From Piezodorus guildinii (lineage: Eukaryota; Arthropoda; Insecta; Hemiptera; Pentatomidae), in contig CM041295.1 in NCBI GenBank assembly GCA_023052935.1, forward strand, positions 19,282,880-19,346,879: 64,000 bases of DNA. Reading direction: 5' to 3'. The position numbers were made by a program, and so were the translations under genes. The notes beneath the pieces were generated by a model, which was given only the letters and a program-made list of their open reading frames with translations, was not told the DNA's origin and made no database searches. Shown here piece after piece: positions 1-64,000 of the stretch (positions are counted from its first letter, which is position 1; each line of letters begins with the position of its first letter).

Positions 1-111
1 TTTGAAAGGTTCCGTAAAAGCACACATTACAATTCGACCATCGGACCTAGCCGGGAGGAACTCTCAAGTTAGGCAGTCTGATTGGTTAACTAATGAAGAA
101 GTGGGGGGAGC

Positions 112-380
112 AAAATGGCGGCCGAGTAGACTCATGCTGTTTACATTGTTACGTTATAAAAGAAAATGGCGGACGGGTAGACTCATGCTTTATAAATACT
201 AAATCAGCCCAAAACGTAGGAAAAAGAAAATGGACGCTGGGTAGACTCATGCTTTATAAATTGTGACGTCATAAAAGAAAATGGCGGACGTGTAGACTCA
301 TGCTTTATAAATACTAAATTAGCCCAAAACGTAGGGAAAAGAAAATGGACGCCGGGTAGACTCATGCTTTATAAAGACTT
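112..380. repeat. Tandem array of alternating 51/64-bp units (115-bp dimer)
   Basis: Five copies of a block beginning AAAATGGCGG or AAAATGGACG and containing GTAGACTCATGCTTTATAAA start at 112, 163, 227, 278 and 342. Spacings are 51, 64, 51 and 64, so two unit types alternate and the real period is 115 bp. The short type ends in a GTTATAAAAG or GTCATAAAAG segment. The long type carries AGCCCAAAACGTAGG. No coding function is seen; the open frame through it is incidental. Confidence 0.85.
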
Positions 381-396
381 AATACCCTCAAACAGT

Positions 397-576
397 GGTC
401 ACGTGACCAAAAAGGGGCGTGGCCTACTGGTTTAGGTTAGGTTGATATAGGGTCACGTGACTAAAAAGGGGCGTGGCCCGGTGGTTTAGGTTAGGTCGAT
501 GGCGCGAACCAGCGTGGTTAAGGTTAGGTCGTGGTCGAAATTCAAATTCAAATCTCCCGCCATAGGTCACGTGACC
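397..576. repeat. 54-bp repeat with GTCACGTGAC palindrome and TTAGG runs
   Basis: The palindrome GGTCACGTGACC occurs at 397-408 and 565-576, with a near copy (GGTCACGTGACT) at 451-462. The first two lie in a 54-bp tandem unit that continues AAAAAGGGGCGTGGCC and TTTAGGTTAGGT (431 and 484). CACGTG is the E-box core bound by bHLH factors in general; no binding is shown here. TTAGG is the common insect telomere unit, but two units in a row are far too few for a telomere. Confidence 0.7.
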
Positions 577-635
577 AAATGCTGGCATCTGATTGGCTGC
601 GCAAAAAAGTGTGCCAGCTCCCGCAATTCTTATCT

Positions 636-1180
636 ACTGGGAAAGTATTGCGATAGTGAAAATTTTCGAGTTTTAGTTTTTGATGGAAATACACATTTTA
701 GGGACCCTTGAGTCCAAATAACCAAGTCCCGAAAAAAGGTCTGTGTGTGTGGTAAGTCTAGCGCAAAAACCATTAGCCGTACGTAACTGAAATTTCATAT
801 TTAAGTTTACTATGCGCCCGAAATGTTACAGCAACTCTTTCACTAATATCGGCTGACCGGAAGTCCTAATTTATCCTATGCATTTAGCACCTTTTCACGA
901 TTTTCTCAAAAACGGCTCTAACGATTTTAATTAAACTCGCTATGTCGATGTAAAGTTTAATAGGATTTAATATTATGTAGGTTTTATTCTGATTGAAATA
1001 GTCTGATGGGGCTTAAATGCAGATATTTTAAATTGTCTTCCTCTAAAGTATCTTTAATTTTGTAGATTAAGAAAAAGTTGGCACATCATCTTATTAGAAT
1101 TGACAAATAACCCCTAAATATACAATTTGAGCAAATTTTATTAACAACTAAAGGAGAAAAGACCTAAAATAATATAATTC
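636..1180 (+). repeat. Dispersed repeat family R, copy A
   Basis: This plus-strand copy of an unnamed interspersed repeat begins near GGGAAAGTATTGCGATAGTG and includes TTTTAGGGACCCTTGAGTCC. It runs on through CTCAAAAACGGCTCTAACG to the AACTAAAGGAGAAAAGACC segment. Related copies lie at about 1487, 5586, 7121, 8625 and 18280 on the plus strand and at 17405-18070 on the minus strand. No protein-coding potential is seen. It could be a non-autonomous DNA element, but no target duplication was found. Confidence 0.75.
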
Positions 1181-1486
1181 TTTCACCGTTTGGCCGCTGG
1201 AGAGCGCTGTCATCGCTGTGACCAGACGTCCCGCTTTTGGCGGGACAGTCCCGATTTTTCTAAATCTGTTCCTTGTACCGCGATGTTTTTAAAAAGTCCC
1301 AACTTTTACAATTAAGTTAAATTCTACATTTATGAAAATCATTGTTTTGCGTTCTGAGAACCCTACGGGCTACGACAACAAACATATTGCTTTTGCTACC
1401 CAGTTACATTGTATTTGTCTCTCAGATGATATACTTCGTGTTCGTACTGCATGCTAGCAAGCCAATTAAACAAATAAACATTGCAA
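1181..1486. other. Spacer with GTCCCGC hairpin, possible DNA-transposon end
   Basis: This stretch separates two copies of family R. It contains a perfect 7-bp hairpin, GTCCCGC TTTTG GCGGGAC (1228-1246), followed by AGTCCCGATTTTT. Repeated GTCCCG motifs resemble some hAT-type ends, but no partner terminus or target duplication was found. Nothing else is recognised here. Confidence 0.35.
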
Positions 1487-1586
1487 CATAGGGACCCTTG
1501 AGTCAAAATAACCAAGTCTCGCAAAAAAGTCTGTGTGCGCGTAAAATTTCATATTTAAGACAACTTTACGTCCGAGATGTTACAGC

Positions 1587-1623
<37 letters not shown>

Positions 1624-2010
1624 CGAAATCGGCGTACCAGAAGAGCTACTTTGTACCATGCATTTTACCATTTTTCACGATTTCCTCTAAAATGGCTCTA
1701 ACGATTTTGATTAAACTAGCTATATAAATTTGATGGATTTAATATGATGTAGGTTTAATTATGATTGAAATAGTCGGACCGGGCTTAAATGCTGATAGTT
1801 TAAATTCTCTTCCTCTAAAGCACTCTCAATTTTATAGATTCGAAAAAATAAAACATATCATTTTATTAACGTTGATAAAAACGGCTGAATATACGTGTAC
1901 AAGTTGAACGAATTTGATAATCAAGCAAAAGAGGAAAGAGCAAAAATATTTGTTTATTGTAATTTTAGGCTTTTTGATATTAATTACAGTAATATAGACG
2001 TATAATATGT
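1487..2010 (+). repeat. Dispersed repeat family R, copy B, with T32 insert
   Basis: The sequence resumes family R at AGGGACCCTTGAGTC and ends near a TATAGACGTATAATATG segment. A homopolymer of 32 T (1589-1620) interrupts it where copy A reads CAACTCTTTCACTAATATCGG. The T run could be a small A-tailed insertion on the minus strand or slippage expansion. No gene is seen. Confidence 0.7.
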
Positions 2011-2849
2011 ATTCTAAGGGAAAGAGGAAGATTTTAGAAGAAATATTATCTTATTCAAACAATTGTAAAAGGTTATGTAAATTGACGAATAGTACATACA
2101 CTTATTACTGAATATTATACGTAGCAATTTAGAATTGTAATATTATTTAATCTAACTTATATGTTTCTAACGAAACTGAATACACTTTTTATGTAAATTA
2201 ACTTAAACATTTTTTTCCACGTTAAGTTTATTTCGTAGTTCTTAAATTGATTTTATCTGGCGAGGTAAGTGAAAGTCGTGTGTTGCAAGCATCAGGTTTT
2301 TTACTTTTGAGGTAGGTAAAGGTCGTGTGTTGCCCGCACCAGATTTGTTTATAAGCACTATAATATAAAATTATTAAATTGTTAAGCAATTGTTAGTCTC
2401 GATTTGAAATTTAATAATGATAAATATTATTTTCAATGTTAATATAAAGTAATATTTTCTTTCTCTATTTAAAATATTCTTTGGAGCGGAAAAGTGGAGA
2501 TGAAATAAAGTTAGTTTTAATCGTTGAAGATGTGAAACAGAGTTGAAATTTAAGATATCCAGCCAGCTGTGTAACCTTCAAGAGGGGATATTTAGCCAGT
2601 TGCTCCGGGAAAATAATTATTCCCAACTCTTAAACAATTATTATTCAGCTTCATGATATTCCAGGGTAGATAAAACTAATTATATTTGTAATTAGAAATA
2701 AAAATGGTACGTGCTCAACACACTACTTTATCTTATCTCCCCTCTTGAAATCAAGTTCTAAACTTTTTAAGTTTTATAATTTGTTAATATATATTTTTTC
2801 TTTATTTTAAAGAAAATTACTACTGTATTATACAAAAAAATACATTAAG
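2011..2849. other. AT-rich spacer with short GTCGTGTGTTGC repeat
   Basis: No gene is recognised. Two direct copies of a motif containing GTAAGTGAAAGTCGTGTGTTGC or GTAGGTAAAGGTCGTGTGTTGC lie at about 2261-2342. The motif recurs at about 10292 and 18623 on the plus strand and at about 17184-17215 on the minus strand, so it is a short dispersed repeat. Its relation to family R is unclear; both carry a GTAAGTGAAAGT-type core. Confidence 0.5.
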
Positions 2850-3383
2850 TAAATGTGATAATTCATCATATGGGCTCGGTAAAGGCATGTGAAGAAACTA
2901 CAGTTTCGGTGTTTATTTAGTGTAGTAGGTCGCGAGGCCATGGCCTTTTCAGTCCCTACGAGGGATTATCAGAATTAGATGGTGATGAGAGGTTGGGGAC
3001 GAGTGGGTTAGGGTGGACGTGTAATTTGGAATTAAAGGGTAGTATGTATATCTAGTTCGGGCTATATCTGCAACTAATGGGATATTTAGGTCTTTATGGA
3101 TTATTTCATTGGTGACAAATTAAGTGATATTTGATCTAATCGGGAGGAATTGATGGTTTGGTGGATCCGCATAACTCAATCCCATAAGTCCAAATAGGCC
3201 TAATGATGGTAGTATAAATTAATTTTTTGTGGTGTATGGAGAGTTTTGAGCGTTTGTCAAGTAAATGTACATTTCATGTTTATCTTCAATAATAACCGAT
3301 TTTTTGGTGGAAATACATCTATTATAATTTGTGACTTGATGGATAAGCTTCTGATGGAATTTAGAGAATTTTGATGGTGTAAG

Positions 3384-4640
3384 GTCTAAAATAAATGGAA
3401 TATTTAGGTCGCGGTGTAAGGTAAGGTTGGTGACATAATAAGGAGCATTGGCTATGGTTCTGAGGACTTTGGATTGGAAGGATTGAATGCGTTTGATGTT
3501 AGCAAATTTGGCGGACCCCCACAGTTCCAGTAGACTTCAGTACTGTCGTGTATATTAGCAGTTTTCTATGGATAGTTTAGAATTTCTGTTCAGTAGTCTG
3601 TACAATTGGCCAAATCGTCGATTAAGTTCTTGTCGTTTAAGTCTAGTATGTCGGTTCCAAATTAGTCTTTTGTCTAGAAGGAAGCCAAGATACCGGACTG
3701 TGTCAGATAAAGGGAGCGGAATGGAGTTGAAGAGAACTGGAGGGCAGGATTCTCTTCGAAGGGTAAAGGTGAGGTTTGCATTTGGATTGATTGATTTTGA
3801 TTCTCCACTTGTTACACCAAGCGTCAATTTGAGAAAGGTGCGTTTTGAGGCCTATGGATGCAATTTCGGGATCTAAGTTAGAGGATAGGATGGCTGTGTC
3901 ATCAGCGTACGTTGCAAGGAAGGTATTAGGGCAAACAGGAATATCAGCCGTGTATATATTGTAGAGGATAGGACCAAGGACGCTGCCTTGAGGAACACCG
4001 GATTCAACTGGATAATAATTGGAATATTCTGTACCACAGCGAAATCGGAAGGAGCGGTTTGATAGATAGGATCGGAGGACTAGGTATAAGGATTGGGGTA
4101 AATGGTTTTTGAGCTTGAAGAGTGATCCCGGGTGCCACATCCGGTCTAATGCTTGCGTTATGTCCCGAAATGCACTCGAGCAGTACTCCTTGTTCTCAAG
4201 GGCAGAGGAAATGTGGTCAACAACTCGGAGGGGGCTGTTTTACTTTTAGGCTGCAGTGTGGTTTGGATGGGATTCTGGACGAGGTGTGAAAGCTTCGGAA
4301 AGGTATTTGGCAAGTTCCTCGGCTTGGTCTTCATCAGACGCAGCCCAGGAACCATAACTACGACGGAGGGGATGGGAAATATGATGAGATTTTAGAATTT
4401 TCTTGGTGACATTCCACAGGGAATGGTCACGAGCCGAGAGAGAAGAAAGGAAGAAACTAAAGGATTGGGAACGGAGGGTCGCTAGCTCCCTCTTTAATTG
4501 TCTACAATAAAAGTTATAGGAGCGGCGATCTGTGCGATGGCGGGTGCGTTGCCATAAGGATCTGGATCGGCGTTTGGTACGGATGAGGTCTATGAGGTGT
4601 TGTGGTAAATGGTTTCGGTTATGACTTATCTGGGAGTACT
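3384..4640 (-). pseudogene. Jockey-type LINE reverse transcriptase domain, frameshifted
   Basis: The minus strand shows RT motifs in order. An RDITQALDRMWHPGSLFKLK-type segment (about 4165-4100) is followed by ESGVPQGSVLGPILYNIY and then TYADDTAILSS, the YADD polymerase site. A change of frame leads into TVRYLGFLLDKRLIWNRH (about 3700) and later GSAKFANIKRIQSFQ with a TLHRDLNIP segment (about 3510-3400). The pieces lie in at least three frames with stops between them. Residue choice around YADD and LGFLLDKRL is typical of the Jockey superfamily; a finer clade assignment would need a tree. Confidence 0.85.
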
Positions 4641-4708
4641 TGGGAGACGAGGCAGTCCAAACAGCTTGTTGAATAGCGGTGGTGAAGGAGTATACGGCAT
4701 CGTCAAGG

Positions 4709-5477
4709 TCAACTGGAGTTTTCGAGGTTCACTCTGAGGTCAATATCATTGGTCAGGATTTGGCGAAAAAGGTCCCAGTTGACTGGTCCTCTGATAAATG
4801 ACGGTGGGATGGGTTTAGGAATAGGAGTTAGGCATACTTTAAGGATCAATGGACTATGGTCAGAGGATAGTTCATCAAGGCGGGCCACCGATATGTTTAG
4901 GGAGCCTAATTCGCTGTGAATGAAGAAGTAAGGATCAGTTGGCCAGTAGGTAGGGAGATTAAGAGGTAGGAGATTGAAACGTCTAGAGTTGAGTGCAGAT
5001 TGTAAATTCCGCCCACGACAATTCGTGGATCTGTAACCCCATTGTTGGTTCTTAGCGTTCAAGTCTGCACCCAGAATGAAGTGGCTTCCTAAGGAATTCA
5101 GAAAGGATTCGAATAGAATGTTGGAGATGGAATGTCTAAGAGGGCAGTACGCTAATGCGAGGGTGATCGGAAAGGAAAAAGTCTTGATTACTATGGCGGT
5201 GCACTGTAGGAAATCATAGAAGGGGACTGGGAGTAAGTGGTGGGAGAGAGAATGGTGCACAATGACAGCAGTACCGGAATGGGTTTTGCCGTCTGGGTGG
5301 TCCGTCCGATGTCACGTATTGAGGTATTTTGAAGAACCGTTTAGTGGTTAGTCTAGTTTCAATCATTAGTGCTACATCTACGTTTTTGTCTTGTTATAAA
5401 GCTGTAAGTTCGTCCGTGTGATTTCTAACACCATTCGCATTCCAAAGGAGAATGGATAAGGAGTTGAGTGAAGTCAT
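4709..5477 (-). pseudogene. Jockey-type LINE apurinic-like endonuclease (EEP) domain
   Basis: This is the endonuclease that would nick target DNA to prime reverse transcription. Translation from an ATG at 5477 gives a start containing ILLWNANGVRNHTDEL, the usual opening of Jockey endonucleases, followed by an in-frame stop a few residues later. Downstream are AHSGTAVIVHHSL, then LGADLNAKNQQWGY (the GDFNAK-like motif) and SSDHSPLIL (the catalytic SDH motif). The open part is 183 residues (5260-4709). It joins the RT-coding region downstream on the same strand. The stop and frame changes mean it cannot be translated as one protein. Confidence 0.85.
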
Positions 5478-5480
5478 TTA

Positions 5481-5585
5481 AGGATTTTTTAAGGAAGGGA
5501 TTAAATTTGTAACGAGATTAGTAAGTAGTGATATTAGCATAATGAAAGTAATTATTTTTTAATTTAAATTAAAATTGTTTTTACT
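5481..5585. other. Short AT-rich spacer
   Basis: No feature is recognised in this stretch between the LINE start and the next family R fragment. Confidence 0.4.
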
Positions 5586-5668
5586 TTCACTAGTAAGGGT
5601 AAGTATTGCGATGGTGAAATTTTTGAATTCCAGTTTTTGATGGAAACACACGTTTTAGGGTCCGTGAA
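5586..5668 (+). repeat. Dispersed repeat family R, fragment C
   Basis: The segment runs from the ACTTTCACTAGTAAGGGTAAG start, through GTATTGCGATGGTGAAA, to the CACGTTTTAGGGTCC motif, and is then truncated. The sequence after it (ATTTTTGGTGGAAT, with ATAATTTGTGACTTGA) recurs at about 3300-3345, inside the Jockey remnant. That pair may be a further small repeat. Confidence 0.65.
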
Positions 5669-5799
5669 AACCAATTTTTGGTGGAATTACATCTACATAC
5701 ATATAATTTGTGACTTGAATAATAAACCAAAATAAGGAAAAAGCAAGTAAATTACAGAATGATAGTGAATTCCGAATAATTTTGAAACCTATTGTATTT

Positions 5800-6020
5800 A
5801 CTCTGGAATTGGTCGGTTCTGTTTTGATATTTATAGAAGGGGCGGTTAGGGGTGGCCAGCCAGCCAATCAGATATCTTCTCGGCTCCTGGCTCTCACATT
5901 AAATAAAGGAGGATTTCCTTGACCCAATTCGGGCCCAGCTCGTTTAGCTCGGGGGTTGACAGTCGTTAACGGGCGTAATAAGGGACTCTCATACACCACC
6001 CCCCGAGGCTATATAAATGT
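5800..6020. other. GC-richer stretch with TATA-like motif
   Basis: A locally GC-rich stretch contains GGTGGCCAGCCAGCCAATCAG, CCCAATTCGGGCCCAGCTCG and a CCCCCGAGGCTATATAAATG segment. The CCAAT-like and TATATAAA motifs could suggest an old promoter or transposon end. No open frame follows, so this is only a compositional note. Confidence 0.25.
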
Positions 6021-7120
6021 CGTAATATTTTTTATTACCCTGGTTAATTTGTCTTTATGAGGCTTCTGTCAACGTGCTTGAGACTAAGTAATCCAGGCAA
6101 GGTAAAGGAACGTTGATAAAACGATGCCATTAGGGTATCCATAATAAATCCTATTAAAGAAAATTAAATAAATAATTTCCAGAATAAAAAAAAAAAAAAT
6201 TAAGTAATTAATATTACGTATTATTCATACTGGGGTATTAATAACACCGCTGAATTTAAAAATCCATGCTACTATATTCAGACAATATTTACAAAATCAT
6301 AAATTTATATATAGAATAGAATATATCTTTAGGTGAAAAAATGTCTTGTACATATTATACGAATATATACAAATCAATCTGATGCAGTGTATAATAATGA
6401 TTTAAGTCTAGTACTTTTTATAAAAAAAGAAAGAAGAAAAAAACAAAACAAAAGATCACTGTCACAAAACCTAAAGATTTATATACTCCCATCATGTAAT
6501 AGTACAAATAATTTGCCTTCTCGACACTATCTATAGTCGGTATGGCTTGAGTGCTGTAGTTATTGGGAGAATTTCTGATGAATGAGCGGAAGTATCGCTG
6601 CCTAAGTCCATAAACACGTTGACGCCGCGCTGTGTGGCGAGCCTATGAATTCGGTGGACATACGACCAATATTTGAAATTTCGAATTTCCCTTTATTTTT
6701 TTTATTTTTTGTTAAGATATTCTTAGTTTCTATTATCATTGTCCATCATCAGTTTTTTTTTTTTAATTAAAAATTTCCACCAAGATATCTCATTAAAGCG
6801 ACCGTCCATGGAAAATGTCTTTTAAAAAAAAATTTATTTTGAAAAACGAAAATTAATCAATCATCTTTATTTCGATAATTTAACTTTATTATCATAATTT
6901 AAGTTTATGCAACTTGAACTTTTATAGATTCTTAAAGTTTTTATTAATGAAAAAAATTTGAAAAATTTGAAACATTCAAAACGAAAATCGCCCAGAAATC
7001 TACCACCACAGTAATTAACTGGAAGGTTTATAGTTTACTTCCCATCAATAATTACCTGCGGGTTCGTGCCGGTTTACGAGAATGTTTTTTTCTCTTTCCT
7101 TTAAGCTCTTGGTTTTTTAA
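6021..7120. other. AT-rich unannotated stretch
   Basis: I see no gene, no long repeat shared with the rest of the window and no RNA gene. Short A and T homopolymers occur at 6187-6199 and 6753-6764. A small GC-rich patch containing GACGCCGCGCTGTGTGGCGAGC lies at about 6620-6641. Confidence 0.4.
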
Positions 7121-7750
7121 TTTCACTTACCTATATATGAAATATTTAGTAAGAGAAAGAATTGCGATCGTGAAAATTTTCGAATTCCAGTTTTCAACGG
7201 AAATACACGTTTTAGGGTCCCCTGAGTTCAAATAACCAAGTCCCGCAAAAAATTCCGTGTGTTAACTCCCGGGAGAAAACGGTAAGTCCTTTGTAACTGA
7301 AATTTCATATTTAAGACAACTATACGCCCGAGATGTTGCAGAAAGTTTTTCATCAAAATCAGCCGACATTATACCATACATTTTGCACCTTTTTACGAGT
7401 TTCTCAAAAACGGCTCAAACGATTTTGATTAATGCTCACTAAATCGATGTAAAATTAGATGGACTTTAATATGATGAACGCCTTATTCTGGTTGAAATAG
7501 TCTGCCAGGGCTTAAATGCCGATATTTTAAATTTTCTTTCTCTAAAGTAACTTTAGTTTTGTAGATTTCAAAAAAATAAGAACATCATCTTATTAGCATT
7601 GATAAATAACTGGCAAATATGCAAGTTCAGCTAATTTGATGAACAACTAAAGGAGAAAAGTGCAAACATATTTTTGTATGCCTATTTTGTGTTTTTGAAC
7701 ACAGCAATAGTAAAATAGATGTATAATATACTGTTGGATAGCTAAAGATT
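7121..7750 (+). repeat. Dispersed repeat family R, copy D (near full length)
   Basis: This is the best plus-strand copy. It begins with CACTTACCTATATATGAAAT and AGTAAGAGAAAG, continues through TTGCGATCGTGAAAATTTTC, CGTTTTAGGGTCCCCTGAG and ACTCCCGGGAGAAAACGGTAA, and ends at the ACTGTTGGATAGCTAAAGAT segment. The minus-strand copy at 17405-18070 has matching features at both ends, which fixes the unit at about 630-660 bp. No coding capacity is seen. Confidence 0.8.
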
Positions 7751-8624
7751 TTAGTTTACTCTCTAAGCTTAAACCTGGAAATATTTTTAATAATAATAAT
7801 ATTTATTTATTTCCTAAGCAGTGAACCGCGCGTGTTGCTTTCCTTAAGTGTAAGGAAATGCGTGCTGGAGGCGCATCCAACATACACCTATTTTATTTTC
7901 TTCATTGGGTTGAGCTGAAAACTGAATGTGGAAATCTTGATCTTCTAAAGTGTGGTAATATGCGCACTAACAGATCTAACTTATAGTTGTCTTTATTTAT
8001 TTGTGATATAAAAATAAAAACTTACAGTGGATTGGTTGTATCTTCGTGGAAATCTGAATCTATTGATGGCCTATTCTTGTATTTGAGCGTCGTAGGACAT
8101 TAAAATCAGTACCAACCTGAAATCAAAATAAAAATGTTTGATTTATTTTTTTTTATGACTTAAGCACTCCGAATTTTTTTTAATTAATAGTCTTTAAATA
8201 AAGTACTTCCAATTTTGTATTTTTTATACTTTATATTCACATTTCATTTTCTGTTTTATTATTTCGTTTCAGTAGCTTTAATCCTGGTCAATCCACCGTA
8301 GCTCCTGAAAAGAAGATGGCTTCGAGAAATGTTCTTTAGATTCCCTACTAGAGTGCTGCCAATGGGCAGTTTCTCTTCATGTATTTTATCATTAATCAGC
8401 ATATTTACTTGTTGTAGTATAATATATGTTTGTTAATTGCAATAAAAAAATTTTTTTAAATGTTTTTTTGGCATATGGCGTTTTCTTCACTTCTCGTTAC
8501 CTCATATACTTTTTTTAAAACTAAATTTATCTTTCATTCTCTATTCACTTATACTGATACATTAATTTTTTCAATAGTTTTCATTACTTTATTTTTATTT
8601 ATTATTTTTTTTTTTAGCTTTTCT
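7751..8624. other. AT-rich stretch with possible LINE 3' end (minus)
   Basis: At about 7785-7870 the minus strand reads CTTAGGAAATAAATAAATATTATTATTATT-like sequence in two parts: an AATAAA-rich segment followed by an ATT tail. That resembles the CR1-type 3' ends seen at 10216 and 10505. No RT sequence was found with it. The remainder up to 8624 shows nothing recognisable. Confidence 0.3.
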
Positions 8625-8820
8625 TAATTCTATATGAAATATATGTAATAAAGGAAAGTAAAGCGACAGTGAAAATTGTAATCTTTGTCCAAATGACTAA
8701 GTACCGCAAAAAGGTCTGTGTGTGTTTGGTAGGTTCAGCTCTAAAACGGCATGAAGTATAAAACTAAAATTATTTGTTGTATAATATACCGTTGAAATAC
8801 TAAAAAATTGAGAAACTTTT
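8625..8820 (+). repeat. Dispersed repeat family R, copy E (internally deleted)
   Basis: The head (TATATGAAATATATGTAATA, then GGAAAGTAAAGCGACAGTGAAA) and the AAGTACCGCAAAAAGGTCTG segment are present. The element then jumps to the end-type sequence TGTATAATATACCGTTGAAA. Most of the middle of the family is missing. Confidence 0.6.
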
Positions 8821-8908
8821 TTCTTTTACTCAAAGATGTGGAACGTAATGCAAAGTGACGATCAGATCATAAATTTAAGTTGTTCCATAAAAAAATGTAT
8901 ATTGAATA

Positions 8909-9632
8909 TTGAATAAAGGAATAAAACATAAGTTACTAACTAAACTTAAGACACTTCCACCGATTCCCACTATGTTTCTGAATAATAATCCAATACAATT
9001 CCATCTTTCCGTTAAAAACCTCAGAGTTACCTTCGATCAAACCCTTTCCTGGAAAAATCATGTTTCCGAAATCTCCCGTCGTACATTCTCTACCTTAAAA
9101 CTTCTGAATTACCTCCGTCCCCTTCTTCCTATAGAAACCCGTAAGCTTTTGTTCCTCAATATTTCCCCACTTCGACTACTGCTGTGCGGTGTATGGAGGT
9201 GTCTCTGGGGATCTCGAGGCAAAACTAAAACGAATGTTTAACTGCTTTATACGTTTCATCTTTGGGACATCCAGAGACACCTCTGTAACTCGTTTTTACG
9301 AAGAGTTGAAGTGGCTTTTCCCTTCCTTCCGCCGTAAATACTTCCTGGCATCCTTCCTCTACCAAGTTATCCAATCCCGGTGTCCCTTTTACATCTCAGA
9401 TCTCCTTATATTCAAATCCTCCGTTAGTTCCCGTTACACCCGCTCACGGCCTTCAGATCTGTATATAACGTCCCATCGATCCGCAGCTTTCGATAGATCT
9501 TTCTTAATACGATCCGCCTCCCTATGGAACTCCATTCCCTCTAATATCCGTGACTCCCAATCTCTCTCCACATTCAAATCCTGTCTATTTAGCCATCTCC
9601 TATCAATCCAATCTCTAAATAATCCCAAGTAG
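8909..9632 (+). pseudogene. LINE reverse transcriptase C-terminal region, frameshifted
   Basis: The first frame (8909 to about 9165) reads FHLSVKNLRVTFDQTLSWKN and ISRRTFSTLKLLNYLRPLLP, the region after the RT palm. A shift near 9165-9190 moves to the second frame, which starts VYGGVSGDLEAKLKRMFN and ends RSASLWNSIPSNIRDSQSLS with a TAG stop at 9632. The RSASLWNSIP segment is the usual C-terminus of CR1/Jockey-like ORF2. The YADD polymerase site is absent because the copy is 5' truncated. It is not functional. Confidence 0.85.
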
Positions 9633-9819
9633 ATGCTAATTTCAAGAATAATTAACTAATAAATAATAGAACAGATTTAATTATATAATTATCATTTTCA
9701 ACGGTAAATTCAACAGCAAATATTTGCAATCATTATCTTTTCAAAGATGCAAGATCAAATTATAAATATGTTTAAAGAAGAATAGTAATTTTCTTTGTTT
9801 TTAAAAACTGTGTACATAC

Positions 9820-9990
9820 ATGCATATGCTGGTGTGTGTATGTGTGTATGTATGTATGTGTGTATGTGTGTGTGTATATAAGGATATATATACGTGTGTG
9901 TGTGTGTGTGTATGTATGTATGTGTATGTATGTATGCGTATGTATGTGTATGTGTTTATGTGTGTGTATATATATATATGTATATATATT
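9820..9990. repeat. (TG)n/(TATG)n microsatellite
   Basis: This is an imperfect run of TGTG, TATG and TGTA units within the 3' region of the LINE, followed by a (TA)n patch and a T21 run at 10007-10027. The cysteine/valine/tyrosine-rich open frame over it is an artefact of the repeat. Confidence 0.95.
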
Positions 9991-10254
9991 TCTTTTATCT
10001 GATTAATTTTTTTTTTTTTTTTTTTTTATATAATTTTTGTTGCTCATGTTAACATACTTTTATTTTTCTGGTTTGTACATTTTTATTACAATTTAGGTTT
10101 TAAGTTATTTTATTAGTTCATGTTATTAGTTTAATTCTTTTCTGTTTTTTAGTCATTTTACTCTAAGACTCTAGTCTTAAGTCCACCTTTTTATTTCCTG
10201 TTATGTTATTCTGAAGGGACTTGTCCCAGAATAAATAAAGAATTATTATTATTA

Positions 10255-11249
10255 AACTGGATAATCTTAATTTTTTTTTTATTAAACATCAACCGAGGCA
10301 AATGAATGTCGTGGGTTGCACATATCAGATGCTTTATGTTCTTTTCAGCTATTAATAAACACCTACTCTGTATCTTGTTTATTTTTAAACTCTGATGAAG
10401 AACTGCAATGTGGGTCGAAACTTTAGATAATCGATAGTTTTTCACTATTTTCTTATATTCTTAAGAAATATAAGAAATTTCTGTTTTTTTTTTGTTTTTT
10501 TTAAGGGACATAGTCCCCGAATACAGTTTTATTATTATTATTACATTTTTCGGCAGCCACCTGAAGTATCTCTTCCATCGTCTGATTGTTAAAGTAAATA
10601 TTGAAATACTATTTACAACGATAAAAGAAAATAAGATAAATTGGTCCCTTAGAAGACTCAATACGAAACGTGAATGTTTTATCCAGAAAAGAGTACATCC
10701 GATAAGCCGATAACCGGATAAATATAATTGCTCCATCCCCAAGCACGGGGCAGCAACAAGAGAGGTATCTTTCCAGGAATGCCATATTTCTGTATCAGCT
10801 TATATCTATTTCATTTAATGAGGAAAATATGTATCGAAAATAACAATACACATTCCTTCAAATAATTACGTTAAAAAAAAAATAAAAAAAAAATGTTCTG
10901 TCTTTATTCCATGGAGACCCGTTTAGTATACAGAGCAACATTAGTTTTCATGAAATAATCTTAAATTAGAAATAATTAGTAAGAATGGTAATTTATGGAT
11001 TTATTACAACATTTCATTAATTTTAACAACTTACAGTTTGGTAGGTAATATTTTTTTTCCTAAAATCTTGATTACTGTATGGAAGAAAGTAACTTGTACT
11101 GTACTGTACAATGGCAACACTGAATCACGATAACCTCTTTTATCACATACGAAATAACATATAGTCATAGGTTTATGGGCTTATAAAAACTTGTAACTTA
11201 ACCAATTGACTTCGCTAGTTAACTTGTACGACTTATTTTATGGCAAATT
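10255..11249. other. Mixed repeat debris between LINE tails
   Basis: No gene is seen. A second CR1-like 3' terminus lies on the plus strand at about 10499-10545: hairpin GGGAC ATA GTCCC at 10505-10517 followed by an ATT tail. A CTGATGA to CGAAAC motif lies at 10392-10421. The GTCGTGGGTTGC variant of the short dispersed repeat is at about 10292-10330. The rest is AT-rich and unassigned. Confidence 0.5.
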
Positions 11250-11250
11250 A

Positions 11251-11480
11251 TAGAATAGAATAGAATAGAAAAATAATTTTTATTCTGGGACCGAGTCCCT
11301 TAAGAACAATATGATATGTACAATTAATATATACAATGTGTCTGGCCACAAGACCAAAGGATTATAATTAATTCTTATTTACAAAGCGTTAGGAAGAAAA
11401 GTAGGATACAATAATACAAAAGAGTAAAATAACTATAAAACAAAAGTTATACGTCTTTATCATTACTAATATTTAAGGAA
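11251..11480 (-). mobile_element. LINE 3' end with (TATTC)n tail
   Basis: Read on the minus strand, this ends with the hairpin GGGAC TCG GTCCC (plus-strand positions 11287-11299), then AGAATAAAAATTATTT and about four TATTC units (11251-11272). The same hairpin-plus-tail design occurs at 10216 and 10505 on the other strand, which points to one LINE family or closely related families. No RT coding sequence remains. Confidence 0.6.
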
Positions 11481-11585
11481 TTTTTTTTGATGATTTGATT
11501 ACAGAAAATTTATGATTCTCTTCTAAAAAAAAACTCCCTTAAGAAAAAAATGCTCTAAACGGTAGTGAAAACCGTATCAAACCCC

Positions 11586-11593
11586 GTCATATG
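11586..11593. other. hAT target-site duplication, left
   Basis: GTCATATG lies immediately before the CAGGG terminus and is identical to the right-hand copy at 12141-12148. Confidence 0.85.
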
Positions 11594-12140
11594 CAGGGTT
11601 TGTCGGTTTTTAAAAACCGGTTTTTTGGAGAAAATTATGAAATACGAAAACCGGTTTTTAGTAGAAAATACCGGTTTTAAATTTATTTTTAACACTTTAA
11701 ACAAAAAATGAAAATGACAAGTAAGTAACATATTTTGAAAATATAAATTTGTATTTAAATTGTTTATATCTTTGTAGCACTAAATGTCAGATGTATGAAA
11801 TTACTTCAAAAAAGACAGAAAAATCCCGTTGTATTTATTGCAATAAAATGCTTAATTGCAAAGGGTCAAGCACATGTCTACATAATCATTTAAAAACAGT
11901 GCCCAATAAAATAACCAAGGAAAAATCCCCTGATGCCGTCCCGAATTCACAATCAAGTACACAGCCCTGTATTCTTAACTTTGTGAAAAGGACTAGTTTA
12001 GAAAAAAATGTATCAAAGCTAGCTGCATTGGATGGACTATCTATTATTAAATTATTTTATAAAAATTCGAAACCGGTTTTCTAGGAAAATTACTATTCGA
12101 AAACCGGTTTTCTAAAATGTCGGTTTTTTGTATAAACCTA
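11594..12140 (+). mobile_element. hAT-type element with 8-bp target duplication
   Basis: The 547-bp element begins CAGGGTTTGTCGG at 11594 and ends TATAAACCTA at 12140, giving a loose inverted match at the ends. The octamer GTCATATG flanks it directly on both sides (11586-11593 and 12141-12148). An 8-bp duplication is the hallmark of hAT elements. Several ACCGGTTTT motifs lie inside both ends as subterminal repeats. It holds a BED zinc-finger remnant but no hAT catalytic core, so it is an internally deleted derivative. Confidence 0.85.
11776..12084 (+). pseudogene. hAT transposase N-terminal BED finger remnant
   Basis: The open frame contains CIYCNKMLNCKG followed by CLHNHLKTV, the layout of a BED zinc finger (C-x2-C, then His ligands), the DNA-binding domain at the start of many hAT transposases. 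The last His expected after HLKTV is Pro here, so the finger is probably impaired. Further on, SKLAALDGLSI matches the hAT segment after the finger. The frame then runs into the terminal ACCGGTTTT repeat and stops. The whole catalytic region is missing. The upstream start is not an ATG; a GTAAGT and a TTTGTAG flank a possible 57-bp intron (11719-11775), but the phases do not join well. Confidence 0.7.
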
Positions 12141-12148
12141 GTCATATG
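12141..12148. other. hAT target-site duplication, right
   Basis: GTCATATG lies immediately after the right terminus and is identical to 11586-11593. Confidence 0.85.
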
Positions 12149-12189
12149 ATTTAGAAGTTCTTGGAAACACAGAGATAAGGATCGAATTG

Positions 12190-12428
12190 GTGGCTAATTT
12201 TACTTCACCACTATTTTATTATAATGCACTACGTTTCGGCATTGTGATGACATCTTCTGGTGCAGAACCAATTTTTTATCTTGAGGTGAGCGAGTAATAA
12301 CACGAAGAAGCCTCATGTCTGAAGAAAAACCTCATGGGTGTAATGTAATTCAACTCCCGAAGATTCAATATAATAATAAATAGATGTCATTAAATAAACG
12401 TTTATATTTTCTCGTTAATCCACTGCTC
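12190..12428. other. Spacer with Penelope-type CGAAACGTAGTG motif (minus)
   Basis: On the minus strand (about 12270-12225) the sequence reads CCAGAAGATGTCATCACAAT followed by GCCGAAACGTAGTG. This layout is often seen at ends of Penelope-like elements and resembles the CTGANGA to GAAAC spacing of hammerhead-type motifs. I found no RT or GIY-YIG sequence beside it. The rest of the stretch is not recognised. Confidence 0.35.
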
Positions 12429-12949
12429 AGCTAAGGAAATATTTTTATGTATTCCATAAGTTAAGAGGAATTTTATCAATCAATAAATTAACACTAATTT
12501 ACTTTGCATATATTCAGTCGCTGATTCAATATTGTATATTCATTTGGGGGAATTCTTTTGCTGCACATCTTTTTCAGCTTGAGATTGTGCAGAGAAAGAT
12601 TATTAAGATAATTTTGGGTATCATTAAGGGACCCCCATCAATTAATATATTCTCGGACCTTAATGTAATGTCAGCAAAAAAATTATACATGGTCTCAATT
12701 ATGAAGCTGTATTTTAGACGGGATGAGCTAGTCGGGAAGATTGGCCACCGTTTTTCTACAAGACTGAAAAATTACTTTAGCTTAGTTGTGCCAAGACCAA
12801 AACATACTTGGACAACACACCAGACTTGTTATTCCATTGCTACTGTGTACAACAATATTCCTCCAAATTTTCAATTTTCTCACACAAATCCTCCAAAGTA
12901 TTCAAATTATTACTACAATGTTAAAAAGGTGGGCGAAATCCCTCAGTGA
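12429..12949 (+). pseudogene. LINE reverse transcriptase C-terminal fragment
   Basis: The frame opens upstream of the first in-frame GTG. It reads AYIQSLIQYCIFIWGNSF, then LEIVQRKIIKIILG, and later RFSTRLKNYFSLVVPRPKHT and YSIATVYNNIPP, closing at a TGA at 12949. QSLIQYCIFIWG followed by LQRKIIKIIL is the usual post-palm region of I/Jockey-group RTs. No RT catalytic motif remains because of 5' truncation. The translated piece is free of stops over about 170 codons, so it is less decayed than the Jockey copy at 2850-5480. Confidence 0.8.
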
Positions 12950-13116
12950 AGAAAAAATTGCTGAATTATTGAATCCAAATTACTCATCGCTATAGACATG
13001 TCGTCAATGCCAGCCTGCGTCACTCATTCTGATATTTATCCTGTATACAAGTATATGTATTCTTTATTGACTTTTGATTTTGTCAATTTTTTACTTTATC
13101 TTTATATTGCTTATCA

Positions 13117-13340
13117 TGTAATTCAATCTTGTATTTACTTGCCTTAATTTTATATCTTGAATATATGAATTTGTATTCCTTATTGCTTTTGGTTTAGTCA
13201 ATTACAGTCTATTTCTGTGTACTGTTTAACTGTTTCTTATAATTGTTTTTTGTATTAATTAGGGATTATGTAATTCAATTTTATATTTGCATGCCTTAAT
13301 TTTATATCTTGTATATGTGTATATGTATTCCTTACAGCTT
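13117..13340. repeat. ~150-bp direct repeat in LINE 3' UTR
   Basis: The block ATGTAATTCAATYTTRTATT, followed by GCCTTAATTTTATATCTTG and GTATTCCTTA, occurs at about 13117 and again at about 13267. TATTCCTTAT-type pieces continue at 13387 and 14053. Internal UTR repeats of this sort are common in LINEs. Confidence 0.65.
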
Positions 13341-13463
13341 AAGCAATTACTGCTTCATACTGTTGTTACTTTCTTAATAATTGTATTTTATATTCCTTAT
13401 GTATTATATTGTTTTCGCTGTGTAGTGTGTTACTGTTTCTTTATAATTGTATTTTATATTTCT

Positions 13464-13464
<1 letters not shown>

Positions 13465-13499
<35 letters not shown>

Positions 13500-14058
13500 T
13501 AGGCTTAGCGAACCCGAAGGTTCGATGCCGATACCACCAAATTCCGCCTACACAGACTCGACCAATGTTCACCATTCAAGCCCAAGCTTCCGAGATCAGC
13601 CTTAACGCAATCCTCCCATCTACGCTTCGGCCTACCTTTCGGACGCCTACCAGTCGGATCAGCAAATACCAACTTTCTCGGAATCCGCTCGTCATTGAGC
13701 CTAACAACTTTACTCGCCCATTTGAGTCTCCGCGATGCAATCAGCTCAATTATATTCACAGGATACAAGTTCCGCAATTCCGCGTTGTGCAACCTTCTAA
13801 ACTCCCCAGTGGCCTCATCTCTCTTCGGACCAAATATTTTACGTAATACCTTATTTTCGAAAACCTTAAGCCGTTGTTCATCCTTTAAAGTAAGCGGCCA
13901 CGTTTCACATCCGTAAAGTACCGTTGGAAGAATAATAGTTTTATAAATTCTAACCTTTAAGTTTTTAGATGGAAGCCGCGAACTAAGTAACTTAGCAACT
14001 GAATAATAACACGCATTTCCCAGCTTTAACCGGGACTTTATTTCTTCGTGGATTTTAT
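13465..14058 (-). mobile_element. RTE-type LINE fragment with (ATT)n tail, nested
   Basis: Read on the minus strand, this is the 3' end of an RTE-type reverse transcriptase ORF, ending in CGAACCTTCGGGTTCGCTAA and an ATT microsatellite tail (plus strand 13465-13499). Matching ATTTTATATTYCTTAT sequence lies just before the tail and just after 14048, consistent with a target duplication of about 16 bp. The host UTR has similar internal repeats, so the exact duplication is uncertain. The insertion splits the plus-strand LINE and is therefore the younger of the two. Confidence 0.75.
13505..14056 (-). pseudogene. RTE-type reverse transcriptase C-terminus
   Basis: The minus strand reads KIHEEIKSRLKLGNACYYSV, then LPTVLYGCETWPLTLKDEQR, FENKVLRKIFGPKRDE and, in the last 95 residues, RRLKWASKVVRLNDERIPRK and GRPKGRPKRRWEDCVKADL. 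These are the standard C-terminal blocks of RTE-clade ORF2 in animals. The frame shifts once near the 5' end; the last 95 residues are open to a stop at 13505. The polymerase core is absent through 5' truncation. Confidence 0.85.
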
Positions 14059-14323
14059 ATTCCTTATTTATTATATAATTTTTTTTGCTGTATAGTGTGT
14101 TACTGTTTCTTTATAAAACTGTGTTATATTATTTAAGTATTGTATTGTATCATACTGTATACTGTTACTGTTTGTTATTGTACTTTTATTGAATTGCCGC
14201 AGGTGAACCCCTTTTCCCACACACGGGCTCGCCTTAGTGGGATAGTGACTTATACTTGCACTTTAATATGTCTGTGTTTTGATTCAAATAAAGAAGTTTA
14301 TAAAAAAAAAAAAAAAAAGTGCA

Positions 14324-14859
14324 ATATTTGTTACGATGAACTTATATTCCCAGAGTGATTAAGTCTTAATTTGTCAATGATAATTTTTTAAAAAACAAAT
14401 GAACTACATTAAAATTGCACCTGTGCGAAGCAAGGGCAAGGTCGCTAGTCTAACAATATATTTCATAAATAGGCAAGTAAAAATAATAATTATAAAATAA
14501 ATAGGTTTACTGTTTATAATGATAAGCCTGCACCCTATCGGTTACAAGATAATTTAAATAACCGAAAAAAAAATGATGAATCAACCTTTCCCCTTTCATC
14601 GTTAAGAAGATAAATGAATGGCTGGTGTAGGATCGATATTCCTTGGAAATGCAATCATCAGAACGGGATGGGAACACATTTTCACCCTTTCCTGGGAGTT
14701 AATTTTATTCCGATAACCTTAAGTGATAGGGTTGTGATGTTTTCGGATATTGGAATTTCCTAATTAATTTTCCCAATAAAACGCTAATTATAAGATCGAA
14801 AGTTATAATTCATCACCTTTAACCTATACCACTGGCAAAATATTTTTATTTTTTTAAAT
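14324..14859. other. Unannotated AT-rich stretch
   Basis: No gene, RNA or shared repeat is recognised between the A tail of the preceding LINE and the Jockey 3' fragment that follows. Confidence 0.4.
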
Positions 14860-15215
14860 TTTATTATAGTTATATTTACAAGTGTATTAACATAAAAAAA
14901 AAGTAAATGTGATCATTGAAATATAGGCATGATATAGGGAGGAGGAGAAACTACCAAGTGGTTGCACTTCAGAGTTCATTTAAATCACTAGGTCTCGAGG
15001 ACATCGTCTTTTCAGCCACCTCGGAGGATGGTCAGGAAAGAAGGAGATGGGAGGTTGCGTACAAGTGGGTTTGGGTGGTATATCTACTTCAGGCTAAGTC
15101 TGAACCTAATGGGATATTTGGGTCTTTATGGATTATTTTATTGGTGACAAAGTAAGGAGCATTTAGCATCATTTGGAGGTTTTTGGATTTCAAGGATTGG
15201 ATGCGAGAGGAATTC
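14860..15215 (-). mobile_element. Jockey-type LINE 3'-terminal fragment
   Basis: This is a minus-strand segment homologous to the 3' end of the Jockey copy at 2880-3135. Shared pieces include TAGGTCNCGAGG, CTTTTCAG, GGGAGGTTG-like and AATGGGATATTTNGGTCTTT, then ATGGATTATTTNATTGGTGA. It encodes the last RT-ORF residues around HKDLNIP in the better copy. It is heavily decayed, and the plus-strand open frame over it is not a gene. Confidence 0.7.
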
Positions 15216-15392
15216 GATGGCTAGGTACTGTTAAAATATAAAATTCGGATTTGTAGCTCATTTACTAATAATGTCTTTTGCTTTCAATACCATCCCTATA
15301 GAAAAGAGTTGGTCAATAAAGTTCATCTTTCACAAATAAAAAAACAATCTGGTGCGGACAAAATATCCAATCGATTATTAAAATAAGCCTGG

Positions 15393-15566
15393 CCTGTTTC
15401 AGCTATGGTGTAATGGCAAGCATAACCGCCCTAAATGCTAAATGTCACGGGTTCGAACCCGGCAGAGTTTAAAAAATCTCTAGTTAGCCATCCATCAGAC
15501 GTGACGTAAAATGATGCTCCAGAGGCCCTGTCATGTACTTTTCCCTCTCCTGACTAAAGATTTATA
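15393..15566 (+). mobile_element. tRNA-derived SINE
   Basis: The 5' part resembles a tRNA: an A-box-like TATGGTGTAATGGCAAGCAT (15403-15422) and a perfect B box GGGTTCGAACCC (15449-15460) lie at tRNA spacing, forming an internal pol III promoter. Acceptor-stem pairing is not evident, and an unrelated tail (CATCAGACGTGACG, then GATGCTCCAGAGGCCCTGTC) follows, so this is a SINE and not a working tRNA gene. The parent tRNA is not certain. Confidence 0.65.
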
Positions 15567-16395
15567 TGCAATATTTAGTGTTCCTCCTGTAGCATCGTCC
15601 GATTATTCACAGTACCATAAAAGATAACGTTAATAAATAAACATAAGGCTATCATTCTTATTCCACCAGAAAAAAAATCCGAATCCATGGACTCAATGAA
15701 ATCACGAAAAGAATTGTCAATGTCGTCCTGGTTTTGAAAATTTTTCTCCCTCAAAAAGTTGTCCAGATGCCTGAAAAAGTGGAAGTCTGTAGGAGAGAGG
15801 TCAGGTGAATAAGGCGGATGTTGGAGAACTTCGTAGCCCAACTCGTGCAGTCGTCGAAGCGTTGGTTGTGCAACGTGTGGTCTGGCGTTATCGTGGAGCA
15901 GGATCGGCCCCTTCCGATTCATCAATGCTGGGCAAAGACGTTGCAATTTTTGAGTTCCGAGTTCCGCCGCCATTTCTCGTGTGGTTTTGGTTGGGTCTTC
16001 TTCCACTTTTGACCTCAGCTGGTCGTTGTCCAGAGCAAGATGACGGCCCCGACCTTCCTTGTCTTCGAGGTCGAAATCTCCTCTGCGAAACTTCTGGAAC
16101 CAACGCTGCACCGTGCACTCATTAATAGCCCCCTGACCCCACACTTCATTAATATTACGAGCCGTTTGCGCAGCGCTGCGCCCTAATTTAAATTCGTAAA
16201 AATAAATTTGACGAAAATCGCATTTTGACATTTTCGATTCAAGACCTTTGAACACACTGAACAAAACGATTTTACTAAACAAATTCATGGTGAAAGAGAG
16301 GGTATTAGATAAGGTTTGTTTTGGTATAATAATGATCAATGTTAGGATTAGCTTTGTTTACACAATTGGAATTAAGATATTGCAATAGAGGAAAC
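15562..16395 (-). mobile_element. mariner element, internally deleted
   Basis: This transposon surrounds a mariner transposase remnant. Candidate ends read TGCAATAT on the minus-strand 5' side (about 16386) and, inverted, TGCAATATTTAG at about 15566. TA dinucleotides lie outside both. The end match is only moderate over 26 bases, so the boundaries are tentative. Confidence 0.5.
15575..16231 (-). pseudogene. mariner transposase with in-frame internal deletion
   Basis: Mariner transposase cuts and pastes its element at TA sites. The likely start is the ATG at 16231 (MSKCDFRQIYFYEFKLG), which begins the helix-turn-helix region (AAQTARNINEVWG, ECTVQRWFQKFRRGDFDLED). After REMAAELGT the frame jumps to QKLQRLCPALMNRKGPILLH. 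Family members are about 345-350 residues and this one is 218, so about 110-115 residues are gone, including the first catalytic Asp. The second Asp (HDNARPH) and the third (SPDLSPTD) remain with 34 residues between them, the mariner D34D spacing. The C-terminus after FFSGGI looks frameshifted. It cannot transpose. Confidence 0.85.
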
Positions 16396-16504
16396 CTGCA
16401 TTAATTTTGCATCAACCCAATACTTAATCACTTTATTAAGCATTTTAAAACACAACATTTTCAAAATTTTTACAAAGGGCTATAGTCTCAGAGAAAATGT
16501 TTGT

Positions 16505-17056
16505 ATATAAAAACTTAGATTATGATAATGGGACGCAATATTTGTTTGATACCAAATTAAGTTTTAATGGGGCGAAATGGATATTTAAAGTTAGATGTGA
16601 TTTGTTATACCTCAACTATAATAGATTTTGGTCAAATAACAGTGTGATGTGTTCGCTTGTAATAGAAAAGAAGTAGAGAATACCTTTCATTTCCTCGCCA
16701 CATGTCCCATTTTATCTGAATAAGTTGTTTCGGAAAGAATTATTTAAATACCGATGAAGTAATAAAATATCTTAATGGCAAAACTGGATGGCTGTGTATA
16801 AATATTGTAAAATAGCATGGCCCTACAGATATAAACTTATAAAAGAGTTTAACTATATTTAAAAATTGTAATATATTTTAGTTTTACTGTTATTGTGTAG
16901 TGTATTGTATATGTATATAGTTACTGTTATATAAATTGTAAAATTAAACAGGTCGGCTCCGGAGTAGACGGTCTCAAAGACCATAGTTCTATTAATGTTT
17001 TTTATATGTTATATTTTTGTTGTAATATGCTGAAAGAAAAAAAACAAAAAAAAACA
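16505..17056 (+). mobile_element. LINE C-terminal remnant with 3' UTR
   Basis: Broken frames on the plus strand contain LNYNRFWS and MCSL, then ENTFHFLATCPILSE, and finally VYKYCKIAWPYRYKLIKEFN with a stop at about 16862. The Cys- and His-bearing HFLATCP segment occurs near the C-terminus of many I/R1/RTE-like LINE proteins. At least two frameshifts and two stops are present. The 3' region holds GTCGGCTCCGGAGTAGACGG, a GGTCT CAA AGACC hairpin (16970-16982) and an A-rich tail (17034-17056). Confidence 0.65.
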
Positions 17057-17404
17057 GTTATCTATCTATGTATCTATCTGTCTAAACCACTACATTTTGG
17101 CTAAACGCAATCCTCAGGTAACAGTTTTTTTTTTTTTTTTGTTTTTTTAAGTGGTATGAGTTCAATCTAAGAAAAAAAAATCTGGTGCGGGCAACACACG
17201 ACTTTCACTTACCTCGATTTTTAAAATCAATGAAAGAATTTTCAAATACAGTTAGAGATAAAAATACGTGAAACTATTAAGGAATTAATCAAATTGAATT
17301 TATATAGAAACATGTGTTTTTTTAAAAAATCTATTATATTATTATCTAAAATAATCAGTTAGTTTTATGTTCATTTCATCACTCTCTAGTAACTTTTAAA
17401 AGCT
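17057..17404. other. Spacer with T run and short dispersed motif
   Basis: The stretch contains a T16 run near 17126 and the minus-strand copy of the GTCGTGTGTTGC motif (about 17184-17215). It also holds a degenerate Penelope-type motif on the minus strand (about 17118-17085: CTGAGGATTGCGTTTAGCC). No gene is seen. Confidence 0.4.
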
Positions 17405-18070
17405 TGTGTATGAGATGATATTTTTTTGTAAAATCTTTAGCTATCCAACGGTATATCATACATGTATATTACTGCTCTTATGTTCAAAAACGAAAAATTG
17501 CATTAAACAAATATTTTTCTGTTTTCTCCTTTAGTTGGTTATCTAATTTATTCAATTTATATATTTACCTGTTTTTTATCAATGGCAATTAGATGATTTG
17601 GTTATTTTTATAGAATATACAAAATTAAAGGTACTTTAGGGAAAGAAAATTTAAAATATCGGCATTTAAGCCCTGTCAGACCATTTTTATCCAAATAAAA
17701 CCTACATGATATTAAAACCCAATAAATTTTACATCGATATAGCGAGTTTAATCAAAATCGTCGGAAATGTTTTCGAGAAAATCGAAAAAAGGTGCAAAAT
17801 GCATGGTATAAAGTGCCTCTTCTGGTAAGCTCATTTTGATGAAAAAAGTTTTGTCACGTCTCGGGCGTATAGTTGTCTTAAATATGAATTTTCAGTTTCA
17901 TAGGACTTACCGTTTTCTCCCGGGAGTTACCACTCGGACCTTTTTGCGGGACTTAGTTATTTGGACTCAGGGGACCCTAAAACGTATATTTCCGTTGAAA
18001 ACTGGAATTCGAAAATTTTCACGATCGCAATACTTTCCCTTACTATATATAGTAAGTGAAAGTAAAAATC
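17405..18070 (-). repeat. Dispersed repeat family R, copy F (near full length, minus)
   Basis: This is the inverted counterpart of copy D. It runs from AAAATCTTTAGCTATCCAAC at the left to a palindromic end at 18031-18064, where TACTTTCCCTTACTATA is followed by TATAGTAAGTGAAAGTA. That is a 34-nt palindrome with one mismatched pair. Sequence is well preserved, for example CTCCCGGGAGTTACCACTCG and GGGGACCCTAAAACG. Confidence 0.8.
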
Positions 18071-18099
18071 ATTGTTTTATTTAACATCAAACTTCATCA

Positions 18100-18176
18100 C
18101 TATCAAAAATGTCCTAAATTGGACAGATTGTAATATTGCTCAATAAAGAATTGTTTCTAAAAAAAAAAAAAAATAT
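18100..18176 (+). mobile_element. Short retroposed 3' end with A tail
   Basis: AATGTCCTAAATTGGACAG carries a small hairpin (GTCC/GGAC) and is followed by CAATAAAG and an A run (18161-18174). This looks like the extreme 3' end of a LINE or another retroposed transcript. No coding part is present. Confidence 0.45.
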
Positions 18177-18279
18177 TTAACATCAAGGATTTATGTTACA
18201 CTTTTTAAAATTTTCTCAAACAAGGCTTTAATAATTTTGATTAAATGCCGATGTACAATAACATGAAATAGACAAAATT

Positions 18280-18900
18280 ACTTTCACTTACCTATAAATG
18301 AAATGTACAGTAAGGGAAAGTATTGCGGTCATAAATATTTTACTTATTCCAGTTTTCACCGGAAAAACATGGTTTAGGGTTTCTTAAATCCGAATGAACG
18401 AATCCTGGACATGTATGTGTGTGTGTGTGTGATTGACAACGATAAGATGTATCAAACTGAATTTTCGTATTTATCGAGTGTTCATGCCTGAGATTGTCAT
18501 CAATATCGGATCAAACACCAGAAGAGCCACTTAATACTATCCATTTTGTTCCTAACTAAATATAATTCTTTAAATTATTCTCAACTCTATTTTTTATATG
18601 TTTCAAATTAATTATATCAACAGTGGTAAGTAAAAGTCGTGTGTTGCGAGCGCCAGATTTTCGTGTGTAGGTTGTATTCTCATTGTTGTACTTTGAATGT
18701 TCGAAAACGACTTAAAATGTCTTCCCTTGATGTACCTTTAATAGTAACTAGAAATAACTTCACCTTTTTAATTAATGACATTGACAGTAGTGCGATACAT
18801 TAAATAATTTAGTTTTTAACTGAAGGAGAACAGGTAATAACTATTTTTTTTTCCAGGGAAAGATTTTCAGTAATATAGGCGTAAAATACACAGTAGTAGA
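18280..18900 (+). repeat. Dispersed repeat family R, copy G (diverged)
   Basis: Starts CTTTCACTTACCTATAAATG, then AGTAAGGGAAAGTATTGCGG, as in copies D and F, and continues through a diverged interior. A GT microsatellite lies near 18416-18431. The GTAAGTAAAAGTCGTGTGTTGC motif sits inside it at about 18623. The end is near a TAATATAGGCGTAAAATACAC segment. Confidence 0.6.
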
Positions 18901-19754
18901 AAATGAATTTTTGACAAGCCAAGTTGTAGAAAGTAAAAAGAAGTAGATAATATTATGTGGCTGTTTTAGATAACAATTTCTTTTTTGATATTATCTAATA
19001 TCAATCACTGACCGCTACTCGGACTAATTCCTGCTAGATATTCATAATTGTTTTAATATTAACTCATCAATTATGAATAACAATAAAAAAATTATTATAA
19101 GTTGTAAAATAAATATTAAATCTTGTTTAAGAGCAGGATTTTATATAGAATTCAGGTTTGTATTCCTTGATTCTTAATAAACATTTAAGATCTTTTAACT
19201 CTCATCCATCACACCGCTATACATCAATAGTAAAACTATTGAAAATAAGCAACTAAAAGAAAAGTTTTTATTTATTATGAAGATTTTACAATTACATTCC
19301 TATGACTCACAGCTTAGTTTCAACTAAAACTCTGACCACAATAACGCAAAAATGAGATCTGTAAACCTCACCGCAGCGTCGTTCAAGTCCAGTATAAGTT
19401 CTACGCCTTATCGTAGTTTAAAAATAAATCAATAAAAGAATATTTAAATCTAATAAAAAATAATTAAAAACTACTAATAATCATTAAAGAAATATGCAAG
19501 GAAAAGAAAATGGGGCCAACTTTTTTACGAAGAATAAAAATACTTAACATAAAATAAGGTGTTAGCGAAAATGTGTGGTTATAGACTCCATTAACTTTCC
19601 AGCACTATGTTTTCGAACACACATACACTTCTAAAAAACGGGCCACGCCATTGGCAATTATAAAATAATAACCAGCTAATTCTTTAGCTGTATAGGCTTT
19701 CCTAGATAGGCTTTCTTATAGAATATAATATATTGTGTTAATTTGTGGTATCTT
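18901..19754. other. Unannotated AT-rich stretch before the satellite
   Basis: No gene, RNA or repeat shared with other parts of the window is recognised. It is the last non-satellite DNA before the array. Confidence 0.4.
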
Positions 19755-19829
19755 CTACATACAATATAATAATATACGGAATCATAGCATTTGTGTATTC
19801 CTTATTGATAAAAAAAAACAGACCATAAG
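19755..19829 (+). repeat. Diverged partial linker at the array edge
   Basis: ACAATATAATAATATACGGA and ATCATAGCATTTGTGTATTC match the linker part ACAATATAATAATATACAGA and GTCATAGAATTTG found inside the array, with several changes. This marks the left boundary of the satellite. Confidence 0.65.
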
Positions 19830-21555
19830 ATACTGAGAAAGAAAGGAACGACGGACAGTCGCGTGGAACCGACAGCGATTGATACATGGGCGAATTATGA
19901 CCACAGAAAATGCCAAGATCAATATGAGAGTCCATGTTGCACATGCATAAGAAGAGCAACAGAGGACGTAGGAATGAGGAGGAGATGAAGAAAGGGACGA
20001 AGGAGAAACTCGTGGAACAGAGTGCGATTGATTCATTGGCTAATTATGACGAAAAACGAGCCCTGATCAATACGACAGTCCATGTTTCACATATATAAGA
20101 AGAGAAAAAGTAAACATAGCATTAAGAAACTGGAAAAGAAGGGGCCATGGAGCAACTCGTGGAACAGACTGCGATTGATTCAGTGGCTGCTAATGACCAC
20201 AGAAAAAGCCTTGATCAAAATGACAGTCCATGTTCCACATTTATGAGAACAGAAAAAGAAACATAATATAGAGGAATAGAGGGAGCAGGGGCCATGGAGC
20301 AACTTGTGGAACAGAATGCGATTGATTCATTGGTTATTAATGACATCAGAAAAAGCCTTGATCAATATGACAGTCCATGTTCCACATATATAAGAACAGA
20401 AAAAGAAACATAATATAGAGGAATAGAGGGAGCAGGGGCCATAGAGCAACTTGTGGAACAGAATGCGATTGATTCATTGGTTATTAATGACATCAGAAAA
20501 AGCCTTGATCAATATGACAGTCCATGTTCCACATATATAAGAACAAAAAGAAACATAATATAGAGGAATAGAGGGAGCAGGGCCATGGAGCAACTTGTGG
20601 AACAGAATGCGATTGATTCATTGGTTATTAATGACATCAGAAAAAGCCTTGATCAATATGACAGTCCATGTTCCACATATATAAGAACAGAAAAAGAAAC
20701 ATAATATAGAGGAATAGAGGGAGCAGGGCCATGGAGCAACTTGTGGAACAGAATGCGATTAATTCATTGGTTATTAATGACATCAGAAAAAGCCTTGATC
20801 AATATGACAGTCCATGTTCCACATATATAAGAACAGAAAAAGAAACATAATATAGAGGAATAGAGGGAGCAGGGCCATGGAGCAACTTGTGGAACAGAAT
20901 GCGATTGATTCATTGGTTATTAATGACATCAGAAAAAGCCTTGATCAATATGACAGTCCATGTTCCACATATATAAGAACAGAAAAAGAAACATAATATA
21001 GAGGAATAGAGGGAGCAGGGGCCATGGAGCAACTTGTGGAACAAGAATGCGATTGATTCATTGGTTATTAATGACCTCAGAAAAAGCCTTGATCAATATG
21101 ACAGTCCATGTTGCACATATATAAGAAGAGAAAAAGGAACATAATATTGAGAAATAGAGGGAGCAGTGGCTATGGAGCAACTTGTGGAACAGACTGCGAT
21201 TGATTCATTGGCTATTAATGACATCAGAAAAAGCCTTGATCAATATGACAGTCCATGTTGCACATATATAAGAAGAAAAAAAGGAACATAATATTGAGAA
21301 ATAGAGGGAGCAGTGGCTATGGAGCAACTTGTGGAACGGACTGCGATTGATTCATTGGCTAATAATGACCTCAGAAAAAGCCTTGATCAATATGACAGTC
21401 CATGTTCCACATATATAAGAACAGATAAAGAAACATAATATTGAGGAATAGAGAGAGCAGGGGCCATGGAGCCACTCGTGGAACAGACTGCGATTGATTC
21501 ATTGGCTGGTTATGACCACAGAAAATTCCAAGATCAATATGACAGTCCATGTTCA
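19830..21555 (+). repeat. Satellite monomer block 1 (about 12 monomers)
   Basis: CCATGGAGCAAC-type monomer starts fall at about 20145, 20292, 20439, 20583, 20729, 20874, 21022, 21170 and 21318, spacings 144-148 bp. Each monomer contains GGAACAGA-TGCGATTGATTC, GATCAATATGACAGTCCATG and TTCCACATATATAAGAA. The two or three leftmost monomers (19830-20140) are clearly more diverged than the rest. A run of six (20290-21160) shares the variant GAACAGAATGCG and ATTGGTTATTAATG, so it was amplified locally. Confidence 0.95.
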
Positions 21556-22207
21556 ACACTCATGGATTCAGTGGCTAAGTAAGTCTACGGGAGACGCCAA
21601 GATCAATATGACTTATGTATATTTAAAATAATGTAGAATTGGAAGTTAATGATCAATATGGAAATGATGTTAACAATCACCTTGATCATTATTGCTTTCT
21701 CTACATCAATTTTTAACTCCGCTATAGCCCGGTCCCAAGTCCGGGTTGAGAAAGGAGGAGGGTTGAGGTTAAAGGATTTGGTCCTTCCTCGTAAAAATAT
21801 CTTAACGATGATACTCTACTAACCAATTTTCAGAGAAGAGGAAATTAGTGGTAACTTAAAATATAATAATAAGTAACGAACAATATAATAATATACAGAG
21901 TCATAGAATTTGTTTTTTCTTATTGCTGAAAATGTTCCTAACACACAAAAAAAAAAATCCAACAACTACAAAAATATAATAAATTCTCTGAACATTGTAA
22001 ACGTTACTGTGAAACCGATAGCTTATTTAGAATGAACATTAGATTTAAACCCAAAAATAAAAATCAATCGTAGATAACGAATCAATAAGCCATTTGAAGA
22101 AAATAGTATTACTGTATCATGATTCGCATAGGATTGACTGCAATTGATTTGTTGCCTAACTATGACCGCAGAAACAGATAATATCATAATGAGGAAAAGA
22201 AAAAGAA
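21556..22207 (+). repeat. Satellite linker L1
   Basis: The linker starts CACTCATGGATTCAGTGGCT and carries an inverted repeat (TAATGATCAA to TTGATCATTA). It also holds a small hairpin CCCGG-TCCCAAGT-CCGGG, an A-rich run, and ends in a diverged monomer-like segment (GGATTGACTGCAATTGATTT). No coding function is seen. Confidence 0.9.
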
Positions 22208-22460
22208 GGGGCCATGGAGCAACTCGTGGAACAGACTGCGATTGATTCAGTGGCTGCTAATGACCTCAGAATTCGCCAATATCAATATGACAGTCCATGT
22301 ACTACACTCATGGAATGAGGAAAAGAGAACATAATATTGAGGAACTGAGGGAGCAGGGGCCATGGAGCAACTGTTAGAACGGACTGCGATTGATTCATTG
22401 GCTAATAATGACCTCAGAAAAAGCCTTGATCAATATGACAGTCCATGTTCCACATATATA
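22208..22460 (+). repeat. Satellite monomer block 2a
   Basis: One complete monomer and one cut by the first foldback element at a CACATATATA site (22451-22460). The block continues at 25076. Confidence 0.9.
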
Positions 22461-22464
22461 GCAT

Positions 22465-22635
22465 TTCCAAGTCAAATTCAACCTTTTTCAAGTCAATTTC
22501 AACCTTTTCCAAGTCAAATTCAACCTTTTCCAAGTCAAATTCAACCTTTTCCAAGTCAAATTCAACCTTTTCCAAGTCAAATTCAACCTTTTCCATGTCA
22601 AATTCAACCTTTTCCATTTTAAATTCAACCTTTTT
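22465..22635. repeat. FB1 left-arm 21-bp minisatellite (8 units)
   Basis: Eight 21-bp units of the type CCAAGTCAAATTCAACC plus TTTT; the last two are diverged. Because 21 is a multiple of three, all frames stay open and give seven-residue repeats such as PSQIQPF. Those frames are artefacts. Confidence 0.95.
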
Positions 22636-22889
22636 CGATTTCAATAAAATAATAAAAATCAAATTAACATCATTTTATGTTTTAATGGTTACTTTAATTA
22701 CACCTTGTGTTTTTAACCCTTGTGGCTTGTTAAATGTTCCCAGGGGCCTTTCTACATATAATTAGTCACGAATGTAATAATAAGTATAACCGATACATTC
22801 ATTTTAAGACATTTGCGATACAAGATCTGGTAGTCGGATTAGCGGGTTTCTTTTTATTTTAGTTTTATAATCGCGGGCGAAAATATTAT

Positions 22890-23650
22890 CAATAGAGGTT
22901 TATTTTAACTTTTTCGTATTTATTGGATAGTAGGCTCAGTAGCTGCGTTCCCAAAGGTTCGTTACCGACTACACTATTAATTTTAATCGCGCTCGCTCAA
23001 ATATGGGTTTATAATAACTTTTTCGTATTTATTGGATACTAGGCTCAGTAGCTGCGTTCCCAAAGGTTCGTTACCGATTACACTATTAATTTGAATCGCG
23101 CTCCCTCAAATATCGGTTTATTATAGCTTTTTCGTATTTATTGGATACAAGGCTCAGTAGCTGCGTTCCCAAAGGTTCGTTACCGACTACATTATTAATT
23201 TTAATAGCGTTCGCTCAAATATGGGTTTATTATAACTTTTTCGTATTTATCGGATACAAGGCTTAGTAGCTGCGTTCCCAAAGGTTCGTTACCGACTACA
23301 CTATTAATTTTAATCGCGCTCGCTCAAATATGGGTTAATTATAACTTTTTCGTATTTATTGGATACTATGCACAGTAGCAGCGTTACGGGGGGTTCTTTC
23401 CCGACCAGTCTATTAATTATTCGTGCGCTCGCTCAAATATGGGTTTATTATAACTTTTTCGTATTTATTCGCTATTAGGCTCAGTTGATGCGTTGAGGAG
23501 GTTGCTATCCTAATTATTCAATTTATTTTAAGTGCTCTCGCTCAAGAAGAGGTTTATTTTAACTTGTTCGTATTTACTGCATACTAGGCTCAGTCGCTGC
23601 GTAACCAAGGACTCGTTACAGATTATACTATTAATTTTAATTGCGGTAAC
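22890..23650. repeat. FB1 left-arm 108-bp tandem repeats (7 units)
   Basis: AACTTTTTCGTATTTAT recurs at about 22909, 23017, 23127, 23235, 23343, 23451 and 23560. Each unit also contains GGCTCAGTAGCTGCGTTCCC, GGTTCGTTACCGA and CGCGCTCGCTCAAATATGGG. The units nearest the centre are the most diverged. Confidence 0.95.
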
Positions 23651-23889
23651 TCAAGTAGAGGTTTATCAAATAAGAATGTACTTATAAAATCGTTCTGTTT
23701 AGCTGATTATTATCAAACTCCAAAATATTAACCAAAAAGATAACACACTATCCTGAAAAAAAAAACCAATACATGAAAAGTTACAAAAAACACGAAATAA
23801 ACATACATTAGACCAACTGACTAAAAAAACATTAAAACTCCCGAAACACAAATACAGAAATTAGCATAGAAAAGAAACACGAATTTATA

Positions 23890-24665
23890 ATAAACCCATA
23901 ATTGAGCGAGCGCGATAACAATTAATAGTGTAATCGGTAACGAACCTTTGGAAACGCAGCTACTGAGCATAGTATCCAATAAATACGAAAAAGTTATAAT
24001 AAACCCATATTTGAGCGAGCGCGATTAAAATTAATAGTGTAATCGGTAACGAACCTTTGGGAACGCAGCTACTGAGCCTTGTATCCAATAAATACGAAAA
24101 AGTTATAATAAACCCATATTTGAATGAGCGCACGAATAATTAATAGACTGGTCGGGAAAGAACCTCCCGTAACGCAGCTACTGAGCCTAGTATCCAATAA
24201 ATACGAAAAAGTTATAATAAACCTATATTTGAGCGAGCGCACGAATAATTAATAGACTGGTCAGTAACGAACCTTTGGGAACGCAGCTACTGAGCCTTGT
24301 ATCCAATAAATACGAAAAAGTTATAATAAACCCATATTTGAGTGAGTGCACGAATAATTAATAGACTGGTCGGGAAAGAACCTCCCGTAACGCAGCTACT
24401 GAGCCTAGTATCCAATAAATACGAAAAAGTTATAATAAACCCATATTTGAGCGAGCGCACGAATAATTAATAGACTGGTCGGTAACGAACCTTTGGGAAC
24501 GCAGCTACTGAGCCTTGTGTCCAATAAATACGAAAAAGTTATAATAAACCCATATTTGAGCGAGCGCGATTAAAATTAATAGTATAATCGGTAACGAACC
24601 TTTGGGAACGCATCTGCTGAGCCTACTATCCAATAAATACGAAAAAGTTAAAATAAACCTCTATT
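23890..24665. repeat. FB1 right-arm 109-bp tandem repeats (7 units, inverted)
   Basis: TACGAAAAAGTTATAATAAA recurs at about 23986, 24095, 24204, 24313, 24422, 24531 and 24640 in the opposite orientation to the left arm. Two unit types alternate in part of the arm, one with CGGTAACGAACCTTTGGGAA and one with CGGGAAAGAACCTCCCGTAA. The left arm shows only one copy resembling the second type. Confidence 0.95.
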
Positions 24666-24911
24666 GATAATATTTTCGCCCGCGATTATAAAACTAAAAT
24701 AAAACGAATCCCGCTAATCCGACTACCAGACCTTGTATCGAAAATGTCTTAAAATTAATGTATCGGTTATACTGATTATTATATTCGTGACTAATTATAT
24801 GTAGAAAGGCCTCTGGGAAACATTTAACAAGCCACAAGGGTTAAAAACAAAAGGTGTAATTAAAATAACCATTAAAACATAAAATTATGTTAATTTGATT
24901 TTTATTATTTT

Positions 24912-25075
24912 ATTGAAATCGAAAAAGGTTGAATTTGAAATGGAAAAGGTTGAATTTGACTTGGAAAAGGTTGAATTTGACTTGGAAAAGGTTGAATTTG
25001 ACTTGGAAAAGGTTGAATTTGACTTGGAAAAGGTTGAATTTGACTTGGAAAAGGTTGAATTTGACTTGGAAATGC
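24912..25075. repeat. FB1 right-arm 21-bp minisatellite
   Basis: About seven and a half 21-bp units of AAAAGGTTGAATTTGACTTGG in tandem, inverted relative to the left arm, with the innermost unit diverged. Confidence 0.95.
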
Positions 25076-25370
25076 TATATAAGAAGAGATAAAGAAACAT
25101 AATATTGAGGAATAGAGGAAGCAGGGGCCATGGAGCAACTCGTGGAACAGACTGCGATTGATTTATTGGCTATTAATGACTTCAGAAAAAGCCTAGATCA
25201 ATATGACAGTCCATGTTCCACATTTATAAGAACAAAAAAAGAAACATAATATAGAGGAATAGAGGGAGAAGGGGCCATGGAGCAACTCGTGGAACAGACT
25301 GCGATTGATTCATTGGCTGGTTATGACCACAGAAAATGCCAAGATCAATATGACAGTCCATGTTCCACAC
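25076..25370 (+). repeat. Satellite monomer block 2b
   Basis: Monomers resume with TATATAAGAAGAGATAAAG directly after the foldback end. There are two monomers before the next linker. Confidence 0.9.
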
Positions 25371-26020
25371 TCATGGATTCAGTGGCTAAGTAAGTCTACG
25401 GGAGACGTAATGATCAATATGACTTATGTATATTTAAAATAATGTAGAATTGGAAGTTAATGATCAATATGGAAATGATGTAAACAATCACCTTGATCAT
25501 TATTGCTTTCTCTACATCAATTTTTAACTCCGCCATAGCCCGGTCCCAAGTCGGGGTTGAGAAAGGAGGAGGGTTGAGGTTAAAGGATTTGGTCCTTCCT
25601 CGTAAAAATATCTTAACGATGATACTCTACTAACCAATTTTCAGAGAAGAGGCAATTAGTGGTAACTTAAAATATAATAATAAGTAACGAACAATATAAT
25701 AATATACAGAGTCATAGAATTTGTTTTTTCTTATTGCTGAAAATGTTCCTAACACACAAAAAAAAAAAATCCAACAACTACAAAAATATAATAAATTCTC
25801 TGAAGATTGTAAACGTTACTATGAAACCGATAGCTTATTTAGAATGAACATTAGATTTAAACCCAAAAATAAAAATCAATCGTAGATAACGAATCAATAA
25901 GCCATTTGAAGAAAATAGTATTACTGTATCATGATTCGCATAGGATTGACTGCGAATTGATTTGTTGCCTAACAATGACCGCAGAAACAGACAATATCAT
26001 AATGAGGAAAAGAAAAAGAA
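25371..26020 (+). repeat. Satellite linker L2
   Basis: Nearly identical to L1, with a few substitutions such as GGGAGACGTAATGATC in place of GGGAGACGCCAAGATC. Confidence 0.9.
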
Positions 26021-26706
26021 GGGGCCATGGAGCAACTCGTGGAACAGACTGCGATTGATTCAGTGGCTGCTAATGACCTCAGAATTCGCCAATATCAATA
26101 TGACAGTCCATGTTCTACACTCATAGAATGAGGAAAAGAGAACATAATATAGAGGAATAGAGGGAGCAGGGGCCATGGAGCAACTTGTGGAACAGACTGC
26201 GATGGATTCATTGGCTAATAATGACCTCAGAAAAAGCCTTGATCAATATGACAGTCCATGTTCGGCATATATAAGAAGAGATAAAGAAACATAATATTGA
26301 GGAATAGAGGAAGCAGGGGCCATGGAGCAACTCGTGGAACAGACTGCGATTGATTTATTGGCTATTAATGACTTCAGAAAAAGCCTTGATCAATATGACA
26401 GTCCATGTTCCACATTTATAAAAACAAAAAAAGAAACATAATATAGAGGAATAGAGGGAGCAGGGGCCATGGAGCCACTCGTGGAACAGACTGCGATTGA
26501 TTCATTGGCTATTAATGACATCAGAAAAAGCCTTGATCAATATGACAGTCCATGTTCCACATATATAAGAAGAGAAAAAGGAACATAATATAGAGGAATA
26601 GAGAGAGCAGGGGCCATGGAGCCACTCGTGGAACAGACTGCGATTGATTCATTGGCTGGTTATGACCACAGAAAATTCCAAGATCAATATGACAGTCCAT
26701 GTTCAA
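26021..26706 (+). repeat. Satellite monomer block 3 (about 5 monomers)
   Basis: Monomers of the same type with spacings near 147 bp, ending with the GGCTGGTTATGACCACAG variant that always precedes a linker. Confidence 0.9.
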
Positions 26707-27300
26707 CACTCATGGATTCAGTGGCTAAGTAAGTCTACGGGAGACGCCAAGATCAATATGACTTATGTATATTTAAAATAATGTAGAATAGGAAGTTAAT
26801 GATCAATATGGAAATGATGTAAACAATCACCTTGATCATTATTGCTTTCTCTACATCAATTTTTAACTCCGCTATAGCCTGGTCCCAAGTCCGGGTTGAG
26901 AAAGGAGGAGGGTTGAGGTTAAAGGATTTGGTCCTTCCTCGTAAAAATATCTTAACGATGATACTCTACTAACCAATTTTCAGAGAAGAGGAAATTAGTG
27001 GTAACTTAAAATATAATAATAAGTAACGAACAATATAATAATATACAGAGTCATAGAATTTGTTTTTTCTTATTGCTGAAAATGTTCCTAACACACAAAA
27101 AAAAAAATCCAACAACTACAAAAATATAATAAATTCTCTGAACATTGTAAACGTTACTGTGAAACCGATAGCTTATTTAGAATGAACATTAGATTTAAAC
27201 CCAAAAATAAAAATCAATCGTAGATAACGAATCAATAAGCCATTTGAAGAAAATAGTATTACTGTATCATGATTCGCATAGGATTGACTGCAATTGATTT
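26707..27300 (+). repeat. Satellite linker L3
   Basis: Almost identical to L1 up to the CAATTGATTTGTTGCCTA segment near 27307. The sequence then becomes scrambled. Confidence 0.9.
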
Positions 27301-27950
27301 GTTGCCTACTGACGAACAGACAATTGACAGAGCTGCATGAAGACTCAAATTCGCATATCATTGACATCCATATACACTCATGAATGAGGAAGAGAACATA
27401 ATATGAGAATGAGGAGCAGGGGCCATGGAGCAACACTCGATGTATGAAACCAGAGGACTTAGTCGAATTTGATTCATGTGGTCAATTCAATGTACCATCA
27501 GAATTCAGCCTATTATCAAATGAACTTTCCATGTACAAATTCATTTCATGTAAAAATCAATTTTCAATTTAAATCAGACCATGTCAATTTAAACATATTA
27601 TTACTAATAATATCAAAAAATCAATATGACATCTTTTCCAATTATATTAATTTCAATTAATTCAACCTTTTTAGTAATTTCAACCCTTTGTAGTTAAACT
27701 TTTCCAAGTAAAGCCTTTCAGTCATTGAATTAGTCAAATTCAATTTTATGTAAATAACTTATTATTAAACAATTTCGATTTCAATTAATTATTAAACATC
27801 ATATCAAGATCATGTTAGTGTTAGGTACTTGTAATTTACACTTGTGTTTTAACCTGGGCTGAAAATGTTCCAAGAGGCTTATTTTAAATATTGTCCGATG
27901 TAATTATAATATAACCGTACATTTTTTAAGGTTTCGTACAAGATCTGGTA
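27301..27950. repeat. Corrupted patch: linker end, monomer, foldback left end
   Basis: This should hold the linker end, a monomer and the left minisatellite, as at 22150-22850. Instead the words of those parts appear in order with many small gaps and extra bases (GGGGCCATGGAGCAAC, then TTTTCCAA fragments). Sequence returns to near identity with FB1 at CAAGATCTGGTAGTCGG (about 27940). It looks like poor consensus; the frames in it should not be annotated. Confidence 0.7.
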
Positions 27951-30193
27951 GTCGGATTAGCGGGATTCGTTTTATTTTAGTTTTATAATCGCGGGCGAAA
28001 ATATTATCAATAGAGGTTTATTTTAACTTTTTCGTATTTATTGGATAGTAGGCTCAGTAGCTGCGTTTCCAAAGGTTCGTTACCGACTACACTATTAATT
28101 TTAATCGCGCTCGCTCAAATATGGGTTTATTATAACTTTTTCGTATTTATTGGATACTAGGCTCAGTAGCTGCGTTCCCAAAGGTTCGTTACCGATTACA
28201 CTATTAATTTGAATCGCGCTCCCTCAAATATCGGTTTATTATAGCTTTTTCGTATTTATTGGATACAAGGCTCAGTAGCTGCGTTCCCAAAGGTTCGTTA
28301 CCGACTACACTATTAATTTTAATAGCGCTCGCTCAAATATGGGTTTATTATAACTTTTTCGTATTTATCGGATACAAGGCTTAGTAGCTGCGTTCCCAAA
28401 GGTTCGTTACCGACTACACTATTAATTTTAATCGCGCTCGCTCAAATATGGATTAATTATAACTTTTTCGTATTTATTGGATACTATGCACAGTAGCAGC
28501 GTTACGGGGGGTTCTTTCCCGACCAGTCTATTAATTATTCGTGCGCTCGCTCAAATATGGGTTTATTATAACTTTTTCGTATTTATTCGCTATTAGGCTC
28601 AGTTGATGCGTTGAGGAGGTTGCTATCCTAATTATTCAATTTATTTTAAGTGCTCTCGCTCAAGAAGAGGTTTATTTTAACTTGTTCGTATTTACTGCAT
28701 ACTAGGCTCAGTCGCTGCGTAACCAAGGACTCGTTACAGATTATACTATTAATTTTAATTGCGGTAACTCAAGTAGAGGTTTATCAAATAAGAATGTACT
28801 TATAAAATCGTTCTGTTTAGCTGATTATTATCAAACTCCAAAATATTAACCAAAAAGATAACACACTATCCTGAAAAAAAAAACCAATACATGAAAAGTT
28901 ACAAAAAACACGAAATAAACATACATTAGACCAACTGACTAAAAAAACATTAAAACTCCCGAAACACAAATACAGAAATTAGCATAGAAAAGAAACACGA
29001 ATTTATAATAAACCCATAATTGAGCGAGCGCGATAACAATTAATAGTGTAATCGGTAACGAACCTTTGGAAACGCAGCTACTGAGCATAGTATCCAATAA
29101 ATACGAAAAAGTTATAATAAACCCATATTTGAGCGAGCGCGATTAAAATTAATAGTGTAATCGGTAACGAACCTTTGGGAACGCAGCTACTGAGCCTTGT
29201 ATCCAATAAATACGAAAAAGTTATAATAAACCCATATTTGAATGAGCGCACGAATAATTAATAGACTGGTCGGGAAAGAACCTCCCGTAACGCAGCTACT
29301 GAGCCTAGTATCCAATAAATACGAAAAAGTTATAATAAACCTATATTTGAGCGAGCGCACGAATAATTAATAGACTGGTCAGTAACGAACCTTTGGGAAC
29401 GCAGCTACTGAGCCTTGTATCCAATAAATACGAAAAAGTTATAATAAACCCATATTTGAGTGAGTGCACGAATAATTAATAGACTGGTCGGGAAAGAACC
29501 TCCCGTAACGCAGCTACTGAGCCTAGTATCCAATAAATACGAAAAAGTTATAATAAACCCATATTTGAGCGAGCGCACGAATAATTAATAGACTGGTCGG
29601 TAACGAACCTTTGGGAACGCAGCTACTGAGCCTTGTGTCCAATAAATACGAAAAAGTTATAATAAACCCATATTTGAGCGAGCGCGATTAAAATTAATAG
29701 TATAATCGGTAACGAACCTTTGGGAACGCATCTGCTGAGCCTACTATCCAATAAATACGAAAAAGTTAAAATAAACCTCTATTGATAATATTTTCGCCCG
29801 CGATTATAAAACTAAAATAAAAACGAATCCCGCTAATCCGACTACCAGACCTTGTATCGAAAATGTCTTAAAATTAATGTATCGGTTATACTGATTATTA
29901 TATTCGTGACTAATTATATGTAGAAAGGCCTCTGGGAACATTTAACAAGCCACAAGGGTTAAAAACAAAAGGTGTAATTAAAATAACCATTAAAACATAA
30001 AATTATGTTAATTTGATTTTTATTATTTTATTGAAATCGAAAAAGGTTGAATTTGAAATGGAAAAGGTTGAATTTGACTTGGAAAAGGTTGAATTTGACT
30101 TGGAAAAGGTTGAATTTGACTTGGAAAAGGTTGAATTTGACTTGGAAAAGGTTGAATTTGACTTGGAAAAGGTTGAATTTGACTTGGAAATGC
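27475..30193. mobile_element. Foldback element FB2 (left end corrupted)
   Basis: This is a second copy, nearly identical to FB1 from about 27940 to 30193, including both 108-109-bp arrays, the centre and the right minisatellite. The left 450 bp are scrambled, so the start is approximate. The right flank (ATAAGAAGAGATAAAGAAAC) is the same as for FB1, showing that the copy arose by duplication of the surrounding satellite and not by a second insertion. Confidence 0.8.
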
Positions 30194-30485
30194 TATATAA
30201 GAAGAGATAAAGAAACATAATATTGAGGAATAGAGGAAGCAGGGGCCATGGAGCAACTCGTGGAACAGACTGCGATTGATTTATTGGCTATTAATGACTT
30301 CAGAAAAAGCCTAGATCAATATGACAGTCCATGTTCCACATTTATAAGAACAAAAAAAGAAACATAATATAGAGGAATAGAGGGAGAAGGGGCCATGGAG
30401 CAACTCGTGGAACAGACTGCGATTGATTCATTGGCTGGTTATGACCACAGAAAATGCCAAGATCAATATGACAGTCCATGTTCCA
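30194..30485 (+). repeat. Satellite monomer block 4
   Basis: Two monomers after FB2, identical or nearly so to 25076-25370. Both include the variant AGCCTAGATCAATATG. Confidence 0.9.
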
Positions 30486-31123
30486 CACTCATGGATTCAG
30501 TGGCTAAGTAAGTCTACGGGAGACGTAATGATCAATATGACTTATGTATATTTAAAATAATGTAGAATTGGAAGTTAATGATCAATATGGAAATGATGTA
30601 AACAATCACCTTGATCATTATTGCTTTCTCTACATCAATTTTTAACTCCGCCATAGCCCGGTCCCAAGTCGGGGTTGAGAAAGGAGGAGGGTTGAGGTTA
30701 AAGGATTTGGTCCTTCCTCGTAAAAATATCTTAACGATGATACTCTACTAACCAATTTTCAGAGAAGAGGCAATTAGTGGTAACTTAAAATATAATAATA
30801 ATAACGACTATAATAATATAACCTGGTCGATAGAATTGATGATTCTTATTGACTGAAAAAAATGTTCCTACACAAACAAATAAATCAACAACTACAAAAA
30901 TTAATAAATTCGTGAAGAATTGTAAACGTTACTATGAAACCGATAGCTTAATTTAGAATGAAACATTAATTTAAACCCAAAATAAAAATCATCGTAGATA
31001 ACTGAATCGTATAAGCCATATGGAAAAGTATACTTGTCAATTCGCAAATAGATGAACATGCGAATTGACTTTTGCCTAACAATGACCGCAGAAAAAAATA
31101 TCATATGAGGAAAGAAAAAGAAG
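30486..31123 (+). repeat. Satellite linker L4 (second half corrupted)
   Basis: The first 300 bases match L2. From about 30790 onward small indels accumulate, though order is preserved. Confidence 0.8.
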
Positions 31124-31954
31124 GGGCCCGTGAGCAACACTGTGGACAACTGCATATCGATAGTGCTGACTAAACCCAGAATTCGCCCGAATAATCAATA
31201 TGACAGTCCATGTTCTAACACCTTTAGAATGAGGAAAGAGACTATATATAGAATAGAAAAGCAAGGGCCAATGAGCAACTGGGAACAGACTGCGATTGAA
31301 TTCATTGGCTATAATGTAACAATCTGGAAAAGCCTTGATCAATTGACAGTCCATGTTCACATATATAAGAAAAATAAAGAAACATAATATTGAGGATTAA
31401 AGCAGGGAATAACGCATGCAGCAACTCGGAACAGACGCGATTGATTCATTGCTAATTAATGTACGTTAAAAGAGCCTTGATCAATATGACATCTCATTGG
31501 TTGACACAATATATAAGGGAGAAAATAGGAATTAAATAAATTAAAAGAAAAATAGTAAGGAGTGCCATTGAGCCATTTACGTGGAACAGACTGGTAATTA
31601 TAATGGCTATGAATGACTCAGAAAAAGCCTTGATCAATATGAAGTCCATTTGACATTATAAAGTGAATGAATAAGGAAATTAATATTGAAAATTAGGAAG
31701 GGTAGAGGTGCTTATGGAGAAGAACTTGTGGAACAGGACATAGCGATGGATTCATGGCTATTAGAACTCAGTAAAAATTCTTGATCAATTATACGTCATG
31801 TTCACATATATAGAACAGAATAAGAAACACATATATGAGGAATAAAAAGGAAAAGGGAACCATGAGCAACTCGTGGAACAGGACTGCGCATTGGATTCAT
31901 TGCTGGTTAACGACACGAAAATGCTAAGATCAATATGACAGCCATGTTACACAC
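31124..31954 (+). repeat. Corrupted satellite monomer block 5
   Basis: Monomer words such as GACAGTCCATGTT, AGCCTTGATCAAT and GAACAGACTGCGATTG recur at monomer spacing with frequent 1-2-base gaps and insertions. Clean sequence resumes at about 32040 within the next linker. Confidence 0.75.
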
Positions 31955-32610
31955 TCAAGGATTCAAGTGGCTAGTAGTCAACTCTCGGTAGACGTAATGA
32001 TCAATTATGACAATGTATATCTAAATAATTATGTAGAAATTGGAAGTTAATGATCAATATGGAAATGATGTAAACAATCACCTTGATCATTATTGCTTTC
32101 TCTACATCAATTTTTAACTCCGCCATAGCCCGGTCCCAAGTCGGGTTGAGAAAGGAGGAGGGTTGAGGTTAAAGGATTTGGTCCTTCCTCGTAAAAATAT
32201 CTTAACGATGATACTCTACTAACCAATTTTCAGAGAAGAGGCAATTAGTGGTAACTTAAAATATAATAATAAGTAACGAACAATATAATAATATACAGAG
32301 TCATAGAATTTGTTTTTTCTTATTGCTGAAAATGTTCCTAACACACAAAAAAAAAAATCCAACAACTACAAAAATATAATAAATTCTCTGAAATTGTAAA
32401 CGTTACTATGAAACCGCAATAGCTTATTTAGAATGAACATTAGATTTAAACCCAAAAATAAAAATCAATCGTAGATAACGAATCAATAAGCCATTTGAAG
32501 AAAATAGTATTACTGTATCATGATTCGCATAGGATTGACTGCAATTGATTTGTTGCCTAACTATGACCGCAGAAAACAGACAATATCATAATGAGGAAAA
32601 GAAAAAGAAG
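31955..32610 (+). repeat. Satellite linker L5
   Basis: The first 85 bases are noisy; from GGAAGTTAATGATCAATATG on it matches L2 closely. Confidence 0.85.
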
Positions 32611-34027
32611 GGGCCATGGAGCAACTCGTGGAACAGACTGCGATTGATTCAGTGGCTGCTAATGACCTCAGAATTCGCCAATATCAATATGACAGTCCAT
32701 GTTCTACACTCATGGAATGAGGAAAAGAGAACATAATATTGAGGAACTGAGGGAGCAGGGGCCATGGAGCCACTCGTGGAACAGACTGCGATTGATTCAT
32801 TGGCTAATAATGACCTCAGAAAAAGCCTTGATCAATATGACAGTCCATGTTCCACATATATAAGAAGAGATAAAGAAACATAATATTGAGGAATAGAGGA
32901 AGCAGGGGCCATAGAGCAACTCGTGAAACAGACTGCGATTGATTTATTGGCTATTATTGACTTCAGAAAAAGCCTTGATCAATATGACAGTCCATGTTCC
33001 ACATTTATAAAAACAAAAAAAGAAACATAATATAGAGGAATAGAGGGAGCAGGGGCCATGGAGCCACTCGTGGAACAGACTGCGATTGATTCATTGGCTA
33101 TTAATGACATCAGAAAAAGCCTTGATCAATATGACAATCCATGTTCCACATATATAAGAAGAGAAAAAGGAACATAATATAGAGGAATAGAGAGAGCAGG
33201 GGCCATGGAGCCACTCGTGGAACAGACTGCGATTGATTCATTGGCTATAATGACCTCAGAAAAAGCCTTGATCAATATGACAGTCCATGTTCCACATATA
33301 TAAGAAGAGATAAAGAAACATAATATTGAGGAATAGAGGAAGCAGGGGCCATGGAGCAACTCGTGGAACAGACTGCGATTGATTTATTGGCTATTAATGA
33401 CTTCAGAAAAAGCCTTGATCAATATGACAGTCCATGTTCCACATATATAAGAACAGAAAAAGAAACATAATATTGAGGAATAGAGGGAGAAGGGGCCATG
33501 GAGCAACTAATGGAACAGACTGCGATTGATTCATTGGCTATTAATGACATCAGAAAAAGCCTTGATCAATATGACAATCCATGTTCCACATATATAAGAA
33601 GAGAAAAAGGAACATAATATAGAGGAATAGAGAGAGCAGGGGCCATGGAGCCACTCGTGGAACAGACTGCGATTGATTCATTGGCTATAATGACCTCAGA
33701 AAAAGCCTTGATCAATATGACAGTCCATGTTCCACATATATAAGAAGAGATAAAGAAACATAATATTGAGGAATAGAGGAAGCAGGGGCCATGGAGCAAC
33801 TCGTGGAACAGACTGCGATTGATTTATTGGCTATTAATGACTTCAGAAAAAGCCTTGATCAATATGACAGTCCATGTTCCACATATATAAGAACAGAAAA
33901 AGAAACATAATATTGAGGAATAGAGGGAGAAGGGGCCATGGAGCAACTAATGGAACAGACTGCGATTGATTCATTGGCTGGTTATGACCACAGAAAATGC
34001 CAAGATCAATATGACAGTCCATGTTCC
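32611..34027 (+). repeat. Satellite monomer block 6 with 440-bp duplication
   Basis: About ten monomers. A three-monomer segment starting at about 33126 is repeated at about 33566, a 440-bp offset, with near-identical sequence that includes the rare variant GACAATCCATG and the shortened GGCTATAATGACC. This is a fresh local duplication. Confidence 0.9.
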
Positions 34028-34340
34028 ACACTCATGGATTCAGTGGCTAAGTAAGTCTACGGGAGACGCCATGATCAATATGACTTATGTATATTTAAAA
34101 TAATGTAGAATTAGAAGTTAATGATCAATATGGAAATGATGTAAACAATCACCTTGATCATTATTGCTTTCTCTACATGAATTTTTAACTCCGCCATAGC
34201 CCGGTCCCAAGTCCGGGTTGAGAAAGGAGGAGGGTTGAGGTTTAAAGGATTTGGTCCTTCCTCGTAAAAATATCTTAACGATGATACTCTACTAACCAAT
34301 TTTCAGAGAAGAGGCAATTAGTGGTAACTTAAAATATAAA
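34028..34340 (+). repeat. Satellite linker L6, left half
   Basis: The linker runs to AACTTAAAATATAAA and is then interrupted by the provirus. It resumes at 41823 with TAATAATAAGTAACG. Confidence 0.9.
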
Positions 34341-34628
34341 ATTTTGGTGTTCGTGCTCGTTATTGTAAAAAAAAAAATATTTTATTTATTCAAAAGTTAC
34401 AAAATATCGATAATAACACTTTAAAAGACAATAATGACAATCTTGATAATAACAATATGGCTATACTAGATCTGACATAGATTACGTACCGTAATTACTG
34501 CGAGGACTTGAAGAGAGTGATCCCTGGGAGAAGGGACAGGGTATATAAAGGTTAATAGGACTGCTGAATAAGATTCAAGGAATATGGTGTGATCTGCAGG
34601 TGCACTATGGCCTCATGGTGGCGTGACT
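34341..34628 (-). repeat. Provirus 3' LTR
   Basis: This 288-bp direct repeat of 41535-41822 begins AGTCACGCC and ends CCAAAAT on the element strand. AATAAA signals (34381-34390) lie near the 3' end and could direct polyadenylation. Confidence 0.9.
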
Positions 34629-34639
34629 CCTCCGTCCTT
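34629..34639 (-). promoter_or_regulatory. Polypurine tract
   Basis: AAGGACGGAGG lies directly upstream of the 3' LTR on the element strand, where plus-strand DNA synthesis would be primed. One C interrupts the purines. Confidence 0.65.
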
Positions 34640-34668
34640 ATGAGAGTGAAGCCCACTGAACTCTAAAT

Positions 34669-36306
34669 TTAAGGATTTGGGACGGTTTGTCTATTCTGTA
34701 AATATTGAAACCAAGCTCTGGCTCTGCCATCAAAACATTCAGGTGGTTGAGGATGGGTACTTGGATTATCATTTGAAGGATTAGAACACAGTAATTCCAG
34801 TTTACAATACTGACGATAAAGATTATAGCATAAAAGATATAAACATATTACATAAAATATATAAGAAATAAATTGGGATACAGTTATATCATAAGGTTCT
34901 AATTCTTCTATTTCTATATTACTTAAGTCTATTTGTTGTAATTCCTCAAAAGTAAAATTTGTTGATACAATAGTTTTATTATTAACAGAATGATAGGAAA
35001 TAAAAGGAATATTTACATTGTCAACATAAGAAAGTGGTACATTTATATTTACAAATTTCTCTTTTTCATTAAGATTAAGGAGGCTAGTAGATGGTAGATG
35101 ATACATTTGTGTGTTTGTTACACTAGTTGTTACATTGCTAATATTAAAGGTTAAATATTGGTGTAATGTGGGTATAAGTTTGATTATAGGGTTTGTTCTT
35201 ATTTCTACAGCTTTACAATCATTTAATTCTATATTCTTACATAATTCTAAAATACATTTGTCCTTAATCTCTATCATGTCTTTACAGTAATGATGATTAT
35301 TGAATTTAATACAATTTTCATTGTAAAACGAATTTTTAAATCTAATGATTAGTTGTTCTTTAATCTTTAGAGTAATGACTTTATTATTCCTTGTAACTGG
35401 ATATGACATAGCATAATAAGTTGTTTTTGGCAATGATTTCAAAGGGATTTTAATAAAATAATAAATTAATCCTGTATCTGATAGGGAACAAAATGTGGAG
35501 CTAAGTAACCAGTTTAATTCTACATTTTCTGTGATTGGTTCTCCGAACGGTATGTTTAATTGTTCTAGTTCTCTAGTCGTTAATATGCTTGGATGGGTAA
35601 TTCCTAATTTACATTGTTCTAAGGAAAATTCTATATCATTTAATTGATTTTCTACTAAATCTAATACGGCTAATAAATCATGATACATTAACTTAGTAAG
35701 AGCTAAATCTGTAAAATTATTTATTTTTTCTATACTATCCTTATATTTATTTAAAACAATTATTTCTTTATTAAGTTTAGATGTTAATTCTTTATTTAAT
35801 CCTAATCTAACATTTTCATTATGCTCTATGTGATACATATTTCTCTCGATTTTATTTAAAATATTATCATACTTTTCTTTGTCATCGGCGTCCATATTGC
35901 CGGTGAGCCAACTAATAGCATTGCCTAGTCCGTTAATTAAACCTCTTTTTGATCGGTTATTCCGATTTATATTTACAATATGATTAATTTTTTCTAATAT
36001 CTTGTTATATTTTTGTTCAATAATATTATGCAAAGTTTTATATTCATTACTAATTGTTAATACGTCAATGCTGATCTTAAGGGTTTGAATTTCTCTTGTT
36101 AAATTTGTAAGATTCTTATAATGTAAAAATGTGTACCAATCTTCAATTATAAAAGATGGATTAATTTGTACGATGGATGCTCCTGGTCCGTCAGATAAAT
36201 CTTGTATTAGCAGGGTCTGTATCTGAACCGTAAGCGCTGCGATCAGAAGATACTTGAAACAATTCGTCGTCGAACTCAAAGTCATCTTGGCTGACTCCTG
36301 TAACAT
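34669..36306 (-). CDS. Errantivirus-like Env (F-type fusion glycoprotein)
   Basis: This 545-residue open frame in a third frame begins at ATG 36306, with another Met at residue 8. It is the envelope glycoprotein, which in this family is exported to the cell surface. Visible features are a hydrophobic signal-like segment (residues 17-34), several N-x-S/T sites, and a furin-type RSKR at 118-121 followed by a Gly-rich hydrophobic stretch of the fusion-peptide kind. A membrane segment lies near 474-496, with a tail of about 49 residues. This layout matches insect errantiviral Env, related to baculovirus F proteins. Its expression is expected from a spliced RNA, as in gypsy; the splice sites were not identified. 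The frame is uninterrupted. Confidence 0.85.
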   Translation of the reverse strand: MLQESAKMTLSSTTNCFKYLLIAALTVQIQTLLIQDLSDGPGASIVQINPSFIIEDWYTFLHYKNLTNLTREIQTLKISIDVLTISNEYKTLHNIIEQKYNKILEKINHIVNINRNNRSKRGLINGLGNAISWLTGNMDADDKEKYDNILNKIERNMYHIEHNENVRLGLNKELTSKLNKEIIVLNKYKDSIEKINNFTDLALTKLMYHDLLAVLDLVENQLNDIEFSLEQCKLGITHPSILTTRELEQLNIPFGEPITENVELNWLLSSTFCSLSDTGLIYYFIKIPLKSLPKTTYYAMSYPVTRNNKVITLKIKEQLIIRFKNSFYNENCIKFNNHHYCKDMIEIKDKCILELCKNIELNDCKAVEIRTNPIIKLIPTLHQYLTFNISNVTTSVTNTQMYHLPSTSLLNLNEKEKFVNINVPLSYVDNVNIPFISYHSVNNKTIVSTNFTFEELQQIDLSNIEIEELEPYDITVSQFISYIFYVICLYLLCYNLYRQYCKLELLCSNPSNDNPSTHPQPPECFDGRARAWFQYLQNRQTVPNP

Positions 36307-37546
36307 TAGACGTTTCTATTTCTTTTATGACATTCTCAATATCTTCATCAGTTATTTCTGGGTTTTTTTGACTTGTACTAGGTTTATTATTATTATTATT
36401 TGATTTCTTTTTCTTAGTGACCTTTTTCGGTCGTTTGACTTGATCAGGGTGGAGTTTTTTCTTTCTACCTTTATTTCTATTTTGAAATCTTTTATCAACA
36501 TACTTTCCTTTTTCGTATTTAGGATCTATTTTCTTTTTCTGTTGTCTCTTTATATACACATCTTCCGGGATTTCTATGTCTTCTCTATTTTCATTTAACT
36601 TGCCTATTTTTCTCTCTTTATTTTGTTCTATACCTTTCTTAGTTATTTCGAAAAGCTGCTTCATTTTCCGATGGTACTCATGAACAAGATATTCTTTTAT
36701 TTCCGGGGATTCATTATAAGTTTCATTAGTGATACCGAAAGTTATTTCGTTAGGGGTCATTTTAAGATCTTGATTAAGGGAATTATTATATGCTGTCGTT
36801 GCTTGCTCTAACTTATCTTCCTCTTTATCATCTTTGTTTTCTATGTTTATAAGTCTTAAAATTTCTAATAACGAAGAGCTTGCTCGATTAAGCAATCCAA
36901 GAGAGTTAGGGTGATTGGGGGTAGTATAATGTAATTCAATATTTAAGTAGTTTAGAAAATCTTTAAACAAGTTATTGTCGAATTCTCTTCCGTTGTCACA
37001 TGATATTTTTTGGGGTTTTGGAAAATATGCTAAATATTTTTTCAATACTTTCATGCTTTCTATGGCATTATAACTCGTTGCGTAATAAGAAAATATTCTT
37101 TTGGAAAACGTATCTACTATTAAATAAATGTAATAATTACTCATGTGTAAGGTATCAATCATTAAATCTGTAAAGGGTTTCTCAGGTGTGGGAGTAATTT
37201 TAAATTTTTGTTTTATAGGTCTTCTATCGTATTTGCCTTTTCCACATGTGTCACATTTGTTTATAATTTCTGTGATATGATCTTTCATATTGGGCCAATA
37301 AAATTTGGTTTTCAAAACTAAATATGTTTCATTTATACCTCTGTGGCATGTCTTGGCGATATGATAATCAAGGATAAGTAATTTCTGGTCTTCCGTGTTC
37401 TTTACATCTGGCAATAGTTTATAATATCTTTTAATTCTATTTGTGGGAAATTTTTCTCTAATGAGTGATGCAACTTTATTAAATAATGCATTATACCAAT
37501 TATTTTCACTTTCTATAGAATCTGATATGGGTGAGCAGTATATGCC
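36191..37546 (-). pseudogene. Pol part 3: integrase, catalytic Glu position is Asn
   Basis: This continues the frame after the TAG. Counting from codon 37414, the zinc-binding HHCC motif is at H18, H24, C54 and C57. The core has Asp87 (LMIDT) and Asp140 (SCDNG). The residue that should be Glu, 35 residues further on in the GLxER position, is Asn176 (codon 36889-36887). A basic Lys-rich C-terminal tail, with an Asn run and an acidic end, follows. As written the integrase lacks its catalytic triad. The last 116 bases overlap the env frame. Confidence 0.85.
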
Positions 37547-39056
37547 CTAAGTTATATTTGGTCTTAAGATTTCTAAAAGTTTTTCTTCTATTTCAAAATC
37601 TTTTTCATGATAAGGCCAAGTAAATTCAATTGTTGTTCTTTGCTTATTATTGAATATTGTTTCGCGTTGAATTTTCGCGTGTCCCTTTTTTATTATTATT
37701 TGATTTTTCTCAACATTTACTGGTCTAGATTTATCATCAACTATTAAGATTCTGTTATCGGAGGATTCTGTGGAGTGCTGCGTTGCTAAAGAAGATATAT
37801 CATCTTGAATTATTTCTTGGTGTTCACCATTATTATTTTCTTCTATGTTTTCATCATTATTAATTCCTTCTAAGTTTTCATTGTTAGCTTCTTCTTGGGT
37901 TTCTTCTATTCCCATTTCTTGTAATAAATCTACGATTTCTTGTGAATAGTTATTAGGAGAATTTTCTGTATGAAAAATATCAAATTCTGGTTCTTTTAAT
38001 TTCCTTTCTTCAATAGGGTAACGGGATAAATGATCGGCGACTTTATTAGCCTTTCCTTCAATGTATTTTATGTCATATTCGAAATCTTCTAACAATAATT
38101 TCCATCTAATTAATCTGGCGTTCTGTGTTTTACACGTTCTTAAATATTCTAAAGGTTTGTGATCTGAATATATGAAAAATTTTCTACCGTATAAGTAGGG
38201 TCGAAAATGATTGCAAGCCCAAATAATGGCTAAACATTCCTTTTCCGTTGTTGAGTAATTTTGTTCTGCTTTATTAAGTGTTCTGGATGCAAAACATACA
38301 GGGAGTTCTTTTCCATCTTTCTTCTGTGCTAATACTGCACCAATGGCGAAATTACTTGCGTCAGTTGTTAAGAAAAAGTCCTGATTGAAATCTGGAATTT
38401 GCAAAATGGGGCTACTACATACAAGTTGTTTCAATTTCTCAAAAGCGTTTTCATATAACTCTGGTTTGATTTCTTTTTGATCTTTTCGAAGACATCTCGT
38501 TAATGGGGAAGCTATCTTTGCGTAATTTGGTATCATTTTCCTATAGAAACCAGTTAATCCTAAAAAGCTTTTAATTTCTTTTTCATTTTTAGGGAGTTTA
38601 AAATCTTTTACTGCTTTTATCTTTTCTGGATTAGGTTCTATGCCGCGTTCGCTGATAATATGTCCGAGGAATAACAATTCTTTCTTGCAAAATTCTGTCT
38701 TATCGAGCTGAATCTTTAAGTTATGTTTTTCTAACTTTTTAAGAGTTTCTTCTAAATGTTTCCAATGATCTTTGTAATTTTCAGAAAAAATTATAATATC
38801 GTCCATATAGACTAAAACGTTAATAGAATCTGAAAAAATGATATTCATGGCTCTTTGAAACGTTGCTGGGGCATTACTGAGTCCAAATGGCATGCGAAGG
38901 AATTCAAAGTGGCCTTGATCTGTAGAAAATGCTGTTTTTGGGATAGAACTTTCTTCGACTTTTATTTGATGGAAGCCTGAGCAAAGGTCCATTGCTGTAA
39001 ATATCGTCGCTTTTCCTAATTTGCCTAAAAGGTCTTCAATATTAGGAATGGGGAAT
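37547..39056 (-). pseudogene. Pol part 2: reverse transcriptase and RNase H
   Basis: The frame open from about 39056 carries the RT core: FPIPNIEDLLGKLG, then MDLCSGFHQI (with the first catalytic Asp), MPFGLSNAPATFQRAMN, and the YMDD site at about 38809-38798. RNase H follows with TTDAS (Asp), KEC (Glu) and YSDHKP (Asp) at residues 211, 252 and 277 counted from Met at 38992. A linker rich in Glu and Asn separates RNase H from integrase. A TAG at 37547-37549 stops this frame; the same frame continues into integrase. Catalytic residues of both enzymes are intact. Confidence 0.88.
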
Positions 39057-40082
39057 TTATCCGGGGTTGTTTTCTCGATTTAATTTCCTGTAATCAATCA
39101 CCATTCGTATTTTTCTTTTTCCTGATGCGTCTGGCTTTTTCGGGACAATCCAAACGGGAGAATTGTAAGGGGAATTGCTGGGTCTTATTATTTTGGATTC
39201 TAACATCTTTTTAATTTCTTCCTTAATATTTTCTTTGAATTGGTGGGGATATCTGTAATTTTTCGAATATATCGGGTCTTCGGTTTTTGTTTTAATCTTA
39301 TGCTCCAATAAATCAGTGGCTGAAAGGGGATCATTTTCAGTCTTAAATACTGATGGATATTTCGATAATAATTTAATTAAATTTGATTTTTCTTGAGGAG
39401 GTATATGGTCGGTTCTGATTAGTTGGGGGATTTGTTTTATTATTTCATGGTTTCCTTTTTTATTAGAATCTGTTAATTCTACTTCTTCTTTTTGCAAATA
39501 GTATAAAGGTAAATATATGGTTTCGTTAACTTTACTGTCGATTATTATATTTTGATCATAGATGCCAGGTTTAATTTTAATCTTATCATCTTCATAGTCA
39601 ATAAAATATAGATTTTTATTTTGTTCTACTTTTATCTGATTTTCGCCTTCTTTCAAAACTAATTTTAAAACTTCGTCTTCCATAATAAAATCAAACTCTG
39701 TATAGCGAGTTTTTATTTTGTTGGTTTCGAAATCGATATTAAATTTCATTTCCCTCATTGTCTCATTTCCTAGTAGTATTTCGTAATTGGGACTGAAATT
39801 AAATAGATAAAATTTTATTTTTTCGGGGTTTTTAAGAAAATTATTTCTGCAATAAACTGAAATAGATTCCGTGCCAAGTTCTTCTCCGGTTGCTGTTTTT
39901 ATTGTAAAATTTTCTTTTTCTCTTTCAACATCTGGTGGTACAATGTCTGGTCTTATATAATTCTTCCAAGATCCGGTATCAATAAGCCATTTACGATTCG
40001 CGTGGTCTTTAACATAAGGCAGTTGGCTTTTATTCTCTTCTTTTATGTGTTTTGATTGTCTGGCGGGCCTTTCTCTAAAAAA
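39057..40082 (-). pseudogene. Pol part 1: protease and start of reverse transcriptase
   Basis: Read in the -1 frame from the frameshift site, this carries the retroviral-type aspartic protease with WLIDTGSWKNYIRP (active site DTG) and NYEILLGNETM toward its end. It then carries the RT fingers (SKNYRYPHQFKENIKEEIKK, SPYNSPVWIVPKKPDASGKR, MVIDYRKLN). The frame closes at 39057, where one base too many in a G run (39061-39064) moves the continuing RT into another frame. Since the LTRs are nearly identical, this break is either recent or a consensus error. Confidence 0.85.
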
Positions 40083-41173
40083 GAATTATTTGGATCTAAT
40101 TTTTCTAATTTCTCTCTTAATTCTCTGATTTCTTGGTCTTTCGGGTCTTCTTGCTGAATTTGGAAATTAGGCTGTTTCGGTTTATTCCCGAATGCGCTAA
40201 CTGTTCTCATGGATACAGTTGGATTTTCATCTTTCTTATTATTATTATAATTTTGATTCCGGTATCGACCTGAACCGTTGAAATACCTTTGTTGTTCTTG
40301 ACGGGGCCATTGTTGGTAATAATTATTATTATTATTATTCTGCCGGTAGTCTTGTGGAGGTTCTTGTTGTCGATATTGATGCTCTTGTCTTTGATTATGT
40401 GGGTTATACGGGTTATTGGGATTTTGCCAATTATTAAATCGTTTGTGATGTTTTTTATCGAACTTTTTCTTATGGTCGAAGCCTCTTTTGTAATCATGTT
40501 CTCCGGGTCTTCTCATATTTCCCGAATTTATGAGGTCATCGAAGAGTAGATGGTTCTCATTCTGAATTAAATTTCTCAAATCATCTAATGTTCTTAACTT
40601 TTCTGCTTTAGTCATAAGATATGTTCTTATGTGAAGGGGCATGTTAGTGTAAAAAAAATAAAGAATACTTTTCTCTAATGCGCTAATAATTGTTTCTCTA
40701 TTTGGTGTGTTTTCTATCCGATGTTTAGAAATTATTAAAGTGCGGATCTTATCAATTCTTTGAAGGAAATCAAGAGGGTGTTCCTTATGATGTATTTTGT
40801 TATTAAATAATTCATGCGATAATTGTTCAATTGAGCGGCTGTCTCTGAAGGTTCTTTCGAGATAATTTAGTAATTCTTCAACACGACTAAATTCGCACGT
40901 TGTATTTATATAATCAGCTTCATCCGTAAGTTTTGCTAAAAGTTTACTTAATAATCTTTGTTCGTTTAGTTCCTTAAACGAGTTGTCCGGTTTACACACG
41001 ATTTGGTAAACTTGTCTACAAACTGTCACGAATTTTAACAGATTGTGTGGATTTCCATTAAAATTAGGGATATGATCGTAGTCTGCCGATTTAATTTGAA
41101 AGCTTGCCATATTTGTAGTTAATATTAAATTATTTACTCGCAGGATTAAAGAATTTAAATAATCATCAGACAT
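40043..41173 (-). CDS. Errantivirus-like Gag
   Basis: This 376-residue open frame begins at an ATG at 41173. Gag forms the particle core in the cytoplasm and packages the RNA. The first two thirds are helix-rich with a YLERTF and DFLQRIDKIRTL-type capsid region, as in Ty3/gypsy Gags. The C-terminal third is basic and rich in Asn, Gln and Arg (KKKFDKKHHKRF, repeated Asn and Gln runs) and has no CCHC zinc knuckle, as in many errantiviral Gags. The frame is intact. Its last 14 codons overlap pol in the -1 frame. No stop or frameshift is present, so this product could still be made. Confidence 0.85.
   Translation of the reverse strand: MSDDYLNSLILRVNNLILTTNMASFQIKSADYDHIPNFNGNPHNLLKFVTVCRQVYQIVCKPDNSFKELNEQRLLSKLLAKLTDEADYINTTCEFSRVEELLNYLERTFRDSRSIEQLSHELFNNKIHHKEHPLDFLQRIDKIRTLIISKHRIENTPNRETIISALEKSILYFFYTNMPLHIRTYLMTKAEKLRTLDDLRNLIQNENHLLFDDLINSGNMRRPGEHDYKRGFDHKKKFDKKHHKRFNNWQNPNNPYNPHNQRQEHQYRQQEPPQDYRQNNNNNNYYQQWPRQEQQRYFNGSGRYRNQNYNNNKKDENPTVSMRTVSAFGNKPKQPNFQIQQEDPKDQEIRELREKLEKLDPNNSFLEKGPPDNQNT
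40076..40082 (-). promoter_or_regulatory. -1 ribosomal frameshift heptamer at gag-pol
   Basis: The element strand reads T TTT TTA with the triplets in the gag frame (the first T is the third base of a codon), which is the X XXY YYZ pattern. The pol frame is exactly -1 relative to gag and is open from here through the protease. A GC-rich patch, GGCCCGCC, follows about 6 nt downstream in otherwise AT-rich sequence; a clear stem-loop was not identified by eye. Confidence 0.75.
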
Positions 41174-41516
41174 AAAATTACAATAGTAAAGGAAATTAAC
41201 TTACAAAAATTGAGTACGCTGTCAAAATAATCTTCGACGGGGTGTGAAGATCTGTCCTTGAGCTGGATACCTGACGACAGTGAAGTCCGGCCAAGGTTGA
41301 GTGCAGATAAGAGACTTTGCCTGCGTTGCGAGATGCTCGGGGTGAGTGAACTCGTCCAGAATCTGAAGATCTCGAAGTTGGTAGTCCTCGGTAGGTAAGC
41401 CAAAATCTTGAGTCTTCACAGGTGAGGAATCCTAGGCGGTAGTCCTAATTCTGGATTTGCGGAAAAAGTTCGGATCTGCGGAAACTCGGTTCTTAAAACT
41501 GCGATAAAAATATGCA
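41174..41516 (-). other. Provirus 5' leader
   Basis: About 340 bases lie between the primer site and gag. The short frames in it (for example 41403-41155) have no family resemblance and overlap the gag start. It would hold packaging and splice signals, but none can be pinned down by eye. Confidence 0.6.
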
Positions 41517-41534
41517 GTCCCTGTTCGGGCGCCA
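41517..41534 (-). promoter_or_regulatory. Primer binding site, tRNA-Lys type
   Basis: Immediately inside the 5' LTR the element strand reads TGGCGCCCGAACAGGGAC, an 18-nt sequence complementary to the 3' end of tRNA-Lys of the type used by lentiviruses. It would prime minus-strand DNA synthesis. Its position directly at the LTR edge also fixes the LTR boundary. Confidence 0.9.
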
Positions 41535-41822
41535 ATTTTGGAGTTCGTGCTCGTTATTGTAAAAAAAAAAATATTTTATTTATTCAAAAGTTACAAAATA
41601 TCGATAATAACACTTTAAAAGACAATAATGACAATCTTGATAATAACAATATGGCTATACTAGATCTGACATAGATTACGTACCGTAATTACTGCGAGGA
41701 CTTGAAGAGAGTGATCCCTGGGAGAAGGGACAGGGTATATAAAGGTTAATAGGACTGCTGAATAAGATTCAAGGAATATGGTGTGATCTGCAGGTGCACT
41801 ATGGCCTCATGGTGGCGTGACT
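41535..41822 (-). repeat. Provirus 5' LTR
   Basis: 288 bp, one difference from the 3' LTR. It would supply the promoter; a TATATAAA-type motif lies at 41736-41743 and reads as TTTATATA on the element strand. Confidence 0.9.
41736..41743 (-). promoter_or_regulatory. Candidate TATA element in 5' LTR
   Basis: The element strand reads CCTTTATATACCC here. The motif fits a pol II TATA box, although many insect LTRs use initiator and downstream elements instead. It is a weak assignment by motif only. Confidence 0.35.
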
Positions 41823-42167
41823 TAATAATAAGTAACGAACAATATAATAATATACAGAGTCATAGAATTTGTTTTTTCTTATTGCTAAAAATGTTCCTAA
41901 CATACAAAAAAAAAAATCCAACAACTACAAAAATATAATAAATTCTCTGAACATTGTAAACGTTACTATGAAACCAATAGCTTATTTAGAAGGAACATTA
42001 GATTTAAACCCAAAAATAAAAATCAATCGTAGATAACGAATCAATAAGCCATTTGAAGAAAATAGTATTACTGTATCATGATTCGCATAGGATTGACTGC
42101 AATTGATTTGTTGCCTAACTATGACCGCAGAAACAGACAATATCATAATGAGGAAAAGAAAAAGAAG
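41823..42167 (+). repeat. Satellite linker L6, right half
   Basis: Continues the linker interrupted at 34340 with TAATAATAAGTAACGAAC and no loss of linker sequence. Confidence 0.9.
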
Positions 42168-43442
42168 GGGCCATGGAGCAACTCGTGGAACAGACTGCGA
42201 TTGATTCAGTGGCTGCTAATGACCTCAGAATTCGCCAATATCAATATGACAGTCCATGTTCTACACTCATGGAATGAGGAAAAGAGAACATAATATTGAG
42301 GAACTGAGGGAGCAGGGGCCATGGAGCAACTCTTGGAACGGACTGCGATTGATTCATTGGCTAATAATGACCTCAGAAAAAGCCTTGATCAATATGACAG
42401 TCCATGTTCCACATATATAAGAACAGATAAAAGAAACATAATATTGAGGAATAGAGGGAGCAGGGGCCATGGAGCAACTCGTGGAACAGACTGCGATTGA
42501 TTCATTGGCTAATATGACCTCAGAAAAAGCCTTGATCAATATGACAGTCCATGTTCCACATATATAAGAACAGAATAAAGAAACATAATATGAGGAATAG
42601 AGGGAGCAGGGGCCATGGAGCAACTCGTGGAACAGACTGCGATTGATTCATTGGCTATAATGACATCAAGAAAAAGCCTTGATCAATATGAAAGTCCATG
42701 TTCCACATATATAAGAAGAGAAAAAGGAACATAATATTAGGGGAAATAGAGGGAGCAGGGGCCATGGAGCCACTCGTGGAACAGACTGCGATTGATTCAT
42801 TGGCTATTAATGACATCAGAAAAAGCCTTGATCAATATGACAGTCCATGTTCCACATATATAAGAACAGATAAAGAAACATAATATTGAGGAATAGAGGG
42901 AGCAGGGGCCATGGAGCAACTCGTGGAACAGACTGCGATTGATTCATTGGCTATTATGACATCAGAAAAAGCCTTGATCAATATGACAGTCCATGTTCCA
43001 CATATATATAAGAAGAGAAATAGACAATAATATAGAGGAATAAAAGAGAGCAGGGGCCATGGAGCCACTCGTGGAACAGACTGCGATTGATTCATTGGCT
43101 ATAATGACCTCAGAAAAAGCCTTGATCAATATGACAGTCCATGTTCCACATATATAAGAAGAGAAAAAGGAACATAATATTGAGAAATAGAGGGAGCAGG
43201 GGCTATGGAGCAACTTGTGGAACAGACTGCGATTGATTCATTGGCTATTAATGACATCAGAAAAATCCTTGATCAATATGACAGTCCATGTTCCACATAT
43301 ATAAGAACAGGAAAAGAAACATAATATTGAGGAATAGAGGGAGAAGGGGCCATGGAGCAACTCGTGGAACAGACTGCGATTGATTCATTAGCTGGTTATG
43401 ACCACAGAAAATGCCAAGATCAATATGACAGTCCATGTTCCA
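42168..43442 (+). repeat. Satellite monomer block 7 (about 9 monomers)
   Basis: Regular monomers of about 140-150 bp. One- or two-base indels (for example GGCTAATATGACC, CATATATATAAG) are more common at 42480-43060 than in neighbouring blocks. Confidence 0.9.
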
Positions 43443-44090
43443 CACTCATGGATTCAGTGGCAAAGTAAGTCTACGGGAGACGTAATGATCAATATGACTT
43501 ATGTATATTTAAAATAATGTAGAATTGGAAGTTAATGATCAAAATGGAAATGATTAAACAATCACCTTGATCATTATTGCTTTCTCTAAATCAATTTTTA
43601 ACTCCGCCATAGCCCGGTCCCAAGTCCGGGTTGAGAAAGGAGGAGGGTTGAGGTTAAAGGATTTGGTCCTTCCTCGTAAAAATATCTTAACGATGATACT
43701 CTACTAACCAATTTTCAGAGAAGAGGCAATTAGTGGTAACTTAAAATATAATAATAAGTAACGAACAATATAATAATATACAGAGTCATAGAATTTGTTT
43801 TTTCTTATTGCTGAAAATGTTCCTAACACACAAAAAAAAAATCCAACAACTACAAAAATATAATAAATTCTCAAACATTGTAAACGTTACTATGAAACCG
43901 ATAGCTTATTTAGAATGAACATTAGATTTAAACCCAAAAAAAAAAAAAAATCGTAGATAACGAATTAATAAGCCATTTGAAGAAAATAGTATTACTGTAT
44001 CATGATTCGCATAGGATTGACTGCAATTGATTTGTTGCCTAACTATGACCGCAGAAACAGACAATATCATAATGAGGAAAAGAAAAAGAA
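43443..44090 (+). repeat. Satellite linker L7
   Basis: Linker with the A-rich variant AACCCAAAAAAAAAAAAAAA (near 43930), shared only with L8. The inverted-repeat segment reads GATCAAAATGG. Confidence 0.9.
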
Positions 44091-44927
44091 GGGGCCATGG
44101 AGCAACTCGTGGAACAGACTGCGATTGATTCAGTGGCTGCTAATGACCTCAGAATTCGCAAATATCAATATGACAGTCCATGTTCTACACTCATGGAATG
44201 AGGAAAAGACAACATAATATTGAGGAACTGAGGGAGCAGGGGCCATGGAGCAACTCTTGGAACGGACTGCGATTGATTCATTGGCTAATAATGACCTCAG
44301 AAAAAGCCTTGATCAATATGACAGTCCATGTTCCACATATATAAGAAGAGAAAAAGGAACATAATATTGAGGAATAGAGGAAGCAGGGGCCATGGAGCAA
44401 CTCGTGGAACAGACTGCGATTGATTCATTGGCTACAATGACCTCAGAAAAAGCCCTGATCAATATGACAGTCCATGTTCCACATATATAAGAAGAGAAAA
44501 AGGAACATAATATAGAGGAATAGAGAGAGCAGGGGCCATGGAGCCACTCGTGGAACAGACTGCGATTGATTCATTGGCTATAATGACCACAGAAAAAGCC
44601 TTGATCAATATGACAGTCCATGTTCCACATATATAAGAAGAGAAAAAGGAACATAATATTGAGAAATAGAGGGAGCAGGGGCTATGGAGCAACTTGTGGA
44701 ACAGACTGCGATTGATTCATTGGCTATTAATGACATCAGAAAAATTCTTGATCAATATGACAGTCCATGTTCCACATATATAAGAACGAAAAAGAAACAT
44801 AATATTGAGGAATAGAGGGAGAAGGGGCCATGGAGCAACTCGTGGAACAGACTGCGATTGATTCATTGGCTGGTTATGACCACAGAAAATGCCAAGATCA
44901 ATATGACAGTCCATGTTCCACACTCAT
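44091..44927 (+). repeat. Satellite monomer block 8
   Basis: About six monomers, nearly identical in order and variants to 45571-46397. Confidence 0.9.
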
Positions 44928-45570
44928 GGATTCAGTGGCAAAGTAAGTCTACGGGAGACGTAATGATCAATATGACTTATGTATATTTAAAATAATGTAG
45001 AATTGGAAGTTAATGATCAAAATGGAAATGATATAAACAATCACCTTGATCATTATTGCTTTCTCTAAATCAATTTTTAACTCCGCCATAGCCCGGTCCC
45101 AAGTCCGGGTTGAGAAAGGAGGAGGGTTGAGGTTAAAGGATTTGGTCCTTCCTCGTAAAAATATCTTAACGATGATACTCTACTAACCAATTTTCAGAGA
45201 AGAGGCAATTAGTGGTAACTTAAAATATAATAATAAGTAACGAACAATATAATATATACAGAGTCATAGAATTTGTTTTTTCTTATTGCTGAAAATGTTC
45301 CTAACACACAAAAAAAAAATCCAACAACTACAAAAATATAATAAATTCTCTGAACATTGTAAACGTTACTATGAAACCGATAGCTTATTTAGAATGAACA
45401 TTAGATTTAAACCCAAAAAAAAAAAAAAATCGTAGATAACGAATTAATAAGCCATTTGAAGAAAATAGTATTACTGTATCATGATTCGCATAGGATTGAC
45501 TGCAATTGATTTGTTGCCTAACTATGACCGCAGAAACAGACAATATCATAATGAGGAAAAGAAAAAGAAG
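44928..45570 (+). repeat. Satellite linker L8
   Basis: Linker almost identical to L7, including the A-rich variant near 45414, which marks a recent tandem duplication of a 1.48-kb unit. Confidence 0.9.
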
Positions 45571-46397
45571 GGCCATGGAGCAACTCGTGGAACAGACTGC
45601 GATTGATTCAGTGGCTGCTAATGACCTCAGAATTCGCAAATATCAATATGACAGTCCATGTTCTACACTCATGGAATGAGGAAAAGACAACATAATATTG
45701 AGGAACTGAGGGAGCAGGGGCCATGGAGCAACTCTTGGAACGGACTGCGATTGATTCATTGGCTAATAATGACCTCAGAAAAAGCCTTGATCAATATGAC
45801 AGTCCATGTTCCACATATATAAGAAGAGAAAAAGGAACATAATATTGAGGAATAGAGGAAGCAGGGGCCATGGAGCAACTCGTGGAACAGACTGCGATTG
45901 ATTCATTGGCTATAATGACCTCAGAAAAAGCCCTGATCAATATGACAGTCCATGTTCCACATATATAAGAAGAGAAAAAGGAACATAATATAGAGGAATA
46001 GAGAGAGCAGGGGCCATGGAGCCACTCGTGGAACAGACTGCGATTGATTCATTGGCTATAATGACCTCAGAAAAAGCCTTGATCAGTATGACAGTCCATG
46101 TTCCACATATATAAGAAGAGAAAAAGGAACATAATATTGAGAAATAGAGGGAGCAGGGGCTATGGAGCAACTTGTGGAACAGACTGCGATTGATTCATTG
46201 GCTATTAATGACATCAGAAAAATTCTTGATCAATATGACAGTCCATGTTCCACATATATAAGAACAGAAAAAGAAACATAATATTGAGGAATAGAGGGAG
46301 AAGGGGCCATGGAGCAACTCGTGGAACAGACTGCGATTGATTCATTGGCTGGTTATGACCACAGAAAATGCCAAGATCAATATGACAGTCCATGTTC
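45571..46397 (+). repeat. Satellite monomer block 9
   Basis: About six monomers, near copies of block 8. Confidence 0.9.
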
Positions 46398-47050
46398 CAC
46401 ACTCATGGATTCAGTGGCTAAGTAAGTCTACGGGAGACGTAATGATCAATATGACTTATGTATATTTAAAATAATGTAGAATTGGAAGTTAATGATCAAT
46501 ATGGAAATGATGTAAACAATCACCTTGATCATTATTGCTTTCTCTACATCAATTTTTAACTCCGCCATAGCCCGGTCCCAAGTCCGGGTTGAGAAAGGAG
46601 GAGGGTTGAGGTTAAAGGATTTGGTCCTTCCTCGTAAAAATATCTTAACGATGATACTCTACTAACCAATTATCAGAGAAGAGGCAATTAGTGGTAACTT
46701 AAAAATATAATAATAAGTAACGAACAATATAATAATATACAGAGTCATAGAATTTGTTTTTTCTTATTGCTGAAAATGTTCCTAACACACAAAAAAAAAA
46801 TCCAAAAACTACAAAAATATAATAAATTCTCTGAACATTGTAAACGTTACTATGAAACCGATAGCTTATTTAGAATGAACATTAGATTTAAACCCAAAAA
46901 TAAAAATTAATCGTAGATAACGAATCAATAAGCCATTTGAAGAAAATAGTATTACTGTATCATGATTCGCATAGGATTGACTGCAATTGATTTGTTGCCT
47001 AACAATGACCGAAGAAACAGACAATATCATAATGAGGAAAAGAAAAAGAA
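46398..47050 (+). repeat. Satellite linker L9
   Basis: Last clean linker in the window. It has the standard A-rich segment and GATCAATATGG, so it is closer to L2 and L6 than to L7 and L8. Confidence 0.9.
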
Positions 47051-49160
47051 GGGGCCATGGAGCAACTCGTGGAACAGACTGCGATTGATTCAGTGGCTGC
47101 TAATGACCTCAGAATTCGCCAATATCAATATGACAGTCCATGTTCTACACTCATAGAATGAGGAAAAGAGAACATAATATAGAGGAATAGAGGGAGCAGG
47201 GGTCATGGAGCCACTCGTGGAACAGACTGCGATTGATTCATTGGCTAATAATGACCTCAGAAAAAGCCTTGATCAATATGACAGTCCATGTTCCACATAT
47301 ATAAGAAGAGATAAAGAAACATAATATTGAGGAATAGAGGAAGCAGGGGCCATGGAGCAACTCGTGGAACAGACTGCGATTGATTTATTGGCTATTATTG
47401 ACTTCAGAAAAAGCCTTGATCAATATGACAGTCCATGTTCCACATTTATAAAAACAAAAAAAGAAACATAATATAGAGGAATAGAGGGAGCAGGGGCCAT
47501 GGAGCCACACGTGGAACAGACTGCGATTGATTCATTGGCTATTAATGACATCAGAAAAAGCGTTGATCAATATGACAGTCCATGTTCCACATATATAAGA
47601 AGAGAAAAAGGAACATAATATAGAGGAATAGAGAGAGCAGGGGCCATGGAGCCACTCGTGGAACAGACTGCGATTGATTCATTGGCTATAATGACCTCAG
47701 AAAAAGCCTTGATCAATATGACAGTCCATGTTCCACATATATAAGTAGAGATAAAGAAACATAATATTGAGGAATAGAGGAAGCAGGGGCCATGGAGCAA
47801 CTCGTGGAACAGACTGCGATTGATTTATTGGCTATTAATGACTTCAGAAAAAGCCTTGATCAATATGACAGTCCATGTTCCACATTTATAAAAAAAAAAA
47901 AGAAACATAATATAGAGGAATAGAGGGAGCAGGGGCCATGGAGCCACTCGTGGAACAGACTGCGATTGATTCATTGGCTATTAATGACATCAGAAAAAGC
48001 CTTGATCAATATGACAGTCCATGTTCCTTATATATAAGAAGAGAAAAAGGAACATTATATAGAGGAATAGAGAGAGCAGGGGCCATGGAGCCACTCGTGG
48101 AACAGACTGCGATTGATTCATTGGCTATCATGACCTCAGAAAAAGCCTTGATCAATATGACAGTCCATGTTCCACATATATAAGAAGAGAAAAAGGAACA
48201 TAATATTGAGAAATAGAGGGAGCAGGGGCTATGGAGCAACTTGTGGAACAGACTGCGATTGATTCATTGGCTATTAATGACATCAGAAAAATCCTTGATC
48301 AATATGACAGTCCATGTTCCACATATATAAGAACAGAAAAAGAAACATAATATTGAGGAATAGAGGGAGAAGGGGCCATGGAGCAACTCGTGGAACAGAC
48401 TGCGATTGATTCATTAGCTGGTTATGACCACAGAAAATGCCAAGATCAGTATGACAGTCCATGTTCCACATATATAAGAAGAGAAAAAGGAACATAATAT
48501 TAGAAATAGAGGGAGCAGGGGCTATGGAGCAACTTGTGGAACAGACTGCGATTGATTCATTGGCTATTAATGACATCAGAAAAATTCTTGATCAATATGA
48601 CAGTCCATGTTCCACATATATAAGAAGAGAAAAGGAACATAATATGAGGAATAGAGGAGCAGGGGCCATGGAGCACTCGTGGAACAGACTGCGATTGATT
48701 CATTGGCTATAATGACCTCGAGAAAACCTTGATCAATAGACATCCATTTCCACATTATAAGAAAAAAAAGAATAATATGAGAATAGGAGCAGGGCCTGAG
48801 CACTGTGGAACAGACTGCGATTGATTCATTGGTTATGACACAGAAAAATCCTGATCATATACAGTCCATTTCCAATATATAAGAAAGAAAAAGGAACATA
48901 ATATGAGGAAATAGAGGGAGCAGGGGCCATGGAGCAACTGTGGAACAGACTGCGATTGATTCATTGGCTATTATGACATCAGAAAAACCTTGATCAATAT
49001 GACAGTCCATGTTCCACATATATAAGAAAGAAAAAGAACATAATATGAGGAATAGAGAGAGAGGGCCATGGAGCAACTCGTGGAACAGACTGCGATTGAT
49101 TCATTGGCTGTTATGACAACAGAAAATGCCAGATCAATATGACAGTCCATGTTCCACATA
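47051..49160 (+). repeat. Satellite monomer block 10 (about 14 monomers)
   Basis: Long monomer run. From about 48640 single-base losses appear and monomer spacing falls to about 129-140 bp. The pre-linker variant and a shortened linker start (ATGGATTAAGACAAAAGTAAG) appear at about 49155. Confidence 0.9.
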
Positions 49161-52100
49161 TGGATTAAGACAAAAGTAAGGAGACGTAATGCAATATGAC
49201 TAGTAATTAAAATAATGTAGAATGAGATTAAGATCAATATGAAATGATGAAAACAATCACTTGATCATAGCTATTTACATCAGTATTAACTTGCAATTGA
49301 AACTCAGAAGCTACAAACAAATATATAAAAGAAAAGAAATAATGATAGACAGACATGTGAAAGATCATAGCATTAAGAAACTGTCATATGCGTCTTCACT
49401 ATAAGAAAAAAAATAGAAGAGAGGCATGAGCATCTGAAGATGCGATTGATTCATGGTGTATGACAATGCCATCAGATCTGTCACATTGAAGAAGACTAGG
49501 ACGAGCAGCGAAAATTGGAGTATGATCATTGGAATATGAAACTTATCATTGCTTTTTCACTTAACACAAGCTAGGTGAAGAGAGTGGAAGATTGCTTCTA
49601 AAACTAAATAACTCAACATAAGAAAGATAATTAAAAGACAAATTAACGATGATGTTTTTTATGTGAACCAAAAAATCAATAAAAAAAAAATTGAATGAAG
49701 ATTAAGCATTATATGGTATAATGCTAAAAGTGCATATGAGCATGTTCATATAAAAAAAATATGAAAGGGGCTGATGAACGACTGCATGTCTGCTAATACT
49801 CGAATTATCAATATACATCAGTTCACATGAGAAAGAATATTGGAATGAGGAGCAGGGCATGGCATCTGGAACGACTGCATTGATCATGCTATATGACCCA
49901 AAAGCCTTGACATTGAAGTCTGTTCATTATAAGAGAAAGAAAATTGAGAATAAGGAGCGGCGGAGCACTGTGGAAGAGCGATGATTTGGTATTATGACTA
50001 AAACTTGATCAAATGAAGTCCATGTTCATATAAACAAAAAAAAAATAATGGAAAGAGAGAGGCTGAATGTGGAACGCTGCATGATCTGTTATGACAGAAG
50101 CCTATCATAGCCTGTTCATATGAGGATAGTAGGGACGATGATCATGACTATTATAAAGTAGATTAAAAAAGGACATCCTGATATGCTTCTAATTATAGCT
50201 CAATTGAGAAAGGGGAGGTGAGTAAGATTGTCTTCCTCGAAAAATACTATAACTATAGAAAGGAAGGATTAGTGAACTTAAAAAATATACGACAATAAAT
50301 ATAAGGCAGAATGTTTTTTTTATGTAAATGTCATAACAAAAAAAAAAAAAAATAAATGACAGACTCTAACAATAGTTAAAACATTATTCCAAAAAAAAAG
50401 AATATAGAATAACGAGAAAAGTATTACTATATATCAAACTGATTGATGTCTAAGAGCACCATCCGTCCAGTGAAAAGAGAGTTGAGTTAAGGATTTGTCC
50501 TCTCGTAAAATCTTAACGAGATACTCATACAATTGAGAAGAGCATTGTTAAAATATAAAAGAACAAATATATAATCATAGAATTTGTTTTCTTACTGAAA
50601 ATGTTCCAACACAAAAAAAATAAATACAAAAATAAAAATCCTGAACTTGTAAACTGCTATTGACAGTATAAAAAATAAACCAAAAAAAAACATGAAGAAA
50701 GAACATTAAGACATTTGAAGAAAAAAACTGTATCAATGAGAAGCAAAGATGAGCAGAGGCACTGAACGAGATGATCAGTAATACTAGAAAGAAGAAGCAG
50801 CATAAACGGAAAGACATATTAGATGGAGCGGAGGCACTTGAAGACGCATGTTCATTTATAGACAAAAATTGATAATAGAGCATGTCCATAGAACGGAAAA
50901 TATATTGGAAAGCAGAAACTGAATGCAGTGTATAAGAAAAAAGAATTGAATTGACATGGCTAAAGACGGACAGCTATGACTAGACTATCTATCATAATTA
51001 TAAAAGAAATAAAGAAAGAAACATGAAAACATTTCAGGAATATGAAAGCAATGCATGTCCATTAAAAAAAGCATATTAATAGGAGCAGCATGACATGAAA
51101 AGCTATTATATATACAGAATCATGACAATCAAAAAAAAAAAAAATAATGAAATGGAGCATGACAGACGCTGATCTTGGTAAAAATCAAAAAGCCTGTCAA
51201 TAGTAGCAATAAACAGATATGAAAAGATGACAATGAAGACGATATAGATGATAAAGACACATATATAGAGGATAGGGAGGAGAGACTGAAGGTTACATGA
51301 ATGTCAAAGCCTTCATATGAAGCATTAAATAAAGAAGACAAGAATAAGGAGCATGTATTAATGATACAACACAAAAAGCCATGAAAAAATGATAGTGCCA
51401 TAATATAAGAAGACAAAAAATAATTATAGTAAAGAGTAATGATATTGAGACAGACCATGATCGTAATATAAAAATAAGAATAGAAATGAAGAAAGAACAA
51501 TATGATATGGTAAGAACTCAGAAGCATTTTATAATATTAATAAAAAAAAAGACATAATATGAATAGAGAAGGTATTGGGAAAGACTGCGAATTATTGGCT
51601 TATAAGAATCAGAAAAGCCTGACAATATGACAGATTACATATAAGAAAAAAATATATATAACAGGGAAGAGGATGATTCCATAGACTGAAATGAATGTAT
51701 TGTTCCAATCAACAAAAAATATACTAAAGAAGAATAAATAGAGGCATGACAAATCATGATAGATTGATATAAGCGTATATGATTCCAAATAAGTAGAAAT
51801 AGAAGAGTTGACTCTACAACTCATATATGAAACAAAACTAATGAAAGATTAGAAGAGAAGAAATATAGAAATACAGAAGCAGGGCCATATGAGAAAACTG
51901 AAGACAGGTGAATGACAGAGATGCTTCATGACAGAAGTTCAATATAAGAAAAAAGAAAATATAAGGAATAGAGGGAGCAGGCCTGGATCCTATGAAAGCT
52001 GCGATTATATAGAAAAATATAGAAAAGCGCATGAGCCGTCACTATTAAGGCATAATGAAAAAAGCTGGAATCTGACAGCCTTTACTATTAAGAAAAAGCA

Positions 52101-55100
52101 TATATGAATATGTACATATGACAATGAACAAGAGATAGGGAAGCATGAAAACCTTGATCATTGTATTCACTATAATAACAGAAGTACATAAGAGGAAAAG
52201 GAAAGGGATGAGAAGGCATGAGATTGACATGGTTATGCAAATGCCAAAATGAACATTACACCATGTCCATTAAGAAGAAAGATATGAAAAAGACAGGATG
52301 ACATGAAAAATGATTAGATAATAAAAAAACCTTGATCATATGCTTTTCCAATTTATAAGGAAGCTAAAAGAGAGGGAGGAGGATGTACACTGAATATTAC
52401 ATAATACTCAAACTTAAGAAGAGCAATAAAACAAAAAATAAGAAGAAATAATATACAGATCATGATGTTTCAGAAAATCAACAAAAATCCACAAATAATA
52501 GTAATAAGTAGGACGCATAGACATTGATTACATATTAATAAAAATTGATAGTTAATATCAATAAGAATAGTAAACATGACCTGATATTGCTATCTACATA
52601 AATGTCCGCAACTCAGTAGAAAAACAGAGGAAGGGGAGGCAGGATTGGACACTCTGACATGCTAATGATAACTACAATACATTTAAAGAAGAAAGAACAT
52701 TAATAAATAAACAAGAGAATGAACAGATCATGAATGTATTCAGCTGAAATTCACATCACATAAAAAAAAAAAAAATAAATAACCTGAATTGAACGTATTA
52801 TTATGAATATAAAGCTATCAATTAACATAATAAGAGAAAAAAAATGAAAGAAGCTCAAGATGCATGATCTGCTATTAATGAACATAGAAAAAGCTCTGAA
52901 CATATGATGAGTCATTCCACACTATAAGAAGAAAAAAATAGAGGATAGAGGAAGGCTGGAGATCTGGAAATGCTATAAGCATAATATCAGAATGCCAAAA
53001 TAAGACAGCATGATCACATATAAGAGAATAAGGGAATGACATGAGAATAGGAAGATGCGATGTACTTAATGACTCAAAAAGCTATAATATGAAGCCTGTC
53101 AATTTAAATCTAAGAGGAATATGGAAGGCATGAGACCTGGACAATGCATTCATTGCTATTAAACTAAAAACTGATCATATGACAGTCCATTCCAATATAA
53201 GAAAGGAAAAAGGAACATAATATTGAAAATAAGGAGCAGGGGCTATGGAGACTGTGAACAGATGGATGATCATTGGAATAGCTGAAAACTGATCAATATG
53301 AGCATACATATAAAAGAAAAGAAACAATGGGAATGAGAGAAGGCCATGACAATCGGAAAGACTGATTGATATGGCTGGCATGAAAATTGCAAGACAATAT
53401 GAACATCATTTAACATGAAGTGGCAGAGCAGCAATGATAATATGCTATTATATATTAAAATAGAAATGGTTTGATCAAATGAATATGTTCAAAATACTAG
53501 ATAATAGTCTTTAAAATAATGACGCCAGGTCCCAATCGTGGAAAGAGGGTTAGGTCAAAGGATGATCCTTTCAAAAATACTACATGTTCTTATAAAAATA
53601 AAAAGGAAAGTAATTAGTGGTAATAAATAAAAACAGGCAATTATAACAGAGCATGATTTGTTTTTATCTGAAAAGTTCAATATGAACCATCAAAATAAAA
53701 AAAAAAATATATAAATTCAACAGGTAAGTAATGAAACATACTAGAATGAATTATTGCAATAATAAATCATGAATACGATCAATAAGCCATTAAAAAATAG
53801 ATAGTAATATTGAAGATTAAGAAATGATTGGGCACTACGGAACAGAACAATGAAAGTATGAAGCATGAACCTGAGCATATGCGTCATGCCATTATAAAAG
53901 AGAATATATGATAGAATAGAGAGCAATGAAATACACATGATCATATTTCACTCAATATATAGAACGAGAAGAGAAGAAATCAATAAATATGTATAGAGAA
54001 ATAGACTATGAGGACAAATCGCATGATTTTCTTTATACTAAAAAAGTGATCATTGACATCATCAAAAAAAAAAAAAAAAAATAAATAAGAAGGCTGAGAA
54101 CTGGACATGGATCTGTATAGACTATTGACATTGAAATTAAATGACATCATGAAATGCTTATCTATGACTCATGTCCAATATAGAAGAAAGAAAAGAAAGG
54201 CATGGAGCACTGACGATGGATGTCTGCTATAGACTCAGAAGTGACAATGAAGCCATTCAATAAAGAGAAAACAATATTGAGAAGAGGAGCAGGGGCCATG
54301 AGCACTGGAACGACTGCGATTGTTCATTGGCTATAATACTCAGAAAAAGCCTTGTTACAGTCATGTTCATTAAAAGAAAAAGAACTAATGAATAAGGTGG
54401 GGCTGAACTGGAAATGATTATCATTATAACTCAGAAAAACCTTGATAATATGACTCTTATAATAAGAAACAAAAGAACATAATTGAGGAATAGGAGGAGG
54501 GGCATGGAGCACTGTGGAAAGGATTGATTCTTATGTTTAACCAGAAAGCCTGATCAATATGACAGTCATTTAATATAGAAGAGGCTAATATGAGATAGAA
54601 ATGGAGAACGTAAAGATCGATATATTGGTTTATACTAAAACCTATCAATATAATCCATTAGAATAAAAACATATTGAAAGTGATGACATAATTATGAACA
54701 ATTAATTTGATTAACATAGAAAAATTAAGATCTCACTATGCCAGGAACTAAAAGTCGATGAGAAAAACAAAATGAGGAAAGAGGTAATGCCATATAGGGA
54801 AGACATGGATTAGGCATTCTCGAAAATAATTTACATAGTAACACAACAAATATATAGAGAGAATGAGAGCATATATAACTCTAAATTATATATAAAGTAT
54901 AAAGACATAATAAAAACAGATATATAATATTCATTATTTGCAATTAAATGAACAAAAAAGAGAAAAAAAGGACACTAACATGTAATGCATATATATAAAT
55001 AAATTAAGAACATTTAAAAAAAGAAGATATGAGAATGAGGAAGGATAGTCTTGGAAAGACTGCATAATTTTGGATATATAACCTAAAAATGAAAAATAAT

Positions 55101-58100
55101 GGTACAATAAGATGAAGAACAGTTTACGATCTGATGCATAGATTGAAGCATTGATTTGCTATTAAAGAACAAAAAAAAAATATGAAAGGGGAAGAAGAAC
55201 AATGGAAGAGCTGGCTGTAGAATCTAAACAACTTGAATATAATGTAATACAAGAAAAAATAATAATATGAAGCATGGTCCAAAGCCATAGAAGCAAATGG
55301 AACATATATGAAATATGGCGATAGCATGAGAATCCAGACAATGACGATGATTCATGGCATAAGACTCAGAAAGGCCTAATATTGAAGCCATGTCAATTAT
55401 AGACATAAAGAAAATAAATTAGGAATAAGAGCAGGGGCCATGAAATCGGAACAGATGAATTATTATTGGCTATTAATGATCAGAAAACCTTGACAATAGA
55501 CGCATGTGCTAAAGGAGTAAGAGTAAAAAGGACATTTAAAAGATAATATAGCAGAACCATTGAACAGACGCATATTGGCTATAATGAACTCAAAAAGCTT
55601 GATATAATATAAGTCGAATAATAAAAGAGCAAAAGAACATTTTATATTAGAGGAGAGCATAGCACTAAGAAAAGCTGCATTGATATTGTAAATTGACTAA
55701 AAAAGCTTGATATATGAAACATTCAATATAACATTAAATTAAACATAAATTAAAAAATAGGAAGAGGCAGGAGCTGGAGAAAGATCTGCGATATTATGGA
55801 TAATGAATTGAAACCTGACTTGAACCATTCAATATAGAAAAAAAAGAACATAATAAGGAAAGAGGAGGTCCTGGAGCAATGGAACAGACATTGTTCAATA
55901 TGACCCAGAAAAGCCTGAATATGAAGTCCAGTCACATATAGAAGAATGAAAGAAAAAGAATAAATGAGGAAAAATAGAGGAGATAGATAGGCCATCATAA
56001 GGAGCAGGATAGAACAACTGGAATATGGTATTATGGACTATAGATAAAAGCCTTATAATATGACACAGTCCATTACCAGATAAAATAATGAGAAAGAAGA
56101 AAACTATAATTGGAAGAGCATGTTACATGATGAATGGCAAAAGAGCAATAGAAGCGTTGAACAGATAGATTGAAAATAGCTAAAATAAACAGTAGAAGCA
56201 GGCCTTAAATAGAAAAGATATATTCACATATAATCAAACAGATTTAAAAGAAATATATGGAATAATAGAAAGGCAGAGCAGCCTTGGACAATGGAAGATC
56301 TGGATATCTTGAAAATGCATGAATGAATGACAGTCATGATCACCATGATAAAGTAAAAGAACATAAATAAGGAACAAATAGAGGACAGGAGCACTGGGAA
56401 CGGACGGATGTTTATTATATTGGACTCAGAAAACCTTGACAAATGACATCATTCACATATAAGACATAAATAAAAAGAAAAGAAGGAAGGAGGTGAAAAT
56501 GTATATGGATAATGATCAAAAGAAACAATATACAGATTCCACTTATGAAGAAAAAGAACATAAATGAGGAATAGAGGACGGCATGGACCACTCGTGAACA
56601 GACTGCGATTGATTCATTGGCTTAATGACTCAGAAAAAGCTGATCATATAGTCATGTTCCAATATAAGAAAGAAAAAGGAAATAAATTAGAAAAGAGGGC
56701 GGGCATGGGCAACTGTACAGATGCGATTGATTCATGGCATAATGCAAGAAATCATCCTTATCAAATAGAAGCCATTTCAAAATAGAGGAAAAGACAAATT
56801 GAGAAGAGGTGAATGGCATGCGAAACTGACAGACAGCCATGATCATCATTTAGACAAAAAACAAGATAATGAGCCAGTCCAATCTGGAACAGTGATAAAT
56901 AACTACAACCATATAAAATGATATGATAATAAAATAATAGAATGAAGTAATGTCAATTGGAAATGATTAATACCTGAATATCTTTACAATTTAACTGCCA
57001 TAGCAGCCAAGCGATAATGGAGGAGTAGAGGTAAGGGCATGATCTTCGTAAAAATGCTTAACATGATATACTAACAATTTAAGAAAGCAATTAGGTAAGA
57101 AAATGAAAATATAGGGACTGAACAGAATAATGTACAGATGCTGATTTGTTTTTCATATAGAATGAAAATGATTCCTACATAAAAAAAAAAAACAAAAAAA
57201 GAAATAAAGAGATTGCTACTAACATGAAATTGTTATAATGACTCCAAAGCTTATAGAATGAACATTAATTATAAAACAAAAAAAAAATAATGGAAGATAG
57301 AGAGCATGGGCCATTAGAAAAAGATCATCATGATTCATACATTGATCATGATGTTGTATAGAAGTCAGACAAATAAATAATAGAAAAATAAATGAGGGAG
57401 AGGAAATGTGAAATCGATTGATTTTGCTATCAATATTAATACATACATAATTTAGAAAAGGAAGGAGAAAAGATATATATGAAATAGAGATGGACCAAGC
57501 TGAATATTAGTTAAATAAATAATGACATAGAAAACATATAAATATAAGACATGCAATTATTTAAGAAGAAAATGTTAAATCAAAAAGGATGACAATCTGT
57601 AATAATCATTAAATTGTAAATACTTCAAAGATTATAAAGTAGACATTAAAATAAAAAAGAACATAAGAAAAGTAGAAGGCCTAATACTAAATATTGATAA
57701 TAGAAGTTTCAACTAGAGAAACAAAATAATAAGAAAGAAAGAGGGCATGGAACCGGGAAGGGATGATTAGGCTATAATACAGAAAGCCTGATAATGACAG
57801 TCCATGTTCCACATATGAAGAGAAAAAGAACATAAATGAGGATGAGAGCAGGGCCATGAGGAAGACTGGATTGACACTATAAGACTGAATTAATGAACTT
57901 CATAAAGAAAAAACATAATTGAAGCAGTCCATGAGAACGGAACAATCGATTATATGGTATGATCAAACCTATGACATATATTGATAAGAATATATGAATC
58001 CTGAATTATCATTGTATAATGTATAATGAAAAAAACCTGAAATAAAGATGTCATAAAAAGAGGAAAATGACTATGAGATAGGAAGCTGGAATTGAAATCA

Positions 58101-61100
58101 TTAATATTAACGAAAATAGATATAATCATGCAAATAGAAGGAAAAGACATATTAGGAATAAGGAGCAGGCTTCATGGACAGCTATTAAGAAAGACATAAA
58201 AAATAGCAGGCAGTAGCCATTTCGAAAGGAATGATAGCTTAGACATCAATCTCAAATACGATGTACAGCTATGATAAGAAGAAGGAACAAGAATGAGACA
58301 GATAATGACTCAGAAATATATATGATCATTTCTAAGAAAAAAAGAAAACAATTAATAGAGGGAAGACACTGAGACGATTGCATGGCATTGATCAAAGCTT
58401 TCAATATGACATGAAAAAAAAATATGAGTCATGTCACATAAAAAAACATATAGAAAGAACGCATGAAATAGGAAGCCATGAATGAATATGAAATAAGGAA
58501 GTAGAATTGAACAGAACAATTGATGAAAAGAATCAAATTAAGAGCTGACATGTACGAATGAATTTATAAGCATCGATAATCAAAGACAGTAACTAAATAA
58601 GTACAATATAGCACTGTAAAGAATTGATAGACTAGAAAAATGATAAATATCAAATTGAAAAAGTCAATAGAGAAAAAAGGAATGAGAGGATGAAATGAAA
58701 TATTGGTAAATTGACTGATAAGCATCATGTCAATTTACAAAAAAAAAAAAACAAATAGGAAAAGAGCAGCCATGGGACGACGAGCATTATTCGAGTATAA
58801 TGAAAAAAAACATCAATGACATGTAAAAAATAAAAGAAATAGAGAGGAGGGCCATGGACTTGGAACAGATCATATTATGCTATAATCTATATCAAACATC
58901 ATCGTTCAAAACCATGAATTGTAAGTAATAAGGAGACGCATGACAGATGACTGATATTAAAATGGAATGAATATGATAATGGAAATATAAAACACCTGAT
59001 CATATTTTCAACAATTTAACATACAGCAAAGCCAGATATAGAAAAGGGGATAGGTAGATTCTCAAAATATTTTATAATGAACTCAAAATTATGAAAATGA
59101 ATATTTAAATATAAGAGAAAATAATAATAAAGACAATTAATGCAGAGCAATGTTTATTATTGCTGAAAATGTTCCTATAATAAAAAAAAAGCACAACTAA
59201 AGATAAAAGATCTAAATGAAAGAATAAAAACTATAAATGAACTAGAAGAACCAAAAAAATTCATTGATAAAATACAGAAAAAAGATTAGTCATATTCCAT
59301 GATATGAATGATAGTACTAAATTGAGGACGGCATGAATGGGAAAAGAAGATGTCATGCAATGAAACGATATTCTGCGAAGCATTCGAATTCAATAATGAA
59401 GCATGTATTAAATGAAAGGAAAGGACTGAAATGATGAGGACAGGTATAGAATAATGATACAAAATCATTATCATTGTATATCAATAATAAAAAAGAAATA
59501 TATAAATAAATGACAGGAAACGGAAGAGGATGATCTGGTAGACTCGAAATCAATATTCATCTAAAGATAAAAAAAAAGAATAAATTGAAGAGAGCAGGAT
59601 GGCAATTGGAGACTGATTGATTATTGGTATAATGACAAAAATCTAAAATGAAGCAGTCACTATAAGAAAAAAAAGAACAAATATGGATATGACGGAAGAA
59701 AGATGAAGCTAATAAAAAAGACATTAGAGTTATGGAGGATAGACCGAAATGCAGATCATGGAATCATTAAAACATGAGTAATAAGATTAGAAAGAGCAAA
59801 ACAATTGAATATATAGATTCTGAAAATGTGGAATAGAGTTCATTCATAAATGAAACAGCCTTGATATTATGCTTTCTAATAAAAGAACATAAATGCAGTA
59901 AATAAGGATGAGACAGGCCATGGAGCACGGAACGATTTCTGTAAAAGACTTATGTATTCTAATGAAAAAATTAAATATCATTGAGAAGGGACATTATAGT
60001 GGTAATGCCATATGAACATATATAGAAAAATAATAAATACAAAAGGTGATAGAATGTAAGAATTTTATTGTAGAAAGTCTAAAAGCATAAAGAATCAGTT
60101 CACATTAAACAATAAAAACTTATGAAATGGAAGCTATATAAAAACAATGATTAAATGGAATAAGATACAGAAATAATCATGCATGTACAATAAAACCAAT
60201 TGAAGACAAATATAATAGTAGACATATGAAGGAAGGCTAATTGAAGATTTCTTATAAGAAACAGAAACTATATATGAGAGTAAAAAGGCAGGAAAATTAA
60301 AGATGCATGATCATGGCAGCCTGTGAACATCATATGACAGTCATTAATCTAAATAAAGAAAAGAAACTAAATATAAGGAAGAGGAATGCAACCGGGAAAG
60401 CGATTGATTCATTGTAATGACAAAAAAGCTTGATCAATATAACAGTCCATTCAATAATGAAAGAAAGAAAAATATGAGAATAATAGAAGGGCATGGAGCA
60501 TGTGGAACAGATCGATTGATATGGCTATTAAGACTAAAAAACTGAATAGCATGTCCATTTAATAAAGAAAATGAGAATAGACAGGCCTGGAACTTAAAGA
60601 CTGCATATCTAATATAGAAAAAGTATGAAATCAGATCAATATATAGAAAAAAAGACTAATATAGAAAAGGAAGGCCAGGGCAACGTGACAGCCATATGAG
60701 GCTATTAAGACTCAGAAAAAGCCTTAAATTGACCATGCCACATTTAAGAAAGAAAAGAAATAATATTGAGAAAAAAGGGGCATGGAAACTGTGAACAGAC
60801 TCGATTGATTCATGGTATTAGACAAGAAAATCCTGATAATATGACCATCATTAAAAACGATAAGACTAATAGAATAGCGGAAAGGCATAGACTTGAAGAT
60901 GGATATACATTGCTGGTGGCACAAGAAGCCATAAACGCATTCAACTATATTATCAATAAGTACGACTTGACATTACTATATATAAAAAAGAGAATTGGAA
61001 GTAGACACTGAAATATTAACACATGATTATTGCTTCCAAACAATTTTTAATACCATACGCCGGGTTCAGATGAGTTGAGTAAGGATTATGTCTTAAAATT

Positions 61101-63249
61101 TAAGATGATACTGTACAACATAAAGAAAGAAGCAATTAGAAAAAAAGTTATAATAATATGAACAAATATAAACAAGTCATAGAATTGTTATATAGAAAAG
61201 TCCTTAGCACAAAAAAACCATTATAATTAATAATTGCTAAATTACTTAAAAACAAATTAATAGATGCAGACAAATTAAAACATTATAAATGCTAATCGAA
61301 AACCTTGAATATGTTCTATAGATGCAAGAGACAATGATTTAATAAGAGAGAAAGACAAATATGAGAAGAAAAAAGGATGACACTGGAAAGACTCAATTAT
61401 CAATATACAATGTAATATATTAAAAGAACAATGAGAAATGAGCAAGGATAGAAGATTGCTTAATTGTTAGATGATCATGCAAATCTAGAAAAATATAGTT
61501 AATATAAGAAAAAAAGAAATATATTAGGAAAGGAGAGGGGCCTGGAGCAACTTGAAGCTGCGATTGTTTGTAGATCGAAAAATGCAATATGAATCAGTCC
61601 ATTATAAGAAGAAATAACTAAATTGGAATAAGAAGGCAAGAACTTGAAGACTGATATATTATGGCATAAATAAAACTGAAATGCATTCATAAAATATAAA
61701 GAAAAATTGAATAAAGCGGGCTGACATTTAAAAAATTGAAAATATAATGAGAAGAAAAAGCAGTGACAATTGAAGGATGATTGATAGGAAAATGACTAAA
61801 ACATATTAATAAAGACATGTGCAGAAACTGAAAAGACATCATTAATTAATGGACAGAATGACATGAAGAAATGTATGACATGGCTTACAAAAAGAGAATC
61901 AATATAAGATAAGCACAGTAGAAGCAAAATAACAATTGAATGAATAAGGATAAGATGACAAACCTTGACACATTGGTCCATGTAAATATAGGAAAAGCTT
62001 ATCAAAAAGCGTCATTGAAGTGTCAAAAATAAATTGAAAGCATAATAGGGGCATGAGAAACCTGAATCATGAATAGTTAAATGATAAGAAAAAACTATAA
62101 TATGAGGCATTCAAAAAAGAGAAAGAAAAAAATGAAATGAGAAGGGCATGGAGACAAAATGCATGATTGTCATTGATACTAGAAGCTATCAAGATTCAGT
62201 CCATTAAAAGAAGAACAATGATAATATGAGGACAGGAGAATCTGGAACAGACTGGATGAATTAATATATGCTATTAACTTGACATAGAAATCAGTTCAAT
62301 TATGTAATCCTAATATGGAAATACGGATGAGAACTGTGGATAGAAGGATGATTGGATATGCATGAAAAATTTAAAATGATAGTCCTTTCATATATAAAAA
62401 AACTTATATGATAGGGGACAAAGCATGAAAAGGGAAAGGATATTTGATTCATCTGTAAGAAATAAGAACTACATTATCAATTTCAAAATTTTATTCAAAA
62501 TAAATAAATAAGAAAGAAAACAATTGACTTTATTTATGAATTTAAAAAAAAACTAAATTAAATTAGACATTAATAAAGAAAGAAAATCATTGAATATGAC
62601 TTACATGAAAATAATATAAATGCCATATATAAGAAGGTTAATATGTGCAAGTGCAAGAAGATTAACATTTGAAAAAAGAAGGGGAGATACTAGAAGTTCG
62701 AATGATTAGTGTCAATTAAAACTTCAATAATAAGCATTTAACTTGAAGATACAAGTGAATAGAATTATTTGAGGAATGGCAGGGCCAAAAACCTTGAAAA
62801 TGCTATCATTGCTAAAATACAAAAATAAATGAATATCACCATTGTAAAATAAAAGATAAGAAATTAGATACAAAGGGGCAGGGGCATGGCCACTGGGAAG
62901 ACCATTAATATTGTATATATCCAAAAAAGCTGATCAATGAATCCATTCACATATACAGTAAAAAAAGAATATATATGAATGAGCAGGGGCCATAGATTCT
63001 GGAAAATGATTTGTATCTATTAAACTCAGAAAAAGCAATAACATATTATGAAAAGAGAGAAGAAGGCAATATGACAGAGGAGACTATGGTATATGACCAG
63101 ATGCTATATATGAGTCATTAAATATTGAAAATAAGAATAATTTCACAAAGGAAGAAACTGAGAAATGATATGGCATAGATCGGAAAAGCTGATATTATGT
63201 TTTACATAAAAAGAAAAAAATTAGAATATGGAGGGCCAGGGAAGAATCA
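49161..63249. repeat. Heavily corrupted satellite
   Basis: Fragments of monomer (GCAGGGGCCATG, CTTGATCAATATGACAGTCC, TTCATTGGCTATTA) and linker (CGTAAAAATATCTTAAC-like, GAAAATGTTCCTA, A runs) recur throughout in the expected order. They are riddled with deletions and differ at every occurrence. A few monomers are almost clean (about 54280-54350, 56560-56640). No host gene, RNA or new repeat family could be supported. The many Ser/Phe/Ile-rich minus-strand frames come from the AT-rich noise. Failed consensus over a long satellite is the best explanation. Confidence 0.8.
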
Positions 63250-64000
63250 ATGCGATTGATTAGATTAATGAAAGAAAAATTTGAATTAAGGGTATTTTCC
63301 AAAAAAAGAAAAAAAGAAAAAATATTGGGTTTGGGGGCCGGGGGCCTAAAAAGGGGGAACGGGATTCGTTTGTTTAGGCTAAATTTAAAATTTGATTTTT
63401 TTCCATTTTCCAAAAATAAAGAAAAAAAACAAAAAATTGGAAAAAGGGCCAGGGACCTGTAAAATGCTTTGTTTTGGGGTTTAATAACAGTTGAAATTAA
63501 GAAGAATTTTCCAATAAAAAAAAAGGGAAAACAAAAATTTTAAAATTGGGGGACGGGGCCAAAATTTTGGAAGGCCATTGTTTGGGGGTAAAATTAACCC
63601 AAAAGTTGGATAATTTGCATAATGCCAAATTTAAAAAAAAAGAAATGGAAAGGGGGGGTTTAAAATAATACAGAAAAAAAATAGATTGAAAAAAATGGGG
63701 AAAGGGAAAACCTTGAAAAAGATTGATTTGATGGGTAAAGGGCCCCAAAAACCCCCAATTATCTTTTGAAGCCCCTTTTACATAATAAAAGAAAAAAAGG
63801 AAACATAATTTTGAGGAATAGGGGAGGGGGGGCCTTGGAACTTTGGAAAGGATGGTTTTATTGGCAATTTTGCCCAAAAAATATAATTGACAGCCCTTTT
63901 ACAATATAAAAAAAAGAAAATAATTTTGGGAAAATAGGGGGAAGGGGAAATGGAGAATTTGAAATGCAATTTTTTTTGTTAAAATGATTAAAAAAATTTT
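63250..64000. repeat. Satellite remnant with inflated homopolymers
   Basis: The last 750 bases still follow the monomer order (for example AACATAATTTTGAGGAATAG, then GGGGCCTTGG) but homopolymers of A, T, G and C are lengthened, giving runs such as GGGGGCCGGGGGCC. Local G content is well above the rest of the array. The pattern is that of a single poor read end and not of a gene. Confidence 0.75.

Follow-up and report, generated by a model that had tools for sequence, protein, structure and literature searches.

The element at 22459..25077 of the window (the whole 64,000-nt stretch of Piezodorus guildinii DNA that was analyzed) is a real, non-coding transposable element with layered mirror-image arms, as had been noticed from the letters alone; its structure is far beyond chance and recurs genome-wide. 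It is interpreted, with a probability of about 0.78, as a non-autonomous class II foldback transposon that is moved in trans by a TA-targeting, most likely Tc1/mariner-like, transposase. The sequence-only reading had called arms made of two repeat classes unusual, a view that has to be tempered, since composite multi-domain foldback arms are already described for Tetris and Tm1. What appears to be new, as judged by sequence comparison, is the use of one end module and a single layout with two seemingly unrelated sets of arms. The parts of the window element are as follows.

22459..25077, no strand: whole foldback element, TAGC...GCTA, 2619 bp
22464..22634, plus strand: left 21-bp array, 8.1 units, unit TTTCCAAGTCAAATTCAACCT
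22645..22896, plus strand: left spacer, ~252 bp, unrepeated, recurring in family-1 loci
22896..23658, plus strand: left second-tier array, 7 x 109 bp
23667..23889, no strand: non-inverted centre of 223 bp; other copies reach ~250 bp
23898..24660, minus strand: right second-tier array, 7 x 109 bp, in which a 218-bp dimer pattern is visible
24661..24912, minus strand: right spacer, limits approximate
24923..25072, minus strand: right 21-bp array, 7.1 units

Both ends of the window element are TAGCATTTCC, from which the layout proceeds inward through the 21-bp array, a spacer of ~250 bp and the 109-bp units to the centre. Alignment of the arms resolved an outer inverted pair (22485-22741/24816-25072) of 257 nt with 97% complementarity and an inner pair (22737-23666/23890-24819) of 930 nt with 87% complementarity, the latter separated by 223 nt. 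This alignment and the repeat counts confirmed the two-tier plan first described, with a 21-bp minisatellite outside and seven longer units inside each arm; the number of units stood, and their length, given earlier as 108-109 bp, was corrected, all 14 units being exactly 109 bp when cut at one common anchor. From outer to inner, the unit types are ordered A A A A B C D on the left arm and A, ab, B, ab, B, A, A on the right. The innermost left units L6 and L7 are divergent, with L6 sharing no more than 77% identity with any of the remaining units of the window element, and they adjoin the centre on one arm in most of the listed copies. Within the right-arm dimers, R2 and R4 are 98% identical and R3 and R5 97%; judged from these identities, they look like the trace of one unequal-exchange or slippage event. 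The description of the two repeat classes as unrelated was borne out, in that the 21-bp and 109-bp units are no more alike than shuffles (91 of 500 shuffles reached the score). No coding sequence was seen in the window element, in agreement with the earlier remark that it encodes no transposase.

It is extremely improbable that the element is an assembly or read-through palindrome artefact. The window is partly noisy, with degraded satellite at 49-64 kb and a degraded left end in a second copy of the element; against this, the arms of the window element differ in unit order and in 21-bp copy number, its flanks consist of a 147-bp satellite that runs in the same direction on both sides and is not inverted, and the same plan is found at other loci with different flanks. 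A read-through palindrome would be expected to produce arms that mirror each other and flanks that are inverted; the unequal arms and the copies at other loci thus answer the read-through concern for the family. The second copy lies downstream of the first.

27773..30195 (approximate), no strand: second element copy, left end degraded

It matches the first copy almost exactly in the centre and right arm, and its right flank begins alike; on this sequence evidence it would most simply be explained by local duplication rather than by a separate insertion event. The sequence at its left arm (27309-27830) is degraded, perhaps because sequencing or polishing went wrong at the palindrome, which makes this end of the second copy untrustworthy. 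From 49200 to 64000 the 147-bp satellite seems to continue with dense indels, substitutions and a strong purine skew, which looks like an unpolished noisy long-read consensus and not biology.

The insertion site was examined by comparing the filled site with an uninterrupted part of the same satellite.

22457..22458, no strand: left TA target-site duplication
25078..25079, no strand: right TA target-site duplication
47225..47377, plus strand: uninterrupted satellite stretch, the empty-site counterpart, matching 153/154 joined-flank bases

When the flanks were joined minus one TATATA, the resulting sequence matched the uninterrupted stretch with no mismatch, and the proposed insertion of a transposon into a satellite monomer was thereby upheld. 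Such a match is expected if TA was duplicated and the element is TAGC...GCTA; by itself, it is compatible with a duplication of 6, 4 or 2 bp, according to the position taken as the start of the element. A duplication of TATATA, as first suggested, is favoured by the joined-flank test alone; it was rejected, because TA with TAGC ends fits equally well and the end pairs described below support only TA. The original limits of the element, 22461..25075, were accordingly revised, the true ends lying 2 bases further out, with TAGC beginning at 22459 and GCTA extending to 25077. For the 1.6-kb flanks, the best full-length satellite matches (left ends at 44343/45821/47303, right starts at 43151/44630/46108) are about two monomers apart, so either rearrangement of the array has followed the insertion, or the closest empty locus is a different one or lies outside the window. 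The 147-bp satellite occupies 19863-49161 and has a higher-order period of ~1,480 bp.

Target duplications were scored in 38 end pairs from 38 loci in which both outer ends could be placed; L046, a duplicate of L014, was excluded. The TA duplication that is a feature of Tc1/mariner membership was found at both ends in 34 of these pairs, in addition to the matching empty site, and four pairs were without TA on both sides. A (TA)n tract was present in a flank of 12 of the 38 pairs. Outside such tracts, the two flanks agreed over 2 bases in 23/26 pairs, over 3 bases in none, over 4 bases in 10/26 and over 6 bases in 1/26, and the next outward flank bases were A (43/52) and then T (39/52). The target choice is shown to be ATATAT-like sites. 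The junction TA|TAGCATTTCC is nearly invariant, with T at -2 in 84 and A at -1 in 88 of 89 end matches, a set that includes one spurious-looking match (L043 at 4054) and three tandem ends of L053. The TA duplication and the target composition together point most probably to a TA-duplicating transposase of the Tc1/mariner-like kind. A possible but less probable assignment is to a different TA-duplicating superfamily, for example an ISL2EU-like or as yet unnamed one, a proposal that overlaps with the preferred one except for the name of the transposase. Several transposon groups duplicate two bases, and TAGC is not known as a typical start of Tc1/mariner elements; against this proposal, Tc1/mariner is the group best known for a palindromic AT-rich TA target, and the genome holds many DDE_3 matches.

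The anatomy by which foldback elements are recognized was found throughout, namely long tandem-repeat inverted arms and a short centre, in dispersed copies with defined ends and a target duplication. The likeness to Drosophila Foldback that had been drawn at the outset therefore holds for shape and fails for the target duplication, only TA being present here in place of the 8-10 bp of the Mutator/FB group or the 7 bp of the P superfamily. Tetris of Drosophila virilis is described in the relevant part of PMC4079207 as a non-coding foldback element with composite arms, consisting of a flanking domain, ~220-bp tandem repeats of variable number and an inner domain; changes in array size are attributed to unequal exchange, and no autonomous partner is reported there. 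The window element resembles it in all of these general respects (non-coding, composite arms, a variable tandem array, no autonomous partner found) and differs in that the same part of the source describes no minisatellite in the Tetris flanking domain, in that the Tetris tiers have a 37-bp stretch in common, and in that the duplication is 8-10 bp. Galileo of Drosophila likewise has long arms with ~210-bp internal tandem repeats whose number is unequal between the arms of a single copy; according to the portion of PMC3573991 concerned, it belongs to the P superfamily, has a 7-bp duplication and includes transposase-coding copies. Tm1 of root-knot nematodes shares composite multi-domain arms with a 13-15 bp tandem repeat in variable number, and the corresponding section of PMC3169594 gives a 9-bp duplication, a Phantom-like (Mutator-type) protein and both coding and non-coding members, and describes no second tier of long repeats. 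Membership in the Mutator/Foldback group (Drosophila FB, Tetris, Tm1), with a MULE-type transposase, is very unlikely: the long composite inverted arms, internal tandem repeats and lack of coding sequence are as described for Tetris and Tm1, but both of those have long duplications, and here only TA is consistent. In form, the window element is thus close to Tetris and Galileo, and its target duplication is neither Mutator-like nor P-like and is closest to Tc1/mariner. A further Tc1/mariner-type non-coding element with a variable-length tandem array is the MITE miDNA4 of Xenopus, in which the array is satellite DNA that, in the passage of the review PMC12628747 devoted to it, is internal and not mirrored in arms with a terminal minisatellite. 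A search of titles and abstracts in a limited open-access collection returned no described arms with a terminal minisatellite, an unrelated second tandem tier and a TA duplication. The palindromic, foldback-like Tc4 and Tc6 of C. elegans have been linked to Tc1/mariner-type transposition; they are not known to have two-tier tandem arms.

The distribution of the element was determined in the whole assembly (1.203 Gb, 434 contigs). The search for the termini that the sequence-only reading had recommended returned abundant, dispersed exact 17-bp ends, 4,373 in total (2,172 + 2,201), and none with the reversed pattern used as a control. The 25-mer end of family 1, to which the window element belongs, occurs 1,350 times (672 + 678) and that of a second family 2,560 times (1,260 + 1,300), again with 0 in the reversed controls. 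One or the other 25-mer is carried by 3,910 of the 4,373 ends; the 463 that carry neither would be copies with point mutations or members of further families. When the first 100 ends listed on C1 were taken for each family, neighbouring ends less than 7 kb apart were 22 convergent, 0 divergent and 10 same-strand for family 1, and 40 convergent, 0 divergent and 0 same-strand for family 2; four of the ten same-strand pairs fall in the nested or tandem loci L013 and L053. At two ends each, copies with exact ends are estimated to number roughly two thousand and may make up about half a percent of the genome.

A query with the window element gave 228 matches when 40 of 2,255 first-look candidates were scored, and 38 stretches (37 distinct loci) were fetched, a sample biased toward window-like copies. 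The fetched loci show the ends, 21-bp array, spacer, 109-bp array, centre and mirror image, some being truncated, nested or compound; both spacers, both arrays and a single centre are present in 31 of the 37 other distinct loci as well as in the window copy. The 21-bp array has 2-15 units at 90 ends (a set that takes in neighbouring or nested copies and three tandem ends of L053), and the 109-bp array has 2-22 units per arm in 32 complete copies. Among the 38 rows of aligned unit types, most have an R1/L1-type unit outermost on both arms, the types adjoining the centre on opposite arms are L7 in 37 and R7 in 29, and the inner A and B types vary from copy to copy. Largely fixed edge units around a fluid middle would fit a founder whose arrays have been turning over by unequal exchange or slippage.

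One arm had seven units in all 32 complete copies, a pattern that was set aside as ascertainment bias, the top matches having been drawn with a 7/7 query. Eight copies chosen by their ends (L047-L051, L054-L056) served as the check: units per arm were 12/11 in L054, 8/5 in L055 and ~6.75/8 in L056, five/none in L049 and two/two in L050; L051 had none, L048 had seven units on one arm, its other arm carrying a large insert, and L047 was compound. The lopsided L049 has about two 21-bp units, the spacer and five 109-bp units at its left end and only about six 21-bp units at its right end, with TA flanks on both sides. Homogenization of arms within a copy was also considered and found to be weak; in the 32 copies, spacers differ by 1.7% within copies and 2.3-2.9% between copies, yet the partner arm is a nearest sequence in only 26/64.

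A quite different origin, in which an inverted satellite rearrangement was spread by recombination and segmental duplication and not by transposition, is highly improbable. Local duplication does occur, as in the second window copy and L046, in the C4 neighbours L029 and L031, which have an identical right flank and probably arose in this way, and in the tandem truncated ends of L053; the near-invariant precise ends, the TA duplications and the many different insertion sites nevertheless argue for transposition. In L053, positions 300-1333 form a 354-bp tandem array, each unit combining a truncated element end with what we take, from its motif, to be a mariner end; the array looks like a small satellite built from two transposons.

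Beside one of the fetched loci (L017), a different foldback element was found, with a related 21-bp array and a second tier of 112-bp units.

L052 247-3600 (also L057): family-2 element, with 112-bp arms at L052:248-1304 and 2220-3269

This copy has no left 21-bp array. Two further copies of which both ends were read (L058/L059 and L060/L061) start with TAGCATTTCCAAGTCAATTGTAACC, have nine 21-bp units as counted by eye and show TA junctions. Scoring 38 of the 2,126 first-look candidates for family 2 gave 271 matches, and this family, too, is dispersed. Two short elements, L062 and L063, measure 756 and 776 bp from end to end; both are deletion forms of family 2 that keep a 21-bp array at each end, with more divergence in the arrays of L062. 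Two long elements (5,905 and 6,515 bp) contain 112-bp repeats in the 901-bp middle piece that was read. No similarity was found between the 112-bp and 109-bp units (332/500 shuffles scored as high), between the spacers of the two families (430/500) or between their centres (231/500), and in seven comparisons no convincing motif common to the tiers or to the families' units, spacers or centres emerged (lowest, 44/500 shuffles). The two families thus appear to have near-identical ends and one type of 21-bp array with dissimilar second tiers; undetected similarity in AT-rich DNA is no proof of separate descent, and an ancient common origin of the 109- and 112-bp units is possible. It is doubtful, although conceivable, that a portable end module (TAGCATTTCC plus the 21-bp array) gained entirely different ~110-bp satellite-like mirror arms at least twice, the two-tier layout itself being favoured for transposition or for escape from silencing.

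In the preferred mechanism, a transposase supplied in trans would cut and paste the non-autonomous element after recognizing the TAGC end and the 21-bp repeats. The terminal array may act as an iterated transposase-binding platform, as its period of about two helical turns would place the repeats on the same face of the helix and as it is kept, besides the TAGC end, in both families. The second-tier arrays of ~110 bp could be passenger repeats, or an auxiliary part in which layout and not sequence matters, and would expand and contract through slippage or unequal exchange while the edge units stay largely fixed. For Galileo, and by analogy for Tetris, the arm repeats have been suggested to hold secondary binding sites (in the relevant parts of PMC3573991 and PMC4079207); here no sequence common to the two tiers was found that would support such sites.

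Among the small part of end pairs that was read, no transposase-bearing element with these ends was seen. End pairs with large spacing were considered as an autonomous partner and rejected: L048 contains a LINE-like frame, L047 is compound and two others contain 112-bp arrays. The L048 frame (1503-4577; 1,025 aa, open) lies inside a foldback copy and by eye reads like a LINE protein. A search for DDE_3, which was unselective, yielded 7,325 first-look candidates, and none of the 150 scored was tied to these ends.

These findings bear on why foldback elements that are not related to one another retain tandem arm repeats. Two abundant families in the present genome are nearly alike in their ends and agree in layout, with no similarity detected elsewhere, and the shortened and lopsided copies that keep both ends make the needed tier testable by comparison and by transposition assay. 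The families also indicate that foldback elements with a TA duplication exist apart from the Mutator and P lineages, and they constitute a dispersed source of satellite-like repeats.

Two other mobile elements were identified in the window. A relic of a Mos1-type mariner transposase lies at 15575-16357, with a match to HTH_48 and a weaker one to DDE_3 below the cut-off. At 34340-41822, inside the same satellite as the foldback element, is a Gypsy-type LTR element whose 289-bp LTRs are 99.65% identical; it contains reverse transcriptase, RNase H and integrase frames (Pfam) and, by eye, a further frame at the envelope position.
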